From Microbacterium sp. ET2 (GTDB lineage: Bacteria; Actinomycetota; Actinomycetes; Actinomycetales; Microbacteriaceae): a stretch of DNA of 64,000 nt. The position numbers were made by a program, and so were the translations under genes. Positions 1-64,000 of the stretch are shown in pieces (the first letter of the stretch is position 1; every line of letters begins with the position of its first letter). Under the pieces are notes generated by a model that ran no database searches, had not been told where the DNA came from, and saw nothing but the letters and a program-made list of their open reading frames with translations. The stretch is from NCBI RefSeq assembly GCF_030347395.1, contig NZ_CP128170.1, positions 1,426,001 to 1,490,000 on the forward strand, in the 5' to 3' direction.

Positions 1-74
1 TGCCCGCCGAGGGCGAACACCTGCGCCATCCCTCCGCCCATGTAGCCGCTGCCGACGATCGCGATGCGGCTCAT
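1..74 (-). CDS. NAD(P)-binding dehydrogenase, N-terminus only
   Basis: Only the first 24 codons lie in the window. They read as a Rossmann nucleotide-binding start, with [13 protein letters not shown] matching the GxGxMGxGxA fingerprint of 3-hydroxyacyl-CoA or beta-hydroxyacid type dehydrogenases. The ATG at 74 overlaps the stop of the upstream RpiB-like gene in an ATGA arrangement, so the gene belongs to the minus-strand operon that begins at the GH3 gene. It may oxidise or reduce a sugar-derived intermediate of that operon. The substrate cannot be inferred from this fragment. Confidence 0.7.
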
Positions 75-541
75 GCGCTCACCTCACGGTCGTAGGCGTC
101 GATCGCGGCGACCTTCGTCGCCGAGGCGGATGACGGATCGAAGCGGTAATCGAGCCACTCGCGGACGAGACGCTTGGCGAGCTCCAGTCCGATGACGCGC
201 TGACCCATCGTCAGCACCTGGGCGTTGTTGCTCAGAACGGAGCGCTCGACCGAGTAGCTGTCGTGCGCGGTGACGGCCCGCACTCCCGGCACCTTATTCG
301 CCGAAATGGCCACACCGAGGCCGGTCCCGCAGATGAGCAGGGCCCGATCGGCCTCGCCCTCCGCGATACGCCGGGCGGCTTCGACCGCGACGTGGGGGTA
401 GTCCGTGTGCTCGTCGCCGCCGACGCCGACGTCGGTCACGACGGCGACGCGGTCATCCGCCTCGAGCAGCTCCTTGAGAGCTGTCTTGTATTCGTAGCCG
501 GCGTCGTCGCTTCCGACGACGATCCGCAGGGTGTCGGTCAT
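71..541 (-). CDS. RpiB/LacAB-family sugar-phosphate isomerase
   Basis: A 156-residue aldose-ketose isomerase of normal family length. GSDDAG at residues 10-15 is the phosphate-binding start, CGTGLG at 71-76 carries the conserved catalytic Cys, and [13 protein letters not shown] corresponds to the conserved C-terminal active-site segment. I chose ATG 541; an in-frame GTG immediately before it (544) overlaps the DhaK-DhaL stop, and both share the GGAAGG ribosome site. In Mycobacterium smegmatis an RpiB homologue (DerI) converts D-erythrulose 4-phosphate to D-erythrose 4-phosphate downstream of a DhaK-type kinase. The kinase next door makes that role more likely here than a housekeeping ribose-5-phosphate isomerase, but this is inference. 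Confidence 0.88.
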
Positions 542-2268
542 CACTGTTCCTTCCGGGATGTCTCGTCCTGCCCGGCGGTGCGGGCGATGGCGATGGCGAT
601 GAGGGCGAGCGAGGTTGCTCCCGCGTCGGGGTGGCCCACGCTCTTCTCGGCGAGTGGTCGCGCACGACCGAGCTTGGGGCGGAGGGCCGCTGTCTCCTCC
701 GCCGCGGTCGAGGCGGCCCCCGCCGCCGCCAGCAACGCCGCAGCGGCAGAGTCGCCCGCTCCCAGGCGCTCCTCGAGCGTGCGGACGTACGGGTCGAGCG
801 CGTCGACCATGGTCTTGTCGCCGACCGTCGCGCCACCGCGCGAGGTGACGGCGTCGAGCGCTGCGCGGGCGGCCGCGGCGAGCGCCGCACGGCCGTCGAC
901 GCTCTCGTCATCGAGCGCGCGCCCGATCGCCGCGAGCATCGCGCCCCAGAGCGCCCCCGACGTGCCTCCCGCCTTCTCGCTCCACGCATCTCCGGCGGTG
1001 GTGAGCATGGGCGACAGGCCGATCGACGGGTCGGCCGCCGTGTGCGCGGCATCGATGCCCGTGCGCATCCCGACACCGTGGTCGCCGTCACCGGCGATCG
1101 CGTCGATGCGACCGAGCTCGGCTTCGTTCTCATGGATGACCGCGCGCGCGGCCTCGAGGTAGGTGAGCGCCGCCTCCGCGGCGGCACGCGACCAGTCCGA
1201 CGCAGCGGCGACCTCGGCAGCGTCCCCCGCCGCGGCGACCTCCTCCTGCTCGTCGACCGGCGCGACCGGGTCGATGGCCCCCTTGCGGTACGCGGGCGTG
1301 TACGCCGGCGCGCTCCACAGCGGCTCGAGCTCCTCGTCGAGCCACAGCAGGGTCACGGATGCCCCCGCCATGTCGAGACTCGTGACCAGTTCACCGACCT
1401 CCGGCTCGACCACCGTCACGCCCGCATCCCGCAGACGTGCGGCGACGTCGCCGAAGAGGACGAAGAGCTCCTCGTACTTCACCGAACCGAGGCCGTTGAC
1501 GATGACCGCTGCTCGGTCGCCGCGGGGTTCGGGAACGTCGGCCAGCAGCTCGTCGATGAGGATGCCGGCGAGCTCGACGGAACTCGTGCGGGGCACATCT
1601 CGGATTCCGGGTTCGCCGTGGATGCCGAGACCGACCGACATCATCCCCTCGGGCACGGTGAAGAGCGGTTCGTCCGCGCCCGGGAACGTGCACCCGCCGA
1701 AGGCGACGCCGAGGGTCCGCGTGCGGTGGTTGGCGTGGCGGGCGAGCCGCTCCACCTCATCGATGTCGTCACCCCGCTCCGCCGCCGCACCCGCGACCTT
1801 GAACACGACGAAGTCGCCGGCGATGCCCCGACGCTTGTCGATCTCGTCGATCGGGGCGCTGGCGATGTCGTCGGTGCAGAGCACCGTGCGGGCGTCGATG
1901 CCCTCGGCGCGCAGCCGCTCCTCGGCCTCGCCGAAGTGCAGCACGTCGCCGGCGTAGTTGCCGAAGCTGAACAGCACCCCGCCGCCCCGGTGCGCGGCCT
2001 TCGCCACCCGGTACGCCTGCCCGGCCGACGGCGAGGTGAAGATGTTGCCGCACACGGCACCGGCCGCGAGCCCCTGCCCGACGACGCCCGCGAACGCGGG
2101 ATAGTGGCCCGAGCCGCCACCGACCACCAGCGCTACGCTCCCCCGCGGTGCCGGCGCCGCGCGCACGACACCCCCGTCGACAGCCCGAACGAGGCCCGGG
2201 TGGGCCGCCGCGAACCCCGCGAGCGCCTCGGAGACGAAATCGGACGGATCGTTGTGGATTCTGGTCAT
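541..2268 (-). CDS. dihydroxyacetone/tetrulose kinase, DhaK-DhaL fusion
   Basis: ATP-dependent ketose kinase with both domains in one 575-residue chain. The DhaK half shows GGGSGHYP (50-57) and GLGIHGEPG with His217, the residue that forms a hemiaminal with the ketone. The DhaL half starts near residue 360 and shows AGDGDHG (392-398) for Mg-[12 protein letters not shown] and VGDKTMVD. All signature residues are present, so it should be active. It overlaps the TIM-barrel gene upstream (ATGA) and the RpiB-like gene downstream, forming one translationally coupled unit. Family members phosphorylate dihydroxyacetone, D- or L-erythrulose, or D-apulose. The neighbouring isomerase argues for a C4 or branched ketose rather than glycerol metabolism. 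Confidence 0.88.
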
Positions 2269-3251
2269 GATGCACCTCTCCGTGCGTGGCCGATCTGTCG
2301 CACCCGGCTGTCGCCGCGCGTGTAGCCCGGGCGCTTGGGCAGCACGTGGCGTCGCAGGTAGTCGCGGTTGTCCGCGCAGACCGTCAGTCCGTCGCCGCCG
2401 TAGTTCTCTACGCAGATGACGCCCTGGAACCCCTGCTCGATCGCGTACCGGAATGCCCGGCGGTAGTCGATGAGGCCGTACGCCATGGGCGCGGGCACCG
2501 CGGTGTACAGGTCGCGCGCGACATCCTCATCTCGGGCGTAGTTCTTCACATGCCAAAAATTCGCGTAGGGGAGGGTCTTCTCCACGACCTCCCACCACGG
2601 TTCGATCGGCCGGTGGAGGCGCACGAGGTTGCCGATGTCGGGGTTCAGCCCGACGTTGTCCATGCCGATGTCGGTGACGAGGCGCACCGCGGAGTCGGCT
2701 GTGCCGAGAAAGGTGTCTTCGTACATCTCCAGCGAGACGAGGATGCCGAGATCGGCGGCGTGACGGCCCAATTCCCGCAACCGCGCGACCGCGGTCTCCC
2801 AGTCCGCCGGATCGTCGCGATGACCCTCGACGGTCCAGAACCACAGCTGCGCCTGCTGCGCGGGGGTCAGTGCCTGGTGGAGGCCGAACGAGACGGTCTC
2901 GATCCCCAGCGCGGCGGCGGCGTCGAGCGTGCGGTGGCTGTAAGCCAAGTTCGCTTCACCGCGTTCTCGGTCGATGACACTGCACCGGATGGCGGAGACG
3001 GATGTCGGGACGACGCCCTCCGCTGCCGCCACCGCAGCGAAATCGGCGAGACCGCGCGCGTCGAGATCGCCCACGCGAAGCCAGGAGTCGGTCAGGTCGA
3101 TGCGATCGAAACCGGCGTCGGCGACCTCGACGAGCACTTCCCGCCAGACCTCGGGGCCCGCCTCCGTGACGGAACGTCCGTCGGCGGTGCGCCCGGAGAA
3201 GGGCAGCGCGGCGGCGGCGATGGGCCAGTCTTCGGCGAGGAAGTCGGTCAT
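2265..3251 (-). CDS. sugar isomerase/epimerase, xylose-isomerase-like TIM barrel
   Basis: A 328-residue AP-endonuclease-2/xylose-isomerase-like TIM barrel. The usual metal-binding set is visible in order: Glu in SLEMYED, Asp in LNPDIGN, His in FWHVKNY and Glu in CVENYGG. It probably isomerises or epimerises an aldose or ketose released by the GH3 enzyme encoded just upstream and passes the ketose to the DhaK-DhaL kinase. Both ends overlap neighbours by four bases. The C-terminal 20 residues are basic and beyond the barrel. The substrate is not predictable from sequence; D-apiose-like and tetrose substrates are possible. Confidence 0.8.
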   Translation of the reverse strand: MTDFLAEDWPIAAAALPFSGRTADGRSVTEAGPEVWREVLVEVADAGFDRIDLTDSWLRVGDLDARGLADFAAVAAAEGVVPTSVSAIRCSVIDRERGEANLAYSHRTLDAAAALGIETVSFGLHQALTPAQQAQLWFWTVEGHRDDPADWETAVARLRELGRHAADLGILVSLEMYEDTFLGTADSAVRLVTDIGMDNVGLNPDIGNLVRLHRPIEPWWEVVEKTLPYANFWHVKNYARDEDVARDLYTAVPAPMAYGLIDYRRAFRYAIEQGFQGVICVENYGGDGLTVCADNRDYLRRHVLPKRPGYTRGDSRVRQIGHARRGAS

Positions 3252-5629
3252 CCTGCGTCTCCTTCGGTGGGCTCGTGCGTGATCGGGACGATCTCGACCG
3301 GCGTGACGAGCACCGGCTCCTCGACGACGCGACCGGGTCCGTCGATGGTCAGCTCGGCGATACCGGAGGTGTCGGTGAGCGACAGACCCGCGACGAGTTC
3401 GATCCGGCCGGGTTCGACGATGCGGCGACGTTCGAGACCGGTGAACGAGAAGCGGTCGGCGTGGACGTCGAACCGCACGGCAGCGGCATCTCCGGGTGCG
3501 AGGTGCACCCGCGCGTACCCCACCAGCTGGCGGACCGGTCGCGTCACCTGCGCCACGGGGTCGGCGGCATACAGCTGAACGACCGTGGCGCCGGCACGCT
3601 CTCCGGTGTTGCGCACCTCGACGCTCGCGCGCACGCGACCGTCGGCGGTGATGCGCTCGGTATCGAGCTGCACGTCTCCGAGCGCGAACGACGTGTACGA
3701 CAGACCGTGCCCGAACGGGAAGGCGGGGGCGATCGAGAGGTTGCTGATGCGGTCGCCGTCCTGCCCGAGCGGCGGCGCGAGGTAGGTGTGCGGGAGGGCA
3801 TCACCGGTCCGCGGGATCTGCACCGGCAGGTGCCCGCTGGGGTTGACCGCGCCCGCGAGCACCCCGGCGAGCGCCGTCGCACCCTCGATCCCGGGCATGA
3901 AGGCCTGCACGATGGCGGCGGCACGGCCGGCGTACGCCCCGAGCGCGTAGGGCCGGCCCGACATCACGACGAGCACCACCGGCGTCCCCGTCGCCAGCAC
4001 GGCCTCGACGAGCCGTCCCTGCTCACCGGGGAGATCGAGGTCAGGCGCATCCGACCCCTCGCCCGAAGTGCCCCGGCCGAACATACCGGCACGGTCACCG
4101 ACGACGGCGATCACCACATCAGCGGATGCCGCGGCCTCGACGGCGCGCGCGATCGCGGCGTCGTCGGCGGGTTCCGTGAGAGGGACGCCCGGCTCGACGT
4201 GGAGCTCGGCGCCGGGGAACGCGTTCCGGAGCGCCTCGGGGATCGTGACCGCGTCGACGCCGAGGCCCATCTCGGGGTGCCGGGGCATCACGTGGATCGG
4301 GTAGGAGTAGGCGCCCATCATGGCGCGGGGATCGTCGGCGATCGGACCGACCACGGCGATCCGACGCACCGAGGACTCCAGGGGAAGGACGCCCAGACTG
4401 TTGTCGAGCAGGATGACGGACTCCTCCGCCAGCCGACGGGCGATGTCGCGGTTGCGCGGACTGTCGAGATCGACGTCTGCCGGCTCGGGCGGCGCCCACC
4501 CGGCGTCGAGGAGGCCGAGCTCGAGCTTCTGGTGCAGCACGCGGCGCACCGCGGTGTCGATGTCGGACGCCGTGCGGGCGGCGTCGGGGTCATCGTCGTG
4601 GAGGAGGCGGTAGGCGGCGATGTCGGGGAGTTCGACGTCGATGCCGGCGTGGAGCGCGAGCCGACCGGCATCCGCCATCGTCTCGGCGACCTGATGCTTC
4701 GACTTCAGAAACGCGACCGCCCAGTAATCCGACACGACAGTACCCGCGAAGCCCCACTCGTCGCGGAGCAGGTCGGTGAGGAGCCACCGGTCGGCGGCCG
4801 CCGGCACGCGATCGAGCTCGGTGTACGAGTTCATGACGCTCGCCGCCCCGCCGACCCGCACCGCCATCTCGAAGGGCGGCAGGACGAGGTCGCGCAACTC
4901 GCGCTCCCCGAGCGATACGGGAGCGTGATTGCGTCCGCCGCGGGAGGTGGCGTGGCCGGCGAAGTGCTTGAGCGTCGCGATGATGCCGCTGTGCTGCAGG
5001 CCCTGGACATAGGCGGTCGCGAGTGTGCCGACGACGTAGGGGTCTTCGCCGAGGGTCTCCTCCACGCGACCCCACCGGTAGTCGGTGACGACGTCGAGCA
5101 CGGGGGAGAGACCGTGGTGTGCGCCGACCGCGCGCATGTCCGCACCGATCGCGGCTGCCATCTCGCGCACGAGGTCGGCGTCGAAGGTCGCCGCCCACGC
5201 CATCGAGGCGGGATAGACCGTCGCGCCGTACGTCGTGAAGCCGGTCAGGCACTCCTCGTGGACGACCGCCGGAATGCCCAGACGTGTCTTCTCACGCAGG
5301 TGACGCTGGGCGTCCTGCACCTTCTGCATGCCCTCGCGGGCAGTCACGGGCGTCACCCCGAACACGCGGGTGAGATGACCGATCCCGTCACGCACCGCCT
5401 CGTCGAATGGGGGCCGGCCACGCGACAGCACATCCTGCATCGGCGCGATGAGCTGCGTCGAATCCCGTGTATCGGCCCAGTAGCCGCCGAGCTGAGCGAT
5501 CTTCTCGTCGTCCGTCATCGTGGCAAGCAGCGCCTCGATCCGGGTGGACGCATCGAGGGACGGATCAGCCCATTGCGGCCGTTCCGCCCGGCTCGTTGTC
5601 CCAGGTGGGACATCCGTCACATCCGTCAT
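3248..5629 (-). CDS. GH3 family glycoside hydrolase (beta-glucosidase/xylosidase type)
   Basis: About 793 residues with the GH3 layout: N-terminal TIM barrel, alpha/beta sandwich, and a C-terminal fibronectin-III-like domain. TVVSDYWAV contains the conserved nucleophile Asp near residue 300, and KHFAGH is the substrate-binding motif. No signal peptide is seen, so it probably acts in the cytoplasm on imported oligosaccharides or glycosides. ATG 5629 has GGGAG seven bases upstream; an in-frame ATG at 5644 would add five residues. It is the first gene of the operon and lies downstream of a predicted promoter with a LacI-type palindrome. Confidence 0.9.
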   Translation of the reverse strand: MTDVTDVPPGTTSRAERPQWADPSLDASTRIEALLATMTDDEKIAQLGGYWADTRDSTQLIAPMQDVLSRGRPPFDEAVRDGIGHLTRVFGVTPVTAREGMQKVQDAQRHLREKTRLGIPAVVHEECLTGFTTYGATVYPASMAWAATFDADLVREMAAAIGADMRAVGAHHGLSPVLDVVTDYRWGRVEETLGEDPYVVGTLATAYVQGLQHSGIIATLKHFAGHATSRGGRNHAPVSLGERELRDLVLPPFEMAVRVGGAASVMNSYTELDRVPAAADRWLLTDLLRDEWGFAGTVVSDYWAVAFLKSKHQVAETMADAGRLALHAGIDVELPDIAAYRLLHDDDPDAARTASDIDTAVRRVLHQKLELGLLDAGWAPPEPADVDLDSPRNRDIARRLAEESVILLDNSLGVLPLESSVRRIAVVGPIADDPRAMMGAYSYPIHVMPRHPEMGLGVDAVTIPEALRNAFPGAELHVEPGVPLTEPADDAAIARAVEAAASADVVIAVVGDRAGMFGRGTSGEGSDAPDLDLPGEQGRLVEAVLATGTPVVLVVMSGRPYALGAYAGRAAAIVQAFMPGIEGATALAGVLAGAVNPSGHLPVQIPRTGDALPHTYLAPPLGQDGDRISNLSIAPAFPFGHGLSYTSFALGDVQLDTERITADGRVRASVEVRNTGERAGATVVQLYAADPVAQVTRPVRQLVGYARVHLAPGDAAAVRFDVHADRFSFTGLERRRIVEPGRIELVAGLSLTDTSGIAELTIDGPGRVVEEPVLVTPVEIVPITHEPTEGDAG

Positions 5630-5676
5630 CCTTGACTCCCGCATTTGTCGCGCATAACAACAATTGGCGCTTCTAG

Positions 5677-5705
5677 GTTATCGCGAATCTGTACAACGTT
5701 GTCAG
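5677..5705 (-). promoter_or_regulatory. promoter with LacI-type operator for the GH3 operon
   Basis: On the minus strand CTGACA (5705-5700) and GATAAC (5682-5677) are 17 bp apart, a good -35/-10 pair about 50 bp before the GH3 start. The perfect palindrome ACAACGTTGT (5693-5702) with a central CG, typical of LacI-family operators, lies between them. Binding there would block RNA polymerase. No LacI gene is in the window. Confidence 0.6.
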
Positions 5706-5748
5706 AGTGAAGGAGCCGCTGATCGGACGTCACGTCCGCTTAGGGACC

Positions 5749-6468
5749 TCAGTCGCTCGCGCCGTCGCTCGCGAACCCTCGGCGGAATCGGCGAGCAGAC
5801 GCATCGATGTGGCGGCGCATGGCGTAGGCGGCGGCGTCGGGATCGCGCGCACCGATGGCGTCGATGATCGCCTGATGCTCGTCGATGGCCTCAGAGGTCA
5901 CCTGCGCCGAATTGGAAAGCCGGAAGAGGTGGACGTGCGGATGCAGGCGCGCCAGCGAGTCGCGGATGTATTCATTGCGGCCGCCGGCAGCGATGGCGTC
6001 ATGCAGTTGAGCGTCGATCTGCGAGAAGCGCGCGTAGGACGCGGGGGCGGAACCGTCTCGCTCGTCATCCAGGCGTCGCATCTCGCGCGCCAAGACGGCG
6101 AGCTCGTCGAGCTCGGCAGGCGTCATCCGCTCTGCCGCACGCCGCGAGGCTGCCGGCTCGAGGAGAAGACGCACCTCGACCATGTCCTCGAACTGCTCCC
6201 GCGTGATCTTCGGACGCACGCGGTATCCCGAGAGATGGTGCCGTACGACGATGCCCTCGGCGTCGAGCCGGTGCAGCGCCTCGCGCACCGGAGTCTGCGA
6301 CACGCCGAACTCCCGCGCGATTGCGTCGATCGTCAGGCGATCCCCCGGACCGAGATCGGAGTGCAGGATGCGCGAGAGGATCGCCGCGTACAGCTCCGCT
6401 CCCATCGGCGGCCGCGCACCCCCCGCCTCGCGGACGGCGGACGACGTCCTGGTGTCGCCTTCGACCAT
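5749..6468 (-). CDS. GntR-family regulator with FCD ligand domain
   Basis: A 239-residue FadR-subfamily transcription factor. The winged helix-turn-helix (roughly residues 20-85) contains EFGVSQTPVREALHRL, and the FCD all-helical effector domain follows, with the His/Asp metal-binding pattern (FSQIDAQLHDAI, later DEHQAI and RRHID). These domains usually bind carboxylates or sugar acids. ATG 6468 is preferred because GGAAGG precedes it at seven bases; ATG 6501 would add eleven residues. The gene is divergent from the 13-gene operon starting at 6703, and a shared motif occurs next to both promoters, so it probably controls that operon and itself. Confidence 0.9.
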   Translation of the reverse strand: MVEGDTRTSSAVREAGGARPPMGAELYAAILSRILHSDLGPGDRLTIDAIAREFGVSQTPVREALHRLDAEGIVVRHHLSGYRVRPKITREQFEDMVEVRLLLEPAASRRAAERMTPAELDELAVLAREMRRLDDERDGSAPASYARFSQIDAQLHDAIAAGGRNEYIRDSLARLHPHVHLFRLSNSAQVTSEAIDEHQAIIDAIGARDPDAAAYAMRRHIDASARRFRRGFASDGASD

Positions 6469-6503
6469 CGGCTCCCCTTCCGTGCCATGGAGCACCGGCA
6501 TTC

Positions 6504-6518
6504 GGATCCTATCTGATC
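6504..6518 (-). promoter_or_regulatory. putative GntR operator, copy 1
   Basis: The minus strand reads GATCAGATAGGATCC, 36-50 bp upstream of the GntR start. Twelve of the thirteen core bases match, in opposite orientation, the motif at 6672-6687 in front of the divergent operon. Its position suggests autoregulation. Confidence 0.5.
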
Positions 6519-6636
6519 TTGCCGCGACGTGGGCGACTTCTCGTCGCCGATCGACGGCAGCACACCACCCGTGCCCCTGGGGAAGGTGGGGAGGGACAAG
6601 GCGGACTGACAGATTTCGCGACTTTTGTTGCGGACG

Positions 6637-6687
6637 TTGACATTCCCCGCGAGGTCCGTCTAGCTTTGCGGAATCAGATCGGATCGG
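6637..6687 (+). promoter_or_regulatory. promoter and putative GntR operator, copy 2
   Basis: TTGACA (6637-6642) and TAGCTT (6661-6666) form a -35/-10 pair with 18 bp spacing. ATCAGATCGGATCGG (6673-6687) follows directly at the expected transcription start and matches the inverted copy at 6504-6518. A repressor bound here would block the 13-gene operon. The ribosome site GGAG lies between this and ATG 6703. Confidence 0.6.
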
Positions 6688-6702
6688 ATCAACGGAGATT
6701 TC

Positions 6703-7935
6703 ATGTACGCCGCTTTTCGCGCACCCGGAGAGATCATCTTCGGACCCGGCCAGCGACGAGCCATCCCCGCCCAGGCCGCTCTCCACGGAACGAGGGCCTT
6801 CATCGTGGCCGACGCGTTCCTCGCCGAGAGTCCGCTGCTGACGGAGTTGGGCGTCGGGCTCGACGCCGCCGGCGTGGCGTGGGAGGTCTTTACGCAGGTC
6901 GTCCCCGAGCTCCCGACGCACGCCATCAGCGCCGCATCGGCGGCAGCAGGAGCGTTCGGCGCCGATGTCTTCATCGCAATGGGCGGTGGGAGCAGCATCG
7001 ACACGGCCAAGATGGCCGCCGTCCTTCTGGCCCACGGCGGCGAGGTCTCGGACTACTACGGCGAGCGCCGCGTGCCGGGTCCCGTCGCCCCGATCATCGC
7101 AGCCCCGACGACGGCCGGAACCGGCTCGGAGGTCACGCCTGTGGCGGTCGTGACGGACACTCGGCGGGAGTCGAAGGTGGGCGTCTCCAGCCCTTACCTG
7201 ATCCCGTCGGTCGCCGTCTGCGACCCCGAGATGACCCTCACCTGCCCTGCCGGGGTGACTGCCGCGTCGGGCGCCGACGCGCTGTGCCATGCGATCGAGT
7301 CGTACACCGCGGTCAAGGGCCGCGGTGAACCCACGGACGCGGGACGCGTGTTCATGGGGTCCAGCCTGTTGACGGACACCCTCGCGCTCGAAGCCATTCG
7401 GCGGATCGCCCAGGGATTGCCGCGCGCCTATCGGGAGCCGGGCGATCTGGACTCCCGCGCGCAGACCCTCTATGGGTCCCTGCTTGCCGGCCTTGCGTTC
7501 GGCACGGCGGGCACCGCGGCGGCGCACGCCCTGCAATACCCCATCGGAGCGGTCACTCGCACTCCGCACGGCGTCGGGGTCGGCCTCCTGCTTCCCTTCG
7601 TCATGGAATTCAATCGGTCGGTCCGCGAGGCGGAGCTTGCTGACGTCGCCGCGGCGCTCGGAGCCGGCCCGGCATCTCCCGCCGATCTGGCCCGGCAAGC
7701 CCCCGTCCTCGTTCGCGACATCATGCGCCAGATCGGCATCCCCGATTCCCTCGCGGAACTGGGCTTTCCCGAGGACCGCCTGGACTGGGCCGCAGTGGAG
7801 GGTGTCAAGGCCCAGCGACTGGCTGAGAACAACCCGGTACCCCTCACCGTCGAGGCAGCACGCCAGATCCTCGATGCCGCGTTCTTCGGAGTTCGCACAC
7901 CCGCACCCGAGCAGACAGCCGGAGGCCGCCGATGA
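6703..7935 (+). CDS. iron-containing alcohol dehydrogenase
   Basis: A 410-residue group III NAD(P)-dependent alcohol dehydrogenase. GGGSSIDTAK (about residues 94-103) binds the nucleotide, PTTAGTGSE follows, and the metal ligands are seen as the Asp and His of DALCHAIESY and the His residues of AHALQYPIGAVTRTPHG. Length and motifs are complete. Relatives include lactaldehyde/propanediol, 4-hydroxybutyrate and maleylacetate reductases. It is the first gene of the GntR-controlled operon and its stop overlaps the aldehyde dehydrogenase start by four bases, so the two probably act in sequence on an alcohol-aldehyde-acid conversion. Confidence 0.9.
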   Translation: MYAAFRAPGEIIFGPGQRRAIPAQAALHGTRAFIVADAFLAESPLLTELGVGLDAAGVAWEVFTQVVPELPTHAISAASAAAGAFGADVFIAMGGGSSIDTAKMAAVLLAHGGEVSDYYGERRVPGPVAPIIAAPTTAGTGSEVTPVAVVTDTRRESKVGVSSPYLIPSVAVCDPEMTLTCPAGVTAASGADALCHAIESYTAVKGRGEPTDAGRVFMGSSLLTDTLALEAIRRIAQGLPRAYREPGDLDSRAQTLYGSLLAGLAFGTAGTAAAHALQYPIGAVTRTPHGVGVGLLLPFVMEFNRSVREAELADVAAALGAGPASPADLARQAPVLVRDIMRQIGIPDSLAELGFPEDRLDWAAVEGVKAQRLAENNPVPLTVEAARQILDAAFFGVRTPAPEQTAGGRR

Positions 7936-9326
7936 CCCTCACCGCGCACGCACACTTCGATGTGATCGATCCGGCCGACGAATCGATTATCAGCGCAGTC
8001 CCCGACCACGGCCCTGCCGACGCAGACCACGCCGTCGAGGCGGCGCGCTCTGCGGCGCCGGCCTGGCGCGCACTTTCCAGCAGGGAGCGCAGCGACGTCC
8101 TGCTGCGCGCATTCGACATCATGATGTCGCGCAGGGACGAGCTCGCTGCGCTGATCTCCCGCGAGAACGGAAAGGCGCGAGCGGATGCGCTGGCCGAGGT
8201 CACCTACGCCGCGGAGTACTTCCGGTGGTACGCCGAAGAGGCGGTGCGGGTACGGGGTGAGCATTTCGACAACCCGACCGGATCGACGAAGGTCCTGGTA
8301 TCTCACGAGCCGGTGGGTATCTGCGTCCTCGTGACGCCGTGGAACTTCCCCGCAGCGATGGCGACACGCAAGATCGGCCCGGCGCTCGCCGTCGGCTGCA
8401 CCGCGATCCTGAAGCCGGCCGCCGAGACGCCGCTCACCGCCTTGGCGATCGCGGACATCCTGGAGGAGGCCGGACTCCCCGACGGTGTGCTCACGGTCCT
8501 CACGACGCGCTCGGCCGGACCGCTGGTCGACCGGCTCCTCGAGCACGATGACGTGCGGATGCTGTCGTTCACCGGTTCCACCGAAGTCGGCCGCCACCTG
8601 CTCGAACGTGCATCGCGTCGCGTCCTCCGCACGGCGATGGAGCTCGGAGGGAACGCGCCGTTCCTCGTCCTGGGCGACACCGACGTCGATGCAGCCGTGG
8701 ACGGGGCGCTTCTGGCCAAGATGCGCAACGGCGGACAGGCGTGCACGGCAGCGAATCGCTTCTATGTGCACGACAGCATCTATGACGCCTTCGCCGATGC
8801 GCTCACCGAGCGGATGCGCAGTCTGCACGTCGGCCCCGCGAGCGACGCGACCGTCGACGTCGGTCCCCTCGTCAATGCCAAGAGCGTGAGCAAAGTGCGC
8901 GAACTGGTCGAGGACGCCGTCCAGCGCGGGGCCCGGGTGCTCACCGGCGGCGAGGCCCCCGACGGCCCCGGGTTCTTCTATCCGCCGACGGTGCTGGCCG
9001 ACGTCCCCGCAGACGCGCGGATCCTGCACGAGGAGGTCTTCGGGCCGGTCGCGCCGCTCGTGCGCTTCTCGTCCGAGGACGAAGCCGTCGCTGCGGCCAA
9101 CGCCACCATCTACGGCCTCGTCTCCTACCTCTACACCGACGACCTGCGGAAGGGACTCGCGATCGCCGGACGCCTGGAATCGGGAATGGTCGCCCTGAAC
9201 CGGGGTCTGGTCTCCGATCCGGCGGCTCCCTTCGGGGGCGTGAAGGAGAGCGGCATCGGCCGCGAAGGTTCCACCGAAGGACTGCACGAATACCTGGAGA
9301 CGAAGTACGTCGCGACCAACTGGTGA
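7932..9326 (+). CDS. aldehyde dehydrogenase, succinate-semialdehyde type
   Basis: A 464-residue NAD(P)-dependent aldehyde dehydrogenase. TPWNFPAAM and KPAAETPLTA form the cofactor site, MELGGNAPF holds the general-base Glu, and NGGQACTAANR holds the catalytic Cys. It resembles GabD-like succinate or glutarate semialdehyde dehydrogenases, but paralogues act on many sugar-derived aldehydes. Translation is coupled to the alcohol dehydrogenase through ATGA. It probably oxidises an aldehyde made by the alcohol dehydrogenase or released by the aldolase-fold protein encoded next. Confidence 0.92.
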   Translation: MTLTAHAHFDVIDPADESIISAVPDHGPADADHAVEAARSAAPAWRALSSRERSDVLLRAFDIMMSRRDELAALISRENGKARADALAEVTYAAEYFRWYAEEAVRVRGEHFDNPTGSTKVLVSHEPVGICVLVTPWNFPAAMATRKIGPALAVGCTAILKPAAETPLTALAIADILEEAGLPDGVLTVLTTRSAGPLVDRLLEHDDVRMLSFTGSTEVGRHLLERASRRVLRTAMELGGNAPFLVLGDTDVDAAVDGALLAKMRNGGQACTAANRFYVHDSIYDAFADALTERMRSLHVGPASDATVDVGPLVNAKSVSKVRELVEDAVQRGARVLTGGEAPDGPGFFYPPTVLADVPADARILHEEVFGPVAPLVRFSSEDEAVAAANATIYGLVSYLYTDDLRKGLAIAGRLESGMVALNRGLVSDPAAPFGGVKESGIGREGSTEGLHEYLETKYVATNW

Positions 9327-9364
9327 GGTCGCCGAGGTCCACACCGAAGGAAGGCAACAAGCCC

Positions 9365-10060
9365 ATGGAATACGAAGAAATCAAGAAGCTGTACGACGGC
9401 CTGCGCGTCTCCGACGTCCGGGACGGCATGGACTGGATCGGACTGTTCAGCAAGGGCAGCGTGTCCCGCGACATCCGACCGCTGTTCGACGGAGCCCGTC
9501 TGTGCGGCCCCGCCCTGACGGTCCGGCTCGTCGCGTCGCACGATCAGGCACCGCCCATCTCGCCCGACGAGTACACCGAATGGGCACGCAATCACTGGTA
9601 CAAGATCAAGCACATCGAGCCCTACGTCAGCGACATCGTCCAGGGCGACGTGGTCGTCATCGAGGCCCCCTACCTGGGCGTCGGTCAGCTCGGCTCCTGG
9701 AACACCCTGAACTTCTTCCTCAACGGCGCGCAGGGCGTCGTCAGCTCCGGCGGTGTCCGAGACACCGACGAATGCCGACTGCAGCAGGTGCCGATCTTCA
9801 CCCAGTTCATCGGCCAGTCCATGACCCAGGGGCGCATCGAGTACCTCGAGCACAACACGCCGATCACGATCGGCGGCCAGCGGGTCAACCCCCGCGACCT
9901 CGTCGTGGGTGACGGCGACGGCGTGATCATCGTGCCCGAGGACCGGATCGAAGAGGTCGCGAAGTACGCCCGCCAAGAGGCGGTCAACGACAAGCGCGGC
10001 CGCCGAAAGATGTACGAGCAGCTCGGCTGGGCGCTGGACGACACCGTCCAGGTCGACTGA
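9365..10060 (+). CDS. RraA-like family protein, possible aldolase
   Basis: A 231-residue RraA-fold protein. GGVRDTDEC carries the RD-x2-E arrangement seen in divalent-metal class II HMG/CHA aldolases of this fold, and VGDGDGVIIVPE is the usual C-terminal signature. True RraA proteins, which regulate RNase E, are shorter (about 160 residues) and lack such context. Family enzymes cleave 4-hydroxy-2-oxo acids to pyruvate or oxaloacetate. In-frame sequence extends back to 9323, but ATG 9365, preceded by GAAGGAAGG, gives the natural N-terminus. Its place between aldehyde and beta-hydroxyacid dehydrogenases suggests retro-aldol cleavage of a sugar-derived keto acid. Confidence 0.75.
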   Translation: MEYEEIKKLYDGLRVSDVRDGMDWIGLFSKGSVSRDIRPLFDGARLCGPALTVRLVASHDQAPPISPDEYTEWARNHWYKIKHIEPYVSDIVQGDVVVIEAPYLGVGQLGSWNTLNFFLNGAQGVVSSGGVRDTDECRLQQVPIFTQFIGQSMTQGRIEYLEHNTPITIGGQRVNPRDLVVGDGDGVIIVPEDRIEEVAKYARQEAVNDKRGRRKMYEQLGWALDDTVQVD

Positions 10061-10095
10061 GCGGACGCGGCGAGCGCGGATTCGAAGGAGAAACC

Positions 10096-10926
10096 ATGCG
10101 GGTCGGATTCATCGGACTGGGAGACATCGGCATGCCGATGGCCCAGCGCCTCGTCGACAGCGGCTTCGACGTCGTCGGGTCGGACCTGTCGGAGGACAAG
10201 TGCGCTCAGCTCCGGAAGGAGGGCGCCTCGATCGCCACAAGCCTCGATGACTTTTCGGACTGCGCCGTCGTCGGACTCGCCGTCCCCGACGACCAGACCG
10301 TCGAGAGCCTCCTCGTCGAGGACGGTCTGGTCCGGGTCCTGTCGTCAGCGTCCGTTCTCATCCACAGCACGGTGCTGCCGGTGACTGTGGACAAGCTCGC
10401 CGAGATGTCGGCTGACGGGGGCGTGCGTGTCTCGGACGCCCCCGTCAGCGGCGGCGCCGCGCGGGCACGCGACGGGTCGCTCACCATCATGGTCGGAGGC
10501 GAGCCGACCCCAGACGCTCAGAAGTACCTCGACGCGCTGGGCACGACGGTCAAATGCGGCCGCCCCGGGGCCGGAGCGGCTGTCAAACTCGCCAACCAGC
10601 TCTCCATGCTCGCCGCGCTGGAAGCGCTGTACGAGGGCCTGGCCCTCACGGACGCGTACGACGTGGACCCGGGTGTGGTGCTGAAAACGCTTCAGACCTC
10701 CACCGGCGACAGCTGGACGGCGCGGAACTGGGGGTTCTTCGACGACCTCGCCGCGAACTACGATCGCGCCGGTGTCGAGGTCCGCTATCGCCCGTGGAGC
10801 AAGGACCTGTGGGACGTGGTCGCCGCCGCGCGCGCAGCCGGCACGTCCGCGCCGCTGGCAGCCCTGCTCTCCCAGACACTCGCCGACGCCGTCGAGCGGC
10901 ACGCACAGGAAGCGAAGGGACGATGA
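10096..10926 (+). CDS. beta-hydroxyacid dehydrogenase (HIBADH/GarR family)
   Basis: A 276-residue NAD(P)-dependent dehydrogenase. GLGDIGMPMA (residues 7-16) is the nucleotide fingerprint, DAPVSGGAARA is the substrate-binding motif, and GAGAAVKLANQ holds the catalytic Lys of the family. A further conserved Lys is in WSKDL near residue 236. Family members act on 3-hydroxyisobutyrate, tartronate semialdehyde or similar beta-hydroxy acids. A ribosome site (GAAGGAG) precedes ATG 10096. It may take the C3 or C4 product of the RraA-like enzyme. The exact substrate is unknown. Confidence 0.88.
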   Translation: MRVGFIGLGDIGMPMAQRLVDSGFDVVGSDLSEDKCAQLRKEGASIATSLDDFSDCAVVGLAVPDDQTVESLLVEDGLVRVLSSASVLIHSTVLPVTVDKLAEMSADGGVRVSDAPVSGGAARARDGSLTIMVGGEPTPDAQKYLDALGTTVKCGRPGAGAAVKLANQLSMLAALEALYEGLALTDAYDVDPGVVLKTLQTSTGDSWTARNWGFFDDLAANYDRAGVEVRYRPWSKDLWDVVAAARAAGTSAPLAALLSQTLADAVERHAQEAKGR

Positions 10927-11909
10927 CGGTCCAGCCCGCGATCATCGAGCAACTGCCCGAGCAGGGCTCCTTCGGCTCCGACAGTCTCGCGCCGGATCCT
11001 GAACGACGCCGCGCCATGAAGCGCAACCGCCTACGGAACACGCTGTCGGCGTACGGGTTCCTGACGCCGTGGTTCATCGGCATGATCGTCATCACGCTGG
11101 GGCCGATCATCGCCTCGCTGTACTTGTCCTTCACCCGGTACGACCTCATCGGGACACCGGACTGGATCGGGGTGGACAATTACGTCCGACTGTTCGAGCG
11201 TGACCCTCGTTTCCTGAAGTCCGTCGGGGTCACCATCATGTACACGCTGCTGAGCGTGCCCGGCATCCTGGTGTTCTCGCTCCTGCTCGCGCTCTTCCTC
11301 AACCGGGGCCTGCGGTTCCTCGGCGTGTACCGGGCGCTCTTCTACATCCCGTCACTCCTCGGCAGCAGCGTCGCGATCGCCGTACTCTGGCTCCAGGTCT
11401 TCGGCTCCAACGGCATCTTCAACGCCGCGCTGAGCATCTTCGGCATCGACGGACGCAGCTGGGTGGGTAATCCCGATACGGCTCTCTACACGATCGTCGC
11501 ATTGGCGATCTGGACGTTCGGCAGCACCATGGTGATCTTCCTCGCGGGTCTGCGGCAGATCCCGGCGTCGTACTACGAGGCTGCGCAGATCGACGGCGCC
11601 AACCGTTGGCAGCAGTTCTGGTCGATCACCTTCCCACACCTCACGCCGGTCATCTTCTTCAACGGGCTCCTGGTGATCGTCAACTCGCTGCAGTCCTTCA
11701 CCCCGGCGTACGTCATCAGCGGCGGCACCGGCCAGCCGGCCGACTCGCTGCTGCTCTATACCGTCTACCTCTACCAAAAGGGCTTCGTGGACTTCCAGAT
11801 GGGGTACGCATCGGCCATGGCATGGGTGCTGCTCCTGGCGCTGGGACTCATCACCGGGGGCCTGTTCTGGAGTGCGCGCTACTGGGTGTTCTACGGGGAG
11901 GACTCATGA
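10923..11909 (+). CDS. carbohydrate ABC transporter permease 1 (UgpA/MalF type)
   Basis: A 328-residue inner-membrane permease of the CUT1 sugar family with about six transmembrane segments after a 45-residue soluble N-terminus. EAAQIDGANRWQQFW is the EAA loop that docks on the ATPase. ATG 10923 overlaps the previous stop (ATGA). The operon holds a second permease and a binding protein but no ATPase, as is usual for CUT1 systems that share an MsmK/UgpC ATPase encoded elsewhere. This argues that the operon substrate is a sugar, sugar derivative or glycoside. Confidence 0.93.
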   Translation: MTVQPAIIEQLPEQGSFGSDSLAPDPERRRAMKRNRLRNTLSAYGFLTPWFIGMIVITLGPIIASLYLSFTRYDLIGTPDWIGVDNYVRLFERDPRFLKSVGVTIMYTLLSVPGILVFSLLLALFLNRGLRFLGVYRALFYIPSLLGSSVAIAVLWLQVFGSNGIFNAALSIFGIDGRSWVGNPDTALYTIVALAIWTFGSTMVIFLAGLRQIPASYYEAAQIDGANRWQQFWSITFPHLTPVIFFNGLLVIVNSLQSFTPAYVISGGTGQPADSLLLYTVYLYQKGFVDFQMGYASAMAWVLLLALGLITGGLFWSARYWVFYGEDS

Positions 11910-12826
11910 CCATCGACACCAACACCTACGCGATCACCACGCGCGGCGACCGTCACCGCCGGCGCCCGCGGTTCCTGCCGACGCGACCGACCCGAAGCAG
12001 AGTCCTCTCGGCCTGGGCGCGCCACGCGGTCACGATTGCCGTCCTGGTGATCATGCTCTACCCGGTGGTCTGGATGGTGGATGCCTCGTTCCGCCCGAAT
12101 TCCGAAATCGGCCGATCTCTGCTGCCGTTCACGGGCTCCTTCACCCTCGAGAACTACGCCGCGGGCTTCACCGCATCGACGACGCTGAACTTCGGCGTGT
12201 TCTTCGTCAATTCGTTCATCATCGCGGCACTTGCCGTCGTCGGAAACCTGTTCGCGGCCACGCTCACCGGCTTCGCATTCGCGCGACTGGACTTCCCGTT
12301 CAAACGGACACTGTTCGCACTACTGATGGTCACCCTTCTTCTCCCGTACCAAGTGACGATCGTTCCGCAGTACATCCTCTTCAACGAGCTGGGCTGGCTG
12401 AACACGTACCTGCCGCTCATCGTGCCGAAGTTCCTCGCGACCGACGCGTTCTTCATCTTCCTCACCATCCAGTTCATCCGCGGACTCCCGAGAGACCTCG
12501 ATGAGGCGGCGCGACTGGACGGGTGCGGGAATTTCGGCATCTTCCGACGCATCATCCTTCCGCTCCTGGGTCCGGCGATCGCCACCACGGCGATGTTCAC
12601 CTTCATCGCGACCTGGAACGACTTCCTCGGCCCGCGGCTCTACATTTCCGACACTGCCCGATACACCGTCCCGCAAGGGCTGGTGCAGTTCGTGGACTCG
12701 ACCGGCGAGTCCTCGCTCGGCGCTCTCTTCGCGATGGCCACGCTGTCCATCGCGCCGCTCATCGGCTTCTTCCTCGCGGCGCAGCGTCTGCTCACTCAAG
12801 GGATCGCCACCACCGGCCTGAAATGA
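11906..12826 (+). CDS. carbohydrate ABC transporter permease 2 (UgpE/MalG type)
   Basis: A 306-residue partner permease of the CUT1 family with about six transmembrane segments. The EAA-type loop is seen as LDEAARLDGCGNFGIFRR. The N-terminus is long and arginine-rich (about 40 residues) before the first membrane segment. ATG 11906 overlaps the stop of permease 1, so the two subunits are translationally coupled. With the preceding permease and the following binding protein it forms the uptake system of this operon. Confidence 0.93.
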   Translation: MTIDTNTYAITTRGDRHRRRPRFLPTRPTRSRVLSAWARHAVTIAVLVIMLYPVVWMVDASFRPNSEIGRSLLPFTGSFTLENYAAGFTASTTLNFGVFFVNSFIIAALAVVGNLFAATLTGFAFARLDFPFKRTLFALLMVTLLLPYQVTIVPQYILFNELGWLNTYLPLIVPKFLATDAFFIFLTIQFIRGLPRDLDEAARLDGCGNFGIFRRIILPLLGPAIATTAMFTFIATWNDFLGPRLYISDTARYTVPQGLVQFVDSTGESSLGALFAMATLSIAPLIGFFLAAQRLLTQGIATTGLK

Positions 12827-12878
12827 CTCCGACTCTGACGACGACGTCCCCCAACACCCGATACAGAAAGAGAGAACC

Positions 12879-14201
12879 ATGAAGCAGCAGCTTCGGTACC
12901 TGGCGGTCGCCACGGCGGCGTCCGCGACTATCCTCGGACTGAGCGCCTGCGGAGGCGGCAGCGGCGGCGAAGCTGCCGCTCCCGAGGCGACCGGCGAAGT
13001 CGCCGGCGAGATCCAGTACTCCTGGTGGGGCGGTCCCGCCCGAAACGAGAAGACGCAGGCCGTCATCGACCTGTACCAGGAGGCCAACCCGGATGTGACG
13101 GTCAACGGCACCACGGCGGAGTTCGCCGCCTACTTCGAGACCGCCAGCGTCCAGGCCGCCGGCGACAACCTCCCCTGCGTGCCCCAGATGCAGAACCGTC
13201 TGATGGCCGACTACGCCGACCGTGGCGCGCTGCGTCCGCTCGACGATCTCGTCGAGAACGGGACGATCGACGTCTCGGCCATCCCGGAGAGCGTGCTCGA
13301 CAGCGGACGAGGCTCCGACGGGCAGCTCTACATGATCCCCTACGGCGCTGCGTTCGGCTCCCTCCTGGTGAACACCACCATGGTCGAGGATGCCGGTCTT
13401 CCGCTGCCCCCGGAGGAGTACGACTGGGAGTGGCTCGCCGGATGGTTCGGCGATGTGACCGAGGCCACCGGCGCGCCCGCGACGGGGATCGTCGGAAACC
13501 AGCAGGACGTTCTCGAAGCGTGGCTGCGAAGCCACGACGCCGACTTCTACGACGAAGGCAGCGTCGGGTTCACGGCGGAGGACGTCGAGGCGTTCTGGGA
13601 CTATTCGCTCGACCTCCAGGAGAACGGCTACTCCATCTCCGCCGAGCGCGCCTCCGAGACCACGGGACTGCCGCTCGAGCAGAACGACTTCAGCCAGGGA
13701 ACGCAAGCCACCGTGTTCTGGCCGGCGAACGGTCTCGGCACGGCCCAGGCCACGATCGATCAGGTCGCGCCAGGCAACGTCCTGCAGGCGTTTCCGCTCC
13801 CCACGGGCCCCTCCGGCAACGGCAGCGCCTTCTGGCTGTCGGGCCTGTCGATCTCCGCGAACTGCGACAACGTCGCCACGGCTGCGGACTTCATCGACTT
13901 CTTCGTCAACGACGAGGAGGCGGCACTGGTGTACGCATCGGACAACGGCGCCAACACGCAGACGGAGAACCTGCAGGCGCTCCTGGACAGCCCTGACACC
14001 TCGGAGGCGAAGAGGGCCGAGCTCGAGCTCTACCAGACCCTCGCCGACGCCGGCGTCGCGCCCACCGTGTACGGCACGGGCTACGCGACGCTGTTCCAGC
14101 AGGCGGTGACCCGGTACTACCAGCAGGTCTCCTTCGATCAGCTCAGCGTCGAAGAAGCCGCGGAGCAGTTCACCACCGAGGCCCAGGACACCATCGGTTG
14201 A
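12879..14201 (+). CDS. sugar ABC transporter substrate-binding lipoprotein
   Basis: A 440-residue extracellular solute-binding protein, family 1. A lipoprotein signal peptide ends in the lipobox LSAC with Cys24, followed by a Gly/Ala-rich linker, so the mature protein is lipid-anchored outside the membrane. The mature start IQYSWWGGPARNEKTQAVI is typical of CUT1 binding proteins. It is placed after both permease genes, 52 bp downstream. A strong stem-loop directly follows the stop, as often seen where the binding protein is made in excess of the rest of the operon. Confidence 0.93.
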   Translation: MKQQLRYLAVATAASATILGLSACGGGSGGEAAAPEATGEVAGEIQYSWWGGPARNEKTQAVIDLYQEANPDVTVNGTTAEFAAYFETASVQAAGDNLPCVPQMQNRLMADYADRGALRPLDDLVENGTIDVSAIPESVLDSGRGSDGQLYMIPYGAAFGSLLVNTTMVEDAGLPLPPEEYDWEWLAGWFGDVTEATGAPATGIVGNQQDVLEAWLRSHDADFYDEGSVGFTAEDVEAFWDYSLDLQENGYSISAERASETTGLPLEQNDFSQGTQATVFWPANGLGTAQATIDQVAPGNVLQAFPLPTGPSGNGSAFWLSGLSISANCDNVATAADFIDFFVNDEEAALVYASDNGANTQTENLQALLDSPDTSEAKRAELELYQTLADAGVAPTVYGTGYATLFQQAVTRYYQQVSFDQLSVEEAAEQFTTEAQDTIG

Positions 14202-14207
14202 CGACGC

Positions 14208-14233
14208 CGGGGGCCGGTGAGATCCGGCCCCCG
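14208..14233 (+). terminator. stem-loop after the binding-protein gene
   Basis: A perfect 10-bp stem with a six-base loop (CGGGGGCCGG, TGAGAT, CCGGCCCCCG) starts seven bases after the binding-protein stop. There is no T-run. It is best read as an intercistronic attenuator or a 3' stabilising hairpin, because the operon clearly continues 35 bp further on. Confidence 0.7.
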
Positions 14234-14267
14234 CTGTCGCCCCCACGGTTCGACGAAAGGAATGAGG

Positions 14268-15419
14268 ATGCAACCCGGCGCCCTCGACGGAATGACGGTG
14301 GTCGACCTCACGCAGGTCATGGCGGGACCCTTCTGCACGATGCTGCTGGCGGATTTCGGAGCCGATGTCATCAAGGTGGAGCCCCCCGGTGGGGGTGACC
14401 AGACTCGTCATTCGTGGGGTCGCTCCGGCAAAGGCGAAGACGGGCCCGCGTTCTTCGCACTCAATCGCAATAAGCGCTCGGTCGTCCTCGATCTGCGCTC
14501 TGACGAGGGTCTCGCCGATCTTCGTCGGCTCGTGGCCGACGCCGATGTCCTCGTGGAGAACTACCGTCCCGGCGTCACGGCTCGTCTCGGGATCGACTAT
14601 GAGACGCTGCGCGATCTCAATCCGGGCCTCATATACGCCAGCATCTCGGGGTTCGGGCAATCCGGTCCGTATTCGAATCGGCCCGGCTACGACCTCATCG
14701 CCCAGGGGATGGCGGGTGTCATGGGGGTGACCGGGCACCCCGACGCACCGCCGGCGAAGGCGGGCGTTCCTGTCGCCGATCTTGGATCCGGGCTGTTCTG
14801 CGCGTACGGCATCGCCGCCGCCTACATCCACAAGCTGCGTACCGGGGAGGGGCAGCGCGTAGAGACCTCCCTGTTCGAAGCGGCCCTCGGCTTCACCGTC
14901 TGGGAAGCGACGGAGTACTGGGCCAGTGGAGACGTACCCGCCCGCACCGGCTCGTCGCACCGCATGTCGGCGCCGTACCAGGCCTTCCGCACCGGTGACG
15001 GGTGGATGACGATCGGCGCCAACAACCAGCGGCTCTGGGGATTCCTGTGCGCTGCCCTCGATGCGCCCGAGCTCGAACTCGACGAGCGGTTCGCGACCAA
15101 CCCGCTGCGGATGAAGAACAAGCAGGAGCTGGCCGACACCATCGAGTCGCTGCTGGCAGGCCACGGCACGGACTACTGGGTGGAGCGGCTCCTGGCGGGC
15201 GGAGTGCCCTGCGGACCGATCCTGGCGTACGACGAAGTCCTGCGCGATCCGCACACAGAGCACCGGGAGATGGTGAAGACGATTCCTCACCCGGTCGAGG
15301 GCGAGGTGCAGACCCTCGGCTTCCCGATCAAGATGAGCGGCACTCCCGCAGAGGTCCGCCGGCACCCGCCGCTTCTCGGCGAGCACCAGGACGAGCTTCT
15401 GGGTGAGCGGATCCCATGA
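14268..15419 (+). CDS. CaiB/BaiF class III CoA-transferase
   Basis: A 383-residue family III CoA-transferase. MAGPFCTMLLADFGADVIKVEPP is the canonical N-terminus in overlapping short motifs, and PVADLGSG holds Asp171, which matches the catalytic Asp169 of formyl-CoA transferase. It moves CoA from an acyl-CoA donor to a carboxylic acid made by the pathway. ATG 14268 is chosen because AAAGG lies seven bases upstream; ATG 14262 is too close to it. The stop overlaps the crotonase start by four bases, so the product is probably handed to that enzyme. Confidence 0.92.
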   Translation: MQPGALDGMTVVDLTQVMAGPFCTMLLADFGADVIKVEPPGGGDQTRHSWGRSGKGEDGPAFFALNRNKRSVVLDLRSDEGLADLRRLVADADVLVENYRPGVTARLGIDYETLRDLNPGLIYASISGFGQSGPYSNRPGYDLIAQGMAGVMGVTGHPDAPPAKAGVPVADLGSGLFCAYGIAAAYIHKLRTGEGQRVETSLFEAALGFTVWEATEYWASGDVPARTGSSHRMSAPYQAFRTGDGWMTIGANNQRLWGFLCAALDAPELELDERFATNPLRMKNKQELADTIESLLAGHGTDYWVERLLAGGVPCGPILAYDEVLRDPHTEHREMVKTIPHPVEGEVQTLGFPIKMSGTPAEVRRHPPLLGEHQDELLGERIP

Positions 15420-16189
15420 CGGGCACCGTCGATCTCCGCGCCGATCGCGGCGTCGCCACGCTGACCTTCTCGAACCCACGGAGCCGCAACGCCATCGACC
15501 GGGCGATGTACGACGCGTTCGAGGGCTTCCTGCGCGACATCCGTGCGGACGAGTCGGTGAGGGCGGTCGTCCTCCGCGGCGCCGACGGTGCGTTCGTCGG
15601 CGGCACGGACATCCGCTGGCTGCAGGAGATCACCTCCGGACCGGACGGCGTCGCCTACGAGGCCCACATGCGCCGGGTCCAGGTGGCGCTGACCGATGTG
15701 GACGTGCCGATCATCGCCGTCGTCGACGGAGCGTGCGTGGGTGGCGGCATTGTTCTGGCCGCCCTCAGCGACCTCGTCGTGTGCACACCGTCATCGCGCT
15801 TCGGCTCGCCGATCGCCCGAACGGTCGGGAACACCCTGTCGCCGACGTCGATCGCGCGATTGAGCGCCACCTTCGGCCGCCGTAACACTGCCGAGATGCT
15901 GTTCACCGCCCGGCTCTTCTCCGCGGAAGAAGCGTTGCAGGCGGGTTTCGTCACATCCGTCGTCGACGCCGATGGGGTGGAAGAGCACCTCGACGGGCTG
16001 CTCGATGCCATCCGGTCCTGCGCTCCCCTCACCCTCCGATCGTTCCGCCGTCTGTGGCGCCGGGTCGACGCCGTCTTGGCGGATGCGCCCCGAGACGACG
16101 TCTACGCGGAGATCTACGGCAGCGCCGACTTCCAGGAGGGCGTTGCGGCGTTCCTCGACAAGCGGCGCCCGTCGTTCGAAGGACGATGA
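15416..16189 (+). CDS. enoyl-CoA hydratase/isomerase-family protein
   Basis: A 257-residue crotonase-fold protein. The oxyanion hole is present (GAFVGGTDIRWL and GACVGGGIVL). The two Glu residues of true enoyl-CoA hydratases are not evident: the stretch that usually carries them reads SPIARTVGNTLSPTSIARL and has no acidic residue. It may therefore be an isomerase, decarboxylase, thioesterase or lyase rather than a hydratase. It is coupled by ATGA to the CoA-transferase upstream and to the amidohydrolase downstream, so it acts on the CoA ester made in this pathway. Confidence 0.85.
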   Translation: MTGTVDLRADRGVATLTFSNPRSRNAIDRAMYDAFEGFLRDIRADESVRAVVLRGADGAFVGGTDIRWLQEITSGPDGVAYEAHMRRVQVALTDVDVPIIAVVDGACVGGGIVLAALSDLVVCTPSSRFGSPIARTVGNTLSPTSIARLSATFGRRNTAEMLFTARLFSAEEALQAGFVTSVVDADGVEEHLDGLLDAIRSCAPLTLRSFRRLWRRVDAVLADAPRDDVYAEIYGSADFQEGVAAFLDKRRPSFEGR

Positions 16190-17055
16190 TGATCATCGAC
16201 GCTCACCATCACCTTTGGCCCGCAGATGTGATCGACAGGCAGCCCTGGCGTCCCGCCGACGACGGCGTGCTCCGCCGGGCCTTCGATGCCGAGGAGTGGG
16301 AGCGGGAGCTCGACGCCTCCGGGATCGACGGAAGCATCGTCATGCAATCCGTCGACGACGTCGACGAGAACGCCCGCTTGGCGGCGTACGCCCGCACGAG
16401 CCCGCGCATCCACGGATGGGTGGGCTACGCCGATCTCGCCTCGCCCGCTGACGGCGTCGCGCAGGTCGACGGCCTGCTCGCCCTTCGAACGCAGGCCGGT
16501 GGAGACAAGCTCGTCGGCGTGCGGTGCCTGGTGGGGGCCGATCCGATGGCATGGACGGCGGAACGCGACGGCCGCCGAGCGCTGCTCCGCGCAGCCGACG
16601 GCGGACTGGTCTGGGACACGGTGCCGATCACCGACGATCAGATCGACGCGATCTCGGCGGTGGCCCGAGCTGCGCCGCACCTGCGCATCGTCGTCGACCA
16701 CCTCGCATCCCCGCCGATGTCCGAGGACGGCTTCGGAGACTGGGTGCGGCGTGTGCGCCGCCTCGCCGAGACCCCGAACATTGCGATCAAACTGTCGGTG
16801 GGCGTCGCGGTACTGCAGCGATGGGCGTCGTGGGACGACGCCGCACTCCGGCCGTACGTCGATGTCGCACTCGCCGCCTTCGGGCCGTCTCGATGCATGC
16901 TGGCGAGCAACTGGCCCGTCGTCCTCCTGCGCGCCAGCCATCGCCAGGCGTGGAACAGCATGGTCCGGGCCGTACGCGACCTCGACGGCGACGACCGGCG
17001 CCTGGTCACCGGCGGGACCGCGGCCCACTGGTACGGGCTGGGAGCACACCGATGA
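16186..17055 (+). CDS. amidohydrolase-2/COG3618 hydrolase (lactonase-like)
   Basis: A 289-residue TIM-barrel metal hydrolase. IDAHHHLWP near the N-terminus gives the HxH motif and VDHLASPP gives a later ligand His. Relatives hydrolyse sugar lactones such as L-rhamnono- or L-fucono-lactone, or related cyclic acids. The C-terminal motif that usually reads SDWP is ASNWPV here, so the Asp that normally serves as general base is replaced by Asn. ATG 16186 overlaps the crotonase stop. With two MocA-type dehydrogenases following, a dehydrogenase-lactonase sequence is a natural model, with the Asn as a caveat. Confidence 0.82.
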   Translation: MMIIDAHHHLWPADVIDRQPWRPADDGVLRRAFDAEEWERELDASGIDGSIVMQSVDDVDENARLAAYARTSPRIHGWVGYADLASPADGVAQVDGLLALRTQAGGDKLVGVRCLVGADPMAWTAERDGRRALLRAADGGLVWDTVPITDDQIDAISAVARAAPHLRIVVDHLASPPMSEDGFGDWVRRVRRLAETPNIAIKLSVGVAVLQRWASWDDAALRPYVDVALAAFGPSRCMLASNWPVVLLRASHRQAWNSMVRAVRDLDGDDRRLVTGGTAAHWYGLGAHR

Positions 17056-18110
17056 CCGGCCGGTTGCGGATCGGACTGGTCGGAACCGGCTGGGTAGCCC
17101 ATCAGCACGTTGCGGGATCGAGGCACGTCGCTGCGGATGACGTGGAGATCGTCGCCGCGGCCGACCCTCGGGGCGATGTACTCGACGACTTCGCCACGCG
17201 ATACGACATCCCCCACCGCTTCCGCGATGCGACCACCATGATCACCTCGGGAACGGTGGATGCCATCGCCCTGCTCACGCCACCGGCCGTGCGGGCCGAG
17301 GTGCTCGAGCCGGCCTTCGCACAGGGCATCCACGTGCTCATCGAGAAGCCGTTCGCCCAGTCCGGAGCCGACGCCGTCACCTTCACCGAAGCAGCCGAGG
17401 CAGCCCACGTGACCCTCGCGGTGAGTCAGAACTTCCGCTGGTTCCCGGAGTACCCATGGGTTCGGGCCCAGGTACGCCGGCCGGAGGCGGGGGATGTCAC
17501 CTTCCTCGAGGCTCGGACCTTTCAGGACAGACCGCAGGCGGGAGGTGTCTGGCGGGCCGAGGAGACGAAGCTCGAGATGGCGATCTTCAGCGTCCACCTC
17601 ATCGATCGGCTCCGCTGGATCGCGCCGACCGAGCCGGTGGGGGTCCGGGCCCTCACGCGCCGGCGCCGGGGAAGCACTGTGCGAGGCGAGCAGTGGGCAT
17701 CCCTCCTCGTGGACTTCGCCGGCGGCGGAGTGGGTGTCGTGACGTCGTCCTGGACGAGCCGTCGCCTCCCGACCAACACGTTCCGCGTCGACACGACACA
17801 CGGATCCGTCGCGGTCCAGCGGAGCGCTCCGATGGCTGGGACGGCGACGGGCGTTGCCGACTTCGACGGCGAGACCCCGCAGGAGGTCGTCTTCAGCGAA
17901 ACCCGCAGCGGGGAGCACTCGGCACTGTCGTACGGCTCGAGCATGCGCGAGTTCGCACGAGCCATCGCCGAGGGTCGAGACCCCGCCCACAGCGCTCGCG
18001 ACAACCTCCAGACCATGGGTCTGATGGAAGCCGCCTACCTCTCGGCCGCTCGAAACGGCAGCCCCGTCACCATCGAAGAGGCCTTGCACGGACATGTCGC
18101 GCTCCGCTGA
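17052..18110 (+). CDS. Gfo/Idh/MocA-family oxidoreductase 1
   Basis: A 352-residue NAD(P)-dependent sugar or cyclitol dehydrogenase. GLVGTGWVAHQH is the Rossmann fingerprint, LIEKPFA holds the conserved catalytic Lys, and EMAIFSVHLIDRLRWI carries the His/Asp pair of the active-site helix. Family members oxidise ring hydroxyls or the anomeric carbon of sugars, inositols and glycosides. The start overlaps the amidohydrolase stop (ATGA). Along with the second MocA protein it probably performs the first oxidation of the imported carbohydrate. Confidence 0.9.
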   Translation: MTGRLRIGLVGTGWVAHQHVAGSRHVAADDVEIVAAADPRGDVLDDFATRYDIPHRFRDATTMITSGTVDAIALLTPPAVRAEVLEPAFAQGIHVLIEKPFAQSGADAVTFTEAAEAAHVTLAVSQNFRWFPEYPWVRAQVRRPEAGDVTFLEARTFQDRPQAGGVWRAEETKLEMAIFSVHLIDRLRWIAPTEPVGVRALTRRRRGSTVRGEQWASLLVDFAGGGVGVVTSSWTSRRLPTNTFRVDTTHGSVAVQRSAPMAGTATGVADFDGETPQEVVFSETRSGEHSALSYGSSMREFARAIAEGRDPAHSARDNLQTMGLMEAAYLSAARNGSPVTIEEALHGHVALR

Positions 18111-19158
18111 CGACGCCATCGACGTCGCCCTCATCGGGCTCGGCAACAGCGGCCGGCATTACCACCTCCCGCATCTCCGAGAGGACCCCCGTTACCGGCT
18201 GCGTGTCATCGCGACGAGTCGAGCTGACACCTCCCCCGACGTCGACGCCGACGCCGACGCCGACATCGAGTGGGTCCATGGGTGGCAACGCGCTCTCGAT
18301 GTGCCGCACCTCGATCTCGTCGTCGTGGCCACACCGCATGATCTCCATCATCCGATCACCGCGGCGGCGCTTGATCGGGGGTGCTCGGTGCTCGTCGAGA
18401 AGCCCCTCACCGTCACCGTTGCCGAAGCCGATGACCTCATCGCTCGGGCAGCGACCGCGCCCGGCCGACTGTTCGTCCACCATCAACGGCGGTGGGAGGC
18501 CGATTTCCTCGCCCTTGAGGAGGTGGTCCGTTCGGGCGAGCTCGGGCGGCCGTGGCGGATCTCCGCCACGCGGGGTCACCAGGGCGAGTACCGCATGTCG
18601 ACGGCGGAGAAGCCTCACGTCGGCGCTCGGACCGCCGGCTGGGCACACCGGCGCAGCTCGGGCGGTGGTGTCCTGCGGGTGATCGGTCCTCACCCGATCG
18701 ACCATGTCCTGCGATTAGCGGGATCTCCGCCCCTCTCCGTCCACGCGCGGACCTCGATCGAAGACGGCGAAGACGTCGAACAATGGGCGGGCATCGACCT
18801 CGACTTCGCGGAGGGTCTGACCGGACGAGTGGACATCTTCCGCCGTCTCGGTGCGCCCGCCCCGCGTTTCGCGGTGTGGGGCGAGTCCGGAATGGCGATC
18901 GCGCCGACCGGCGATCGCGTCGACATCTTCGCCGCGGATGGCACGACCCGGTCCATCCGCGGCCTGACGCCCCCGGGGACGCTGGGCGCAGAGATCTACG
19001 ACGACATCGCGGCGGCTCTCCACGCGGGTGTGGTGCCGCGGATCACCGTCGACGAAGCGCGGGAGGTCGTCCGCGTGATCGAACTCGCAGAGAGGTCGGC
19101 ACGTTCGTCGGCCACCTCACGGTCCGCGCCCGGAGAACCGGGCGATCCTCCATCCTGA
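18094..19158 (+). CDS. Gfo/Idh/MocA-family oxidoreductase 2
   Basis: A 354-residue second member of the family, only distantly similar to its neighbour. GLGNSGRHYHLPHL and LVEKPLTV give the nucleotide site and catalytic Lys, and VIGPHPIDHVLRL the active-site His/Asp. A run of GACGCC codons around 18241-18266 encodes an alternating Asp-Ala loop (residues about 51-58), a likely slippage-born insertion. The start lies 17 bp inside the previous gene. It is the last gene of the operon. Paired MocA enzymes often oxidise and then reduce the same sugar in 3-keto glycoside pathways. Confidence 0.9.
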   Translation: MSRSADDAIDVALIGLGNSGRHYHLPHLREDPRYRLRVIATSRADTSPDVDADADADIEWVHGWQRALDVPHLDLVVVATPHDLHHPITAAALDRGCSVLVEKPLTVTVAEADDLIARAATAPGRLFVHHQRRWEADFLALEEVVRSGELGRPWRISATRGHQGEYRMSTAEKPHVGARTAGWAHRRSSGGGVLRVIGPHPIDHVLRLAGSPPLSVHARTSIEDGEDVEQWAGIDLDFAEGLTGRVDIFRRLGAPAPRFAVWGESGMAIAPTGDRVDIFAADGTTRSIRGLTPPGTLGAEIYDDIAAALHAGVVPRITVDEAREVVRVIELAERSARSSATSRSAPGEPGDPPS

Positions 19159-19182
19159 CGCTGTGCGCACCAGCGCTATCGT
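19155..19182 (+). promoter_or_regulatory. promoter for the PhzF-like gene
   Basis: CTGACG (19155-19160) and TATCGT (19177-19182) are 16 bp apart. The -10 element ends seven bases before GTG 19190, which implies a leaderless transcript. Confidence 0.5.
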
Positions 19183-19189
19183 CGACAGC

Positions 19190-20050
19190 GTGGTCACACC
19201 CTCCGTTCAGCGCTGGGCCGCCTTCTCCTCCGATCCCGCCGGCGGCAACCCCGCGGGGGTCGTGCTGGACGCGGACGGGATGTCGGATGCCGAGATGCTG
19301 CGCGTCGCGGCCGAGGTCGGCTACTCCGAGACCGCCTTCGTGACCCGCGGCACCCGGGGCGACCTGTCGCTGCGCTACTTCTCGCCCCTGGCCGAGGTGC
19401 CCTTCTGCGGCCACGCGACGGTCGCGACTGCCGCAGCCCTCGCAGAGGTGGCCGGGCCGGGCGCCTACTCGTTCGCGACACCTGTCGGGCTGATCCAGAT
19501 CACCGTCGACGCCACCGATGCGGACCGTGTGGTGCGCTTCACGAGCGTCGACCCCTCCGTCGAGGACCTCGCCGTCGACACCCGCGCGCGCATCCTCGAG
19601 GTCCTTCACCTCGAGGATGCCGACCTCGACCCCGCGCACGCGCCGGCGCTGGCCTCGGCAGGCAACCCGCATCCGCTTCTCGTCGTGCGCTCGCGGGGCG
19701 CGCTCGATCGAGTGACCTTCGACCCCGCCGCCGCCCGTGCGCTGATGGATGCCGAGGGCTGGCCGGCCACGATCATCGTCGCGTGGGCGGAGACCGCGGA
19801 CACGTGGCACGTGCGGAACGTCTTCCCTGTCGGAGCGATCAGCGAAGACCCGGCGACGGGAGCCGGCGCCGCCGCCCTCGGCGGCTATCTGCGAGAGACG
19901 CGCGCGGTGACACCGCCGCAGCGCATCCGGATCTTCCAGGGATCGCACGTCGCACGACCCAGCGAGCTGACCGTGGACATCCCCGCCGCAGGTGGGATCG
20001 TGGTGTCGGGCTCGGCGGTCCGCCTGCCCGAGCCCGCGACCCTCGCCTGA
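19190..20050 (+). CDS. PhzF-family isomerase-like protein
   Basis: About 286 residues of the PhzF (diaminopimelate-epimerase fold) family. The N-terminal pattern FSSDPAGGNPAGVVLDADG, the conserved active-site Glu in YSETAF, and ISEDPATGAGAAALGGYL are all present. Physiological substrates are unknown for most members; PhzF itself isomerises dihydro-3-hydroxyanthranilate, and no other phenazine gene is here. GTG 19190 is preferred over the in-frame GTG 19163 because a -10 box lies seven bases before it and the resulting N-terminus fits the family. It is transcriptionally separate from the operon upstream. Confidence 0.82.
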   Translation: MVTPSVQRWAAFSSDPAGGNPAGVVLDADGMSDAEMLRVAAEVGYSETAFVTRGTRGDLSLRYFSPLAEVPFCGHATVATAAALAEVAGPGAYSFATPVGLIQITVDATDADRVVRFTSVDPSVEDLAVDTRARILEVLHLEDADLDPAHAPALASAGNPHPLLVVRSRGALDRVTFDPAAARALMDAEGWPATIIVAWAETADTWHVRNVFPVGAISEDPATGAGAAALGGYLRETRAVTPPQRIRIFQGSHVARPSELTVDIPAAGGIVVSGSAVRLPEPATLA

Positions 20051-20119
20051 TCCCATACGCCTCCTGGCGACGATCGTCCAGTGCTTTACCCGGCGTTCTG
20101 CACACGCCAAGGTGGGACA

Positions 20120-21364
20120 GTGCCTTCTGCAGACGATCTCGGCGCCTGGGTGGCGCAGCAACGCTGGTATGCGGGCAAAAGCCACGAGCCCCGCTTCCGG
20201 CTCCTCGACACCCAGTCGGCGCCTCACGCGACCCGCTACCTGCTGATGGATGACGCCGGCGCTCGGCCGGTGCTCTACCACGTGCCCGTCTCGAGCGTGT
20301 CGACGGCCCCCGACACCCCCGCGCTCATCGCCCGGACGGCCGAGGGCTGCGAGATCGACGCGGCGCAGCATCCGCCGTTCGCGATCGCCACCCTCGAAGC
20401 CATGGGGGTCGATGTCAGCCGCGTGACGGGGAGCCGTGTGCTCACCGGTGAGCAGTCGAACACCTCCATCGTCTTCGACGAGGACGGTCAGCCCACCGTC
20501 ATCCTGAAACTGTTCCGCACCCTGCACGACGGGGAGAATCCGGATGTCACGGTGCAGCGCGCCCTGAGCGCCGCCGGCTCGCCGTTCGTCCCGAAGTTCC
20601 TCGGCAGCCTGGACGCCGAGTGGCCCGACAGCGGGATGATCGAGGGCGTCGCTCGCGGAACGCTCGGTTTCGCGCAGGAATTCCTCCCGGGTGTCCGCGA
20701 TGGGTGGGCCATCGCGCTCGAAGCGGCGCGCGACGGGCGCGACTTCACCGACGCCGCGCGTGACCTGGGCACAGCCGTCGCCGGAGTGCACGGAGCGCTC
20801 GGTGAGGCCCTCGGTACCGCCGATGGTGGTCCGGAAGCGGTCCTGGCGGCCGGCGTCACGTGGCGCCGCCGCCTGTCGATCGCCGTGACCGAGGTGCCCG
20901 CCGTCGCTGACCGCGCCGAAGCGATCGAGGCGGTGTACGACGCCGCGCTCGCCCGCCCCTGGCCGCGACTGCAGCGCATCCACGGCGATCTGCACCTGGG
21001 TCAGGTGCTCGCCGTCCCCGGCGCCGGATGGCGGATCGTCGACTTCGAGGGCGAGCCGCTGCGGCCGATGCACGAGCGCGCGGTGCCCGATCTTCCGGCG
21101 AGGGATGTCGCGGGCATGCTCCGCTCGTTCGATTACGCGGGCGCCGTCGGAGGAGCAACGGATGCCGCGGCGTGGGCCGCCGCGTGCCGCGCCGCGTTCG
21201 TCGAGGCCTATGCCGGCGCTGACGGATCGGTGGGGTTGGATCCGGTGATCCTCCGCGCCCTCGTTCTCGACAAGGCCGTGTACGAGTCGATCTACGAAGC
21301 GCGCAACCGCCCGACCTGGCTGCCGGTGCCGCTCGCGGGCATCGACGCGGCACTCGCGGGCTGA
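20120..21364 (+). CDS. maltokinase (Pep2/Mak1-like)
   Basis: A 414-residue kinase that converts maltose to maltose 1-phosphate with ATP, the step between trehalose synthase and GlgE in actinobacterial alpha-glucan synthesis. The N-terminal cap has the characteristic QQRWYAGKSHEP, the kinase lobe has RIHGDLHLGQVL with the catalytic Asp, and IVDFEGEPL provides the metal-binding Asp. The length is slightly below the usual 440-450. GTG 20120 is chosen because AAGG lies seven bases upstream. The GH13 trehalose-synthase-like gene is convergent just 13 bp away, which supports the function. Confidence 0.85.
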   Translation: MPSADDLGAWVAQQRWYAGKSHEPRFRLLDTQSAPHATRYLLMDDAGARPVLYHVPVSSVSTAPDTPALIARTAEGCEIDAAQHPPFAIATLEAMGVDVSRVTGSRVLTGEQSNTSIVFDEDGQPTVILKLFRTLHDGENPDVTVQRALSAAGSPFVPKFLGSLDAEWPDSGMIEGVARGTLGFAQEFLPGVRDGWAIALEAARDGRDFTDAARDLGTAVAGVHGALGEALGTADGGPEAVLAAGVTWRRRLSIAVTEVPAVADRAEAIEAVYDAALARPWPRLQRIHGDLHLGQVLAVPGAGWRIVDFEGEPLRPMHERAVPDLPARDVAGMLRSFDYAGAVGGATDAAAWAAACRAAFVEAYAGADGSVGLDPVILRALVLDKAVYESIYEARNRPTWLPVPLAGIDAALAG

Positions 21365-21377
21365 ACGCCCGGCGGCG

Positions 21378-23694
21378 TCATCCGATCAGGTCCTCGTCCT
21401 CGTCGGGCTCACCGGGCTCGAGGAGGAGGAACACCGCGCCGTAGGCGGGCAGCGACACCGTGAAGCTCTGGAGGTCGTCGACGTGGCCGATCACCTCGCC
21501 GGTCGCGGCATCCCGCACTTCCGACCGTCGCGCGAGCTGCTTCGAGCGGACCGTCCCTTCGACCGGTTCGCCGGCGAAGTTCAGCACCGTGACCTGCAGC
21601 GGCGCGTCGGGATCGTGCGCGCCGTCATCGAGCCGGTGCACGAGCACGAGCATTCCGTGGTGGGCGACCTCGGGCACATCCACCTGCGTCGCGGTGGCGA
21701 TGCCGTGTCGGCGACGCAGGTCGATGATCTGCGACAGCCGCGAGGCGAAGGACTCCTCGTCGGTGAACTGCGTCGGGAGAGAGCCGTACAGTGAACGCCC
21801 GCGCGGCATGCCGGCCGCGGAACGCGTCGCCTGCGGATCGACGTCGAGGAGGTCGTGCGCGCCCCGCTCGATCCAGCGGGTGTCGCCGGAGGAGATGAGG
21901 TCGGCGACCTGACCGGCCGGCACCGTCAGCATGCCGACGAGGTCCCAGCCCGAGAGGGCGAAGACCCCGGGCTGCCAGGCGTTGTAGGCGCACAGCAGCA
22001 GATGGGCGTCGCGGATGGCGGGGATGTCGGCGTCGGTGATCTCGTCGAGCCGAGTCGCGCCGCGGGCCGCGGCGATGAGCGAGGTCGTGGTGCAGGCGAT
22101 GCCGTTCTGGGTGAACACGCGGTTGAAGTCGGCGCTGCCGGTGAGGCTCTCGGTGAGCTCGGCGCGGACGATCTCGGCGAGCTCGCTGCCGCTGATCTCC
22201 CGCCCGCGGAAGCGGTACTCCTCCTCGGCGTGTCGAGTCGCCCAGTGGACGAGGCTCGTAGGTGAGCTCGTCGTGATTCTGCAGGCCGTGCACCAGCTGC
22301 ACCGGCTGCACACCGAGGGCGAGCGATGAGGTGAGCGCGAGGCGCAGGAAGTCGGTGCGTCCGGTCGCCAGGGCGTGGTGGTAGCCGGGGCGTCCGATGA
22401 AATCGTAGGAGAGGTCAGCCCCGACCGCCCCGGTGTCGCGGATGTCTTCGATCGTGAGGTTCAGCTCCTGGAAGGTGAAGCCACCGACCTTGCGCACCAT
22501 GCCGGCGATGATGTGGTTCGCCGCATGGGAGAGCGGGTGCCCCTCCGACCAGGCCGGGAGGCCTTCGGTGCTCTTCTCCACGCCCAGGAAGCCGTTGGCG
22601 TCCAGTCGGAGCGCGCTCGTGCCCAGCTCGCCGAGGGAATGCAGGGCGTCGCCGATCACGAGCCGCATGCCCGCGAAGGTGGGGTCGAGCCAGTTGATCG
22701 AGGGCTGGCCCTGCTTGAAGTAATGCAGGTACACCCAGCGGCGGGTGACGCCGTCGGGGCCGAGCACCGGCGCCGTCGCGCTCCAGTTGGTCTCCTTCAC
22801 CCCGGGGGTGTAGAAGATGACGCGCTGCAGGGCGCCGATGATGTAGCCGCGCTCGGCGAGCTCGTGCTCGGTCGCGGGGTCGAGATTGACGCTGTCGACG
22901 TCGCCCGGGACGTCGGGGAGGAGCGCCCAGTCCTCTTCGAGGATCTCGACCATGTGGTAGATGCCGGGGTAGTCCTTGAAGCCCATCTCGGCGAGGCGGA
23001 AATCGGCGCCCTTTCCGGTGTGGCCCGGGACGATGTCGTCGATGATGCTTCCGCCATGCGTGTCGGCGACGTCGCAGAGCGCGCGGAACTCGTCTTCAGT
23101 GCCGAACGCCGAGTCGATCGCGGTGCTGATGCGGTCGAAGTGGCCGTCGACGCTCGGGGTCTCGAGCCAGCCAGCGATGCCGCCGGCGCGCTTGACCGGA
23201 CCGGTGTGGATGGCGGTGATGCCCACGCGCTCGAAGGCCGACCACAGGGCGTCGTCGCCGAGCGCGGCGAGGAAGGACTGACCGGGCCGGGTGATGAGCG
23301 AGATCGGGTACGCGGTGAACCACACGTCACTGGTCGCGATCGCGCGACGCGCATCGGGGCGGGCATAGGGGTTGCGCCACATCGACGGCTGCCCCGACAG
23401 CTGCCGGGCCAGCACGTCGGCATCCTTCAGCATCGACTGCCGCACCAGCCACTCGACGTACGACGGGTTCGTGCCGTTCGCGGTGCGGGGGTCGGTCGTG
23501 ACCCGGCGCACGCGCCCGCCACCCCGGAGGTTGTCGCGGGGCCGCAGCCGCCGCGGGCGGGCGGGGTATCGCTGCTCGTCGTAGCTGATCTCGGGGGTCT
23601 CGGGATCAGCGGTGTCGTTGTCGAGTTCCTGGAGGAGGGGGAGGTCGATGGGGCCGGTGTAGAGCTCCTCCGGCTGATACTCGTCGCGCGCCAT
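21378..23694 (-). pseudogene. GH13 trehalose-synthase-like enzyme, frameshifted
   Basis: A GH13 enzyme of about 770 residues is encoded in two frames. The first runs from ATG 23694 and contains the barrel with [14 protein letters not shown], the nucleophile region [10 protein letters not shown] and the acid/base region TFQELNL, ending at NHDELTY. Coding then continues one frame over to 21378 with the rest of the barrel and the C-terminal beta domain. Removing one G of the GG at 22253-22254 restores a single frame. It could be a true inactivation or a sequencing error. TACGGT ends six bases before ATG 23694, so the mRNA is probably leaderless. The adjacent maltokinase supports a maltose/trehalose role. 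Confidence 0.78.
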
Positions 23695-23822
23695 CCTTCG
23701 ACCGTACGTACTCGACGCGTCGGATGCGAGGTCTGGCGTGTCGGGCTGTGGACGGGGTAGGGGTCGAACCCGCAACGGCCGCCCCGCCCCGCCCCGGCGG
23801 CGGCCGACCGTCCGTCTGGCGT

Positions 23823-23889
23823 CGAAACCGACCTACCCCGCCGAAACCGATCGCGACGCGATGGGTATCGACGGCGGGGATAGGTTTCG
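23823..23889 (-). terminator. nested stem-loop downstream of the stress-protein gene
   Basis: Arms at 23823-23843 and 23872-23889 are inverted complements apart from a short bulge (CGAAACC and CCCCGCCG blocks), with an inner perfect inverted repeat ATCGCG-A-CGCGAT between them. It lies just after the universal stress gene on the minus strand and before the GH13 gene, so termination is the likely role. There is no clear T-run. Confidence 0.5.
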
Positions 23890-23908
23890 GCGCTGCCAGG
23901 GGCGAGGC

Positions 23909-24748
23909 TCAGCGCACCGCGGCGGTCGCCGTCGCGAGGTGGGTGAGGACGTCGTAGCTGACCGATCCCAGGACGAAGCGGCGAAACGCGCCGCGGCCGT
24001 GGGTGCCGACCACGACCAGTCGCGCCGACGCCGCGTGGCGGTTGATCGTCTCTGCCGGGTAGCCGCGCTCCGCACGCGCGTCGATCTGGAGGTCGGGGTA
24101 GCGACCGCGGAGCCCCGCGAGGGCGATCGACAGCGTCTCCTCGGTGAGCGCCTGCATGTTCTGCAGATACTGCTCGGGGTACGTGCCGCGGTTGCCCGGT
24201 GCGGGAAGCGGCACCCACGCGCCCACGGCGATCAGCGGCTCGTCGAGACGGTCGGCTTCGGCCGCCGCCCAGGCGACCGCGTGCTCCGAGGTCTCGGAAC
24301 CGTCGACGCCGACGACCACTCCGCGGCGGTCACCGAGATCGAAGTCGGGGACGACGACAACCGGGCACGGCGCGGCGGAGACGATGCGGAAGCCGTGTGG
24401 GCCCCGCGTCGCTCCGGCCCGAGGGCCGCGATGGTCGCTGCCGATCACCAGCAGCGCAGCGCCCTCGGCGGCGGCGATGAGCTTCTCGGTCGGGTTGCCG
24501 CGTTCGACGACGACCTCGACCTCGAGCCCGGCAGCCCGGAGCCTCGCCGCGGTCGCTTCGGCCCGCTCCCGCATCTCGGTGAGAAGCCGGTCGACGAGGG
24601 CATCCTCGCCGACGACACCCACCGCGCCGCCCAGAATCGACACCAGCTTCAGCCGCTGTCGTCGATCGCGGGCGCGGGACGCCGCCCACGCCACCGCGCG
24701 GTCGGCCACGGGCGCGTCGGTCAGGCCGACCACGATCACTTCCGGCAT
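23909..24748 (-). CDS. universal stress protein, two UspA domains
   Basis: A 279-residue tandem UspA protein. The first domain (about 3-140) opens with VIVVGLTDAPVADRAV and the second (about 146-275) with GVVVGVDGSETSEHAV. Nucleotide-binding glycine motifs are visible as VIGSDHRGPRAGATRG and VVGTHGRGAFRRFVLGS, so both domains probably bind ATP. ATG 24748 has GAGGGG six bases upstream. Reading further back in frame gives only a poly-Glu tract from a hexanucleotide repeat, which I take as untranslated. Such proteins respond to hypoxia, starvation or redox stress in actinobacteria. Confidence 0.9.
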   Translation of the reverse strand: MPEVIVVGLTDAPVADRAVAWAASRARDRRQRLKLVSILGGAVGVVGEDALVDRLLTEMRERAEATAARLRAAGLEVEVVVERGNPTEKLIAAAEGAALLVIGSDHRGPRAGATRGPHGFRIVSAAPCPVVVVPDFDLGDRRGVVVGVDGSETSEHAVAWAAAEADRLDEPLIAVGAWVPLPAPGNRGTYPEQYLQNMQALTEETLSIALAGLRGRYPDLQIDARAERGYPAETINRHAASARLVVVGTHGRGAFRRFVLGSVSYDVLTHLATATAAVR

Positions 24749-24760
24749 CCTCGTCCCCTC

Positions 24761-24796
24761 TTCCTCTTCCTCTTCCTCTTCCTCTTCCTCTTCCTC
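24761..24796. repeat. (TTCCTC)6 hexanucleotide microsatellite
   Basis: Six perfect tandem copies of TTCCTC. On the minus strand this is (GAGGAA)6, placed 13 bases before the universal-stress-protein start and therefore in its 5' leader. A polypyrimidine stretch continues to about 24829. Each unit contains a Shine-Dalgarno-like GAGGA. Confidence 0.85.
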
Positions 24797-24830
24797 ACCC
24801 CCTCCCCCTCGCCTCCCCCTCCCCCTCCCG

Positions 24831-24899
24831 GCGAGAGTGCATCTGGGCGACGAGGATTCGGGGTCCACCCGCATTCTCGGCGCCTCGATGCACTTTCGC
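24831..24899. repeat. long inverted repeat in the gap before the SHOCT gene
   Basis: The 13-bp arms at 24831-24843 and 24887-24899 are complementary except for one base (core AGTGCATC/GATGCACT), separated by 43 bp. The two flanking minus-strand genes do not use it as coding sequence. It could be the ends of a small dispersed element, or a terminator for the SHOCT/DUF6325 pair. Confidence 0.5.
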
Positions 24900-24944
24900 G
24901 GGAGTGGGCTGGGCGGGGAAACGCGCGGCGGGGGGGCGCGGCGG

Positions 24945-25310
24945 TCAGGAAAGGAGTTTCGCCTTCGCGGCGCTGAACTCTTCGTCCGTGAGGACGCCGC
25001 TCTGCTTCAGCGCTGCGAGCTGCTGCAGCCGCGCGATCATGTCATCGCCTCCGCCGGCGGCAGGGGCGGCAGGAGCGGATGCCGCGGGCGCGGCCTGCGG
25101 CATCTGTGCGGCCACCGCGGCCTGAGCCGCAGCATCGAGCTGAGCCTGCTGCTGCGCGGCCTGGTACTGCTCCTGCTCGTATTGCGCCTGCGCTTTGCGC
25201 TCCCGCGAACCCTGCATCGAGCCGCTCACGGCCGATGCGGTCCCCGCGACCACGGCGGTTCGGGCGGCGAGGCCCAGCAGGCCGGGGCGTCCCATGCGTC
25301 GAATCGGCAT
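24945..25310 (-). CDS. SHOCT-domain protein
   Basis: A 121-residue protein. The N-terminus is hydrophobic and positively charged (residues 1-30, possible membrane anchor), the middle is a Gln/Ala-rich low-complexity segment, and the C-terminal 30 residues form a SHOCT domain (LQQLAALKQSGVLTDEEFSAAKAKLL). SHOCT domains are short oligomerisation modules, usually appended to membrane or stress proteins. The start lies one base beyond the stop of the DUF6325-like gene, so they form a two-gene operon. Confidence 0.8.
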   Translation of the reverse strand: MPIRRMGRPGLLGLAARTAVVAGTASAVSGSMQGSRERKAQAQYEQEQYQAAQQQAQLDAAAQAAVAAQMPQAAPAASAPAAPAAGGGDDMIARLQQLAALKQSGVLTDEEFSAAKAKLLS

Positions 25311-25311
25311 A

Positions 25312-25743
25312 TCAGTTCTCCTCTGCGTCGATCATGTCGGCTACGGCGTTGACGACCGGGGCGGGGATGCGCTCGGCCGTGAGCACCGTGCCGCCGCTTT
25401 GCGCGACCTTCTCGGCGAGGGCCCGCACGTACGTCATCTCGAGAGCCACCAGCACGGCCGAACTGCCGGGCGCGATGAGCTCGGCGAGTTCGTCGATGTC
25501 CTCCGAGGCGGTGAGGCCCGCCGCGAACAGCTCGATGCCGTCGATGCCGAGGGCATTCTGCTCCTCGACCTCGATCATCTCGATGTCGCCCTCGGCCGAC
25601 TTGCGCAGCACGACCAGGTCGAGCAGGCGCACCGCGCCCGACTCGATGATCTCGCGCAGCGCCGCCACGGCGTCGGGGTGAGGCCGATCGCTGTCGAAAC
25701 CGACCAGATACACCTCCACCGGCCCATACCGGAACTCGACCAT
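25312..25743 (-). CDS. DUF6325-like protein
   Basis: A 143-residue soluble acidic protein. The start FRYGPVEVYLVGFD, then GAVRLLDLVVLRKSAEGD and a C-terminal SAVLVALEMTYVRAL fit the DUF6325/DUF1269-like family that often sits beside SHOCT proteins in actinobacteria. The function is unknown; the family is usually annotated as a membrane- or stress-associated partner. No membrane segment is evident. It is the first gene of the pair with the SHOCT protein. Confidence 0.65.
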   Translation of the reverse strand: MVEFRYGPVEVYLVGFDSDRPHPDAVAALREIIESGAVRLLDLVVLRKSAEGDIEMIEVEEQNALGIDGIELFAAGLTASEDIDELAELIAPGSSAVLVALEMTYVRALAEKVAQSGGTVLTAERIPAPVVNAVADMIDAEEN

Positions 25744-25805
25744 CGGGCGTCCTCTCTCATCGCGCCGGGCGCGCGGCAGTCAGCGACGCGGCGATCGATG
25801 ACAGG

Positions 25806-25870
25806 CCCCCGGGAGTACCGCCATCCTCTCGCGGAGTGGGCGCCGGGCGCCATCCTCAGATTCCCGGGGG
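25806..25870. repeat. inverted repeat in a divergent intergenic region
   Basis: Perfect 9-bp arms CCCCCGGGA (25806-25814) and TCCCGGGGG (25862-25870), the latter followed by TTTT, lie between the divergent DUF6325-like and PEBP genes. The 47-bp spacer itself contains GGCGCC repeats. Function unknown; an operator or fold-back structure is possible. Confidence 0.4.
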
Positions 25871-25952
25871 TTTTGGCAACGTCGCCTGGGAGAACGGGGA
25901 ACGATCGCCGGTCGCCGGACCCGCGGCATCCGTCCGAAGGCAGGATGTATGC

Positions 25953-26396
25953 ATGCGTATCGACGAACTTGCGATCTCGAGCCCCGACATCCCCGACCTG
26001 GGCGACGTGCCTGAGCGCTTCTCGGCCGACGGCGGCAACGCCGTGCCACGGTTGGAGATCACCGGGGTGCCCGAGGGCACGCGCGCGCTGGCCGTCATCT
26101 CGCACGACCCCGACGCGCCGCTGCCCCACGGCTTCACGCATTGGGTGCTCTACGGCCTGCCGCCGACGGACCAGACCGTCGACCCCGCCACCGCGACCGC
26201 GGGCCCGAACGGAGCGGGAAAGACCGGATGGTACGGACCGCAGCCGCCGCAGGGGCATGGCCGCCATCACTACTACTTCTGGGTGTACGCGCTCGACCGC
26301 GAGGTCTCGGGCACGCCCAGCCGTGAGGAGTTCCTGCGCGACTACGCCGACGCCGTCATCGAGCAGAACCGGTTCGTCGGGCACTTCGAGCGCTGA
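25953..26396 (+). CDS. YbhB/YbcL-type PEBP (Raf-kinase-inhibitor-like) protein
   Basis: A 147-residue phosphatidylethanolamine-binding-protein homologue. It shows the family motifs ISHDPDAPLPHGFTHWVLYG (ligand pocket), TGWYGPQPPQGHGRHHYYFWVYAL and the C-terminal EQNRFVGHFER. Bacterial members are cytoplasmic or secreted small-ligand binders of unknown role; this one has no signal peptide. ATG 25953 is six bases after the -10-like CAGGAT, suggesting a leaderless mRNA. It is convergent with the KDPG aldolase gene, with six bases between. Confidence 0.88.
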   Translation: MRIDELAISSPDIPDLGDVPERFSADGGNAVPRLEITGVPEGTRALAVISHDPDAPLPHGFTHWVLYGLPPTDQTVDPATATAGPNGAGKTGWYGPQPPQGHGRHHYYFWVYALDREVSGTPSREEFLRDYADAVIEQNRFVGHFER

Positions 26397-26402
26397 GGCC
26401 GC

Positions 26403-27023
26403 CTATCCCCGCGCCATGAGCGCCGTCACGGCAGCGAGGCTTTCGTGATCGTCGAAGTCGTCGCCGATGGCGACGGTGCTGACCCCGGCATCGAGGAAGT
26501 CCTGGGCGACGCGGATGGTCATCCCACCGGTCACGACGAACCGCTGATCGGGGAAGGGCCCCCGCATCGCGCGGATCCATGCCGCACCGAGCACGGAGGC
26601 GGGGAACGCCTTCACCCAGTGAAGGCCCAGGCGCCGCGCGGCGAGGATCTCGGATGCCGTCGCCACCCCCGGGAGGTGCGGAAGAGACCGTTCTGCGCTC
26701 GCACGCACCACGTCGGGGTCGAGTCCGGGAGAGACGGTGTACGCCGCGCCGGCCTGCTGCACCTCGACGAGCTGCTCAGGGGACACGACCGTCCCGGCGC
26801 CGACGTCCAGCCCGCGCTCGCGGGCGGCATCAATCACCGCGCGGAGCGTCGGCATCGCATCGCGGCTCTGGACGGGGATCTCGACGTTCCGCACGCCCGC
26901 GTCCCAGGCGCGTGTCGCGCGGGCGACCGCGTGCGCGGGCGCGAGGTTCCGGAAGACGCCCATGATCGGCTGGCCGGTCAGAGCCGACGCGAAGTAGGCG
27001 TCGGCAGAGGAAGCGGGGGTCAC
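26403..27023 (-). CDS. 2-keto-3-deoxy-6-phosphogluconate (KDPG/KHG) aldolase
   Basis: A 206-residue class I aldolase that splits KDPG to pyruvate and glyceraldehyde 3-phosphate. NVEIPVQS holds the catalytic Glu, GAGTVVSPEQL and TVSPGLDP form the barrel, and VKAFPAS holds the Schiff-base Lys. It starts with GTG 27023, overlapping the stop of the kinase gene (GTGA), so both are coupled. The pair makes a classic lower hexuronate/gluconate route. Confidence 0.9.
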   Translation of the reverse strand: MTPASSADAYFASALTGQPIMGVFRNLAPAHAVARATRAWDAGVRNVEIPVQSRDAMPTLRAVIDAARERGLDVGAGTVVSPEQLVEVQQAGAAYTVSPGLDPDVVRASAERSLPHLPGVATASEILAARRLGLHWVKAFPASVLGAAWIRAMRGPFPDQRFVVTGGMTIRVAQDFLDAGVSTVAIGDDFDDHESLAAVTALMARG

Positions 27024-27997
27024 GTCGCCGTCCTTTCAGGAGAGTCCGTCGCGGGGGCGAAGGGCGCAGGGCGGTGGCCCGACCGCACGTCGTCGCGACT
27101 GCCGATCGTCCAGGCCGCCGACGCGTGCCCGCGCGACAGCCGATCTCTCGGCGCCTCCCCGCGGATCAGCCCCGCGAGATAGCCGCCGGCGAAGGCGTCC
27201 CCCGCGCCGATGAGCTCGACGGGTTCGACCGCGGGTGTCGCGACGAACGTGGCCGCCGCGTGGGTTCCGCTCCGTGCCATCTCATGGGCTCCGGTGGCGC
27301 CGTCCTTGACGACGACGAGCGGAACCGCGTCGAGCAGATCGAACACGTCCGTCGCCTCGGGAATGCCCCAGAGCTCCTGCGCTTCGTCGAGCCCGACGAA
27401 GACGAGGTCGGCCTGACGCGCTATCCGTGCCAGCGGCTCGGCGGCCTGGGAGACCGGCCACAGGCGCGCCCGGAAATTCACATCGAACGACACCGACACG
27501 CCATGCTCACGGCATCCGGCGATGAGCGCATCGACCATCTCCGCCGCCGTGGCCGAGATCGCCGCCGTGATGCCCGAGACGTGAACCCAGCCGACGCGGT
27601 TGAGCGGGAATCGCGCGACGTCGGCGGGCGACAGGTGGGAGGCCGCCGAGTTCGCCCGGTAATAGTGCATCACCGACCCGCCGCCGGGGCGCGTGTCCTT
27701 GACGTACATGCCGGTCACGTGCTCCGGATCCACGAGCACGCTCGAGATGTCCACGCCACCCCGATCGAGGTCTGCGATCACCTTGCGACCGAAGGGATCC
27801 GCGCCGACGCGCGACGCCCATGCCACCGAGACGCCCTGTGCGGCGAGGTGCAGGGCGACGTTGCCTTCGGCCCCTCCGGTGTGCACGGCCAGCCGGGGTG
27901 GCTCGGCGTCGGAGGCGAGGTCGCCGAGCGGCAACGTGACGGCGAGCCCCTCCCCCACGCAGAGGACCTCGAAGGCGTCGGGGCGCGCAGTGTTCAT
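27020..27997 (-). CDS. 2-keto-3-deoxygluconate kinase, PfkB family
   Basis: A 325-residue ribokinase-family kinase. The substrate-binding GGAEGNVALHLA lies near the N-terminus and the second PfkB signature ELIGAGDAFAGGYLAG near residue 275 carries the catalytic Asp. The fused position before a KDPG aldolase makes KDG the most likely substrate. ATG 27997 overlaps the YaeQ-like stop (ATGA). Long antisense-like extensions of the frame upstream are not coding. Confidence 0.88.
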   Translation of the reverse strand: MNTARPDAFEVLCVGEGLAVTLPLGDLASDAEPPRLAVHTGGAEGNVALHLAAQGVSVAWASRVGADPFGRKVIADLDRGGVDISSVLVDPEHVTGMYVKDTRPGGGSVMHYYRANSAASHLSPADVARFPLNRVGWVHVSGITAAISATAAEMVDALIAGCREHGVSVSFDVNFRARLWPVSQAAEPLARIARQADLVFVGLDEAQELWGIPEATDVFDLLDAVPLVVVKDGATGAHEMARSGTHAAATFVATPAVEPVELIGAGDAFAGGYLAGLIRGEAPRDRLSRGHASAAWTIGSRDDVRSGHRPAPFAPATDSPERTAT

Positions 27998-28533
27998 ACG
28001 AGCGGCTCGTCGTGGATCTCGGTGCTGAGGGCCGTGCCGTTGAGGTCGAGGTAGAGCTGACGCTCGGTCACCGACAGCGTCACGGTGTTGCGCCGGGCGA
28101 GCGCCGCGACGGCGGCGTCGATGAAGCCCGGGGCGAAGCTGTGCAGCACGATGTCTTCGCCGCGGTGGATCGTCTTCCCCGCCACGCCCGCGCGCACCTT
28201 CGCCGGATCGCGGTGGGTGTACACGGTGGTGCGGTCGGCGAGCTTGCTGCCGAAGTGAAGTCGCCCGGCGTCGGGGGCGCCGACCTCGATCCACGCCGTG
28301 ATGCGACCTGTCGCGTCGCGGATCAGCACGGCGGGTTCCTCGGTGGAGGAGATGCCCCCGCTGAACGCGACGCCCTCTTCGTACTCGAGCAGGTAGGCCA
28401 GCACCCGAGTGACCATGTACGCGTCGGTTTCGGACGGATGCCGCGCTGCGCGCACCGTCACCTCGTCGTAGACACCGCGGTCGACATCGGCCAACTGCAC
28501 CTCGAAGGTGTGCATCACTGCGCCGGCGGCCAT
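27994..28533 (-). CDS. yaeQ: YaeQ-family protein
   Basis: A 179-residue YaeQ homologue. RHPSETDAYMVTRVLAYLLEYEE, GISSTEEPAVLIRD and ITAWIEVGAPDAGRL align to the family core, a compact PD-(D/E)XK-like fold. The function is uncertain; the E. coli protein was linked to suppression of rfaH defects. ATG 28533 matches the E. coli N-terminus in length and follows the -10-like TAGGCT by eight bases. A TTG at 28542 would add three residues. It is coupled to the KDG kinase gene, an unusual partnership. Confidence 0.85.
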   Translation of the reverse strand: MAAGAVMHTFEVQLADVDRGVYDEVTVRAARHPSETDAYMVTRVLAYLLEYEEGVAFSGGISSTEEPAVLIRDATGRITAWIEVGAPDAGRLHFGSKLADRTTVYTHRDPAKVRAGVAGKTIHRGEDIVLHSFAPGFIDAAVAALARRNTVTLSVTERQLYLDLNGTALSTEIHDEPLV

Positions 28534-28590
28534 GGTCGTCAAGCCTAGGGGGCGGGCGCGCCTCTCACCGAGCGGGCGTGGACGGCCGGG

Positions 28591-28713
28591 TCAGATGGTG
28601 CGGGCGTAGCGGCGGGCGGGCACGCGGCCGTATCCGTCGGTGACGGTGAGAGAGACCGCGCCGGCGATGGCGGCGACGGCGGTGGCAGCGAGGAGCGCGA
28701 AGAAGACGACCAT
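28591..28713 (-). CDS. small membrane protein, 40 aa
   Basis: A short gene with ATG 28713 and a ribosome site GAAAGG eight bases upstream. The product starts MVVFFALLAATAVAAIAGAV, a single hydrophobic segment, then has a short basic tail (VPARRYARTI). It lies between the YaeQ-like gene and the divergent LysR gene. I do not recognise a family. Possible roles are a small membrane regulator or a target of the LysR protein. Confidence 0.55.
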   Translation of the reverse strand: MVVFFALLAATAVAAIAGAVSLTVTDGYGRVPARRYARTI

Positions 28714-28816
28714 GGTCGGACCTTTCAGACAGGGAACGTCGATGTACGGCGAGCCCCGTTGCCCCTACTCGACACTCTCATCGTCGGCCAGCAGACCTTT
28801 CAGCACAAGCGCACAG

Positions 28817-28838
28817 TTCTGCAATGACGTTGTAGCAT
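28817..28838 (+). promoter_or_regulatory. LysR promoter and possible autoregulatory site
   Basis: TAGCAT (28833-28838) is six bases before ATG 28845, giving a leaderless start. The imperfect dyad TGCAATGACGTTGTA (28820-28834) overlaps it and is of the type LysR proteins bind. Confidence 0.4.
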
Positions 28839-28844
28839 CGCTTC

Positions 28845-29765
28845 ATGGATGTGCGACGGCTCGACCTGCTCCGCGAGCTGGCGGAGCGCGGCAGCATCAC
28901 TGCGGTCGCGGCCGCCACGCACCGGACCCCGTCGGCGGTCTCCCAGCAGCTGAAAGTGCTCGAGCGCGAGGCGGGCCTGCCCCTCACCGAGCGCGTCGGG
29001 CGCGGCATCCAACTCACCAGCGCCGGCCACGCGCTCGCCCGAACTGCGGGCGAGGTGGCCGTCGCCCTCGCGCGAGCCACGTCCCTCTGGGACGAGTTCC
29101 GCAATCACCCGAGCGGCGAGGTGCGCCTGGCCACGTTCCCCTCGGCGGGCCAAGTGCTCCTCCCGCAGGTTCTGCAGGAGGTTTCGCGCACCCCCGGGTT
29201 GATTCTGTCGTGCGCCGACGGGGATCACGAGCTCCTGGACTTCCCCTCGCTCACCGCCGACTTCGACATCGTGCTCGCGCACTCCCTCCGCGGCGCGCGG
29301 GCCTGGGGCGGGCGAGGTCTGCGCGTGGTCCCGCTCATGACCGAGGCTCTCGACATCGCCCTCCCGGCCGACCACCGCCTCGCCGGCCGCAGCTACCTCA
29401 CGGCCGGCGACGTCATCGACGAACCGTGGATCGGGGTGCCGATCGGGTTCCCCTTCGAACGCATCCTGCATGACATCGAAGAGGCCGCCGGGAGGCGGGC
29501 GACGATCTTCCAGCGCATCAGCGATCTGCGGATGGTCGAAGCGTTCGTGGCCGCGGGATTCGGAGTCTCCCTCATCCCCCGCTCCACCTCGGGCGGGATC
29601 GACCCGAGTCGTGTGGCCCTCAAGCCCCTGCGCGGGGTGGACGCCGAGCGAGACATCGTCGCGCTGCTGCGCCCCGACACCGCCGAGCGCCTCGCGGTGC
29701 GCACGGTCCTCTCCATCCTCCAGGCGAAGGCCGCCGAGATCGAAGCGGTCCACGCCGCAGTCTGA
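28845..29765 (+). CDS. LysR-family transcriptional regulator
   Basis: A 306-residue LysR protein. The N-terminal helix-turn-helix (residues 3-62) reads LLRELAERGSITAVAAATHRTPSAVSQQLKVLERE, and a periplasmic-binding-like effector domain runs from about 88 to 295. The target is unclear: the divergent neighbour is a 40-residue membrane protein, and the downstream genes are on the other strand. Effector unknown. The start is set by the conserved MDVRRLDLLREL N-terminus and the -10 box six bases before it. Confidence 0.9.
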   Translation: MDVRRLDLLRELAERGSITAVAAATHRTPSAVSQQLKVLEREAGLPLTERVGRGIQLTSAGHALARTAGEVAVALARATSLWDEFRNHPSGEVRLATFPSAGQVLLPQVLQEVSRTPGLILSCADGDHELLDFPSLTADFDIVLAHSLRGARAWGGRGLRVVPLMTEALDIALPADHRLAGRSYLTAGDVIDEPWIGVPIGFPFERILHDIEEAAGRRATIFQRISDLRMVEAFVAAGFGVSLIPRSTSGGIDPSRVALKPLRGVDAERDIVALLRPDTAERLAVRTVLSILQAKAAEIEAVHAAV

Positions 29766-29798
29766 TCCGCCAGGGTCTCGTCGCAGGGTGAAGGTGGC

Positions 29799-30779
29799 TC
29801 ACCGGCGGTGGTCGACGACCTCGGGGAGTTCGCGCACCGGCACCACGACGATGTCCTGCACCTTCCAGTCCAGGTCGATACAGGCCCGGCGGGCGTCCTC
29901 GAGGGTGTCCAGCGACGGCGTCCGCCCTCGGCGGGGTACGACGAAAGCCTCGATGTGGAACACGTGACCCTCATCCCGCACGCGGCTGCCCGCGTCATCC
30001 ACCCATCGCAGGCTCCGGAGGTAGTCGTCGACGGCGATCGCCACCGGATGCGGCTTCTTGTCGTCGAAGGTGGTGGCGCGGGCATCCATCAGATCGGTGA
30101 CGGCCGCCCCCATGTTCCGGAGACCGTCCCACAGGATGCTGGCGGCGATGAAGACGGCCGCCGCACCGTCCAACCACCAGACCCCGAGGCCGATGCCGGT
30201 GACCCCGACGATGGATCCGACCGCGGTCATCCAGTCGGCCTTGTTCATATCGGCATCGGCGTACAGCACTTTGTCGTGCAGCTCTTCGGCCAGGCGCATC
30301 TTGGCGCGCCCGATGAACACCGGCGGGAGCGCGATCGCGGCCATGACGCCGATCATGAGCCAGCCGAGCCAGATCGTCACACCGAACACCTCGACCGTGC
30401 CGATCGTCGGATGCTCGAGCAGGATGAGCCCGATGGCCGAATCGACGATGAGGTACGTGCCCATCGTCGTCAACGCGACCGCAGCCACGAGGTGTCCGAC
30501 GGCGACCGAGCGATGCTGACCGTAGGGATGCTTGGCGCTCGGGAGGGCACGACTCACCCGCACCGCCACGAGGAAGGCGATCGGCGGCAGGAAGGAGAGG
30601 AGGTCCTCGATCCAGGCGGCCTTCATCGCCTGCGAGTTGCCGAGGACGAGCCCCACCAGGGTGACCGACACGACGAGGAACCCGATGGTGATCCACTCGA
30701 GGCGGATCGCCTGCCGCAGCACCTCGCGCTGACGCTTCGGGAGTTCGGTGTGTCCGAACCGCACCGTCTGGCCGGTCAT
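29799..30779 (-). CDS. cation diffusion facilitator (CDF) transporter
   Basis: A 326-residue inner-membrane metal-ion/proton antiporter with about six membrane segments and a cytoplasmic C-terminal domain from about residue 230. AKHPYGQHRSVAVG is the conserved loop after the second segment, and DADMNKADWMTAVGS carries the acidic metal-site residues of the fifth. Likely substrates are Zn, Mn, Fe or Co. ATG 30779 overlaps the stop of the upstream lipoprotein gene (ATGA), implying coordinated production. Confidence 0.85.
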   Translation of the reverse strand: MTGQTVRFGHTELPKRQREVLRQAIRLEWITIGFLVVSVTLVGLVLGNSQAMKAAWIEDLLSFLPPIAFLVAVRVSRALPSAKHPYGQHRSVAVGHLVAAVALTTMGTYLIVDSAIGLILLEHPTIGTVEVFGVTIWLGWLMIGVMAAIALPPVFIGRAKMRLAEELHDKVLYADADMNKADWMTAVGSIVGVTGIGLGVWWLDGAAAVFIAASILWDGLRNMGAAVTDLMDARATTFDDKKPHPVAIAVDDYLRSLRWVDDAGSRVRDEGHVFHIEAFVVPRRGRTPSLDTLEDARRACIDLDWKVQDIVVVPVRELPEVVDHRR

Positions 30780-31264
30780 CGGTGGCCCTGCTCGACGTGG
30801 TCGGAGAGGAAGCGCTCGAGCTCGGACAGGAAGGCGTTCTCGCCGAGCGGGACGAGCATGACCAGCATGTGCGTGCGTCCCTGGTCGTCGACAACCTCGC
30901 GGTAACCCCGCGTGACGCCGGCCTTGTCTGTCCACGGTGTCTTGTCGGTGATGCCACCGGCCACGAGGTCGAGCGTCCCGTCCTCAAGACCGCGGACGAG
31001 CGTCTCCTCCGGGCCGACGGTCCAGTCCACGTCGGCCTCGAGGGAGTCGGCGAACGCGCGGATCGCATCCGCCTCATCACCCTTCGGCTCATCGCCTGCG
31101 ACGTCCATCAGATCACCGTTCGGCGTGACACCGGCGTGCAGCACGTCGCCCCGCACGTCGACCAGGGTGCCGTCGGGGTCGGCCGGCATCAGCGGCTGGC
31201 CGCACCCCGCGAGAAGCAGGATGACGCCGAGGGCGGCGGCCGAGAAGGCTCTCCGTGTGCGCAT
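30776..31264 (-). CDS. short SBP3-like lipoprotein
   Basis: A 162-residue predicted lipoprotein with lipobox LLAGC (Cys21). The mature part resembles a fragment of a family 3 amino-acid-binding protein (DWTVGPEETLVRGLEDGTLDLVAGGITDKT) but is about half the usual length and has only one lobe. GAGGAG precedes ATG 31264. It is translationally coupled to the CDF transporter, so it may be an extracytoplasmic accessory or metal-binding protein of that exporter rather than an ABC component; no ABC genes are nearby. Confidence 0.7.
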   Translation of the reverse strand: MRTRRAFSAAALGVILLLAGCGQPLMPADPDGTLVDVRGDVLHAGVTPNGDLMDVAGDEPKGDEADAIRAFADSLEADVDWTVGPEETLVRGLEDGTLDLVAGGITDKTPWTDKAGVTRGYREVVDDQGRTHMLVMLVPLGENAFLSELERFLSDHVEQGHR

Positions 31265-31275
31265 GACGACTCCTC

Positions 31276-32223
31276 TCACAGGCCCGGGAGGCGAAGCGGT
31301 CTGGAGCGGTCTTCCCGGCGCATGCGGGCCCGGACGCCACCGGTCACCGTCGCGCCTGCCACCGTCGGCTCGTGGATCGCCCCCGCTGTGTGGGGGGCCG
31401 CATCGCCCAGCCGCGCTTCGACGCCGGCGATCCGCGCTGACACCCGATCGACCGCTCCCGGGGCGAGACGTGCCGACAGGAGGGCGAGCCGCGCTTTGGG
31501 TCCGACCGGACGCCACGGACGAGGTCGCACGCAGGAACGGACGATGGCATCGACGACGGGGCGCGGACTGCTCATCGCCGCCATGCGCAGCGAATGACCG
31601 GTGCGGTTGCCGGCGCGGTTCCAGAACGGGGTGTCGAGCGCCCACGGGAGGATCGTGCTCACATGGATGCGCCGGTGATCGCCTGACAGCCGAAGCTCTT
31701 GGCGGAGGGTGCGCCCGAAGGCGGTGACGGCGGCCTTCGACGCCGCGTACGAGGCCTGGTACGCCAGAGGTGCAACGCTCTCGACCGAACCCAGATTGAC
31801 GAGCACCCCGCCGTCGGCCTGCGCCCGGAACTGTCGGAGGGCGGCGTGCGCGCCGTAGATCATCCCGTTGACGTTGACGTCGATCACACGCGCGTGATCG
31901 ACGACCGGCACCTCCCAGAACGGTCCGACCGCGCCGATCCCGACGTTGTTGACCCACACATCGATTCCGCCGAAATGCGCGACGGCCGCATCCGCGAGCC
32001 GTTCGACGGCAGAGGCATCGCTCACATCCGTCGGCACAGCGACTGCGGTGCCGCCGGCAGCGGCGATACGGGCGACCAAATCGTCGAGCTCCTGCTGGCG
32101 GCGGGCCGCCACGACGACGCTCGCTCCCGCCCTGGCCACCTCCCACGCCACTCCCCGCCCGACCCCGGTGGTGGCGCCGGTCACGACGACGGTCTTCCCT
32201 TGGAGCTGCTTTCGATCGACCAC
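31276..32223 (-). CDS. short-chain dehydrogenase/reductase
   Basis: A 315-residue SDR. TGATTGVGRG is the nucleotide fingerprint, NNVGIGAVG and the catalytic Ser in LVNLGSVES follow, and the active-site pair is in YAASKAAV. The C-terminal 70 residues extend beyond the classical fold, as in SDRs annotated YqjQ-like. The start is taken as GTG 32223, preceded at six bases by CACGAT, because no ATG lies in frame nearby. The substrate is unknown. The lipoprotein/CDF pair follows after eleven bases, so they may be co-transcribed. Confidence 0.85.
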   Translation of the reverse strand: MVDRKQLQGKTVVVTGATTGVGRGVAWEVARAGASVVVAARRQQELDDLVARIAAAGGTAVAVPTDVSDASAVERLADAAVAHFGGIDVWVNNVGIGAVGPFWEVPVVDHARVIDVNVNGMIYGAHAALRQFRAQADGGVLVNLGSVESVAPLAYQASYAASKAAVTAFGRTLRQELRLSGDHRRIHVSTILPWALDTPFWNRAGNRTGHSLRMAAMSSPRPVVDAIVRSCVRPRPWRPVGPKARLALLSARLAPGAVDRVSARIAGVEARLGDAAPHTAGAIHEPTVAGATVTGGVRARMRREDRSRPLRLPGL

Positions 32224-32410
32224 GCCCTCATCGTGCGCGTCTCCGCAGACATGGTCACGGGTCTTGTCAGACGACGTCGAGATGGCTAGTCGCAGCGTCG
32301 CGGCATCCGCCTTAGCCGTGCGACCCGGCGAAATCAAGTCCCGATCGATGTTTCTGCCCGCCGTCGCACAATGCTTCCTTCGCGACACCCACGAGCCACG
32401 GGAGTACCTC

Positions 32411-33478
32411 ATGACCAGCGACACCACGGCGCAAGACCGCGCGAACACGGCTGCTCCCGATCCGGAAGCGCCGGGCAAACCCGACTCGCCCGACGACCTG
32501 CACAAGCGGTCATGGAAGTACGTGATCGGCAAGACGGCGCGAGAGTTCTCGTCGGATCAGTGCACCGACATCGCCGCCGCCCTCACCTACTACGCGGTGC
32601 TGTCGATCTTCCCGGGTCTGGTGGCCATCTTCTCGCTCCTGGGAGTGGTCGGACAGGGGGATGCTGCGGCGAGCACGGTGCTCGGCATCCTCGACCAGGT
32701 CGCTCCCGGCGACACCGCACAGGCGCTTAGCGGCCCCATCGAGCAGCTCGCCGGGTCACCGGCCGCAGGATTCGCCCTCGTCACCGGCCTGCTCCTCGCC
32801 ATCTGGTCGGCGTCCGGGTATGTCGGGGCGTTCAGTCGCGCGATGAACCGGATCTACGAGATCGACGAGGGGCGCCCGTTCTGGAAGCTGAAGCCCGGTC
32901 AGCTTCTCATCACCGTGATCGGCATCGCTCTCATCGTCGTCTGCGTGGTCATCCTGGTCGTCTCGGGGCCGGTCACCGAGGCGGTGGGTGAGGCCCTCGG
33001 TCTCGGTGAGGTCGTCCAGACGGTGTGGTCGATCGCGAAGTGGCCGGTGCTGGCCTTCATCGTGGTGCTGATGGTGGCGATCCTGTACTACGCGACCCCC
33101 AACGCGAAGCAGCCGAAGTTCCGATGGCTCAGCATCGGCGCCCTGCTGGCGATCGTGGTGCTGGTGCTCGCCACGACCGGCTTCGCCTTCTACGTCGCGA
33201 ACTTCTCCAATTACGACCGCACGTACGGGTCGCTCGCCGGCGTCATCGTCTTCCTGCTGTGGCTGTGGATCGCCAATCTCGCGCTGCTCTTCGGCGCCGA
33301 GTTCGATGCGGAACTGGAGCGAGGCCGCCAGCTGCAGGGCGGCATCGCCGCGGAGGAGGACATCCAGCTGCCGCCGCGGGACACCCGGAAGAGCGACAAG
33401 GCCGCCGAGAAGGAGCGTCAGGATGTCGAGGAGGGCCGTCGTCTTCGCACCGAAGCCGGCCGATCACCCGAGGAATGA
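32411..33478 (+). CDS. YihY/BrkB-family inner-membrane protein
   Basis: A 355-residue membrane protein with six predicted segments. It has the family pattern SSDQCTDIAAALTYYAVLSIFPGLVAI at the first segment and NYDRTYGSLAGVIVFLLWLWI near the last. Historical names (ribonuclease BN, virulence factor BrkB) are not supported functionally; transport or envelope roles are suspected. A charged soluble tail of about 60 residues follows. ATG 32411 has GGGAG six bases upstream. The 3' end overlaps the convergent DUF72 gene by 15 bp. Confidence 0.9.
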   Translation: MTSDTTAQDRANTAAPDPEAPGKPDSPDDLHKRSWKYVIGKTAREFSSDQCTDIAAALTYYAVLSIFPGLVAIFSLLGVVGQGDAAASTVLGILDQVAPGDTAQALSGPIEQLAGSPAAGFALVTGLLLAIWSASGYVGAFSRAMNRIYEIDEGRPFWKLKPGQLLITVIGIALIVVCVVILVVSGPVTEAVGEALGLGEVVQTVWSIAKWPVLAFIVVLMVAILYYATPNAKQPKFRWLSIGALLAIVVLVLATTGFAFYVANFSNYDRTYGSLAGVIVFLLWLWIANLALLFGAEFDAELERGRQLQGGIAAEEDIQLPPRDTRKSDKAAEKERQDVEEGRRLRTEAGRSPEE

Positions 33479-34186
33479 CCGGAGCGTTCGCGCGTTGCGG
33501 ACGGCGTGGCCGGCGCCGTCGTTGTTGAAGTAGGCGTACACCTCGCGCCCCTGGCCCTCCCACTCACGAATGCGTGCGGCCCACCACGACAGATCGGCGT
33601 CGGAATACGAACCGGCGTAGAGCGCGCCGGTGTCGGGTCCGTGGAGCCGCACGTAGACGAGCGGCGCCGTGGCGCGGAGGATGCACGCGAGCCCCGCCCC
33701 GCTCATGACGCAGTAGGCGGCCCCTCGACGTTCGAGCAGCGCGAAGACGTCGTCGTCATGCCATGACGGATGCCGGAACTCCACGACCGGCCGCATCCAT
33801 GCCGGCGTCTGCCGCAGGAACCAATCAAGACGGTCGTCGTCACGCGGCATGTCGGGCGGCAACTGCACGAGCAGCGGGCCGCGCCTGTCGCCGAGCGCGT
33901 GGAGGCCTGGCGCCATCCGCTCGAGCCACACCTCGGCCTGGAAGAGCTTCCGTCCGTGCGTGAGTCCGCGAGGCGCCTTCACAGCCATCTGGAATCCCGG
34001 CGGAGTCCGCTCTCTCCACCCGGCGAAGGTCGTCTCACGCGCCCAGTGGTAGAAGGTCGCGTTGACCTCTACCGTGTCGAACTCACCGACATAGTGCGCG
34101 AGCCGATTACGGGAGGCGAGACCTGGCGGGTAGAGCACACCGTTCCAGTGGTCGTAACTCCACCCCGACGTCCCGATCAGCGCCAT
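33464..34186 (-). CDS. DUF72-family protein
   Basis: A 240-residue TIM-barrel-like protein of the DUF72 (YecE) family. IGTSGWSYDHWNGVLYP at the N-terminus, FDTVEVNATFYHW, VQLPPDMP, VVEFRHPSWH and the C-terminal VYAYFNNDGAGHAVRNA are signature segments. The function is unknown. It begins four bases after the stop of the 90-residue membrane protein gene, so the two form an operon. Confidence 0.92.
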   Translation of the reverse strand: MALIGTSGWSYDHWNGVLYPPGLASRNRLAHYVGEFDTVEVNATFYHWARETTFAGWRERTPPGFQMAVKAPRGLTHGRKLFQAEVWLERMAPGLHALGDRRGPLLVQLPPDMPRDDDRLDWFLRQTPAWMRPVVEFRHPSWHDDDVFALLERRGAAYCVMSGAGLACILRATAPLVYVRLHGPDTGALYAGSYSDADLSWWAARIREWEGQGREVYAYFNNDGAGHAVRNARTLRSFLG

Positions 34187-34190
34187 CTTC

Positions 34191-34463
34191 CTAGGGCGCG
34201 GCGGTCACGCCACCGAGCCCCACGCGATCGACCCGGCGGTGATACCGCATGCCCGCCATCCCTCCGAGGACGGCGCCGACCAGAGCGACGATCACCGCGC
34301 CGACGGCCGTGAGGATGCCGGTGAGGGTCGCCGTCTCAGGTGTGACGGGGATGCGTGGGAAGCTGTCGAGCGCCGTCAGGATGTCCCACTGGCTGCCGGC
34401 GACCGGTCGCGTGTCGCGGCGATCCTCGCCGTAGCCGTCGTGGGCGTCGGGGTGAGAGGTCAT
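34191..34463 (-). CDS. small membrane protein, 90 aa
   Basis: A 90-residue protein with a hydrophilic N-terminal half (residues 1-45) and one glycine-rich membrane segment (GILTAVGAVIVALVGAVLGGMAGM), then a short basic tail. I do not recognise the family. ATG 34463 follows the -10-like TACCGT by six bases. It is the first gene of an operon with DUF72. Confidence 0.65.
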   Translation of the reverse strand: MTSHPDAHDGYGEDRRDTRPVAGSQWDILTALDSFPRIPVTPETATLTGILTAVGAVIVALVGAVLGGMAGMRYHRRVDRVGLGGVTAAP

Positions 34464-34673
34464 GCGGGGACGGTAGCGAGGGCTGTTCGCCCTCGTCTCC
34501 GGGGTTGCGGGTTCGCCTGTCGCGTCGTACTCTCGCGCCCGCCCTACGCGGAGCGCTCGCGCGTGCGGCTAGCGATCGCGTCGCGATTTGGCAAGGGGGA
34601 TCTGCGTTCCCACCGTCATGCGTAGGAATGGCGGTCATCCCGTTCGGATCGGGCGGGTCGGAAAGGAAGAGCG

Positions 34674-35435
34674 ATGTCGAACTACGACGACACGAGTGTG
34701 TCGGGACCGAACGGTGGCGGATCGATGGGCTCGCCGGGCACGGTCGACACAGCCAAGCGCGAGGCATCGGATCTCGCGCACACCGCTGGTGATCAGGCGA
34801 AAGGCGTCGTCGACGCGGCGAAGAGCGAAGCCTCGTCGGTCGCCCACGAGGCGAAGTATCAGGCCAAGGATCTGTTCGCCCAGTCTCAGCAGGAACTGAA
34901 GGATCAGGCCCGTACCCAGCAGGAGCGGGTGGCGGGTGGCCTTCGCGCGGTCGGCGGCGACCTTCAGAGCATGGCCGACGGCGCAGCATCCGATTCCCTC
35001 GCTGTGGACCTGGTGCGCCAGGTCTCGACACGGGTATCGCTGGCATCGGACTGGCTCAGCGAACGGGAGCCGGCCGACGTGCTGAAGGAGGTCAAACGCT
35101 TCGCGCGGCGCCGCCCCGGGGTCTTCATCCTGAGCGCCGCGATCGCCGGGATCGTGGTCGGGCGCCTGACGAGGGCGTTGGCGACGAACGCCGCCGAGGC
35201 GAAGGAGTCGGATGCCGCTCCGGCGACCGGTGCGCCCGCCGCCGCGCCGGTGCCTGACGCGGCCCCCATGACGCCCCCCGCCGGTGGCGCCGAGGAGGGG
35301 CTGTCCGTCGCGGAAGAGACCCCGATCTACGCCCAGTCGGCCGGTGCGACACCACCGCGGACGGCCCCGATGGCGGACGCGCCGATCATGGACCCCTACA
35401 CGGAGGACGGCGATGTCCGACGCGACTCCGTCTGA
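34674..35435 (+). CDS. membrane-associated stress-type protein, unknown family
   Basis: A 253-residue protein. The N-terminal 110 residues are Ala/Asp/Lys/Gln-rich and helical with repeated AKREASDLAHTAGDQAKG-like heptads, resembling LEA-like or apolipoprotein-like proteins. One membrane segment follows (GVFILSAAIAGIVVG, about 150-165), and the C-terminus is Pro/Ala-rich and disordered. The next two genes encode a holin-X-like and a DUF3618 protein, a combination common in actinobacteria and thought to act in envelope stress. GGAAAGGAAG precedes ATG 34674. Confidence 0.75.
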   Translation: MSNYDDTSVSGPNGGGSMGSPGTVDTAKREASDLAHTAGDQAKGVVDAAKSEASSVAHEAKYQAKDLFAQSQQELKDQARTQQERVAGGLRAVGGDLQSMADGAASDSLAVDLVRQVSTRVSLASDWLSEREPADVLKEVKRFARRRPGVFILSAAIAGIVVGRLTRALATNAAEAKESDAAPATGAPAAAPVPDAAPMTPPAGGAEEGLSVAEETPIYAQSAGATPPRTAPMADAPIMDPYTEDGDVRRDSV

Positions 35436-35826
35436 GCAGAAAGCGGCAGCGACGTCGCTCGGCGACCTGCTGGGCGAGGTGACGAGAGACCTGTCGACGC
35501 TGATGCGCCAGGAGGTGGCGCTCGCCAAGGCCGAGCTGAAGGAGTCCGCCGGCAAGACCGCCAAGGGAGCAGGTGAGCTCGGCGGCGCGGCGTATGCCGC
35601 GATGATGGCGATCTTCTTCCTGTCGGTCGCGCTGTGGTGGGCGCTCGCTCTGCTCGTCGGCGGCGGCTGGTCGGCCGTGATCGTCGCTGTGATCTGGGCG
35701 GCTATCGCTCTGATCCTGTTCTCGGTCGGACGGACCGAGATGAAGAAGGTGCAGGGTGCTCCGCAGACCGTGGAGACCCTCAAGGAGATCCCTGAAACGC
35801 TGAGAAGGAATGAGGAGAACCGATGA
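35413..35826 (+). CDS. phage-holin-3/holin-X-like membrane protein
   Basis: A 137-residue protein of the actinobacterial holin-X (DUF1469) family, not a phage lysis protein in this context. The N-terminal amphipathic part (LLGEVTRDLSTLMRQEVALAKAELKE) is typical, and two membrane segments follow (about 58-80 and 85-107). The gene starts 23 bp inside its upstream neighbour at ATG 35413 with GGAGG six bases before, and its stop overlaps the DUF3618 start. It is part of a three-gene operon. Confidence 0.8.
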   Translation: MSDATPSEQKAAATSLGDLLGEVTRDLSTLMRQEVALAKAELKESAGKTAKGAGELGGAAYAAMMAIFFLSVALWWALALLVGGGWSAVIVAVIWAAIALILFSVGRTEMKKVQGAPQTVETLKEIPETLRRNEENR

Positions 35827-36383
35827 GCGATTCACCGGAAGCGATCCGCGCTGACATCGAGCGCACGAGACGCGAACTGGGCGGCGACGTCGACGCCCTG
35901 GCGGACAAGGTGTCGCCGGCGAAGATCATGGAGCGGCGGACGAGCGCGGTGAAGGACGCCGTCGGCTCGGTGCGCGACCGGATCATGGGAGCCGCGGATG
36001 ACGCGGGCTCGACCCTGTCGGATGCGGGTGGGGCCGTCGGATCGGCGACCGACCGCGTGGCGGCGAAGGCGGAGGGCAACCCGTTGGCGGTGGGCCTCAT
36101 CGCCTTCGGCGTCGGACTCCTGGCAGCCTCGTTGATCCCGGCGTCATCGAAGGAGAAGGAGATCGCCGGCACCGTCAAGGACAAGGCGCAGCCGCTCGTC
36201 GACGAGGTGACAGAGGTCGCGAAGGAGGCGGGGGCGCACCTGCGTGAGCCCGCCAAGGAGGCGGCGGCTGCGGTGAAGGAGTCCGCGGCCGAGTCGGTGG
36301 ACGTCGTGAAGGACGAGGCCGCTTCTGCCACTTCAGAAGTCAAGGATCAGGCCGACACCTCCCGTCAGCACCTGGCGGGCTGA
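35823..36383 (+). CDS. DUF3618-domain protein
   Basis: A 186-residue protein. The DUF3618 motif is at the N-terminus (EAIRADIERTRRELGGDVDALADKVSP), a membrane segment (GLIAFGVGLLAASLIPAS) lies near residues 93-110, and a helical Ala/Lys/Glu-rich tail follows. It is coupled to the holin-X-like gene by ATGA. The family's role is unknown; co-occurrence with the two upstream proteins is conserved in many actinobacteria. A strong hairpin ends the operon. Confidence 0.85.
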   Translation: MSDSPEAIRADIERTRRELGGDVDALADKVSPAKIMERRTSAVKDAVGSVRDRIMGAADDAGSTLSDAGGAVGSATDRVAAKAEGNPLAVGLIAFGVGLLAASLIPASSKEKEIAGTVKDKAQPLVDEVTEVAKEAGAHLREPAKEAAAAVKESAAESVDVVKDEAASATSEVKDQADTSRQHLAG

Positions 36384-36399
36384 GGGACGGCGAGAACAC

Positions 36400-36433
36400 G
36401 GATGGTGCCGGCAAGGCCGGGCCGGCACCATCC
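36400..36433 (+). terminator. hairpin terminator after the DUF3618 gene
   Basis: GGATGGTGCCGGC, an eight-base loop, and GCCGGCACCATCC form a perfect 13-bp stem 16 bases after the stop of the DUF3618 gene. No T-run follows, as is common for actinobacterial terminators. Confidence 0.75.
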
Positions 36434-36455
36434 GACGTCAAGGAGATGAGGACCG

Positions 36456-36794
36456 TTGCGACGACTTCACTACTCAGGCAGCTACGTACTGACCTCGGAC
36501 GAGGTGAGCAGAGCGGTGTTGCGCTACGCCCGCGCGCTGGCGGATACCCACACATCGGATGTCGTATCCATCCCCATCCTCGAAGAGGGCGGGTCACACG
36601 GATCAGCCCACTTCTTGATCGGGCCGGCAAGCCAGCTGTATTCGACCCCGGTTTCGGAGCCGATCCACGAGATCAACGACCCCGAGCTCGTCGAGGAGTT
36701 GCAGCGGCGCACGAACCGCCTGCAGCCTTCCGTCGCGGAGTGGCCGGACATGATGCACACCGAGGATGCGGGCTACGGGGAAGAGGACTTCTGA
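36456..36794 (+). CDS. hypothetical protein, 112 aa
   Basis: A 112-residue acidic soluble protein beginning with TTG 36456, preceded by AAGGAGATGAGG. The sequence (LHYSGSYVLTSDEVSRAVLRYARALA at the start, EELQRRTNRLQPSVAEWPDM later) suggests a small alpha/beta fold. I do not recognise a family. The coding potential is good (GC3 and a ribosome site) and the next genes are similar small proteins of the same strand. Confidence 0.6.
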   Translation: MRRLHYSGSYVLTSDEVSRAVLRYARALADTHTSDVVSIPILEEGGSHGSAHFLIGPASQLYSTPVSEPIHEINDPELVEELQRRTNRLQPSVAEWPDMMHTEDAGYGEEDF

Positions 36795-36911
36795 CACAGC
36801 CGTGCGCTATCACCGGGTCACCGGGCGGTCAACCTTCTTGCGTCCATCCGGTCGCAAGTTCAGCGTGGAAGTATCCCCCTTTTGTGAACACCGAACCCCA
36901 GGAGGTGCCGG

Positions 36912-37244
36912 GTGGGAAAGTTCATCTATGACGGTCTGGTGAAGGTCGACTTCGAAGATCGCCTCCTCCTGCACCTGCAGATGGTGATCGCTGCCAAGCT
37001 CCGGCGAGGCGAGGCCTTCAACTTCACCTGGAAGGACGACAGCAGCATCGGTGACGGCCGCACCACGGTGTGGGTGCACCCGCGATGCTCGATCGTCTAC
37101 AAGTTCTACGGCAGCCGTCGACCCGCGATCAACCGTGCGTGGATCGAGGCGCTCGCCTACACGGCCAATGCCCCGACGGGTCTCTACATCGTTCCCGAAC
37201 CGCAGACCGACCAGCTGCGTCTGGACGAGGCAGGCGCCATCTGA
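36912..37244 (+). CDS. DUF7882-like small protein, copy 1
   Basis: A 110-residue protein starting at GTG 36912 behind AGGAGGTG. The core VKVDFEDRLLLHLQMVIAAKLRRGEAF, then WVHPRCSIVYKFYGSRRPAINRAWIEALAYTAN (overlapping motifs) and GLYIVPEP, belongs to a Microbacteriaceae family that databases often mislabel as ATP-dependent DNA ligase; it has no ligase motif and is now, to my knowledge, DUF7882. The function is unknown. The stop shares a base with the start of the following 76-residue gene. Confidence 0.75.
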   Translation: MGKFIYDGLVKVDFEDRLLLHLQMVIAAKLRRGEAFNFTWKDDSSIGDGRTTVWVHPRCSIVYKFYGSRRPAINRAWIEALAYTANAPTGLYIVPEPQTDQLRLDEAGAI

Positions 37245-37474
37245 TGAAACGGATCGACATCATCTACGGCGGCCAGCTGTTCAGCGTCGGCGGTCGCACG
37301 CCCGGTGATCTCACCCGCGAGATCACCCAGGCTGTGGCCGACGGCGGCGGATGGCTGACTGTCAACGACGGCGAGGGCGAGCGTCGGGAGGCGCTGCTGT
37401 TCATCGGCCCCGGGGTGCCCATCGCCGTGGTGCCGATTCCGGAGCCGCCGGAAGAGTTTGAGGCTGGGGACTGA
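37244..37474 (+). CDS. hypothetical protein, 76 aa
   Basis: A 76-residue protein translated from ATG 37244, whose first base is the last base of the previous stop (TGATG). The sequence IDIIYGGQLFSVGGRTPGDL and later ALLFIGPGVPIAVVPI looks like a small beta-rich fold. It is translationally coupled to the DUF7882-like gene and probably works with it. Family unknown. Confidence 0.65.
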   Translation: MKRIDIIYGGQLFSVGGRTPGDLTREITQAVADGGGWLTVNDGEGERREALLFIGPGVPIAVVPIPEPPEEFEAGD

Positions 37475-37640
37475 ACTCGTCGCCCCCTTGCGCTTTGGCC
37501 GGGTCGCGAGCACGGTGGAAGAAGAAGGATCCGCCGTGCCATCGCGTGCCGTGGTGGCCGAAGGTCAGTGGACTGGGAGAGATGCTCCCGCCCCCGGACC
37601 ACACCTCTCATGCCTCGCGGGAGCTCAAGGTGCATACACT

Positions 37641-37988
37641 GTGGGCAGATTCAACTACGAGAACACGGTGAAGACCGAATTCAACGACCGCCTCCTCGCT
37701 CATCTTCAAAGGGTGGTCTCCGCCAAACTCCGCCGGGGCGAACCGTTCCTGCTGTCGTGGCGAGAAGATCCGAGCACGGGCATGGGCCGAACGAGCGTCT
37801 GGATCAATCCCCATTCGGCGCTGTCGTTCACGTACTTCGGCAGTCGCCAGCCGAGCATCAATCCTCGCTGGCTTGAGGCCCTCGCCTACGCCGCCAACCA
37901 GCAGACCGGGCTCTACGCCGTGCCCGAGCCGCCGGCCGATGAGAACGGGCACGTGGAGCGGGAGTTGGTCGAAGCGGGGCGCGGGTGA
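37641..37988 (+). CDS. DUF7882-like small protein, copy 2
   Basis: A 115-residue paralogue of the protein at 36912, about half identical: the shared pattern is DRLLxHLQxVxxAKLRRGExF, then SVWINPHSALSFTYFGSRQPSINPRWLEALAYAAN in overlapping stretches and GLYAVPEP. GTG 37641 is the start and AAGG lies ten bases upstream. Its 3' end overlaps the C-terminal extension of the convergent CYP152 gene by 76 bp. Function unknown. Confidence 0.72.
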   Translation: MGRFNYENTVKTEFNDRLLAHLQRVVSAKLRRGEPFLLSWREDPSTGMGRTSVWINPHSALSFTYFGSRQPSINPRWLEALAYAANQQTGLYAVPEPPADENGHVERELVEAGRG

Positions 37989-39265
37989 GAACCGCTTGCC
38001 GCGGTGTCGCCGGCAGGTGAGGCGGCAACTCGGCCACCGGACGCGGGCATGGTCGGCAGCCGTCGCGGGTTCACCTCGAGTCCGTACTTCATGATCGTCA
38101 CGCTCGGGTCACTGAGCGCGGCGATGGCAGCAGCGAGTCCTGCGATCGCCAGCTTCTCGCCCGGGCACCGGTGTCCGGTGCGCACATCTCCGCCGCCGTG
38201 CGGCACGAATGCCGGCATCGCCTCGTAGTCGGAGATGCCGAAGAACCGCTCGGGCAAGAATTCCGCAGGGCGGTCCCAGGAAACGTTGTCCGTGTCGGTC
38301 CCGAGGATGTCGAAGACGACCCGTCCGCGCCGGTCGACGCGTTGACCGTCGACCTCCACGGTGCGCTTGGCCCATCCCGGCAGCATCGGAACGAAGGGGG
38401 CGGTGCGCCGCACCTCCTGTGCGAAGGCGGTCGCAGCTCCGCCTCCCACCAGCGTTTCGCGCTCGTCGGTCTCGGCGGCGATGCGCGCCCGCCACTCCGG
38501 ACGGGCATGGAGCTCCTTGGCAGCGAAGGCGACGAATCGCGCCACCGCGATCATGGGGCGGAGGCTGTTCTGCAGCTCCACTCCCGCCAGCCGGGGCGCC
38601 AGCAGCGCGCCCTCCTCGTCGCGATGCCTCGCCCACTCGTCGAGGGCCGTTCCCGGCCGGGGCGTGAGCTCGGCGTTTCGCACGGCTTCGATCAGGCGGG
38701 TCGTGTGACGGTCCGACCACCAACGATTCGCCACGGCAAGGAGAAAGGCGGGTGAGTACGGCGCCCCGAAGCCATCGACGATCTGCGCGAGCCGCCCCGC
38801 CCACCGGGTGTGTGCCGCCGATGTACCCGGCACATCCGCCCAGCGCATGACGGCACGCCCGAACGCTCCGACTGCCGCCGTGTATGCCGACCGGCGCCCG
38901 CCAGCACGCCAGTCCGACAGCTCGGCGCGCCATTCGCCGTCGAGGTGTCGGGTCATCCGTTCCACCTGATCGTCGTCGTACGCGAGGTCTACGAACGTGC
39001 TCTTGCGGTGACGGTGACTCGCGCCGTCGAGGCTATGGACCGACCCCGCCCCGAAGAGCACCCGCTGAACGATCGCGGGCATCGCGCCGTGGCGGGCGAC
39101 GTTCTCCTCGTCGTAGAAGGTCGCGACCCCCTCGGCGCCCCGCACGAGGATGGCGTCACGTCCGAGAAGCGTCATCGGCGCCGCACGGCGCCCAGGCTCG
39201 ACGCGCTGCCAGATGTGGGAACTCAAGCGGTATCCGCGGGTCAGCAGTCCGATCGCATCGTCCAT
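37913..39265 (-). CDS. CYP152 fatty-acid peroxygenase/decarboxylase-type P450
   Basis: A 450-residue H2O2-dependent P450. GHRCPGEK holds the haem-ligand Cys367, and NSLRPMIAVARF holds Arg236-Pro237, which binds the fatty-acid carboxylate and replaces the usual acid/alcohol pair. VHSLDG places His77 where OleT has His85 and P450-BSbeta has Gln85, so terminal-alkene-forming decarboxylation is possible beside alpha/beta hydroxylation. After PTMPASGGRV, where the family normally ends, about 38 low-complexity residues follow and run into the convergent DUF7882-like gene. ATG 39265 lies six bases after the -10-like TAGGCA. Confidence 0.88.
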   Translation of the reverse strand: MDDAIGLLTRGYRLSSHIWQRVEPGRRAAPMTLLGRDAILVRGAEGVATFYDEENVARHGAMPAIVQRVLFGAGSVHSLDGASHRHRKSTFVDLAYDDDQVERMTRHLDGEWRAELSDWRAGGRRSAYTAAVGAFGRAVMRWADVPGTSAAHTRWAGRLAQIVDGFGAPYSPAFLLAVANRWWSDRHTTRLIEAVRNAELTPRPGTALDEWARHRDEEGALLAPRLAGVELQNSLRPMIAVARFVAFAAKELHARPEWRARIAAETDERETLVGGGAATAFAQEVRRTAPFVPMLPGWAKRTVEVDGQRVDRRGRVVFDILGTDTDNVSWDRPAEFLPERFFGISDYEAMPAFVPHGGGDVRTGHRCPGEKLAIAGLAAAIAALSDPSVTIMKYGLEVNPRRLPTMPASGGRVAASPAGDTAASGSHPRPASTNSRSTCPFSSAGGSGTA

Positions 39266-39308
39266 GAGTCCTGCCTACCCTCACAGTGGCGGTTGCGCCG
39301 TGGGGGTA

Positions 39309-40151
39309 TCACCGCGGCGAGGCGTGTGATACCGCCGCCAGGAGCCGAACGATCACGCGGGCCATCTCGACCTGACCGGCCGCGAACGGGTGAAGACCGT
39401 CGATATGGAAGAAATCGTCGTCGGGGCGGACAGCCCCGTGGAGATCCACGGCCGCCGGGTCCAGGCGTCGGATGACTGCGGCGAGCTCGGCGAGGTCTTC
39501 AGGTTCGTTCCACTCACCGCCTTCCCTCCGAGTCGCAACGGGTCCGGGGTCCGCCGGCGGTGGAGTGATGAAGGTCACGACGCGGACTCCGAGCTGACGG
39601 ATGAGAAGCTCCCGGATCAGCCCGAGGTTGCGCTCGGACTCCGATGGGCTCGCCATCCTCGCCCCGACGCGCGACCCGAGGCGACGGGTGTCGTTCGTCC
39701 CCAGCATGACGAGAGCGTGCGTCGGCGACAGAGGTGCCGCGAAGGGCAGGCTGTACAGCGTCTCCGCCGTCGTCCGCCCCGGGACGGCGCGGTTGAGGAC
39801 CGTGATGCGGGGCGAGGTCCTCCGAAGGACAGCCGCCAGGATGTTCGCCCACCCAGCGGCGTCCGCCGAGATGGAGTCACCGACGATGAGGATGCGCTCG
39901 TCCGCGTCGAAGGGAAGGCGTGAGACATCATCGGCGAACGCGGCGTCGGCGAGGAGCTGATCCGCGACCCCCTCGACCTGGTCGCTCAGCGCGAGACGGA
40001 GGGAGGCGAGGCGCCCCTCATCGATCCCGAGCATCGCCGCGACAGTGGCATCCTGATGCGCCGGCGGGGTCCCCAGGGAATCCAGAAGCGGCGCCGACGA
40101 CAACCCGATGCCGCGCACGTACCGGACGAGCATCTCGTGTTCGATGTCCAT
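39309..40151 (-). CDS. SGNH/GDSL-family esterase
   Basis: A 280-residue SGNH hydrolase without a signal peptide. The catalytic Ser is in IVGDSIS (near residue 93), the Gly in the AVPGRTT block, the Asn in MLGTNDT and the Asp/His pair in IDGLHP. An N-terminal helical stretch of about 80 residues precedes the domain. It starts three bases after the MFS stop with GAGGTGAG as ribosome site, so it is the last gene of the TetR-controlled operon. It may remove acyl groups from imported glycosides. Confidence 0.85.
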   Translation of the reverse strand: MDIEHEMLVRYVRGIGLSSAPLLDSLGTPPAHQDATVAAMLGIDEGRLASLRLALSDQVEGVADQLLADAAFADDVSRLPFDADERILIVGDSISADAAGWANILAAVLRRTSPRITVLNRAVPGRTTAETLYSLPFAAPLSPTHALVMLGTNDTRRLGSRVGARMASPSESERNLGLIRELLIRQLGVRVVTFITPPPADPGPVATRREGGEWNEPEDLAELAAVIRRLDPAAVDLHGAVRPDDDFFHIDGLHPFAAGQVEMARVIVRLLAAVSHASPR

Positions 40152-40154
40152 CTC

Positions 40155-41567
40155 TCACCTCACAGACTTGATGGGGAACACCGCTGCTCCCGCCGCGAGG
40201 ACGACGACGACGGCGAGCGCCCAGATTCCGATGTACTGACCCCCGAGGATCGCGACCACCGCGCCCGCCACGACGGGTCCGATCGCCTGCCCGAGGTTTC
40301 CCGCGGCCGTCGCCAGCCCGAGATCGCGACCGGCCGCCGCGCGGTCGGGCAGGACATCGATGAACAGCGCCTGATCGACCACGATGAAGGTTCCGAGTCC
40401 GAGTCCCCCGATGATGGCCTGGATGAACAGGGCCGGAAGGGCGGGCCACAGAAGGGGGACGAGGAACGACGCCGCCATGAGGATGCAGGCCACGACCACG
40501 AAGGGCTTCCGACGCTTCAGCCGATCTGACAGGACACCGCCGACGTACATGGCGATGAGCGTTCCCGGGAGGGCGGCGAACTGGATGATCGGCGCGACCT
40601 GCGCCGCCTGTTCCGCCGACAGTCCCGGCCGCACGTAGCTCTGGAGCATGTAGATGGAGTAGATCGTCGCCATGCCGTAGCAGAGGAAGAACAGGACCTT
40701 CGACATCCAGGCCCACCGGTAATCGTGGTCGCGCAATCCGGCGATGTAGGCAGCCGCTGCGGTGCGGAAGCGCAGCCGCGGCACCGTCATCTCCTGCGAC
40801 GAACGGTCGCGGGAGATGAAGACGAAGGAGATCGCCGGAAGGACGAGGATGAGCGCGATCGGGTAGTAGACCGCGAGCCCCATGGCTGCGAAGAGGCTTC
40901 CGGCGATCACCGACCCGATGATGATGCCCACGTAGGAGATCAGGCCCGTCACGGCTGAGACCAGTCCGATCCGCTCCCCCGGCACGCGGTCGGCGACGGT
41001 GGCGCCGAGCGGCCCGGTGGCGGTGTTGACGGCCGACTGCACGATCGACCACGCGATGACCAGGAGCGCGATGGTGGGCACGATCGGCATGAGGGTCGTC
41101 AGTGCCGCGCCCACCACGATCCCGCCGACGATCCACGGCGTCCGGCGACCGAACCGCGATCTGGTCCGATCGGACAGCATCCCCACGATCGGCTGGATCA
41201 GCATCGTCACGAAGACACCCACCGAGGTCACGAGCGAGAGATCGACCGCCCGGCGAGCGTCGTAGCGCGAGAGCAGCTCGAGCAGCCGCGACTCCTCTGC
41301 GCTCGGGCTGTGGCTTCCGGCGGTCACCTGCGCCTGCAGGTCGGTGAGGGCCTGCAGGTTCACGCCGGCGTCGGCACCCGTGAAGATCTCGCCGGCGACG
41401 ATCTGCTGCACCTGCAACGGGAGGAGGACCGTGAGCACCGCACCCCACAGGACGGTCGTGCCGAGGCTGGCGAGGGCGTACGACCCCACGTACCGGCGGA
41501 ATCTCGCGGTGCGTGGGACATACCGCGGAGAGAGCGATCGCTCCGGCGCGGTTTCGATGTGGGACAT
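40155..41567 (-). CDS. MFS transporter, sugar/glycoside type
   Basis: A 470-residue transporter with about twelve membrane segments. SDRTRSRFGRRTPWIVGG after the second repeat helix is characteristic of the glycoside-pentoside-hexuronide-like MFS group, and GGVLSDRLKRRKPF is the matching loop of the second half. An unusual loop of about 50 residues near residue 60-105 separates the first two segments. ATG 41567 has GGAG five bases upstream. The neighbours (flavin oxidase, TIM barrel, esterase) point to uptake of a glycoside. Confidence 0.88.
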   Translation of the reverse strand: MSHIETAPERSLSPRYVPRTARFRRYVGSYALASLGTTVLWGAVLTVLLPLQVQQIVAGEIFTGADAGVNLQALTDLQAQVTAGSHSPSAEESRLLELLSRYDARRAVDLSLVTSVGVFVTMLIQPIVGMLSDRTRSRFGRRTPWIVGGIVVGAALTTLMPIVPTIALLVIAWSIVQSAVNTATGPLGATVADRVPGERIGLVSAVTGLISYVGIIIGSVIAGSLFAAMGLAVYYPIALILVLPAISFVFISRDRSSQEMTVPRLRFRTAAAAYIAGLRDHDYRWAWMSKVLFFLCYGMATIYSIYMLQSYVRPGLSAEQAAQVAPIIQFAALPGTLIAMYVGGVLSDRLKRRKPFVVVACILMAASFLVPLLWPALPALFIQAIIGGLGLGTFIVVDQALFIDVLPDRAAAGRDLGLATAAGNLGQAIGPVVAGAVVAILGGQYIGIWALAVVVVLAAGAAVFPIKSVR

Positions 41568-41624
41568 GAGAACTCCGTTGTTTCCCCGGCGCGTCGTCGC
41601 ACCGGCGTCGATGGTGATGAGAGT

Positions 41625-41640
41625 GGATGCCGCGGCATCC
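41625..41640. promoter_or_regulatory. 16-bp palindrome between GMC and MFS genes
   Basis: GGATGCCGCGGCATCC is a perfect palindrome in the 98-bp gap inside the operon. It may be an internal operator or a short mRNA hairpin. It does not resemble the TetR sites at 44237-44297. Confidence 0.35.
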
Positions 41641-41665
41641 GGGTCAAGGTGACGTCGCCGATCTA

Positions 41666-43243
41666 TCAGGCGACCGAGACGGGCTGGTCGGCGCGTGCGC
41701 TCTTCGCTTCGCCCGCCACCTCCTCTGCCAGTCGAGTCGCTGCTCGCCAGGCAAGGGCGACCGTGGTGAGCGTCGGGTTGGAGGCTGTGGCGGTCGGGAT
41801 GACGCCGTTGCCGCCGACGTACAGATTTCGCGTGCCCCACACCCGCAGCTCGGGGTCGCACACCGACTCTCCGTCGTCGACGGCGCCCATTCGCACCGTG
41901 CCCTGGTAGTGGAGCGACGACCCGCCCGCAGCGAGCTCAGGGGCCTCGAGCGCCGCGCCGATACGGTCGGCGACCGCGATCGACGTCGAGCGCATCCGCT
42001 CGATCAGCGCCAGGTCGTCGTCGGTGCGGGAGTAGCGGATGTTCATCCGGGGCATCCCGTAGAAGTCATGCTCGGTCTCGCTGAACTCGACGGCATCGCT
42101 GTACTGGATGTCTTTCGCCCCGTAGCACGCGACGATCGCCAGCCGTGATGCGGTGTCGTCCCCCAGACCGTCGCCGTCTCCCAACGCGATCTTGAACGCC
42201 GAGTTGGCCAGAGCGATCGCGCCGACCTGGAAGCGCCTGCTGTCGGAGAACGGCGCGAGGACGCTCAGGACGTTCGACGGATCGGTTTCGAAGGCCTCCG
42301 GGTCGAACTCATCGGACAGTGCGACGAAGGTCGCCATCTGGAAATGCTCGTTGAGGTGGCGGCCGAGCGCCGGTGGCCGGATGCCGGAGGCGAAGAGCAG
42401 CTGCGGGGTGCGGAGTCCGTCCGCGCACACCACGACGTGATCAGCGTCGACCCGGTATTCCTCGCCCGTGACGCGGTCTTCCAGCACCACACCACGGGCG
42501 ACGCCGTCGCCGTCGACGAGCACCCGCTTCGCGAGCGTCTCCGCGCGGAGTTCGAAGCCGGGCGCCGTGGCCTCGAGCTCGCCGAGGATCGCGCCCGTGC
42601 CCGCGAACCTCACCGAGCCGTCCTCCCATCGGGTCGATGACGGCATGAACCCGGTGGGTGTCACATCGGGGCCATCCAGAACCTCGGCGATCGCACGCCG
42701 CAGGGCCTCGGGCAGGCCCTGGCCGGGGACCGCCGGCTTCTGCGTGCCGAGAAGCTCCTCGGCACGATCGAGCGCGGCCTCCATCTCCCCATCGGAGAAG
42801 AACGTAACGCGCTCGGACTGCTGGGGGCGGGGGCTCGATGTTCCCCAGTGGATGCCCATTCCCCCGACCCCGCTCGCCATACTGGCGGCCGGGAGCCCCA
42901 CCTCCCCCGGCGCCAGGTCGGGGCGGGGGTCGACGAAGAAGAGACCCGGAAGCACCGTCTGCCGGAACTCCATGCTGGGGTCGATCCCCGAGGCGATGTC
43001 CGACAGTGCGGTGGCGCGCACGACTCCGGCGTCCGGTCCCTGGGTGAGCAGCTGAGCTGCAGCTCGCTCCTCATCGGTCATGTTCTGACTGTGCTCGCCT
43101 CGAGTCCCGGGGATGACCGGGCCGACCTCGACCATCAGCACGCGGGCACGCGGCACGCGCTCGCAGATCGTTCGCGCGTACGTCGCACCGGCGGGGCCGG
43201 AGCCGACGATGAGGACGTCGACGTTCTCGACTTCACGTGTCAT
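41666..43243 (-). CDS. GMC/pyranose-oxidase-like FAD-dependent oxidoreductase
   Basis: A 525-residue flavoprotein. VLIVGSGPAGATYA is the FAD fingerprint; GMGIHWGT resembles the pyranose 2-oxidase THW motif, whose His links FAD covalently. SSLHYQGTVRMG and GGNGVIPTATASNPTLT provide the His/Asn active-site pair at the C-terminus. Relatives include pyranose oxidases and the bacterial glycoside 3-oxidases (such as CarA of Microbacterium) that oxidise C3 of O- and C-glucosides. ATG 43243 has GAGGGG eight bases upstream. The gene lies 14 bp after a TIM-barrel gene, as expected for oxidation followed by deglycosylation. Confidence 0.85.
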   Translation of the reverse strand: MTREVENVDVLIVGSGPAGATYARTICERVPRARVLMVEVGPVIPGTRGEHSQNMTDEERAAAQLLTQGPDAGVVRATALSDIASGIDPSMEFRQTVLPGLFFVDPRPDLAPGEVGLPAASMASGVGGMGIHWGTSSPRPQQSERVTFFSDGEMEAALDRAEELLGTQKPAVPGQGLPEALRRAIAEVLDGPDVTPTGFMPSSTRWEDGSVRFAGTGAILGELEATAPGFELRAETLAKRVLVDGDGVARGVVLEDRVTGEEYRVDADHVVVCADGLRTPQLLFASGIRPPALGRHLNEHFQMATFVALSDEFDPEAFETDPSNVLSVLAPFSDSRRFQVGAIALANSAFKIALGDGDGLGDDTASRLAIVACYGAKDIQYSDAVEFSETEHDFYGMPRMNIRYSRTDDDLALIERMRSTSIAVADRIGAALEAPELAAGGSSLHYQGTVRMGAVDDGESVCDPELRVWGTRNLYVGGNGVIPTATASNPTLTTVALAWRAATRLAEEVAGEAKSARADQPVSVA

Positions 43244-43257
43244 CGCAGCGTCCCCTC

Positions 43258-44187
43258 TCAACGTCCGACGGCGATCGTCGAGGCCGTCTCGCCGATCACG
43301 CGAGCCGTGGCCGCCCAGGGGTCGACGCCCGAGCCCTCGTACTCGATGGTCAGCCACCCGTCGTAGCCCGCTCGGGCGAGGATGCCTAGAGCGCGCGGCA
43401 GGTCGACCGGGCCGACCCCCGTCGCCTCCACCCGATGCGCTTTGACGTGCACCAGCTCGGCACGGGCGGCGAGCGCTTCGACACCGTCGTAGAGCGAGGT
43501 GAGGTCGAGATCCTCGAGGGGATCGGCGACCTCGGTGCCCCGCTCGGCGAACATCGCCGCCATCAACGGCTGCATCAGCGCGTCGAAGTTGCCGAGATCG
43601 AGCAGAAGTCCCAGGTTCTCGGGGCCGACCGCGTCGAGGAGGGCCGTCATCCATTCGGGGTCGCTGGAGGGGCCACCGTGATTCTCCACGAGGAGCCGGA
43701 TGCCGCGTTCATTCGCGTACTGACCGAGCGACGTGAGGGCCTGCACCAGATGGGCCGGCGGGCGCCCGCCGTGGTGGGTGGTGAAGGGAGATCCGGGGTT
43801 GACCCGGACGAAGCGGAAGCCCAGCGCCGCCAGAGCGTCGATCCATCTCTCGAGTTCGATGACGTCGGCGGTGCGCCGGGCGTCGTCGGGTTGGAGGAGG
43901 TCTCCGACGTCGACGGCCATGTTGACCAGGGCGAGGCCGGCGTCGCCGGCGCGCTCGGCGAAGGAGGCGAGGGCAGGATCGTCCGGCCCCGCGAAGTGGA
44001 ATGCCACCGCCTCGACACCCGTGACCGGGTAAGCGCCGGCCACGCGCGCGGGAACGTCGACGATGTCGATCACCTTCGGGAAGTCCTGGGAGAACGTCTG
44101 GGCGTTGCCCTCGACGTCGGTGAAGTCGACCGAGATCGGTCCGAGATGCTCGCGCACGCTGTACGCGGAGACGGAGATCGGGTTCAT
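43258..44187 (-). CDS. sugar-phosphate-isomerase/epimerase-like TIM barrel (possible deglycosidase)
   Basis: A 309-residue AP-endonuclease-2/xylose-isomerase-like barrel. Metal ligands are visible as Glu in LLVENHGG, Asp in LLDLGNF, His in VHVKAHR and Glu in LTIEYEG. It is not closely similar to the TIM protein at 2265-3251. In known 3-keto-glycoside pathways a protein of this fold eliminates the aglycone (CarC/DgpC type) or epimerises the keto sugar. It has a clear ribosome site (AAAGGAG, seven bases) and is the first gene of the operon. Confidence 0.8.
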   Translation of the reverse strand: MNPISVSAYSVREHLGPISVDFTDVEGNAQTFSQDFPKVIDIVDVPARVAGAYPVTGVEAVAFHFAGPDDPALASFAERAGDAGLALVNMAVDVGDLLQPDDARRTADVIELERWIDALAALGFRFVRVNPGSPFTTHHGGRPPAHLVQALTSLGQYANERGIRLLVENHGGPSSDPEWMTALLDAVGPENLGLLLDLGNFDALMQPLMAAMFAERGTEVADPLEDLDLTSLYDGVEALAARAELVHVKAHRVEATGVGPVDLPRALGILARAGYDGWLTIEYEGSGVDPWAATARVIGETASTIAVGR

Positions 44188-44236
44188 GGGAACACTCCTT
44201 TGTATTGTCGCGACCGCGAGGGTGTCGCACCCGTTC

Positions 44237-44297
44237 GGTAGTGACTACCACTATGGGGTCGAACCCGTTCCGTGTCAAGAAGTGGAAGTGACTTCCA
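44237..44297. promoter_or_regulatory. divergent promoter with two TetR-type palindromes
   Basis: Two perfect odd palindromes share one consensus: GGTAGTGACTACC (44237-44249) and TGGAAGTGACTTCCA (44283-44297). Between them on the minus strand TTGACA (44278-44273) and CATAGT (44255-44250) form a promoter with 17-bp spacing for the TIM-GMC-MFS-esterase operon. One palindrome covers its start point and the other abuts the -35 and also lies before the tetR promoter. Confidence 0.8.
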
Positions 44298-44325
44298 TTC
44301 GGATGTGCGCCCGTACGATGGAGGC

Positions 44326-44919
44326 ATGGGACTCCGCGAGATGAAGGCCGCACGCACCCGCCGTCAGATGGCGGATGCGGCATTCGAGCTGTTCCGGCGG
44401 GACGGCTACGACGAGACCACGATGGAGCAGATCGCAGAGCGCGCCGAGGTCGGCACGACTACCCTCTACCGCTACTTCCCCACGAAGGACCAGCTCCTCC
44501 TCGACCCGTTGCTCGAGGCCATCGATCCCGTTCCCCACCTGCGCGCACGACCCGAGGACGAGCCGCTCGCGGAGGCGATGGGGGCGGCCCTGGTGGCATC
44601 CGCGAATGCCTTCGACGGCGCCGACGAGCGGATCGTCGAACTCCGTCGACTCGTCGACCACGCCGCATCCGTCCGCGCCAAGCTGTGGGACCGGTATCAG
44701 GCGCTCCGTGACGATCTCGAGCTCGCCATCGCGCACCGGATGCGCCGCCCGTCATCGGATGTCGCGGTCCGCGTCACTGCCGGACTGATGCTCGACATCT
44801 TCCAGATGGCCGACCGCGAAGACCGCGGGTCGCGCAGCCGGGTCGAGATCGTCACAGCTGTGCTGGATGAGCTTCCCCGTATCGAGCTCATCGTTCCCCG
44901 CTCCGATCGGAATCGATGA
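44326..44919 (+). CDS. TetR-family regulator of the glycoside-oxidation operon
   Basis: A 197-residue TetR repressor. The helix-turn-helix (residues 8-55) contains TTMEQIAERAEVGTTTLYRYFPTKDQLLL; the rest is the helical ligand domain. ATG 44326 follows the -10-like TACGAT (44314-44319) by six bases, so the mRNA is probably leaderless. Divergence from the TIM/GMC/MFS/esterase operon and the paired palindromes make it the repressor of that operon and of itself. The inducer is presumably the glycoside or a product. Confidence 0.9.
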   Translation: MGLREMKAARTRRQMADAAFELFRRDGYDETTMEQIAERAEVGTTTLYRYFPTKDQLLLDPLLEAIDPVPHLRARPEDEPLAEAMGAALVASANAFDGADERIVELRRLVDHAASVRAKLWDRYQALRDDLELAIAHRMRRPSSDVAVRVTAGLMLDIFQMADREDRGSRSRVEIVTAVLDELPRIELIVPRSDRNR

Positions 44920-44967
44920 TCGGCGCGAGGCGCCTCACGCCTGGAGCGATCGCCTAGGGTCGGGATT

Positions 44968-45615
44968 GTGACCGACCCGCTCGCCCGACACACCGATTAC
45001 GGCAATCGAAGCCTGGACGAATCGGATGTAGCGGACGACCCGATCGCGCAGTTCTCGGCCTGGCTGGAGGATGCCGCGGCACGAGGAGTCTACGAGCCGA
45101 ACGCGATGGTGCTCAGCACCGTCGATGCCGACGGCACACCGTCCAGCCGGACCGTGCTGCTGCGGGCCGTAGACGCTCACGGTTTCGTGTTCTACACCGA
45201 TCGATCGTCGAGGAAGGGGCAGGCGCTCGCGGCACATCCCCTCGCCACCCTCCTCTTCCCCTGGTACACGGTTCACCGGCAGGTGAACGTCACCGGCGAG
45301 GTGGCGCTCGTCGATGACGCGGAGTCGGACGCCTACTGGGCCTCCCGCCCGCGCGGGTCACGGATCTCGGGGACGGCGAGCGCGCAGTCGCAGCCGATCG
45401 GGTCGCGGGCCGAGCTCGACGCGCGCGTCGCCGAGGTCGAGGTAGCCTTCCCCGAGGGACGCGAGGTGCCCCGCCCCGCGCGATGGGGAGGCTACCGGCT
45501 GCGACCTCGCCGCATCGAGTTCTGGCAAGGCCGCACGTCGCGACTCCACGACCGGCTGGTGTTCACCCGCGGCGACCGGGGCACGGACTGGAGCGTCGAG
45601 CGCCTGCAGCCGTGA
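44968..45615 (+). CDS. pdxH: pyridoxamine 5'-phosphate oxidase
   Basis: A 215-residue FMN enzyme that oxidises pyridoxamine or pyridoxine 5'-phosphate to PLP. MVLSTVDADGTPSSRTVLLRAVD and FYTDRSSRKGQAL form the FMN site, VNVTGEVALV and SRISGTASAQSQPI follow, and the C-terminus has the typical WGGYRLRPRRIEFWQG and dimer segment. The length is normal. GTG 44968 follows the -10-like TAGGGT by seven bases (leaderless). It is a housekeeping gene unrelated to its neighbours. Confidence 0.93.
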   Translation: MTDPLARHTDYGNRSLDESDVADDPIAQFSAWLEDAAARGVYEPNAMVLSTVDADGTPSSRTVLLRAVDAHGFVFYTDRSSRKGQALAAHPLATLLFPWYTVHRQVNVTGEVALVDDAESDAYWASRPRGSRISGTASAQSQPIGSRAELDARVAEVEVAFPEGREVPRPARWGGYRLRPRRIEFWQGRTSRLHDRLVFTRGDRGTDWSVERLQP

Positions 45616-45742
45616 CACCGGTGATCGCGAGCCAGGAAAGGCGACTTCCGATACCGCACGGTGCGTATGCAGACGTGACCGCCTCAACGCGAGAGGTGGA
45701 GGCTCGCTGAGAGGGCGCGCCTGTTTGCGGCAGGATGCGTGC

Positions 45743-46771
45743 ATGGAGTTCTGGTTGCACGGCTTCCCGACGGTGGGTTTCACGAGGGACTGGGCGGTGC
45801 GCGCGGAGGCGGCCGGCTTCACGGGAGTCCTCTTGGCAGATAGCGAGACGCTGGTCGCCGACCCGTATGTCGAGCTTGCAGTCGCATCCGTGGCAACCGA
45901 GCGGATCGGTCTCGGAGTCGCTGTAACGAATCCTGTGACGAGGCACCCGGCGGTCACGGCCGCGGCGATCGCGAGCGTGCACCTGGAGTCCGGAGGGCGA
46001 GGAGTGTTGGGGTTCGCTCGCGGGGACTCCGCGCTGCGGCAGCTGAACCTCAAGCCGGCGACGATGCCCGTGTTCCGTCAGGCCCTCATCGACCTTCAGC
46101 GATACCTCGGCGACACACAGCCCGCCATCACCGCGGATGCGAGTGGTGCGCAGCCGTTGTCCTGGTTGCCTGCGGGTGTTCCGAAGGTGCCCGTCGACGT
46201 CGCCGCGACGGGACCGGAAGCCATCGCGGTGGGTGCGGTCCACGGCGACCGGTTGACGTTCAACCTCGGCGCGGACCTCGACAGGCTCCGCTGGGCGATC
46301 ACCCACGCTCGAGACGCCCGCACACAGGCGGGGCTTGATCCCGCAGCGATCTCGCTCGGCGCCTATGTCGACGTCGCCTGCGCACCCACAGAAGATGCGA
46401 TCACCCAGGTCCGTGGCAGCGCGTCGATCTTCGCCAACTTCCTCGCCGAAGGCATGCGCGCCGGTGTCCCGGTATCCCCTGAGGATGCCGCGGTGCTCAG
46501 CCTCGTCGGCGCCTCCTACAGCGAAGCGCAACACGGCCAAACAACCGCACCCCAGGCGCAGCTGCTCCCCGACGATTTCCTCCAACGGTTCGCCCTCTGC
46601 GGCCCATCCGACGCGCTCATCGACCGGGTACGTGCCCTGCAACACCTCGGCCTCGACCGCCTCGTCGTCGTCCCCGCGTCCCGAAACGTCGACCCCCACG
46701 CGACTGCTGCCAGCGTCGCGGCATTCGCACGCGACGTCATCCCCGCCATCCAGCCCCGATCGAAGAAATAG
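45743..46771 (+). CDS. LLM-class flavin-dependent oxidoreductase
   Basis: A 342-residue luciferase-like/F420-type TIM barrel. GLGVAVTNPVTRHPAVTAAAI is the conserved substrate/cofactor segment, LGFARGDSALRQL the flavin loop and VDVAATGPEAIAVG a further core strand. It most resembles 5,10-methylenetetrahydromethanopterin-reductase-like proteins. The cofactor may be FMN or F420. ATG 45743 follows CAGGAT by six bases. A decayed partial copy of this gene lies 2.6 kb downstream at 48401-48616. Confidence 0.9.
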   Translation: MEFWLHGFPTVGFTRDWAVRAEAAGFTGVLLADSETLVADPYVELAVASVATERIGLGVAVTNPVTRHPAVTAAAIASVHLESGGRGVLGFARGDSALRQLNLKPATMPVFRQALIDLQRYLGDTQPAITADASGAQPLSWLPAGVPKVPVDVAATGPEAIAVGAVHGDRLTFNLGADLDRLRWAITHARDARTQAGLDPAAISLGAYVDVACAPTEDAITQVRGSASIFANFLAEGMRAGVPVSPEDAAVLSLVGASYSEAQHGQTTAPQAQLLPDDFLQRFALCGPSDALIDRVRALQHLGLDRLVVVPASRNVDPHATAASVAAFARDVIPAIQPRSKK

Positions 46772-46870
46772 CGCCGAGACTAACGCCAACGCTCTTACTC
46801 AACCCATTGAACGGAAACGAAAATTCTGTGATCAGGGATTCTGGCGGCTGCGCCTACCCACCCAAGGGCG

Positions 46871-47707
46871 TCAGCGCTGGGCATCCTCCGCCGCGCCGAC
46901 ACCGCTCTCATCGAGCCAGTCCCGCAGGAGCGCACAGACGAGACCGGGCCGTTCGTGCGGGAGGGCATGGCCGGCGTCGCTGACCGTGACGACCGTGGCA
47001 CGCGGATACTGGTCGCCGAGATGTTGCTGACGTTCCCAGCCGACCCAGTGATCGTGGCGGCCGGCCATGACGAGCACCGGGGCGTCGACGCGCACCATGT
47101 CGGGGTCGGCGGCGTGCGGACCTGCGGCGATCGCCTGCTCCAGCGTCTCTTCGTCGACCTCGCCCACGACGGGCACCACCGCGCGATGGAACCGCTCGAG
47201 GGTCTCGGCCGTGCGAACGACGAAGTACCCGTCGTACTCGCCTCGCTGGGCAGGATCGAGCTCTGCCGACACCTGGTCGTCCCGAACCACCTGCGGCGTA
47301 GGTGTGACCTGCTCACCAGGCATCGCGGGGCAGATCACCGCCACGCCGGCGACACGATCGGGGTGCCTGGCCGCCACCGCCCGCGCAAAGTGGCCGCCGA
47401 ACGAATGCCCGAGCACGAGGAACTTGCCCGTCGGCGCATCGGAGTCGAAGACCGCGTCGAGAACACGGTCGATCAGGTCCAGCACGTCATCCGGTCGTCG
47501 CACCCCTGACGACGGGCGCGACTCGCCATGCCCGGGCAAGTCGATGTACACCCGGCGAACCGGCCGGCCGCCGATCATCGGTTCGAGAAACGCACGCACC
47601 TCGCCGCGCGCCGAGTAGGCGCCGTGAAAGGCGAGGAGAGGGGTGCCGGAACCGACGACGTCATATGCCAGCAGTGCCGCATCGGTCGCGCGCACCGTCA
47701 TCGTCAT
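46871..47707 (-). CDS. alpha/beta hydrolase
   Basis: A 278-residue alpha/beta-fold hydrolase. The oxyanion motif is in LLAFHGAYS, the nucleophile Ser in VLGHSFGGHF (about residue 100), the acid in VMAGRHDHWVG and the catalytic His in VSDAGHALPHE. It resembles proline iminopeptidase-type or carboxylesterase-like members; the substrate is unknown. ATG 47707 follows CATCAT by six bases. The gene is convergent with the LLM gene, with 99 bp between. Confidence 0.88.
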   Translation of the reverse strand: MTMTVRATDAALLAYDVVGSGTPLLAFHGAYSARGEVRAFLEPMIGGRPVRRVYIDLPGHGESRPSSGVRRPDDVLDLIDRVLDAVFDSDAPTGKFLVLGHSFGGHFARAVAARHPDRVAGVAVICPAMPGEQVTPTPQVVRDDQVSAELDPAQRGEYDGYFVVRTAETLERFHRAVVPVVGEVDEETLEQAIAAGPHAADPDMVRVDAPVLVMAGRHDHWVGWERQQHLGDQYPRATVVTVSDAGHALPHERPGLVCALLRDWLDESGVGAAEDAQR

Positions 47708-47848
47708 GTCTTCATGATGGTCGAGGAGACGCGCCCGGTCCAGGGACCGGGATCAAGACACGCTCCGGACAGATGTCGAGGGCGAGCCCCGGGCGGGTGT
47801 AGAAACCAAAGGTCGTCCGCAGGAATGAAGTCCAACGAAGGGATCGCC

Positions 47849-48097
47849 ATGGCCGGATCAACCCGAAAGTATTCTCCGCCCCGCTTCTGGGCAGAGGTCG
47901 TGGTGTCGATCATCGCGCTCGGCGTCACGCTGCTGACGCTCCTCACCCCGCAGTGGATCGAACGCGTCTTCGGCATCGACCCCGACCGGGGCAGCGGCGC
48001 GCTGGAGTGGATCATCGTCGGCGTGCTCATCGCCATCGCCGTGGTGATGCTCGCCCTCGCGTGGGGAGAGAGGCGGGTCCTCAGAACCGCGTCGTGA
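47849..48097 (+). CDS. small two-helix membrane protein, 82 aa
   Basis: An 82-residue protein with two membrane segments (about 13-33 and 51-73) joined by a loop with an acidic motif (IDPDRG), ending in a short basic tail. ATG 47849 has AAGGG six bases upstream; ATG 47825 would add eight residues. I do not recognise a family. It is divergent from the alpha/beta hydrolase gene. Confidence 0.65.
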   Translation: MAGSTRKYSPPRFWAEVVVSIIALGVTLLTLLTPQWIERVFGIDPDRGSGALEWIIVGVLIAIAVVMLALAWGERRVLRTAS

Positions 48098-48103
48098 TGA
48101 GGC

Positions 48104-48385
48104 TCACCGACTCTGCGCGTCGCGAGCCAACTGCCGGATCGTTCCGAGGTCGGTTGTGCCGAACTGCTGACGAAGGGTATCCAGCCCGTACAGCGCCGCA
48201 CCGTTCGTGAAGCCGTTGCAGGTGTCGTTGTCATCGCCCTTGCGTTTGCCGACGGCCCCCGAGAACTTGGTCTCGTCAGGAGCACTCAACCAGTACGACG
48301 TCATGAGCCCCTCGCACTGGATGCCGGGAGCGGCATAGCCGAGCATCTGGCCCGGCAGCGACACCCCCTGCTGCATCCCGTTCAT
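48104..48385 (-). CDS. hypothetical protein, 93 aa, possibly truncated
   Basis: A 93-residue frame from ATG 48385. The sequence (LPGQMLGYAAPGIQCEG, SYWLSAPDETKF, KGDDNDTCNGFTNGAALYGLDTLRQQF) contains Cys pairs and reads like part of a secreted or phage-type protein, but no signal peptide is attached. It lies in a decayed zone with an LLM gene remnant on the opposite strand just upstream, so it may itself be a fragment. I do not recognise a family. Confidence 0.4.
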   Translation of the reverse strand: MNGMQQGVSLPGQMLGYAAPGIQCEGLMTSYWLSAPDETKFSGAVGKRKGDDNDTCNGFTNGAALYGLDTLRQQFGTTDLGTIRQLARDAQSR

Positions 48386-48400
48386 GATGAGCTCAGCGCG

Positions 48401-48616
48401 GTGACGAAGCCGGCGCCCCGGCACCCGGCCGTCACAGCGGCGGCGAGCGCGTATACGGCGGCAATACCAGCCCACGCCACGTGTCCTTCACGCACGTCCG
48501 TGCGCTCCATGGTGATCATCCCGGTTCTTCGAACCCCGCGCTCCCAACACCGAACGCGGCCGTTGCTCCGATTCGTCGGCGCCTCCTACAGCGAAGCGCA
48601 GCACGGCGAGACCACC
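48401..48616 (+). pseudogene. remnant of an LLM flavoprotein gene
   Basis: Two blocks match the intact LLM gene at 45743-46771. The first, 48401-48452, encodes PAPRHPAVTAAA and corresponds to 45924-45975. The second, 48575-48616, encodes VGASYSEAQHGETT and corresponds to 46505-46548. They remain in one frame but about 530 bp of the source is replaced by about 120 bp of unrelated sequence. This is the only content I can identify in the 354-bp gap 48386-48739. Confidence 0.75.
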
Positions 48617-48739
48617 TGCCATCCTCTCTCCTTCAGCCCGATGAATGAGGTTGGCCCTGTCGGGCCACGCAGGAGCCGCACGGAAGCCGACTGACAGCGA
48701 CGAACCCGACGTCGACATCGACGGGCGGCCGGGGCATCT

Positions 48740-49540
48740 CTACGCCGACACGGGGCGGCGGGTACTCAGGCCGGTGTCAAGGCGTTCGTCTGCGCCGCGG
48801 ACGACGAAGGGCACGCTGACCAGAGCCACGATGATGGCCAGGATTTCGAGGATGCCACTGAAACCCGCGAAAGATGCGGGAGTGCCCTGGCTGACGGCGA
48901 AGGTCGAGAAGTCCCAGAATCCGTGGAGAATCATGGCCCAGATCAGGCTGCCGGTGACCCTGCGGAGGACATAGAAGATCGTGCCGGCTCCGAAGGCGAG
49001 GACCACTTGCTGGATGGTCGGGCCGACGGGTTGGCCGGTGAGGACATTGATGAAGTGCATCGCACCGAAAAGGACTGACGTGATCAGCCACACCCAGACT
49101 TCAGACAGACGGCTTCGAAGCCCGGTGAGGAGGAGCCCTCGGGTGGTGAGTTCTTCAGTGAATCCCACGAGAAGCAGAACGATCGACGCGGCAAAGAATG
49201 CTCCGTCATAGGAGCCCCAGTCGGTGGCGACGAGGTTCATGACGAGGCCGACGACCATGATGGCGGGCGCGATGATGGGCCACTTGTGTCCTGCACGATG
49301 ACGGTCGAAGAGTGCAGGTCGCCACCAACCAAGCAGCGTCGTTGTGATGGCGAGCAGGATGGCGGAGATGACCAGCGAAAGGCCAGCCCCGAAGAAGAGA
49401 TTCGCTCCGCTGGCATCCAGCTCTGTGTATGGGATTCCACTGAGCGCTTGGACTGTGAAGACCACGGCGACGTAGCCGAGGAAGATGGCGACGCCGATCC
49501 ATACCCGTGGCTGAACGCGAAAAGCCTTCTCTGTCTCCAC
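48740..49540 (-). CDS. CPBP-family intramembrane metalloprotease
   Basis: A 266-residue membrane protein with about seven segments. The three CPBP/Abi motifs are present: EELTTRG (EExxxR), FGAMHFIN (FxxxH) and HGFWDFS (HxxxD). Family members include prenyl endopeptidases and bacteriocin-immunity proteins; the target is unknown. GTG 49540 has GAGGGG eight bases upstream; an in-frame GTG at 49549 is alternative. A palindrome with 8-bp arms lies directly upstream. Confidence 0.88.
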   Translation of the reverse strand: METEKAFRVQPRVWIGVAIFLGYVAVVFTVQALSGIPYTELDASGANLFFGAGLSLVISAILLAITTTLLGWWRPALFDRHRAGHKWPIIAPAIMVVGLVMNLVATDWGSYDGAFFAASIVLLLVGFTEELTTRGLLLTGLRSRLSEVWVWLITSVLFGAMHFINVLTGQPVGPTIQQVVLAFGAGTIFYVLRRVTGSLIWAMILHGFWDFSTFAVSQGTPASFAGFSGILEILAIIVALVSVPFVVRGADERLDTGLSTRRPVSA

Positions 49541-49555
49541 GACAATCACCCCTCA

Positions 49556-49587
49556 CATGCGCTGCCGGTAGCTAACAGAAGCGCATG
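49556..49587. promoter_or_regulatory. inverted repeat upstream of the CPBP gene
   Basis: CATGCGCT (49556-49563) and AGCGCATG (49580-49587) are exact complements 16 bp apart, within 50 bp of the CPBP start. Likely a regulator-binding site or leader hairpin. Confidence 0.45.
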
Positions 49588-49685
49588 CGCTGGCACGATG
49601 TCAATCATTTTCGACGGTGACTATTCAGCCCCTTAGCCGGCCGACCTGAGACGGCATCTCCCCCGGTGCGGGCCACCATCGGAGA

Positions 49686-50122
49686 ATGGTTTCAGGCCCG
49701 CGGCGGGCGGTCGCGTTGCTCGCGTGCTGTCCGCTCTCGTGGCGGCTCGCCGCTCGCTGTTTGCTCTGCCTGGTGGCCTTGAAGCTCGAGGGCATCGTGG
49801 CTGCGGCGATTGCCGTGGCAATCGAGATAGTGGTCGCCGCGCTGATGTTGGCATGCCGGCGTCGACGATCGGCGGCTCAGCTCTCATCGGCGTCTTGACC
49901 GCGATATGGCCGATCGCTTACATCATCGTGATGGCCGTCTGGCTGTATCGACTCGCTGTAGCAAGGGGTCGCTTCGACGTCATCCGTGATTCGATCTCCC
50001 CCATCTCATCCGACCAGCGCATCCAGGTGCTGCTCATGCCGTTGCTGCTCGTCCTCATTCTCGATGGGCGCCGTGGGCTTGAAGAGACATGGCCTACCAC
50101 CCTCGTGGTGTCCCTCGTCTTC
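49686..50122 (+). pseudogene. L-lactate permease (LctP) remnant
   Basis: The translated frames together resemble the lactate permease N-terminus. VLSALVAA is seen in one frame (about 49722), LVALKLEGIVAAAIAVAIE in a second, and MPASTIGGSALIGVLTAIWP, then LYRLAVARGRFDVIRDSI and ISSDQRIQVLL in a third from 49853. The junction TTGGCATGCCG looks like a lost G that once gave Gly-Met-Pro. After IQVLL the frame jumps to LVLILDGRRGLEETWP, which matches a segment normally more than 100 residues further on. So there are at least two frameshifts, an internal deletion and a 3' truncation. Confidence 0.68.
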
Positions 50123-50135
50123 AGGGAGCGCCCCC

Positions 50136-50375
50136 GTCATAACCGACGGCCGCAAGCACTGGCGCGTCCCTTACGACACCATCGACCTGTCCGGAAAGCT
50201 CACCCTCCGCTGCGCCGGCAAACTCCGCCACCTCGGCATCGGCTGCCCCCACGCACGCACCCCTATCGCCCTGCTCTCTGCCGGCGCCGACACGATGATC
50301 ATCGACCAAAACACCGGCGAGATCCTCGCCGAGCACACCCTCGACCCCGACCGCGATTATTGGCCCCGGAAATGA
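50136..50375 (+). pseudogene. IS481-type transposase, C-terminal fragment
   Basis: About 79 residues match the end of IS481/integrase-core transposases common in actinobacteria: WRVPYDTIDLSGKLTLRCAGKL, RHLGIGCPHARTPIAL and TGEILAEHTLDPDRDY. The catalytic DDE part is absent, and upstream sequence in this frame is unrelated (it overlaps the lactate permease remnant). It marks an old insertion that truncated the permease gene. Confidence 0.78.
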
Positions 50376-50377
50376 TG

Positions 50378-50398
50378 AACCCCCTCCGAAGCGGGGTT
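50378..50398 (+). terminator. stem-loop after the transposase fragment
   Basis: AACCCC (50378-50383) pairs with GGGGTT (50393-50398) around a nine-base loop, two bases after the fragment's stop codon, followed by TCATT. Confidence 0.5.
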
Positions 50399-50450
50399 TC
50401 ATTCGCCAATGCCCCGACACATCTGTCAACGATGTACCGACACATGACAA

Positions 50451-50474
50451 TGGCGGTGACGGTGGGATTTGAAC
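50451..50474 (-). tRNA. 3'-end-like fragment of a tRNA-Ser (possible att site)
   Basis: The minus strand reads TTCAAATCCCACC followed by GTCACCGCCA, that is the T-loop, 3' T-stem, 3' acceptor strand (CGTCACC), discriminator G and CCA of an actinobacterial tRNA-Ser type. The 5' T-stem is already degenerate (ATGAG rather than GTGGG) and no D-arm or anticodon follows, so it is a fragment. Such 24-bp fragments are typical of attR sites. From 50475 to the GH78 stop at 50655 I see nothing else. Confidence 0.5.
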
Positions 50475-50654
50475 TCATTTCGTCGGGCATTTCGCGGGTG
50501 TGCGAGAAGTCCGGCACCAGTGTCTACGCGGACCTCGAGGTTTCGGCGATGTGCTGAGATGGCCAAGTCGCGACGCGTTCTTTCTCACCGCGATACCCGA
50601 GCCGCTGGCGGGTCGACTGCCCGCGGCGGGCTGCTTCTCGTGAGCTGCATCGAC

Positions 50655-53441
50655 TCAGGATGCGGGACTGGACGACTCTTCCGTCAGGGACTCGAGCGCC
50701 GCACCGATCTTGCCGACCACTTCCTCGGGGACTCCGAAGAGTGCCGCGCCAAGCGGGGAGGTGAGAGTCCAGTCCGTTCGTCGACGCACCGCGTCGGCAA
50801 GGAGCCGATCATGCGCTTCCAGGACTGTCATCACCGCGTCGTACGATCGCGGATCGGCGACGACGTCGGACAGTGGGCCCCACAATGTCGCCGACGTCAC
50901 GGGAAGCCTCGGCGACGCGGGCGTCGTCCACGTGTATTCACCCGGGCCCACCTCGACGGGTTCACGTCCGCGGATGTCGACCTCGGCGCGCGCGTGCGCC
51001 GGAACGACCAGCATCCATCGGACGGTCTCGCCGTCACGCTCCCATCCGCCCTCCACCCGCCCAGCGGGCGTATCCAGCCGCACGTGCGCGTCGTCGAGAC
51101 CGTCGAGCGCGAGCGGAGCGAAGCGCACGCGGCGATATCCGTCGGCCGCAGGAGCGATCCCGACGACCCGGCGGTAGAGCCAATCGACCACGGCGCCGAG
51201 GGCGTAATGGTTGAAGGAGGTCATCTCGCCCGGATTGACAGACCCGTCCGGCAGCAGCGAGTCCCATCTCTCCCACACCGTCGTCGCCCCCATGGTCACC
51301 GGGTACAGCCACGACGGCACCCGCGTCTGCAGCAGGAGGCGCTCCGCTTCGCGGTGGTATCCGAAATCGACGAGCGCGTCCAGCACGACGGGCGTCCCGA
51401 GAAAACCCGTCGCGATGTGGAACGCGTTACCTCGTGTCACGTGCGCCAGCCGGGCCGCCAGACGTTCACGCATCTGTGGGTCTGTGACGACGTCGAACCG
51501 GAGGGCGAGCGCGTAGGCGGTGGCTGCATCAGAGACCATTCGGCCGTCGGGTGTGACGTACGCAGAGATGAACGCGGCCCGCGCGGCATCCGCATCCGAG
51601 ATGGCCTGAGCCGCCACGTCCGCGCGTCCGGATCTCGACGCAGCCGCAGCGAGCAGATCGAGAGAGCGAATGCGGTAAGCGGTGGCCACGATCCCGGGAG
51701 CTGTCTTCGCAGCACCGGCCATATCGGCGGGTGCGGAGGGATCAAGCCAGTCGCCGAATTGCATCGACGACTCCCAGAGCTGGCCGCCGGCGGCTTCTGC
51801 CTCGACCTCGCTCCAGCGCGCCATACTGTCGATCGACTTCCGGAGTATGTCGTCGTCTGCATACCGCTCAGAGAGCACGGATGGCACCACCGTCGCGGCG
51901 TCCCCCCATCCAGCGGCAGGCCACGCAGCCCCGAACGCGTTGGGAACGATCGTCGGGACTATTCCCCCTGCGGCGTCCTGTTCTCGACGCACGTCCCCGA
52001 GCCAGTTCTCGAGGAAACCGTTGCAGTCGTAGAGCGTGGCCGCGGTCGGGGAGAAGACCTGGACGTCTCCGGTCCAGCCGAGTCGCTCATCGCGTTGCGG
52101 GCAGTCTGTGGGAAGGGCGAGGAAGTTGCCTCTCATCCCCCACACGACGTTCTCGTGAAGTCGCTGCACGAGGGGGTGAGAGGTGCGGAACCAGCCGGTT
52201 CGGCGCATGTCGCTGTGCAGCACGACCGCCTCGATCGCTGCCGGATCCACATCCCCCGGCCATCCGTCGACCTGCGCATAGCGGAAGCCGTGGAAGGTTC
52301 CGACAGGTTCGAGAACGTCTTCCCTCTGCCCTGAGAGGACGAACGTGTCGGTGGCCGCCGCACGGCGGAGGGGCCGGAGCGCCAGCTCGCCGTCCTCGAG
52401 AACTTCAGCATGCCTCACGACGATGGTCGTCCCAGAGGGGCCGGAGACTCGGATACGCAGCCGTCCGACGAGGTTCTGCCCGAAGTCCAGGACCGTGGCC
52501 CCCGACGGCGTCGTCAGAACGGCGGCGACCGGGACCAGTTCCGTGCGACGCACGGGCTCTGCGGTGCGGGCGACCGGGATGGGTTGCTCCTCCGCGACGA
52601 CGGCCGCACTCCAGCCGGCAGCCATGTCGGGGTGCCAGTGCAGGACGCGCCGAGCATCGATGGTCTCGCCGTCGTAGATCCCCGACGCGACCGTCGGCCC
52701 GGCCGCGGCGGCACGCCAGTCGATGTCGGTGCTGACGGACTCCTCGGTGCCATCGGCATATCGCAGGTGAAGCTGCGCGGCGCCGAACGGCTGGTCGCCG
52801 TAGACACGCGCCGCACCGTCGGCGAAGCCGTACTGCTCGGTGTACCACGCTCCCGTCACCTCGAGCCCGAGGATGTGCGGCCCCGGCGCCAGCATGGCCG
52901 TGACGTCCGTGGTCTCGTGAAGGACTCGCGGGTAGCTCGTCCAGCCTGGCGAGAGAACGGAGTCGTCGACCTCCTGCCCGTCGATGCGAGCGACGACGGC
53001 CCCCAGGCCCGACCAGTAGAGGGTGGCAGCGGCGAGGGGACGATCGATGTCGATGCGGCGACATGTGACGAAGGGCTGTGCGGGGTCGGCGGGGTCGGGA
53101 AGTCCGACGTAACGCGCCGTCCACTCTCCCTTCGCGAGCGCTCCCTGCCGCAGGCGCAGCGGTGCCGAGGGAGCCGTCCATCCGCCGGAAGAATCGCGCA
53201 GCCGCACAGATACTGACACATCTGCCCGTGGTGCCAGATCATCGAAGGGCCAGTCGACGAAGGTGTTCCGGGGTCCTTCGACGACCACCGTTCGTCCGTT
53301 GTCGAGTGATATCTCGGCCGCGGCCTGCACCCAGTCCGTGTCGTCTGTCTCAGCTATCCAGCTCAATCGCGGACGGGCCACACCGACCCACGGTGCGTCA
53401 CGACGATATTCGGCGCGGAGAGCGCCGACGATGGTGGTCAC
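50655..53441 (-). CDS. GH78 alpha-L-rhamnosidase
   Basis: A 928-residue alpha-L-rhamnosidase. N-terminal beta domains (Bac_rhamnosid_N type, with LSWIAETDD and LYWSGLGAVVARIDG) precede the (alpha/alpha)6 barrel, where CPQRDERLGWTGDVQVF carries the acidic residues that bind rhamnose and catalyse, and a C-terminal beta domain follows. There is no signal peptide, so rhamnosides are hydrolysed after import. GTG 53441 overlaps the GH3 stop (GTGA), fixing the start against an in-frame ATG at 53486. A rhamnulokinase lies 9 kb away. Confidence 0.92.
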   Translation of the reverse strand: MTTIVGALRAEYRRDAPWVGVARPRLSWIAETDDTDWVQAAAEISLDNGRTVVVEGPRNTFVDWPFDDLAPRADVSVSVRLRDSSGGWTAPSAPLRLRQGALAKGEWTARYVGLPDPADPAQPFVTCRRIDIDRPLAAATLYWSGLGAVVARIDGQEVDDSVLSPGWTSYPRVLHETTDVTAMLAPGPHILGLEVTGAWYTEQYGFADGAARVYGDQPFGAAQLHLRYADGTEESVSTDIDWRAAAAGPTVASGIYDGETIDARRVLHWHPDMAAGWSAAVVAEEQPIPVARTAEPVRRTELVPVAAVLTTPSGATVLDFGQNLVGRLRIRVSGPSGTTIVVRHAEVLEDGELALRPLRRAAATDTFVLSGQREDVLEPVGTFHGFRYAQVDGWPGDVDPAAIEAVVLHSDMRRTGWFRTSHPLVQRLHENVVWGMRGNFLALPTDCPQRDERLGWTGDVQVFSPTAATLYDCNGFLENWLGDVRREQDAAGGIVPTIVPNAFGAAWPAAGWGDAATVVPSVLSERYADDDILRKSIDSMARWSEVEAEAAGGQLWESSMQFGDWLDPSAPADMAGAAKTAPGIVATAYRIRSLDLLAAAASRSGRADVAAQAISDADAARAAFISAYVTPDGRMVSDAATAYALALRFDVVTDPQMRERLAARLAHVTRGNAFHIATGFLGTPVVLDALVDFGYHREAERLLLQTRVPSWLYPVTMGATTVWERWDSLLPDGSVNPGEMTSFNHYALGAVVDWLYRRVVGIAPAADGYRRVRFAPLALDGLDDAHVRLDTPAGRVEGGWERDGETVRWMLVVPAHARAEVDIRGREPVEVGPGEYTWTTPASPRLPVTSATLWGPLSDVVADPRSYDAVMTVLEAHDRLLADAVRRRTDWTLTSPLGAALFGVPEEVVGKIGAALESLTEESSSPAS

Positions 53442-55231
53442 GCCTCCACCCTCCCATCGCGGTCCGATGCGATCGCCACCTGCCATCCCACCGGGAACAG
53501 CGGTGCGACAGTGTCGTTAGCGACATCCGGAGCGCTGACGCGCACGGCGTCCATCGAGAACGGCAGTTCGAACGGCAGTCGTCCCTCGGGATTGACGTCG
53601 CCCAGCAAAGCACGGAAGACGGCAGCATCGGACGCACCGAAATCCGCCACGATGGTGTGGGCGTGCTCGAGCAATGGGGTGAGCACGGCGGGCCGATTCA
53701 TCTCGACCACCAGCACCACCGGCACCGCCGCCGCGAGCTCGGCGACCTGGGCAACGTGCTCGTCTGAGAACTCCAGCGACCCCTGATGCATCCCTGCTTC
53801 GAGGAAGTATTCGTCGCGGTGCTCGAAAGGCGCCCTGAGCCGGACGATCGCAATGTCCGCCTTCTCCGGGGGGGCGACCCGCCACCCTGGAGGTAACGCG
53901 TCGCTCGCAACGTTCACGAGGTGCGCAGCGAGGCTCCGCGCGAGCGGAAGCTCAGCAGGAGAATCATTCGACGCGTTGCGCAGCACCGTCATCGCACGGG
54001 ATTGCGCCGTCTCGCCGAGCTCGACATGCGCGGGGTCTGGCAGATCGGCCCCGTGGGTGCTGTCGATCGCGGCCCGCTCGGCTCCGGGGACGATGCCGAG
54101 ATCAAGCATCATACGGACGATGCGCACCGCCGACTCTCGAATGCGCTCGACGCTCAACAGACCGGACTCCAGGGCAGCCGTGATGAGTCGGGGGTTCCGC
54201 TCGCCCCCAAGCTGATCGACGCCCGCCTGGAAAAGTCGACCGACACGCTGCGTCTCGTCGAGATGTTCGACGCCCCATGCACGCGCTGGGAAGGGCTTGC
54301 CCGCGATCTCGATGTCGGTCACGAGACCGAAGTCGCTGAGCACGACACCGTCGAAGCCCAGCTGCTCGCGAAGCAGCTCCGTGATGATCCTCCGATTGAA
54401 CGCGAAGCCCACCGGATCGACCGGCTCGCCGTCGAGGACGAGATTCACCGGCATCCCGTAGTACGGCATGATCGCAGCGGCCCCTGCAGCCACCGCTGCC
54501 CGGAACGGCGCGAGATGCTCCTCGAATCGTCCCCCCGGGTACACCTGCTCGCGTCCGTAGGGGAAGTGCGGGTCTTCGCCGTCGAGCTGCGGTCCACCGC
54601 CCGGAAAGTGCTTGACGGTGGCCGCCACGCCCGAAGGACCGAGAGAGGGACCCTGCAGCCCTTCGAGAAAGGCGAGCAGGAGCGGGATCGTGTGCTCGGA
54701 GTCGCTGCCGAAACTCTGTGCTTGTCGCGCCCACCGCGGTTCGGTCGCGAGATCGACCTGCGGGTGCAGCGCCATCCTGATGCCCATGGCGAGGTAGTCC
54801 CGACGCACGATGTCCGCGTACCGGCGCACCAGGTCGACGTCACCGAGTGCGCCGAGTCCGATGTTCTCGGGCCATTGCGAGACGCCCTTGGCGGCGTGGG
54901 CCGCCCCATCGGTCTGCATGAAGGCGTGTCGGGGGTCTGTGGAGAAGACCAGCGGCAGCGCGGATCCGGATTCTCGAGCAATCTCCTGCAGGTCGCCGAT
55001 GATCCGCGCGGCTGCGGCGGGCTCAGGCAGGGGGCCAAGGCAGAAGAAGCGGATGCCATGATCGACGATCAGTTCCCGCATGCTGGGACCGCCGAATCCG
55101 GACGAGGCGTCGGGATCGGGGTTCAGCACGATCATCGGGTGAAGGAGCAGACCGATCTGCTGCGCGAGCGGCAGCGCATCGACGATGTCCTCTGCCTGGC
55201 GGACGGTGTGCGCGGTCTTCAGCGTAGTCAC
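53438..55231 (-). CDS. GH3 family glycoside hydrolase (NagZ-like subgroup)
   Basis: A 597-residue GH3 enzyme, shorter than the one at 3248-5629 and without the fibronectin-III domain. KHFPGGGPQLDGEDPHFPYG is the substrate loop and GVVLSDFGLV carries the nucleophile Asp near residue 310. The architecture fits beta-glucosidases or beta-N-acetylhexosaminidases that act on small glycosides. It starts at GTG 55231, overlapping the ABC ATPase stop. Together with GH78 it could remove rhamnose and glucose from plant rhamnoglucosides imported by the adjacent transporter. Confidence 0.88.
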   Translation of the reverse strand: MTTLKTAHTVRQAEDIVDALPLAQQIGLLLHPMIVLNPDPDASSGFGGPSMRELIVDHGIRFFCLGPLPEPAAAARIIGDLQEIARESGSALPLVFSTDPRHAFMQTDGAAHAAKGVSQWPENIGLGALGDVDLVRRYADIVRRDYLAMGIRMALHPQVDLATEPRWARQAQSFGSDSEHTIPLLLAFLEGLQGPSLGPSGVAATVKHFPGGGPQLDGEDPHFPYGREQVYPGGRFEEHLAPFRAAVAAGAAAIMPYYGMPVNLVLDGEPVDPVGFAFNRRIITELLREQLGFDGVVLSDFGLVTDIEIAGKPFPARAWGVEHLDETQRVGRLFQAGVDQLGGERNPRLITAALESGLLSVERIRESAVRIVRMMLDLGIVPGAERAAIDSTHGADLPDPAHVELGETAQSRAMTVLRNASNDSPAELPLARSLAAHLVNVASDALPPGWRVAPPEKADIAIVRLRAPFEHRDEYFLEAGMHQGSLEFSDEHVAQVAELAAAVPVVLVVEMNRPAVLTPLLEHAHTIVADFGASDAAVFRALLGDVNPEGRLPFELPFSMDAVRVSAPDVANDTVAPLFPVGWQVAIASDRDGRVEA

Positions 55232-56076
55232 GCGGGGATCTCCTCGGGGGGGCTCGATTCGGCGCGGGACGCCTCGTACTGTTCACGGCGACGGGCCTGT
55301 TCAGCCGGATCGGCAACGGGAGCGGCGAGCAGGAGCTGCCGGGTGTAGGCGTTCACCGGTGACGACGTCACACCATCGGCTTCCCCTGTTTCGACGATCC
55401 GCCCTTGGCGCATGACAGCAACGCGGTGGCTCATCACACGGACCACCGAGAGATCGTGCGAGATGAAGAGGTAGGCCACGCCCGTCCGCTCCTGCACCTC
55501 CAGCAGAAGTTCGAGCACGCGCGCCTGGGTGGTGAGGTCCAGTGCCGATACGGGTTCGTCGCAGACAATCAGGCGCGGCTCGAGCACGAGCGCTCGTGCG
55601 ATCGCGATGCGCTGGCGTTGACCCCCGGAGAATTCCCGCGGCAGGCGGTGCACCGCATCCGAAGGGAGGTGAACGAGATCGAGCGCTTCGGTGATTCGGG
55701 CCGCCGCGACAGCTCGCGACACATCGCGCACGCGCAGGGGCTCGGCTAGCGTCTCCCCGATCGTGAGCGAGGGACTCAGCGATGACAGCGGGTCCTGGAA
55801 GATCACCTGGATCTCACTGCCCAGGCTCCGACGCGCGGACCGCGACGCGTGCGAGATGTCACGTCCATCGAAGGTGATGGTCCCGGCGGTCACCGGTGCT
55901 AAGCCGAGTACGGCACGCCCGAGAGTGGACTTGCCCGAACCCGACTCGCCGACCAAACCCACGGTCTCCCCCTGACGAACGTCGAGAGAGACCCCGTGCA
56001 GGGCGGTGAACGCCGGCTTGCGCCATCCGCGCGCCCGATACGTGACGGTGAGATCGGCGACTGTCAGCAGACTCAA
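55228..56076 (-). CDS. dipeptide/oligopeptide-type ABC transporter ATPase (DppF-like)
   Basis: A 282-residue ABC ATPase. Walker A is GESGSGKST, the signature is EFSGGQRQRIAIARAL and Walker B is LIVCDEPVSALD. The C-terminal oligopeptide-transporter extension (PVNAYTRQLL) identifies the OppF/DppF group. It is coupled at both ends to neighbours. In this context the transporter probably imports a glycoside rather than peptides, because two glycosidases share the operon. Confidence 0.93.
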   Translation of the reverse strand: MSLLTVADLTVTYRARGWRKPAFTALHGVSLDVRQGETVGLVGESGSGKSTLGRAVLGLAPVTAGTITFDGRDISHASRSARRSLGSEIQVIFQDPLSSLSPSLTIGETLAEPLRVRDVSRAVAAARITEALDLVHLPSDAVHRLPREFSGGQRQRIAIARALVLEPRLIVCDEPVSALDLTTQARVLELLLEVQERTGVAYLFISHDLSVVRVMSHRVAVMRQGRIVETGEADGVTSSPVNAYTRQLLLAAPVADPAEQARRREQYEASRAESSPPEEIPA

Positions 56077-57866
56077 CGGGTCGCCTCCTCACGAGGTGCC
56101 CACGGCGCCCGCGCCGGGGCGTGGTCAAGGACCGCCCCGAGGAGCGTGCGCGTGTAGGGATGCTGCGGTCTGGCGAAGACGTCGGCGACCGGACCGGATT
56201 CGATGACCGCACCCTCGCGCATCACTGACACGTTGTGCGCGAGGTCGGCAACCACTCCGAAGTTGTGGGTGACGATGAGCACAGCGAGGTTCAGCTCCCG
56301 CTGCAGCTCGCGGAGAAGCCCGAGGACCTCGGCCTGCACAGTCACGTCGAGCGCGGTGGTCGGTTCATCGGCGATGACCAGAGCCGGATGGCACGAGATC
56401 GCGCCGGCGATGAGGATGCGTTGAGCCATGCCTCCCGAGATCTCGTGAGGGTAGGAGCTCATGACGCGTTCCGGATCCGCGATACCGACGCGCATCAGCA
56501 GGTCACGCGCCCGCGCGACCGCGTCGACGCGGGACATCCCCAGCACGACCCGCATCGGTTCGATGAGCTGATGACCGATGGTGAATGCCGGATCAAGGTT
56601 CGAGAGGGGTTCCTGGGGCACATACGCGATACGTCGTCCTCGGAGACGTTCCAGCTTGCTGCCGCCGAGGTCGACGAGGTTGACGCCGTCGAAGGTGATC
56701 GATCCGGCGACGATCCGCCCTCCCTCGGGCAGCAGGCCGAGGGTTGCCCAGGCGGTCTGCGTCTTCCCGGAGCCTGACTCGCCGATGAGCGCATGGACCT
56801 CACCGGGTACCAGTTCAAGGTCGACGCCGTCGACCACCGTGGTCCATCCGCCGCCCTTCGGGTAGGCAACCGCGAGCCCCTGAATGCGCAACAGCGGCTC
56901 GACAGCCGTCGGCCGACGTGCGTGACGGATCGGGGCTGCGGGACGATCCGCCGGGGGGTCCCACGGCCGCCGCACGCGTCCCGCGCGGTCGCCGGCGAAC
57001 TCCATCTCGTCTCGCAGAGCCGTGCCCAGCAGCGTCAAGGCGATGCAGGTGATTGCAATCGCCAGGCTCGGCCAGATCATGAGCAAGGGTGCCCGGAAGA
57101 TGTTGTAGAAGCCTTCGCTGAGCATCCCGCCCCAGGTCGGCAACGACGGGTCGCCCAACCCCAGGAAGTCGAGGATCGCCTGGATGCCGACGCCGACACC
57201 GAAGATGCCGGCCACAAGGAGAATCGCAGGAGCCCGGACCGCGGTGAGCACGTGTCGGCCGATCACTCGGGCGTCGCTGAGCCCCGCTACTCTCGCCGCA
57301 TCGATGTAGAGCTCTTCTCTCACGGCCCTGACGGCACCGGCGACCACGCGATAGAACGATGGGGAGATCAGCACTCCGAAGATCGCCATGACGAGCCAGA
57401 TCGAGGGTCCGACGACGGCGCGGACGGCGAGCAGCACGACCAGCGCGGGAAGTGCCATGAGCAAGCCGGAGATCCAGGCGGCGACCGAATCGAACCATCC
57501 GCCGTAGTAGCCCGCGATGAGGCCGGTGGGGATGCCGATCACAGCCGCCACGGTGACAGTGACCAGGGCGCCGGCGAGGCTGATCGACGTTGCGGCAATC
57601 AGCCTCGAGAAGACGTCGCGCCCGGCGCTGTCACCGCCGAGGAGGTGGTCCGAGCTGGGCGGGGAGAGCACATTTCCGATGTCCGCGGCATTCGGGTCGA
57701 AAGGAATGAGGAAGGGACCGACGATCGCGATCACGGCCAGCACGGCGAGATACACCAGAGTGATCGCGCCGAGCGGGTTACCCAGAAGTCGACGCCAGAG
57801 GTGCTCACGTCGCGCAGGGGCTCCCTGCGGAATGGGAGCGGTGTAGGCCGGGTCGGCAGCGGTCAT
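56073..57866 (-). CDS. fused ABC permease-ATPase (DppC-DppD)
   Basis: A 597-residue fusion. Residues 1-310 are a DppC-type permease: a cytoplasmic start with DHLLGGDSAGRDVFSRL and about six membrane segments with the loop AARVAGLSDARVIGRHVL. After a 25-residue linker, residues about 325-590 form a DppD-type ATPase with Walker A GESGSGKTQ, signature EISGGMAQRILIAGAI and Walker B LVIADEPTTALD. The two are usually separate genes. The frame is continuous and both halves look intact. The start ATG 57866 overlaps the DppB stop. Confidence 0.92.
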   Translation of the reverse strand: MTAADPAYTAPIPQGAPARREHLWRRLLGNPLGAITLVYLAVLAVIAIVGPFLIPFDPNAADIGNVLSPPSSDHLLGGDSAGRDVFSRLIAATSISLAGALVTVTVAAVIGIPTGLIAGYYGGWFDSVAAWISGLLMALPALVVLLAVRAVVGPSIWLVMAIFGVLISPSFYRVVAGAVRAVREELYIDAARVAGLSDARVIGRHVLTAVRAPAILLVAGIFGVGVGIQAILDFLGLGDPSLPTWGGMLSEGFYNIFRAPLLMIWPSLAIAITCIALTLLGTALRDEMEFAGDRAGRVRRPWDPPADRPAAPIRHARRPTAVEPLLRIQGLAVAYPKGGGWTTVVDGVDLELVPGEVHALIGESGSGKTQTAWATLGLLPEGGRIVAGSITFDGVNLVDLGGSKLERLRGRRIAYVPQEPLSNLDPAFTIGHQLIEPMRVVLGMSRVDAVARARDLLMRVGIADPERVMSSYPHEISGGMAQRILIAGAISCHPALVIADEPTTALDVTVQAEVLGLLRELQRELNLAVLIVTHNFGVVADLAHNVSVMREGAVIESGPVADVFARPQHPYTRTLLGAVLDHAPARAPWAPREEATR

Positions 57867-58804
57867 GTCAAGCGCACCTTGGGGTTAAGCCATCCCTGCA
57901 GCAGGTCGATGGCGAGATTGACGATGACGACGAGGATGGCCGTGACGATGACGACTCCCATCACGACGGGAACGTCCCCGCGCGACGTGGCGGCCACTGC
58001 CGCCTGCCCGAGACCGGGAAGCGAGAACACCTGCTCGACGATCACGGCTCCGCCGAAGACGACGACGAACTGGAGGCCGAGAACTCCGAGAGCCGGACCC
58101 GCGGCGTTGCGCAACGCGTGCACGTACACCACGCGAGTCACCGGGAGACCGCGTGAACGCAGCGTGCGGATGTAGTCCATCCGCAGAACGTCAATCATCG
58201 AGCCGCGCACCTGCTGGGCCACTGCCGCCGTTGCACCGATGGCAAGGGCGATGACCGGGAGGGTGATGGTCGAGAGCCAACCGGAAACGGACGTGGCGAG
58301 CGGGATGTACCCCGTCGCCGGGAACCAGCGCAGCACGAGGCCGAAGACCGTGGCAAGCGCGAGGGCGAAGAGGAAGCCGGGGACGGCTGCGGCGACAACG
58401 GAGGCGACCTGCACGGATCGGTCGGTCCAGCCGCGGCGTCCCGCTGCCAGTGCTCCGAGAACGATCGCCAGGATGCCGGACAGGACGATCGCTCCGATCG
58501 TGATCGACAGCGTCACCGGTACACGGGCCAGGAGTGTCTCGGCGACGGGCTCCCCGGTGAACCAGGAACGGCCGAGGTCGCCCGTGACCGCTCGGGAGAC
58601 CCACTCGCCGAATTGCACCGCGAGCGGACGGTCGATGCCGAGCTCGGCGGCTTTTCGCGCGACGATCTCGTCGGACGCGGTCTGTCCGACGATGTTGCGT
58701 GCAGTGTCCTGTGCCCCGAGATAGAGCAGGAAGAAGGCGAGAACGCACAGTGTCGCAACGATGACGACGCCCGCCGCGACGCGTCGCAGGATGAATGGGA
58801 TCAT
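57863..58804 (-). CDS. dipeptide-type ABC transporter permease (DppB-like)
   Basis: A 313-residue inner-membrane permease with six segments. The N-terminal FILRRVAAGVVIVATLCVLAFF, the periplasmic-side GRSWFTGEPVAETL and the EAA-like loop MDYIRTLRSRGLPVTRV are family features. ATG 58804 gives the canonical start; upstream in-frame codons belong to the intergenic hairpin. It pairs with the fused permease-ATPase to make the membrane channel. Confidence 0.92.
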   Translation of the reverse strand: MIPFILRRVAAGVVIVATLCVLAFFLLYLGAQDTARNIVGQTASDEIVARKAAELGIDRPLAVQFGEWVSRAVTGDLGRSWFTGEPVAETLLARVPVTLSITIGAIVLSGILAIVLGALAAGRRGWTDRSVQVASVVAAAVPGFLFALALATVFGLVLRWFPATGYIPLATSVSGWLSTITLPVIALAIGATAAVAQQVRGSMIDVLRMDYIRTLRSRGLPVTRVVYVHALRNAAGPALGVLGLQFVVVFGGAVIVEQVFSLPGLGQAAVAATSRGDVPVVMGVVIVTAILVVIVNLAIDLLQGWLNPKVRLT

Positions 58805-58812
58805 GGCCGATG

Positions 58813-58842
58813 GCGGGGGGCACGCTGTCGCCTGCCCCCCGC
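58813..58842 (-). terminator. stem-loop after the second binding-protein gene
   Basis: GCGGGGGGCA and TGCCCCCCGC form a perfect 10-bp stem with a ten-base loop, eleven bases after the binding-protein stop and before the DppB start. It has the same placement as the hairpin at 14208-14233, so it probably attenuates read-through or protects the binding-protein mRNA. Confidence 0.7.
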
Positions 58843-58853
58843 GCTCCACTTCC

Positions 58854-60371
58854 TTACTTGGGCTGGATATTCCAGAGGTACGGCGCGATGTTGTCGGACT
58901 GCATCACGACCTGCGTGTCGGCGTCGCTGAAGAACGCGCTCTGCACCCGGTAGGAGGGTGAGAACCACGCCTGTTCGACGATCCACTCGTTGACCTCTTG
59001 AGCGACAGCCTCGGCTTCAGCGCCCTGAGCGGTCTGCAGCTCGGCGGCGAGCGCCGAGAGCTCGGCATTCTCCACGTGGGAGGTGTTCCACGTCGAGTAC
59101 GGCAGCATCGAGAGCTGCATGGTCTGCCATGCCGTCGGGTCGGACTGCAACTGGAACGGGAATGCCGCCCAGGTTCCCCCGAGCATCTTCGGGAAAAGGT
59201 CTTCGCCGGTCTGCTCCCACTCGACCGTGATTCCCGCTGCGGCGAGTTGCTCTGCATAGATGGCGAACTCGGCATCCGGCACGAACGAGTTACGCGGCAT
59301 GATCAGCGTGAACCCGTCGGGATAGCCCGCTTCGGCGAGGAGCTCTTTCGCCTTTTCGATGTCGTAGGGATACCGTTCGTCGAGCTCGGGCACGTAGGCG
59401 TCACTGTTGACGGAGAAGACTTGCGTGGTCGGCGTGCCGTAGCCCCCGGCGAGCGCCTGTACGAGCGACTCGCGGTCGAGCGAGTGGTTGATCGCCTGAC
59501 GCACCCTCACATCCCCCATCGCGGGATTGATCGTGCCGTCGCGATCGGTGAGAAGGAATCCCGCCCAGTTGAGTTCGACGAGGTTCGGGCTGTACCCGGC
59601 GGCTTCGGCATCCGGAATCTGCGTGGGTGTGTTCGAGGCCGACACGTCGACCTGGCCACCCTTGAGCGCATTGACCAGAGCGGTGGCGTCGTTGTAGACG
59701 TTGACCACGATCTCGTCGTAGTGGACGGACTCGGGGTCCCAATAGTCGTCACGCTTCTCGAAGACATACGACGAACCGACGACGGTCTGGGACTGGTCGA
59801 GTTCGTAGGGCCCGGATCCGACCGGATCAGTCTGAGCGTCTGCGGAGTCCCACATCGCGGGGCTGCCCTGCAGTCCGGCGTTCTGCGAGAGGTAGACCAG
59901 GAAGGCGGGGTCAGGCTGAGTCAGCGTGATGCGCAACGTCGCGTCATCCACTGCTTCGGCTGACTCCATCGCAGTCAGGAACGAGGCGTTGTCGCTGGTG
60001 CCGTCGCGGAAGCGGATCAGATTCTCGGCGGCAACCTCGGCGGTGAACGATTCGCCATCGGAGAAGGTCACGTCGTCGCGAAGCGTCATCGTCAGCTCCG
60101 TCAACGAGTCATTCCACGACCAGTCGGTAGCCAGGCCGGCCTCGATCTCCCCATCCGGACTCGTGCGAAGCAGGGTGTCGTAGACCGGCTGGAGAAACGC
60201 GACATCCCCCGCCCAGCGCGCCTCCCACGGCGCGAAAGACGCAAGCGGAGCAGCAGCGCCGTAGCGAAGGGTCTGAGTTTCTGTGGAACTGCCTTGTCCG
60301 CCGGCGCAGCCGGACATGACGAGCAGTCCGGTGACGGCGGCCGCTGTGAGCAGGTGCTTCCTGGTGTGCAT
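58854..60371 (-). CDS. ABC transporter substrate-binding lipoprotein, family 5
   Basis: A 505-residue extracellular binding protein. A signal peptide ends in the lipobox VMSGC (Cys22). The mature protein has the family 5 features: LRYGAAAPLASFAPWEARW near the start, DDVTFSDGESFTAEVAAENLIRF, VGSGPYELDQ and VRQAINHSLDRESLVQAL. Family 5 proteins bind peptides, but many actinobacterial ones bind oligosaccharides or glycosides. ATG 60371 is preceded by AAAGGAA. It is the first gene of the operon and diverges from a TetR gene with a palindromic operator. Confidence 0.92.
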   Translation of the reverse strand: MHTRKHLLTAAAVTGLLVMSGCAGGQGSSTETQTLRYGAAAPLASFAPWEARWAGDVAFLQPVYDTLLRTSPDGEIEAGLATDWSWNDSLTELTMTLRDDVTFSDGESFTAEVAAENLIRFRDGTSDNASFLTAMESAEAVDDATLRITLTQPDPAFLVYLSQNAGLQGSPAMWDSADAQTDPVGSGPYELDQSQTVVGSSYVFEKRDDYWDPESVHYDEIVVNVYNDATALVNALKGGQVDVSASNTPTQIPDAEAAGYSPNLVELNWAGFLLTDRDGTINPAMGDVRVRQAINHSLDRESLVQALAGGYGTPTTQVFSVNSDAYVPELDERYPYDIEKAKELLAEAGYPDGFTLIMPRNSFVPDAEFAIYAEQLAAAGITVEWEQTGEDLFPKMLGGTWAAFPFQLQSDPTAWQTMQLSMLPYSTWNTSHVENAELSALAAELQTAQGAEAEAVAQEVNEWIVEQAWFSPSYRVQSAFFSDADTQVVMQSDNIAPYLWNIQPK

Positions 60372-60436
60372 CCTTGCACGTTCCTTTCGATGCTGAAGGG
60401 ACGACCTGGTGTAGGCGTTTCGCCAAGGTATCAGCA

Positions 60437-60458
60437 AAACCGGATGCTTATCCGGTTT
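60437..60458. promoter_or_regulatory. TetR operator between binding-protein and tetR genes
   Basis: AAACCGGAT, a four-base spacer and ATCCGGTTT form a perfect 22-bp interrupted palindrome centred between the divergent genes. Further ACCGG half-sites follow at 60462-60478. Regulation of both directions by the adjacent TetR protein is likely. Confidence 0.7.
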
Positions 60459-60500
60459 ATAACCGGAATCGATACCGGGATGTCGTGCTACTTTCGCTGC

Positions 60501-61103
60501 GTGCCGGCCACCCCTACCCGTCGCCGCGGCGAATACGCCAAGACGGCCCTTCGACGCGAGCAGATCCTCGACGCTGCCGCCGAGGTCTTCGGGCGCTCAG
60601 GATTCACCTCGGCATCACTGGCCGACATCGCCGATGCCGCGGGAATCAGCATCGCCGGGCTCAACCATCACTTCGCAACGAAGACCCAGCTCCTCGAAGC
60701 AGTCTTCGATCGCAATCGCGCACGAGCGGCCGCACTCTTCACGAGCGACGATCCCGTCGAGAAGCTGCGCGCCGTCCTCAATCTTGCCGTGGCGAACGAA
60801 AACGATCCTCTGACAACCCAACTGTTCACCATGATGTCGGTCGAGGCATCGTCTGCTGACCACCCCGCCCACTCCTGGCTGCTCCGGCACTACGAAGAGA
60901 CTCTGACGATGGTCACCGACACGTTCGCGGAACTCGAGCAGATCGGCCTGCTGCGAGCCGATATGACTCCGCAAGCCGCGGCTCGCGCGTACATGGCGCT
61001 GTCGGATGGTCTCCAGATACAAGCCTTGTACCAGCCCGGCGGGTTCTCGCAGCCAGACCTGATCCGCCGAGTCCTCAGCAGCTTCCTCTCGCAGCCTCTC
61101 TGA
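60501..61103 (+). CDS. TetR-family regulator of the rhamnoside operon
   Basis: A 200-residue TetR repressor. The helix-turn-helix (about residues 12-58) reads QILDAAAEVFGRSGF and SLADIADAAGISIAGLNHHF, followed by KTQLLEAVF; the remainder is the ligand domain. GTG 60501 follows the -10-like TACTTT (60489-60494) by six bases, which favours it over ATG 60480 (seven more residues). It is divergent from the ABC/GH3/GH78 operon. The inducer is probably the transported glycoside or rhamnose. Confidence 0.88.
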   Translation: MPATPTRRRGEYAKTALRREQILDAAAEVFGRSGFTSASLADIADAAGISIAGLNHHFATKTQLLEAVFDRNRARAAALFTSDDPVEKLRAVLNLAVANENDPLTTQLFTMMSVEASSADHPAHSWLLRHYEETLTMVTDTFAELEQIGLLRADMTPQAAARAYMALSDGLQIQALYQPGGFSQPDLIRRVLSSFLSQPL

Positions 61104-61173
61104 GAGAGGAAATAGCGTCCTTGGGGCCGCCGGGAGACAGCGTCGACCGCACAGGAATCCCTAGCCGGACGGC

Positions 61174-62295
61174 TCAGGGAGATGCGGCGGCACCGTCCGA
61201 CACCGGAATCAGTCGGATGAGCTGGGTGACGTGCCGCGGCTCGAGCTCCGCCAGCGACGACACACCTAGCAGCGCCATCGTCCGCTCGATCTCGCTGCGG
61301 AGGATCGCGATGGTGCGGTCGACGCCCTGCCTGCCGCCGGCCATGAGTCCGTAGAGGTAGGCGCGGCCGATGAGGGTGAACTTGGCGCCGAGGGCGATGG
61401 ATGCGACGATGTCGGCGCCGTTCATGATGCCGGTGTCGACCATGATCGTGGCGTCCTTGCCCACCTCGCGGACCACGTGCGGGAGGAGGTGGAACGGCAC
61501 CGGGGCGCGGTCGAGCTGACGACCGCCGTGGTTGGACAGGATGATCCCGTCGACCCCCCGGTCGACCAGCCGCGTCGCGTCCGCAACGTTCTGCACGCCC
61601 TTCACCACCAGCTTGCCGGGCCACATCGAGCGGATGAGATCCAGGTCGTCGTAGCTGATGGTGGGGTCCATCGCGGCGTTGAGCAATTCCCCGACGGTAC
61701 CGCCTGTGGTGCTGAGGGACGCGAACTCCAGCTTCGGGGTGGTGAGGAAGTCGATCCACCACCACGGCCGGGGAATGGCGTTGACAATGGTGCCGAGCGT
61801 CAGCTGCGGAGGGATGGAGAACCCGTTGCGCTTGTCACGGAGCCGCGCTCCCGCGATCGGGGTGTCCACGGTGAACTGCAGCGTGTCGAAACCGGCCCTC
61901 GCGGCACGTTCCACCAGACCGAACGAGATCTCACGCTGCCGCATCACGTACAACTGGAACCAGTTGCGCCCCGCGATCCCGAACGGCAGCGCCGATGGAC
62001 CTCCGAGGATCTCGCATGACGTGTCGACGCGAGGGGCTGGGCGAAGAACGTCGGGGTGGAACTCGACGTCTTCGAACGCCCGCCGCGCGCGGTCGAGGGA
62101 GATCTCGCCCTCTGCGGCGCCGTCGGTGTAATCGAACGCCGCCTTCGGCGTGCGGCGCTTGGCGATCGCCCGCAGATCCGCGATCGTCAACGCCGATTCG
62201 AGTCGGCGCTTGCGTCCGTTGAGCTCGGGGCGCTTGAACTGCATGAGCTCCAGCAGCTCGGCGGGGCGGGGAAGCTGACGGGTGACCATGGTCAC
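61174..62295 (-). CDS. LldD-like FMN alpha-hydroxyacid dehydrogenase with internal deletion
   Basis: A 373-residue L-lactate dehydrogenase/oxidase homologue; relatives are about 400-420. Most landmarks are present: [11 protein letters not shown], the catalytic His256 in [10 protein letters not shown] and the FMN phosphate site near GRAYLYG. After SALPFGIA (residue 108) the sequence goes directly to GRNWFQLYV, so the usual strand with the Pro-Thr/Ala-Gly FMN contacts and the next two helices, about 45 residues, are missing in frame (junction near 61971-61974). The product may be inactive. It is coupled to rhaB by ATGA; lactate is the end product of rhamnose-derived lactaldehyde. Confidence 0.82.
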
Positions 62296-63725
62296 TCCTC
62301 CTCAGAGCGGGGATGGTGATGGCGAAGGTTCTGCGTGCGGGCAACGAGGTCTCGCAGAGCCTCGAGCGACCCGTCGACGAACCCGACGGCCCGGGCCTGG
62401 ACGAGGATGTTCCCCAGCGCCGTTGCCTCGACAGGGCCGGCGACGACGGGCACACCCGCGCGGTCGGCGGTCCGCTGGCATAGGAGTTCGTTCATCGCCC
62501 CACCGCCGACGATGTGGATGACGCGGAGCGGGGTCCCCCGCAGTGCCGCGGCGTGGTGGGCTGTTCGGGCGAAGGCATCGGCGAGCGACTCGATGATGCT
62601 TCGGGTGTACTCCGCCTGAGTGCGCGGTGGGGCGACTCCGTGCTCCTCGCACCAGGCGTTGATCCGGGCGGTCATGTCGCCGGGACGGAGGAAGCGGGAG
62701 TCGTCTACGTCGAACAGCGGAACCGACGTCACAGGGACCTCCGCCGCCGATCCCAGGAGCTCGGGAAGGTCGATGCGGTCCCCCTCCTGTTCCCACCCGC
62801 GGATGGTCTCGGTGAGAATCCACAGGCCCATAACGTTGCGGAGCAGACGGATGCGTCCGTCGACGCCTCCCTCGTTGCTGAACCCTGCTTCGCGGGCCTC
62901 CGTCGTGAGGACGGGGGTCTCCGTTTCCACACCGACAAGCCCCCAGGTGCCGCACGAGATGAACGCGGCACCGTCCTGCGTCATCGGCACCGCGACGACC
63001 GCGGACGCGGTGTCGTGAGAACCGACCGCCGTCACCGCGACCGAAGGCGACAGTCCGGTGCCGCTCGCAACGCCGTCTGAGAGGGTGCCGACCAGATCAC
63101 CGGGCGCGACGAGGTCGGGCAGGAGTGAGCGCCGGATCCCCACCCTGTCGAGGAGTTCGGTGTCCCAGCGTCCGGAACGGATATCGATCAGCCCGGTGGT
63201 CGATGCGTTCGTGCGCTCGGCCCAGATCGATCCGGTCAACCAGTACCCGAGCAGGTCGGGGATGAGGAGGAGCTTGTCCGCCAGATCGAGGAAGTCCCCC
63301 TCCTCCGATTCGAGCTGGTAGACGGTGTTGAAGGGCAGGTGTTGCAGTCCGTTCCGGGCGAAGAGCTCGGGGTGACGGATCCGGTTGTGCACACGAACCA
63401 CGCCGCGCCATGTTCGCTCGTCGCGGTAGTGGACGGGGTTCCGTAACAGCGTCCCGCGCCGCAGCATCCCGTAGTCCACTGCCCAGGAATCCACGCCGAC
63501 CGATCGCAGATCGGGTGCGACGCGGCCGGCGGCGCGGAGCCCCGCGAGCGACTCTCCCCACAGGTGGAGAATGTCCCAGTGCAGGGTGTCCCCCACGCGG
63601 ACAGGGGTGTTCGGGAAGCGTGCGACTGTCTCCGTTTCCAGTGCGTCGGGCCCGACCCGACCGACGATGACGCGGCCGCTGGTTGCTCCGAGGTCGATGG
63701 CCGCGACCGCGCCGGTACCTGTCAT
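62292..63725 (-). CDS. rhaB: rhamnulokinase
   Basis: A 477-residue FGGY-family kinase that phosphorylates L-rhamnulose at C1. [16 protein letters not shown] is the N-terminal phosphate loop, [10 protein letters not shown] and HYRDERT are RhaB-specific segments, and [11 protein letters not shown] and [15 protein letters not shown] belong to the ATP domain. The length is normal. The start overlaps the aldolase-dehydrogenase stop and the end overlaps lldD, so all three are coupled. The gene supplies rhamnulose 1-phosphate to the bifunctional enzyme upstream. Confidence 0.93.
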
Positions 63726-64000
63726 CGGAGGAACGCGGCCGCGACACCGGAATCGACGGGGATGTGCAGACCCGTCGTGCGGCTGAGCTCGGGGCCGGTC
63801 AGGACGTAGACGGCGTCTGCGACGTTCTCGGGCACGACCTCGCGCTTGAGGATGGTGCGCTGGGCGTAGAACGTGCCGAGGTCCTTCTCCTCCACGCCGT
63901 AGGTGGCGGCGCGGTTGGCGCCCCAGCCGGAGGCGAAGATGCCCGAGCCGCGCACGACCCCGTCGGGGTTGATGCCGTTCACGCGTACCCCGTGCTCCCC
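63722..64000 (-). CDS. bifunctional rhamnulose-1-phosphate aldolase/alcohol dehydrogenase, C-terminus
   Basis: The last 92 codons of a gene that continues past the window edge. VNGINPDGVVRGSGIF, GANRAATYGVEEKDLGTFY, LKREVVPENVADAVYVL and the terminal [18 protein letters not shown] match the SDR half of the aldolase-dehydrogenase fusion (RhaD-type, about 680 residues) that cleaves rhamnulose 1-phosphate to DHAP and lactaldehyde and oxidises the lactaldehyde to lactate. It is coupled to rhaB by overlap. Confidence 0.88.
   Translation of the reverse strand, partial: GEHGVRVNGINPDGVVRGSGIFASGWGANRAATYGVEEKDLGTFYAQRTILKREVVPENVADAVYVLTGPELSRTTGLHIPVDSGVAAAFLR

Follow-up and report, generated by a model that had tools for sequence, protein, structure and literature searches.

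A conserved Microbacterium operon in which candidate enzymes of sugar-acid catabolism accompany a class III CoA-transferase and a crotonase lacking the hydratase glutamates

The operon and its control region

The stretch of DNA considered here (64,000 nucleotides of Microbacterium sp. ET2; hereafter, the window) contains a run of 13 genes, all on the + strand, extending from 6703 to 19158. Each falls into its expected family in a Pfam search, as an earlier note had listed them. That note counts nine genes joined by overlaps. With the starts favoured by codon usage and homologues, there are overlaps at 7 of the 12 junctions (17 bases at one, 4 at each of the other six), so that ten genes take part, and the non-overlapping junctions are gaps of 35-66 bases. 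(The RraA-like gene most likely starts at 9365 rather than 9323.) Terminator-like sites are not commoner than in shuffled sequences (3 vs 3.9), and a search for a sigma-70 consensus gave no site, which carries little weight in an actinobacterium. None of the 13 proteins reaches an NCBIfam equivalog cut-off. A PhzF gene lies 4 bases 3' of the last operon gene; it was not found at the corresponding place in M. yannicii L037 and G518, two relatives with identical 13-gene order.

The likely regulator of the operon is a divergently encoded GntR/FCD protein (5749..6501, - strand; Pfam GntR and FCD) with orthologues in L037 (73%), G518 (59%), and G087, G115 and G043 (50-51%), all of which point away from the Fe-ADH gene. 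A putative operator containing ATCGGATCGGAT (6673..6689, + strand) stops 13 bases short of the Fe-ADH start codon, and a weaker copy lies at 6501-6517. The exact pattern ATCGKATCGKAT occurs 5 times in 5 whole genomes: four occurrences are upstream of the Fe-ADH gene and the fifth is inside a coding gene. A wider regulon was considered and set aside: in G000 the exact pattern has just one further site, inside a coding gene, and the two-mismatch pattern is no commoner than chance in the window or in L037. Also set aside, as a part of the module, was the divergent operon next door (GH3, AP_endonuc_2, Dak kinase and RpiB): at E 1e-15, none of the other loci searched encodes a relative of its Dak or AP_endonuc_2 protein. 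At that threshold GH3 has relatives only in L080 (33%) and L065 (over 29% of its length), and RpiB has them in 11 loci.

The importer

Two CUT1 permeases (10923..11909 and 11906..12826, both + strand, Pfam BPD_transp_1) are followed by a solute-binding protein (12879..14201, + strand) whose best match, in sequence and in fold, is YesO, at 23% identity. The uronate carboxylate site of YesO is formed by Trp20, Arg25 and Asn254, according to the accessible part of PMC7596534. W50, R55 and N284 occupy the predicted corresponding site, the positions being matched through the numbering offset and the secondary structure (the Asn less surely), and are invariant in 10 of 10 binding proteins; L037 ends in a second, truncated one, which is not counted. 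The Microvirga binding protein is without W/R/N and that of Rhizobium without the Asn. GH88/105 was found in none of the 7 genomes searched and an RGI lyase was not found in G000; the YesO ligand itself is therefore unlikely, and RG-I disaccharides as such were rejected as substrate on the absence of GH88/105 from all 7. Carbohydrate import, proposed in the earlier note, is supported. The importer looks like a YesO-type uronide binder, and the substrate is probably a uronic-acid-bearing sugar.

The CoA-transferase and the crotonase

The class III CoA-transferase (14268..15419, + strand; Pfam, 461 bits) has a succinate-HMG CoA-transferase as its best PDB match and resembles dicarboxylate enzymes. 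In an alignment with Frc and CaiB of E. coli, the Asp that is catalytic in this class, Asp169 of Frc, is kept in 14 of 14 CoA-transferases; the count leaves out two duplicates, the distant row of L044, and the rows of L099 and L146, which are split or partial.

The adjoining crotonase (15416..16189, + strand; Pfam; motif P[IV][AG][RKQ]T[LVI]GN) belongs to its family, as the earlier note had it; the name "hydratase" is not to be read literally. Enoyl-CoA hydratase has two catalytic glutamates (144 and 164 in the rat enzyme); neither is present, by alignment, in any of 21 distinct crotonases of this kind, and the lack of both, which dehydratases as well as hydratases use, disfavours simple dehydration. 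Methylmalonyl-CoA decarboxylase (ScpB) uses a His and a Tyr; these are absent too, GTD replacing GHD and no Tyr standing at the aligned place. Compared with the PDB, the crotonase model finds hydratases, isomerases, methylmalonyl-CoA decarboxylase and MenB among its top 50 rows, all within about 4 Z units, and therefore no function follows from it. A beta-keto acid cleavage enzyme has no match in the window; matches occur in five clostridial loci only.

The remaining enzymes

The RraA-like protein (9365..10060, + strand; Pfam) is a candidate class II pyruvate aldolase with the motif S110-X20-R131-D132-X2-E135. The aldolase motif was reportedly given by Mazurkewich in 2014 as D-X20-R-D or G-X20-R-D-X2-E/D: the last part agrees with S-X20-R-D-X2-E, found in 24 of 24 proteins, and the first position is Ser. 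R131 and D132 are present in all 24 distinct proteins aligned and are also invariant in alignment A1; in the HMG/CHA aldolase of P. putida, R123 is essential and D124 binds metal (PMC5065237, accessible part). A search returned 870 proteins at E 0.001, the best 120 of the 870 all at E below 1e-61; among the matches listed, this clade of 230-residue proteins with their own invariant residues goes under labels like "4-hydroxy-4-methyl-2-oxoglutarate aldolase" and "RraA family protein".

Next comes a beta-hydroxyacid dehydrogenase (HIBADH-like; 10096..10926, + strand; Pfam), a candidate tartronate semialdehyde reductase. It scores 130.3 bits with its best NCBIfam model, TIGR01505, below the cut-off of 340.75 bits, is 30% identical to E. 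coli GarR, and has the catalytic Lys that is kept in 15 of 15 aligned proteins (that of L040, beyond the locus edge, is not counted). That aldolase and reductase form the end of the route is close to an even call. The operon opens with an iron-containing alcohol dehydrogenase (Fe-ADH; 6703..7935, + strand; Pfam), for which NAD-dependent methanol dehydrogenases rank first among the PDB relatives and other Fe-ADH, such as lactaldehyde reductase, come next; it continues with an SSADH-like aldehyde dehydrogenase (7932..9326, + strand; Pfam; TIGR01780 at 549.5 bits, below cut-off).

The Amidohydro_2 protein (16186..17055, + strand; Pfam) is lactonase/lactone-isomerase-like and scores 122 bits with the fuconolactonase model, below its cut-off. 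Once duplicates are removed, all 15 rows that have letters at the H-x-H motif keep it. The Asp of S-D-W-P in fuconolactonase 4dlf is replaced by Asn in 16 of 16 of these proteins (SNW in place of SDW), as it is in 6uvz, another Amidohydro_2: the family named for ring opening in the earlier note stands; the name "lactonase" is not to be taken at face value.

Two Gfo/Idh/MocA dehydrogenases close the operon (17052..18110, best PDB match 5uhw; 18094..19158, best matches 3e82 and YvaA; both + strand, Pfam). They are optional: the pair was seen in 6 of 16 genomes that have the core of the module and not in the other 10 (some stretches end early), and the earlier idea of MocA oxidation as a general, obligatory first step was dropped. 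No aldarate or lactone dehydratase of the GudD or GarD type has a match in the window (Gci itself was not among the queries), and G000 has no member of the GarD family. Enolase-superfamily proteins are encoded elsewhere in 7 of 7 genomes tested, with 6 matches in G000; a dehydratase acting in trans is therefore possible.

Conservation

The same 13 families occur in identical order in three genomes: the window's, M. yannicii L037 (53-95% protein identity) and G518 (L133/L134; 48-80%). The core (the CoA-transferase/crotonase pair, RraA, CUT1 genes and amidohydrolase) is found in 16 genomes of two phyla. (Duplicate records, G860=L042, G087=L038 and G032=L039, and rows without letters at a motif are left out of residue counts.) Synteny and the shared promoter motif speak against chance neighbours, and the reading of the operon as one catabolic unit is supported; it recurs in distantly related bacteria and may be horizontally scattered.

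Saccharopolyspora L044 is an exception: RraA, HIBADH, importer and amidohydrolase are present and the CoA-transferase/crotonase pair is absent from the operon. A CoA-transferase (43%) is encoded 5 kb beyond it, and there is a DgoD-like gene some 5.7 kb upstream. In Roseinatronobacter L123 the Microvirga HIBADH, amidohydrolase, CoA-transferase and crotonase have orthologues (50-67%), with no RraA or CUT1 gene within its 20.8 kb. FAA-hydrolase and KGSADH genes occur in relatives' loci; KGSADH is found in 2 of 6 genomes (E 1e-120), adjoining module genes in G318 and G043. G000 has no close relative of KGSADH at E 1e-120 and none of the FAA-hydrolase at E 1e-20.

A route through a CoA thioester?

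What does a sugar operon do with a CoA-transferase and a crotonase? Most likely the operon imports an acid-bearing sugar and the pair replaces the usual sugar-acid enzyme. The observed gene set, its synteny, its residues and the structural match of the binding protein lead us to favour, tentatively, a catabolic operon for a uronic-acid-bearing sugar in which the CoA pair stands in for an aldarate dehydratase. The importer would take up a uronide or free uronate; the MocA enzymes, where present, would oxidise it at C1 or C3, and the Amidohydro_2 protein would open or isomerise a lactone to yield a sugar diacid. The CoA-transferase would then move CoA from an acyl-CoA onto the diacid, the crotonase would act on the thioester, most likely removing the beta-hydroxyl, and the next substrate would receive the CoA in the manner of the CaiB/CaiD or Frc/Oxc pairs. 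Cleavage of a 2-keto-3-deoxy acid by the RraA-like aldolase would give pyruvate and a semialdehyde, tartronate semialdehyde would be reduced to glycerate by the HIBADH-like enzyme, and Fe-ADH and ALDH would deal with aldehyde by-products. The CoA step may sit mid-route rather than last. Dehydration of a diacid by the pair is doubtful taken singly; doubtful to a like degree is the broader proposal that, in a widely scattered uronide operon, the two enzymes recycle their own CoA and dehydrate (or cleave) an aldarate in the form of its thioester, taking over from dehydratases of the enolase superfamily and of the IlvD/Edd and GarD types.

The importer and the acid-sugar route might be retained and the pair assigned instead to C-C cleavage: HIBADH would oxidise a 3-hydroxy to a 3-keto sugar acid, the CoA-transferase would activate it, and the crotonase would split it hydrolytically, the short acyl-CoA feeding the next transfer. 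HIBADH and amidohydrolase do accompany the pair even where RraA does not (L123), glycolate oxidase genes lie near the crotonase in Caballeronia L121, a ring-opening hydrolase function has been proposed for another crotonase that lacks the catalytic residues (PMC9007349, accessible part), and deoxyribonate catabolism offers a precedent (PMC6365646, accessible part). Cleavage nevertheless leaves the relatives' FAA-hydrolase and KGSADH genes unexplained, as it does the GarK-RraA-HIBADH gene order of L066, where the kinase is GarK-like, and the signs of a uronide substrate tip the balance away from it; we consider it unlikely. An equally unlikely reading has the pair serving a non-sugar acid (a dicarboxylate or aglycone) freed from an imported glycoside, the sugar enzymes being linked to it only through the common substrate. 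The likeness of the CoA-transferase to dicarboxylate enzymes fits, as do six proteobacterial plasmid stretches that have the pair without RraA and with TRAP, TTT, MFS or symporter genes nearby; yet the pair accompanies RraA, CUT1 genes and amidohydrolase in those 16 genomes of two phyla, and no glycosidase is seen in the shared gene set.

Most improbable of these is a branched or unusual plant sugar such as apiose, which MocA1 would oxidise before RraA acted as an aldolase on a branched acid. The best PDB relative of MocA1, 5uhw, is presumably an apiose-related Agrobacterium enzyme, and the GH3/AP_endonuc_2/Dak kinase/RpiB operon lies divergently next door. The support extends to these two points, and apiose was set aside: no MocA1 was seen in 10 of the genomes with the core, the neighbour's Dak and AP_endonuc_2 proteins lack relatives among the other loci searched, as noted, and a carboxylate site is retained in the binding protein.

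Plant cell walls have uronic acids as a main component, and the routes of their degradation known to us rely on a dehydratase, cycloisomerase or isomerase dedicated to acid sugars. If the thioester chemistry of the favoured reading is true, it would be a new reaction type for the metabolism of sugar acids. It would also assign a function to an RraA-like clade that goes by family-type names alone among the matches listed, and help explain CoA-transferase/crotonase pairs on proteobacterial plasmids. The binding protein makes the question of the substrate directly testable.

Comparison with known systems

The acid-sugar route with a CoA-ester step proposed in the earlier note is supported; its claim that such a route matches no pathway needs dividing. 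Neither the gene set nor its parts were found assigned to a pathway in searches of the open-licence PMC literature. CoA chemistry on a sugar acid does have a precedent, since deoxyribonate is converted to glyceryl-CoA and acetyl-CoA (PMC6365646, accessible part). Those oxidative pathways likewise take a sugar acid to acyl-CoA with a lactonase and a CoA-transferase; they differ in using a beta-keto acid cleavage enzyme or thiolase, not a crotonase, and RraA is not mentioned in that part of the paper.

The Agrobacterium oxidative uronate pathway (Udh, Gli, Gci, KdgD, KGSADH; PMC6353982, accessible part) resembles the proposed route in uronate oxidation, an amidohydrolase-superfamily lactone enzyme and a 2-keto-3-deoxy diacid, and in the KGSADH-like genes of G318 and G043. 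The operon differs in having MocA for Udh (and only in some loci), an RraA-like protein, a CUT1 YesO-like importer, and the CoA-transferase and crotonase, with no Gci, GudD or GarD found. The E. coli garPLRK galactarate/glucarate operon shares the order of aldolase, then HIBADH-family reductase, and a GarK-like kinase (in L066); here an RraA-like protein takes the place of GarL, GarD was not found, and identity to GarR is 30% only. With the B. subtilis rhamnogalacturonan importer YesOPQ (PMC7596534, accessible part) the likeness, at 23% identity, covers sequence, fold and the carboxylate-binding Trp, Arg and Asn, and the genome has no GH88/105. The HMG/CHA aldolase of the protocatechuate and gallate pathways (PMC5065237, accessible part) shares the RraA family, the essential Arg and the metal-binding Asp; the operon's protein has instead an invariant Ser at the first motif position and belongs to its own clade. 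The pairing itself is shared with the E. coli carnitine operon caiTABCDE, which combines a class III CoA-transferase with a crotonase and a hexapeptide protein, CaiE, whose like is found in relatives; the window has no hexapeptide gene, its crotonase lacks the CaiD Glu residues, and the substrate class is another.

The operon and its surroundings

The operon (6703-19158) lies on the single 3.60-Mb contig of its genome, of which the window is a part. Its genes follow the order Fe-ADH (6703-7935, plus strand), ALDH, an RraA-like protein, a beta-hydroxyacid dehydrogenase (HIBADH)-like protein, two CUT1 permeases, a binding protein, a class III CoA-transferase, a crotonase, an Amidohydro_2 protein and two Gfo/Idh/MocA dehydrogenases. 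Seven of 12 junctions overlap, and none of the 13 operon proteins reaches an NCBIfam equivalog cut-off. A GntR/FCD regulator (5749-6501) is divergent from the operon; beyond it lies a divergent minus-strand operon (71-5644: GH3, AP_endonuc_2, a fused Dak1-Dak2 kinase, RpiB), presumably akin to a tetrulose kinase/isomerase set plus a glycosidase, and not conserved together with the module. Downstream, a PhzF-family gene (19163-20050, plus strand) starts 4 bases past the last MocA gene; none was found at the corresponding place in Microbacterium yannicii PS01 (L037) or locus L134 of genome G518, and it is probably a late neighbor of the operon. A trehalose synthase-like region on the minus strand (21378-23775), in two frames (21378-22313 and 21625-23775), appears from its sequence to be frameshifted; it has no Pfam match at 1e-5, the name being a reading of the translation.

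Conservation of the module

Relatives were gathered by scanning with an RraA alignment (the best 78 loci of a longer list). That these genes form one unit, as the earlier note proposed, is supported: all 13 genes have homologues clustered in identical order in M. yannicii PS01 and G518 (L133/L134). The core (RraA, HIBADH, importer, CoA-transferase, crotonase, Amidohydro_2, within ~20-25 kb or less) occurs in 16 genomes: the window, L037, G518, Kineococcus L039, Cellulomonas L040 (counted though its HIBADH falls off the locus edge), Phytoactinopolyspora L042, Streptomyces L041, L043, L045 and NP160/G087, together with G115, G043, G318, G200 (CoA-transferase called as two pieces in two frames), Microvirga ossetica L117 and Devosia L099 (permease cut at the stretch end). 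Saccharopolyspora L044 is an exception, lacking the CoA-transferase/crotonase pair. The MocA pair is seen in six of the 16 (the window, L037, G518, G087, G115, G043), and the last three hold a superset of the module that adds a further RraA-crotonase set and a CaiE/PaaY-like gene.

The RraA clade is rare: among 398 genomes from the family it is found in 4 (E 1e-40), and among 394 from the class in 2 (E 1e-30), own genome included in each. In a 60-row RraA tree, core loci require 5 changes (17.0 in shuffles), with L038 and L140 scored outside the core, which is not visible in those stretches alone. RraAs from core loci occupy three separate branches; RraA and the module's other genes thus came together, or were transferred, on more than one occasion.

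An upstream motif

ATCGKATCGKAT is common to the regions upstream in the window, L037, G518 and G043. The exact motif occurs five times in five whole genomes: four occurrences precede the module Fe-ADH gene (in this genome, G518, G043 and G087, the last left out when the motif was derived), and the fifth lies within a coding gene of this genome. In G043 and G087 an RraA gene begins on the opposite side of the site. G115 lacks the exact motif, and read backwards it occurs nowhere in the five genomes. With two mismatches it does not exceed chance frequency in the window or L037, which leaves the exact form as the only informative one.

Enzymes and route

The RraA-like protein keeps R131, D132 and E135, and Ser replaces the Asp/Gly of the motif (24/24 distinct proteins); HMG/CHA aldolase requires an Arg and a metal-binding Asp, according to an excerpt of PMC5065237. 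The HIBADH-like protein keeps its catalytic Lys (15/15), its top model being tartronate semialdehyde reductase at a score under the cut-off. The CoA-transferase keeps Asp169 (14/14); its best-named solved relative is succinate-hydroxymethylglutarate CoA-transferase. The crotonase, predicted to have a normal crotonase fold (pLDDT 93.3), has neither hydratase Glu (21/21) and carries P-[IV]-[AG]-[RKQ]-T-[LVI]-G-N instead. Amidohydro_2 keeps H-x-H, with Asn for the Asp of SDWP.

Of the two known ends of aldarate degradation, one consists of an aldolase and tartronate semialdehyde reductase (the gar genes). The other, in the excerpted text of PMC6353982, is dehydration to ketoglutarate semialdehyde. 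Neighbor genes in relatives are these two ends. Bacillus L066 has a GarK-like glycerate kinase (46%) immediately before RraA and HIBADH; Mesobacillus L116 has RraA, an NAD(P)-dependent oxidoreductase, importer, second RraA, Ldh, Fe-ADH, ALDH, D-glycerate dehydrogenase, RpiB and a sugar-diacid regulator. In G318 an FAA-hydrolase, a 2-hydroxyacid dehydrogenase and a ketoglutarate-semialdehyde dehydrogenase (502 bits against NF052305, under cut-off) follow the core, all on one strand; in G043 the same triple follows Fe-ADH-ALDH-RraA-crotonase genes.

An RpiB-family isomerase shares a locus with the RraA-like gene in 11 loci (L099, L115, L116, L145 and seven more), overlapping it in Rhizobium L115; it may act on a non-phosphorylated keto-uronate.

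What, then, does the CoA pair do? The step without an enzyme, between lactone and 2-keto-3-deoxy acid, is the dehydratase step: apart from Microvirga L117, the core genomes (15 of 16) yielded no dehydratase of the GudD, DgoD, YagF or GarD type in their stretches. The pair is the main unassigned chemistry of the operon and the dehydratase is missing; we therefore propose that the pair would dehydrate at this step via a CoA thioester. Against this stand the crotonase without its hydratase Glu residues and enolase-superfamily genes elsewhere in the genome (7/7 genomes). The rival is that the pair performs C-C cleavage of a 3-keto acid. Two observations support it. Five clostridial RraA loci that do not show the CoA pair encode beta-keto acid cleavage enzymes, and in Roseinatronobacter L123 the HIBADH, amidohydrolase, CoA-transferase and crotonase (51%, 49%, 67% and 58% against the Microvirga proteins) are present without RraA.

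In the proteobacterial plasmid stretches L121-L128, CoA-transferase and crotonase adjoin in six of eight, with TRAP, TTT, MFS or symporter genes close by; two Caballeronia plasmids among them have a tartrate dehydrogenase gene, then crotonase, instead of the paired CoA-transferase.

Comparison with known systems

No paper on the operon's gene set was found in searches of open-licence PMC. The earlier note's view that no pathway matches a sugar route involving CoA esters has to be corrected: deoxyribonate, in the excerpted portion of PMC6365646, is a precedent. We place the operon within oxidative uronide/aldarate catabolism, as a new variant that includes a proposed CoA step.
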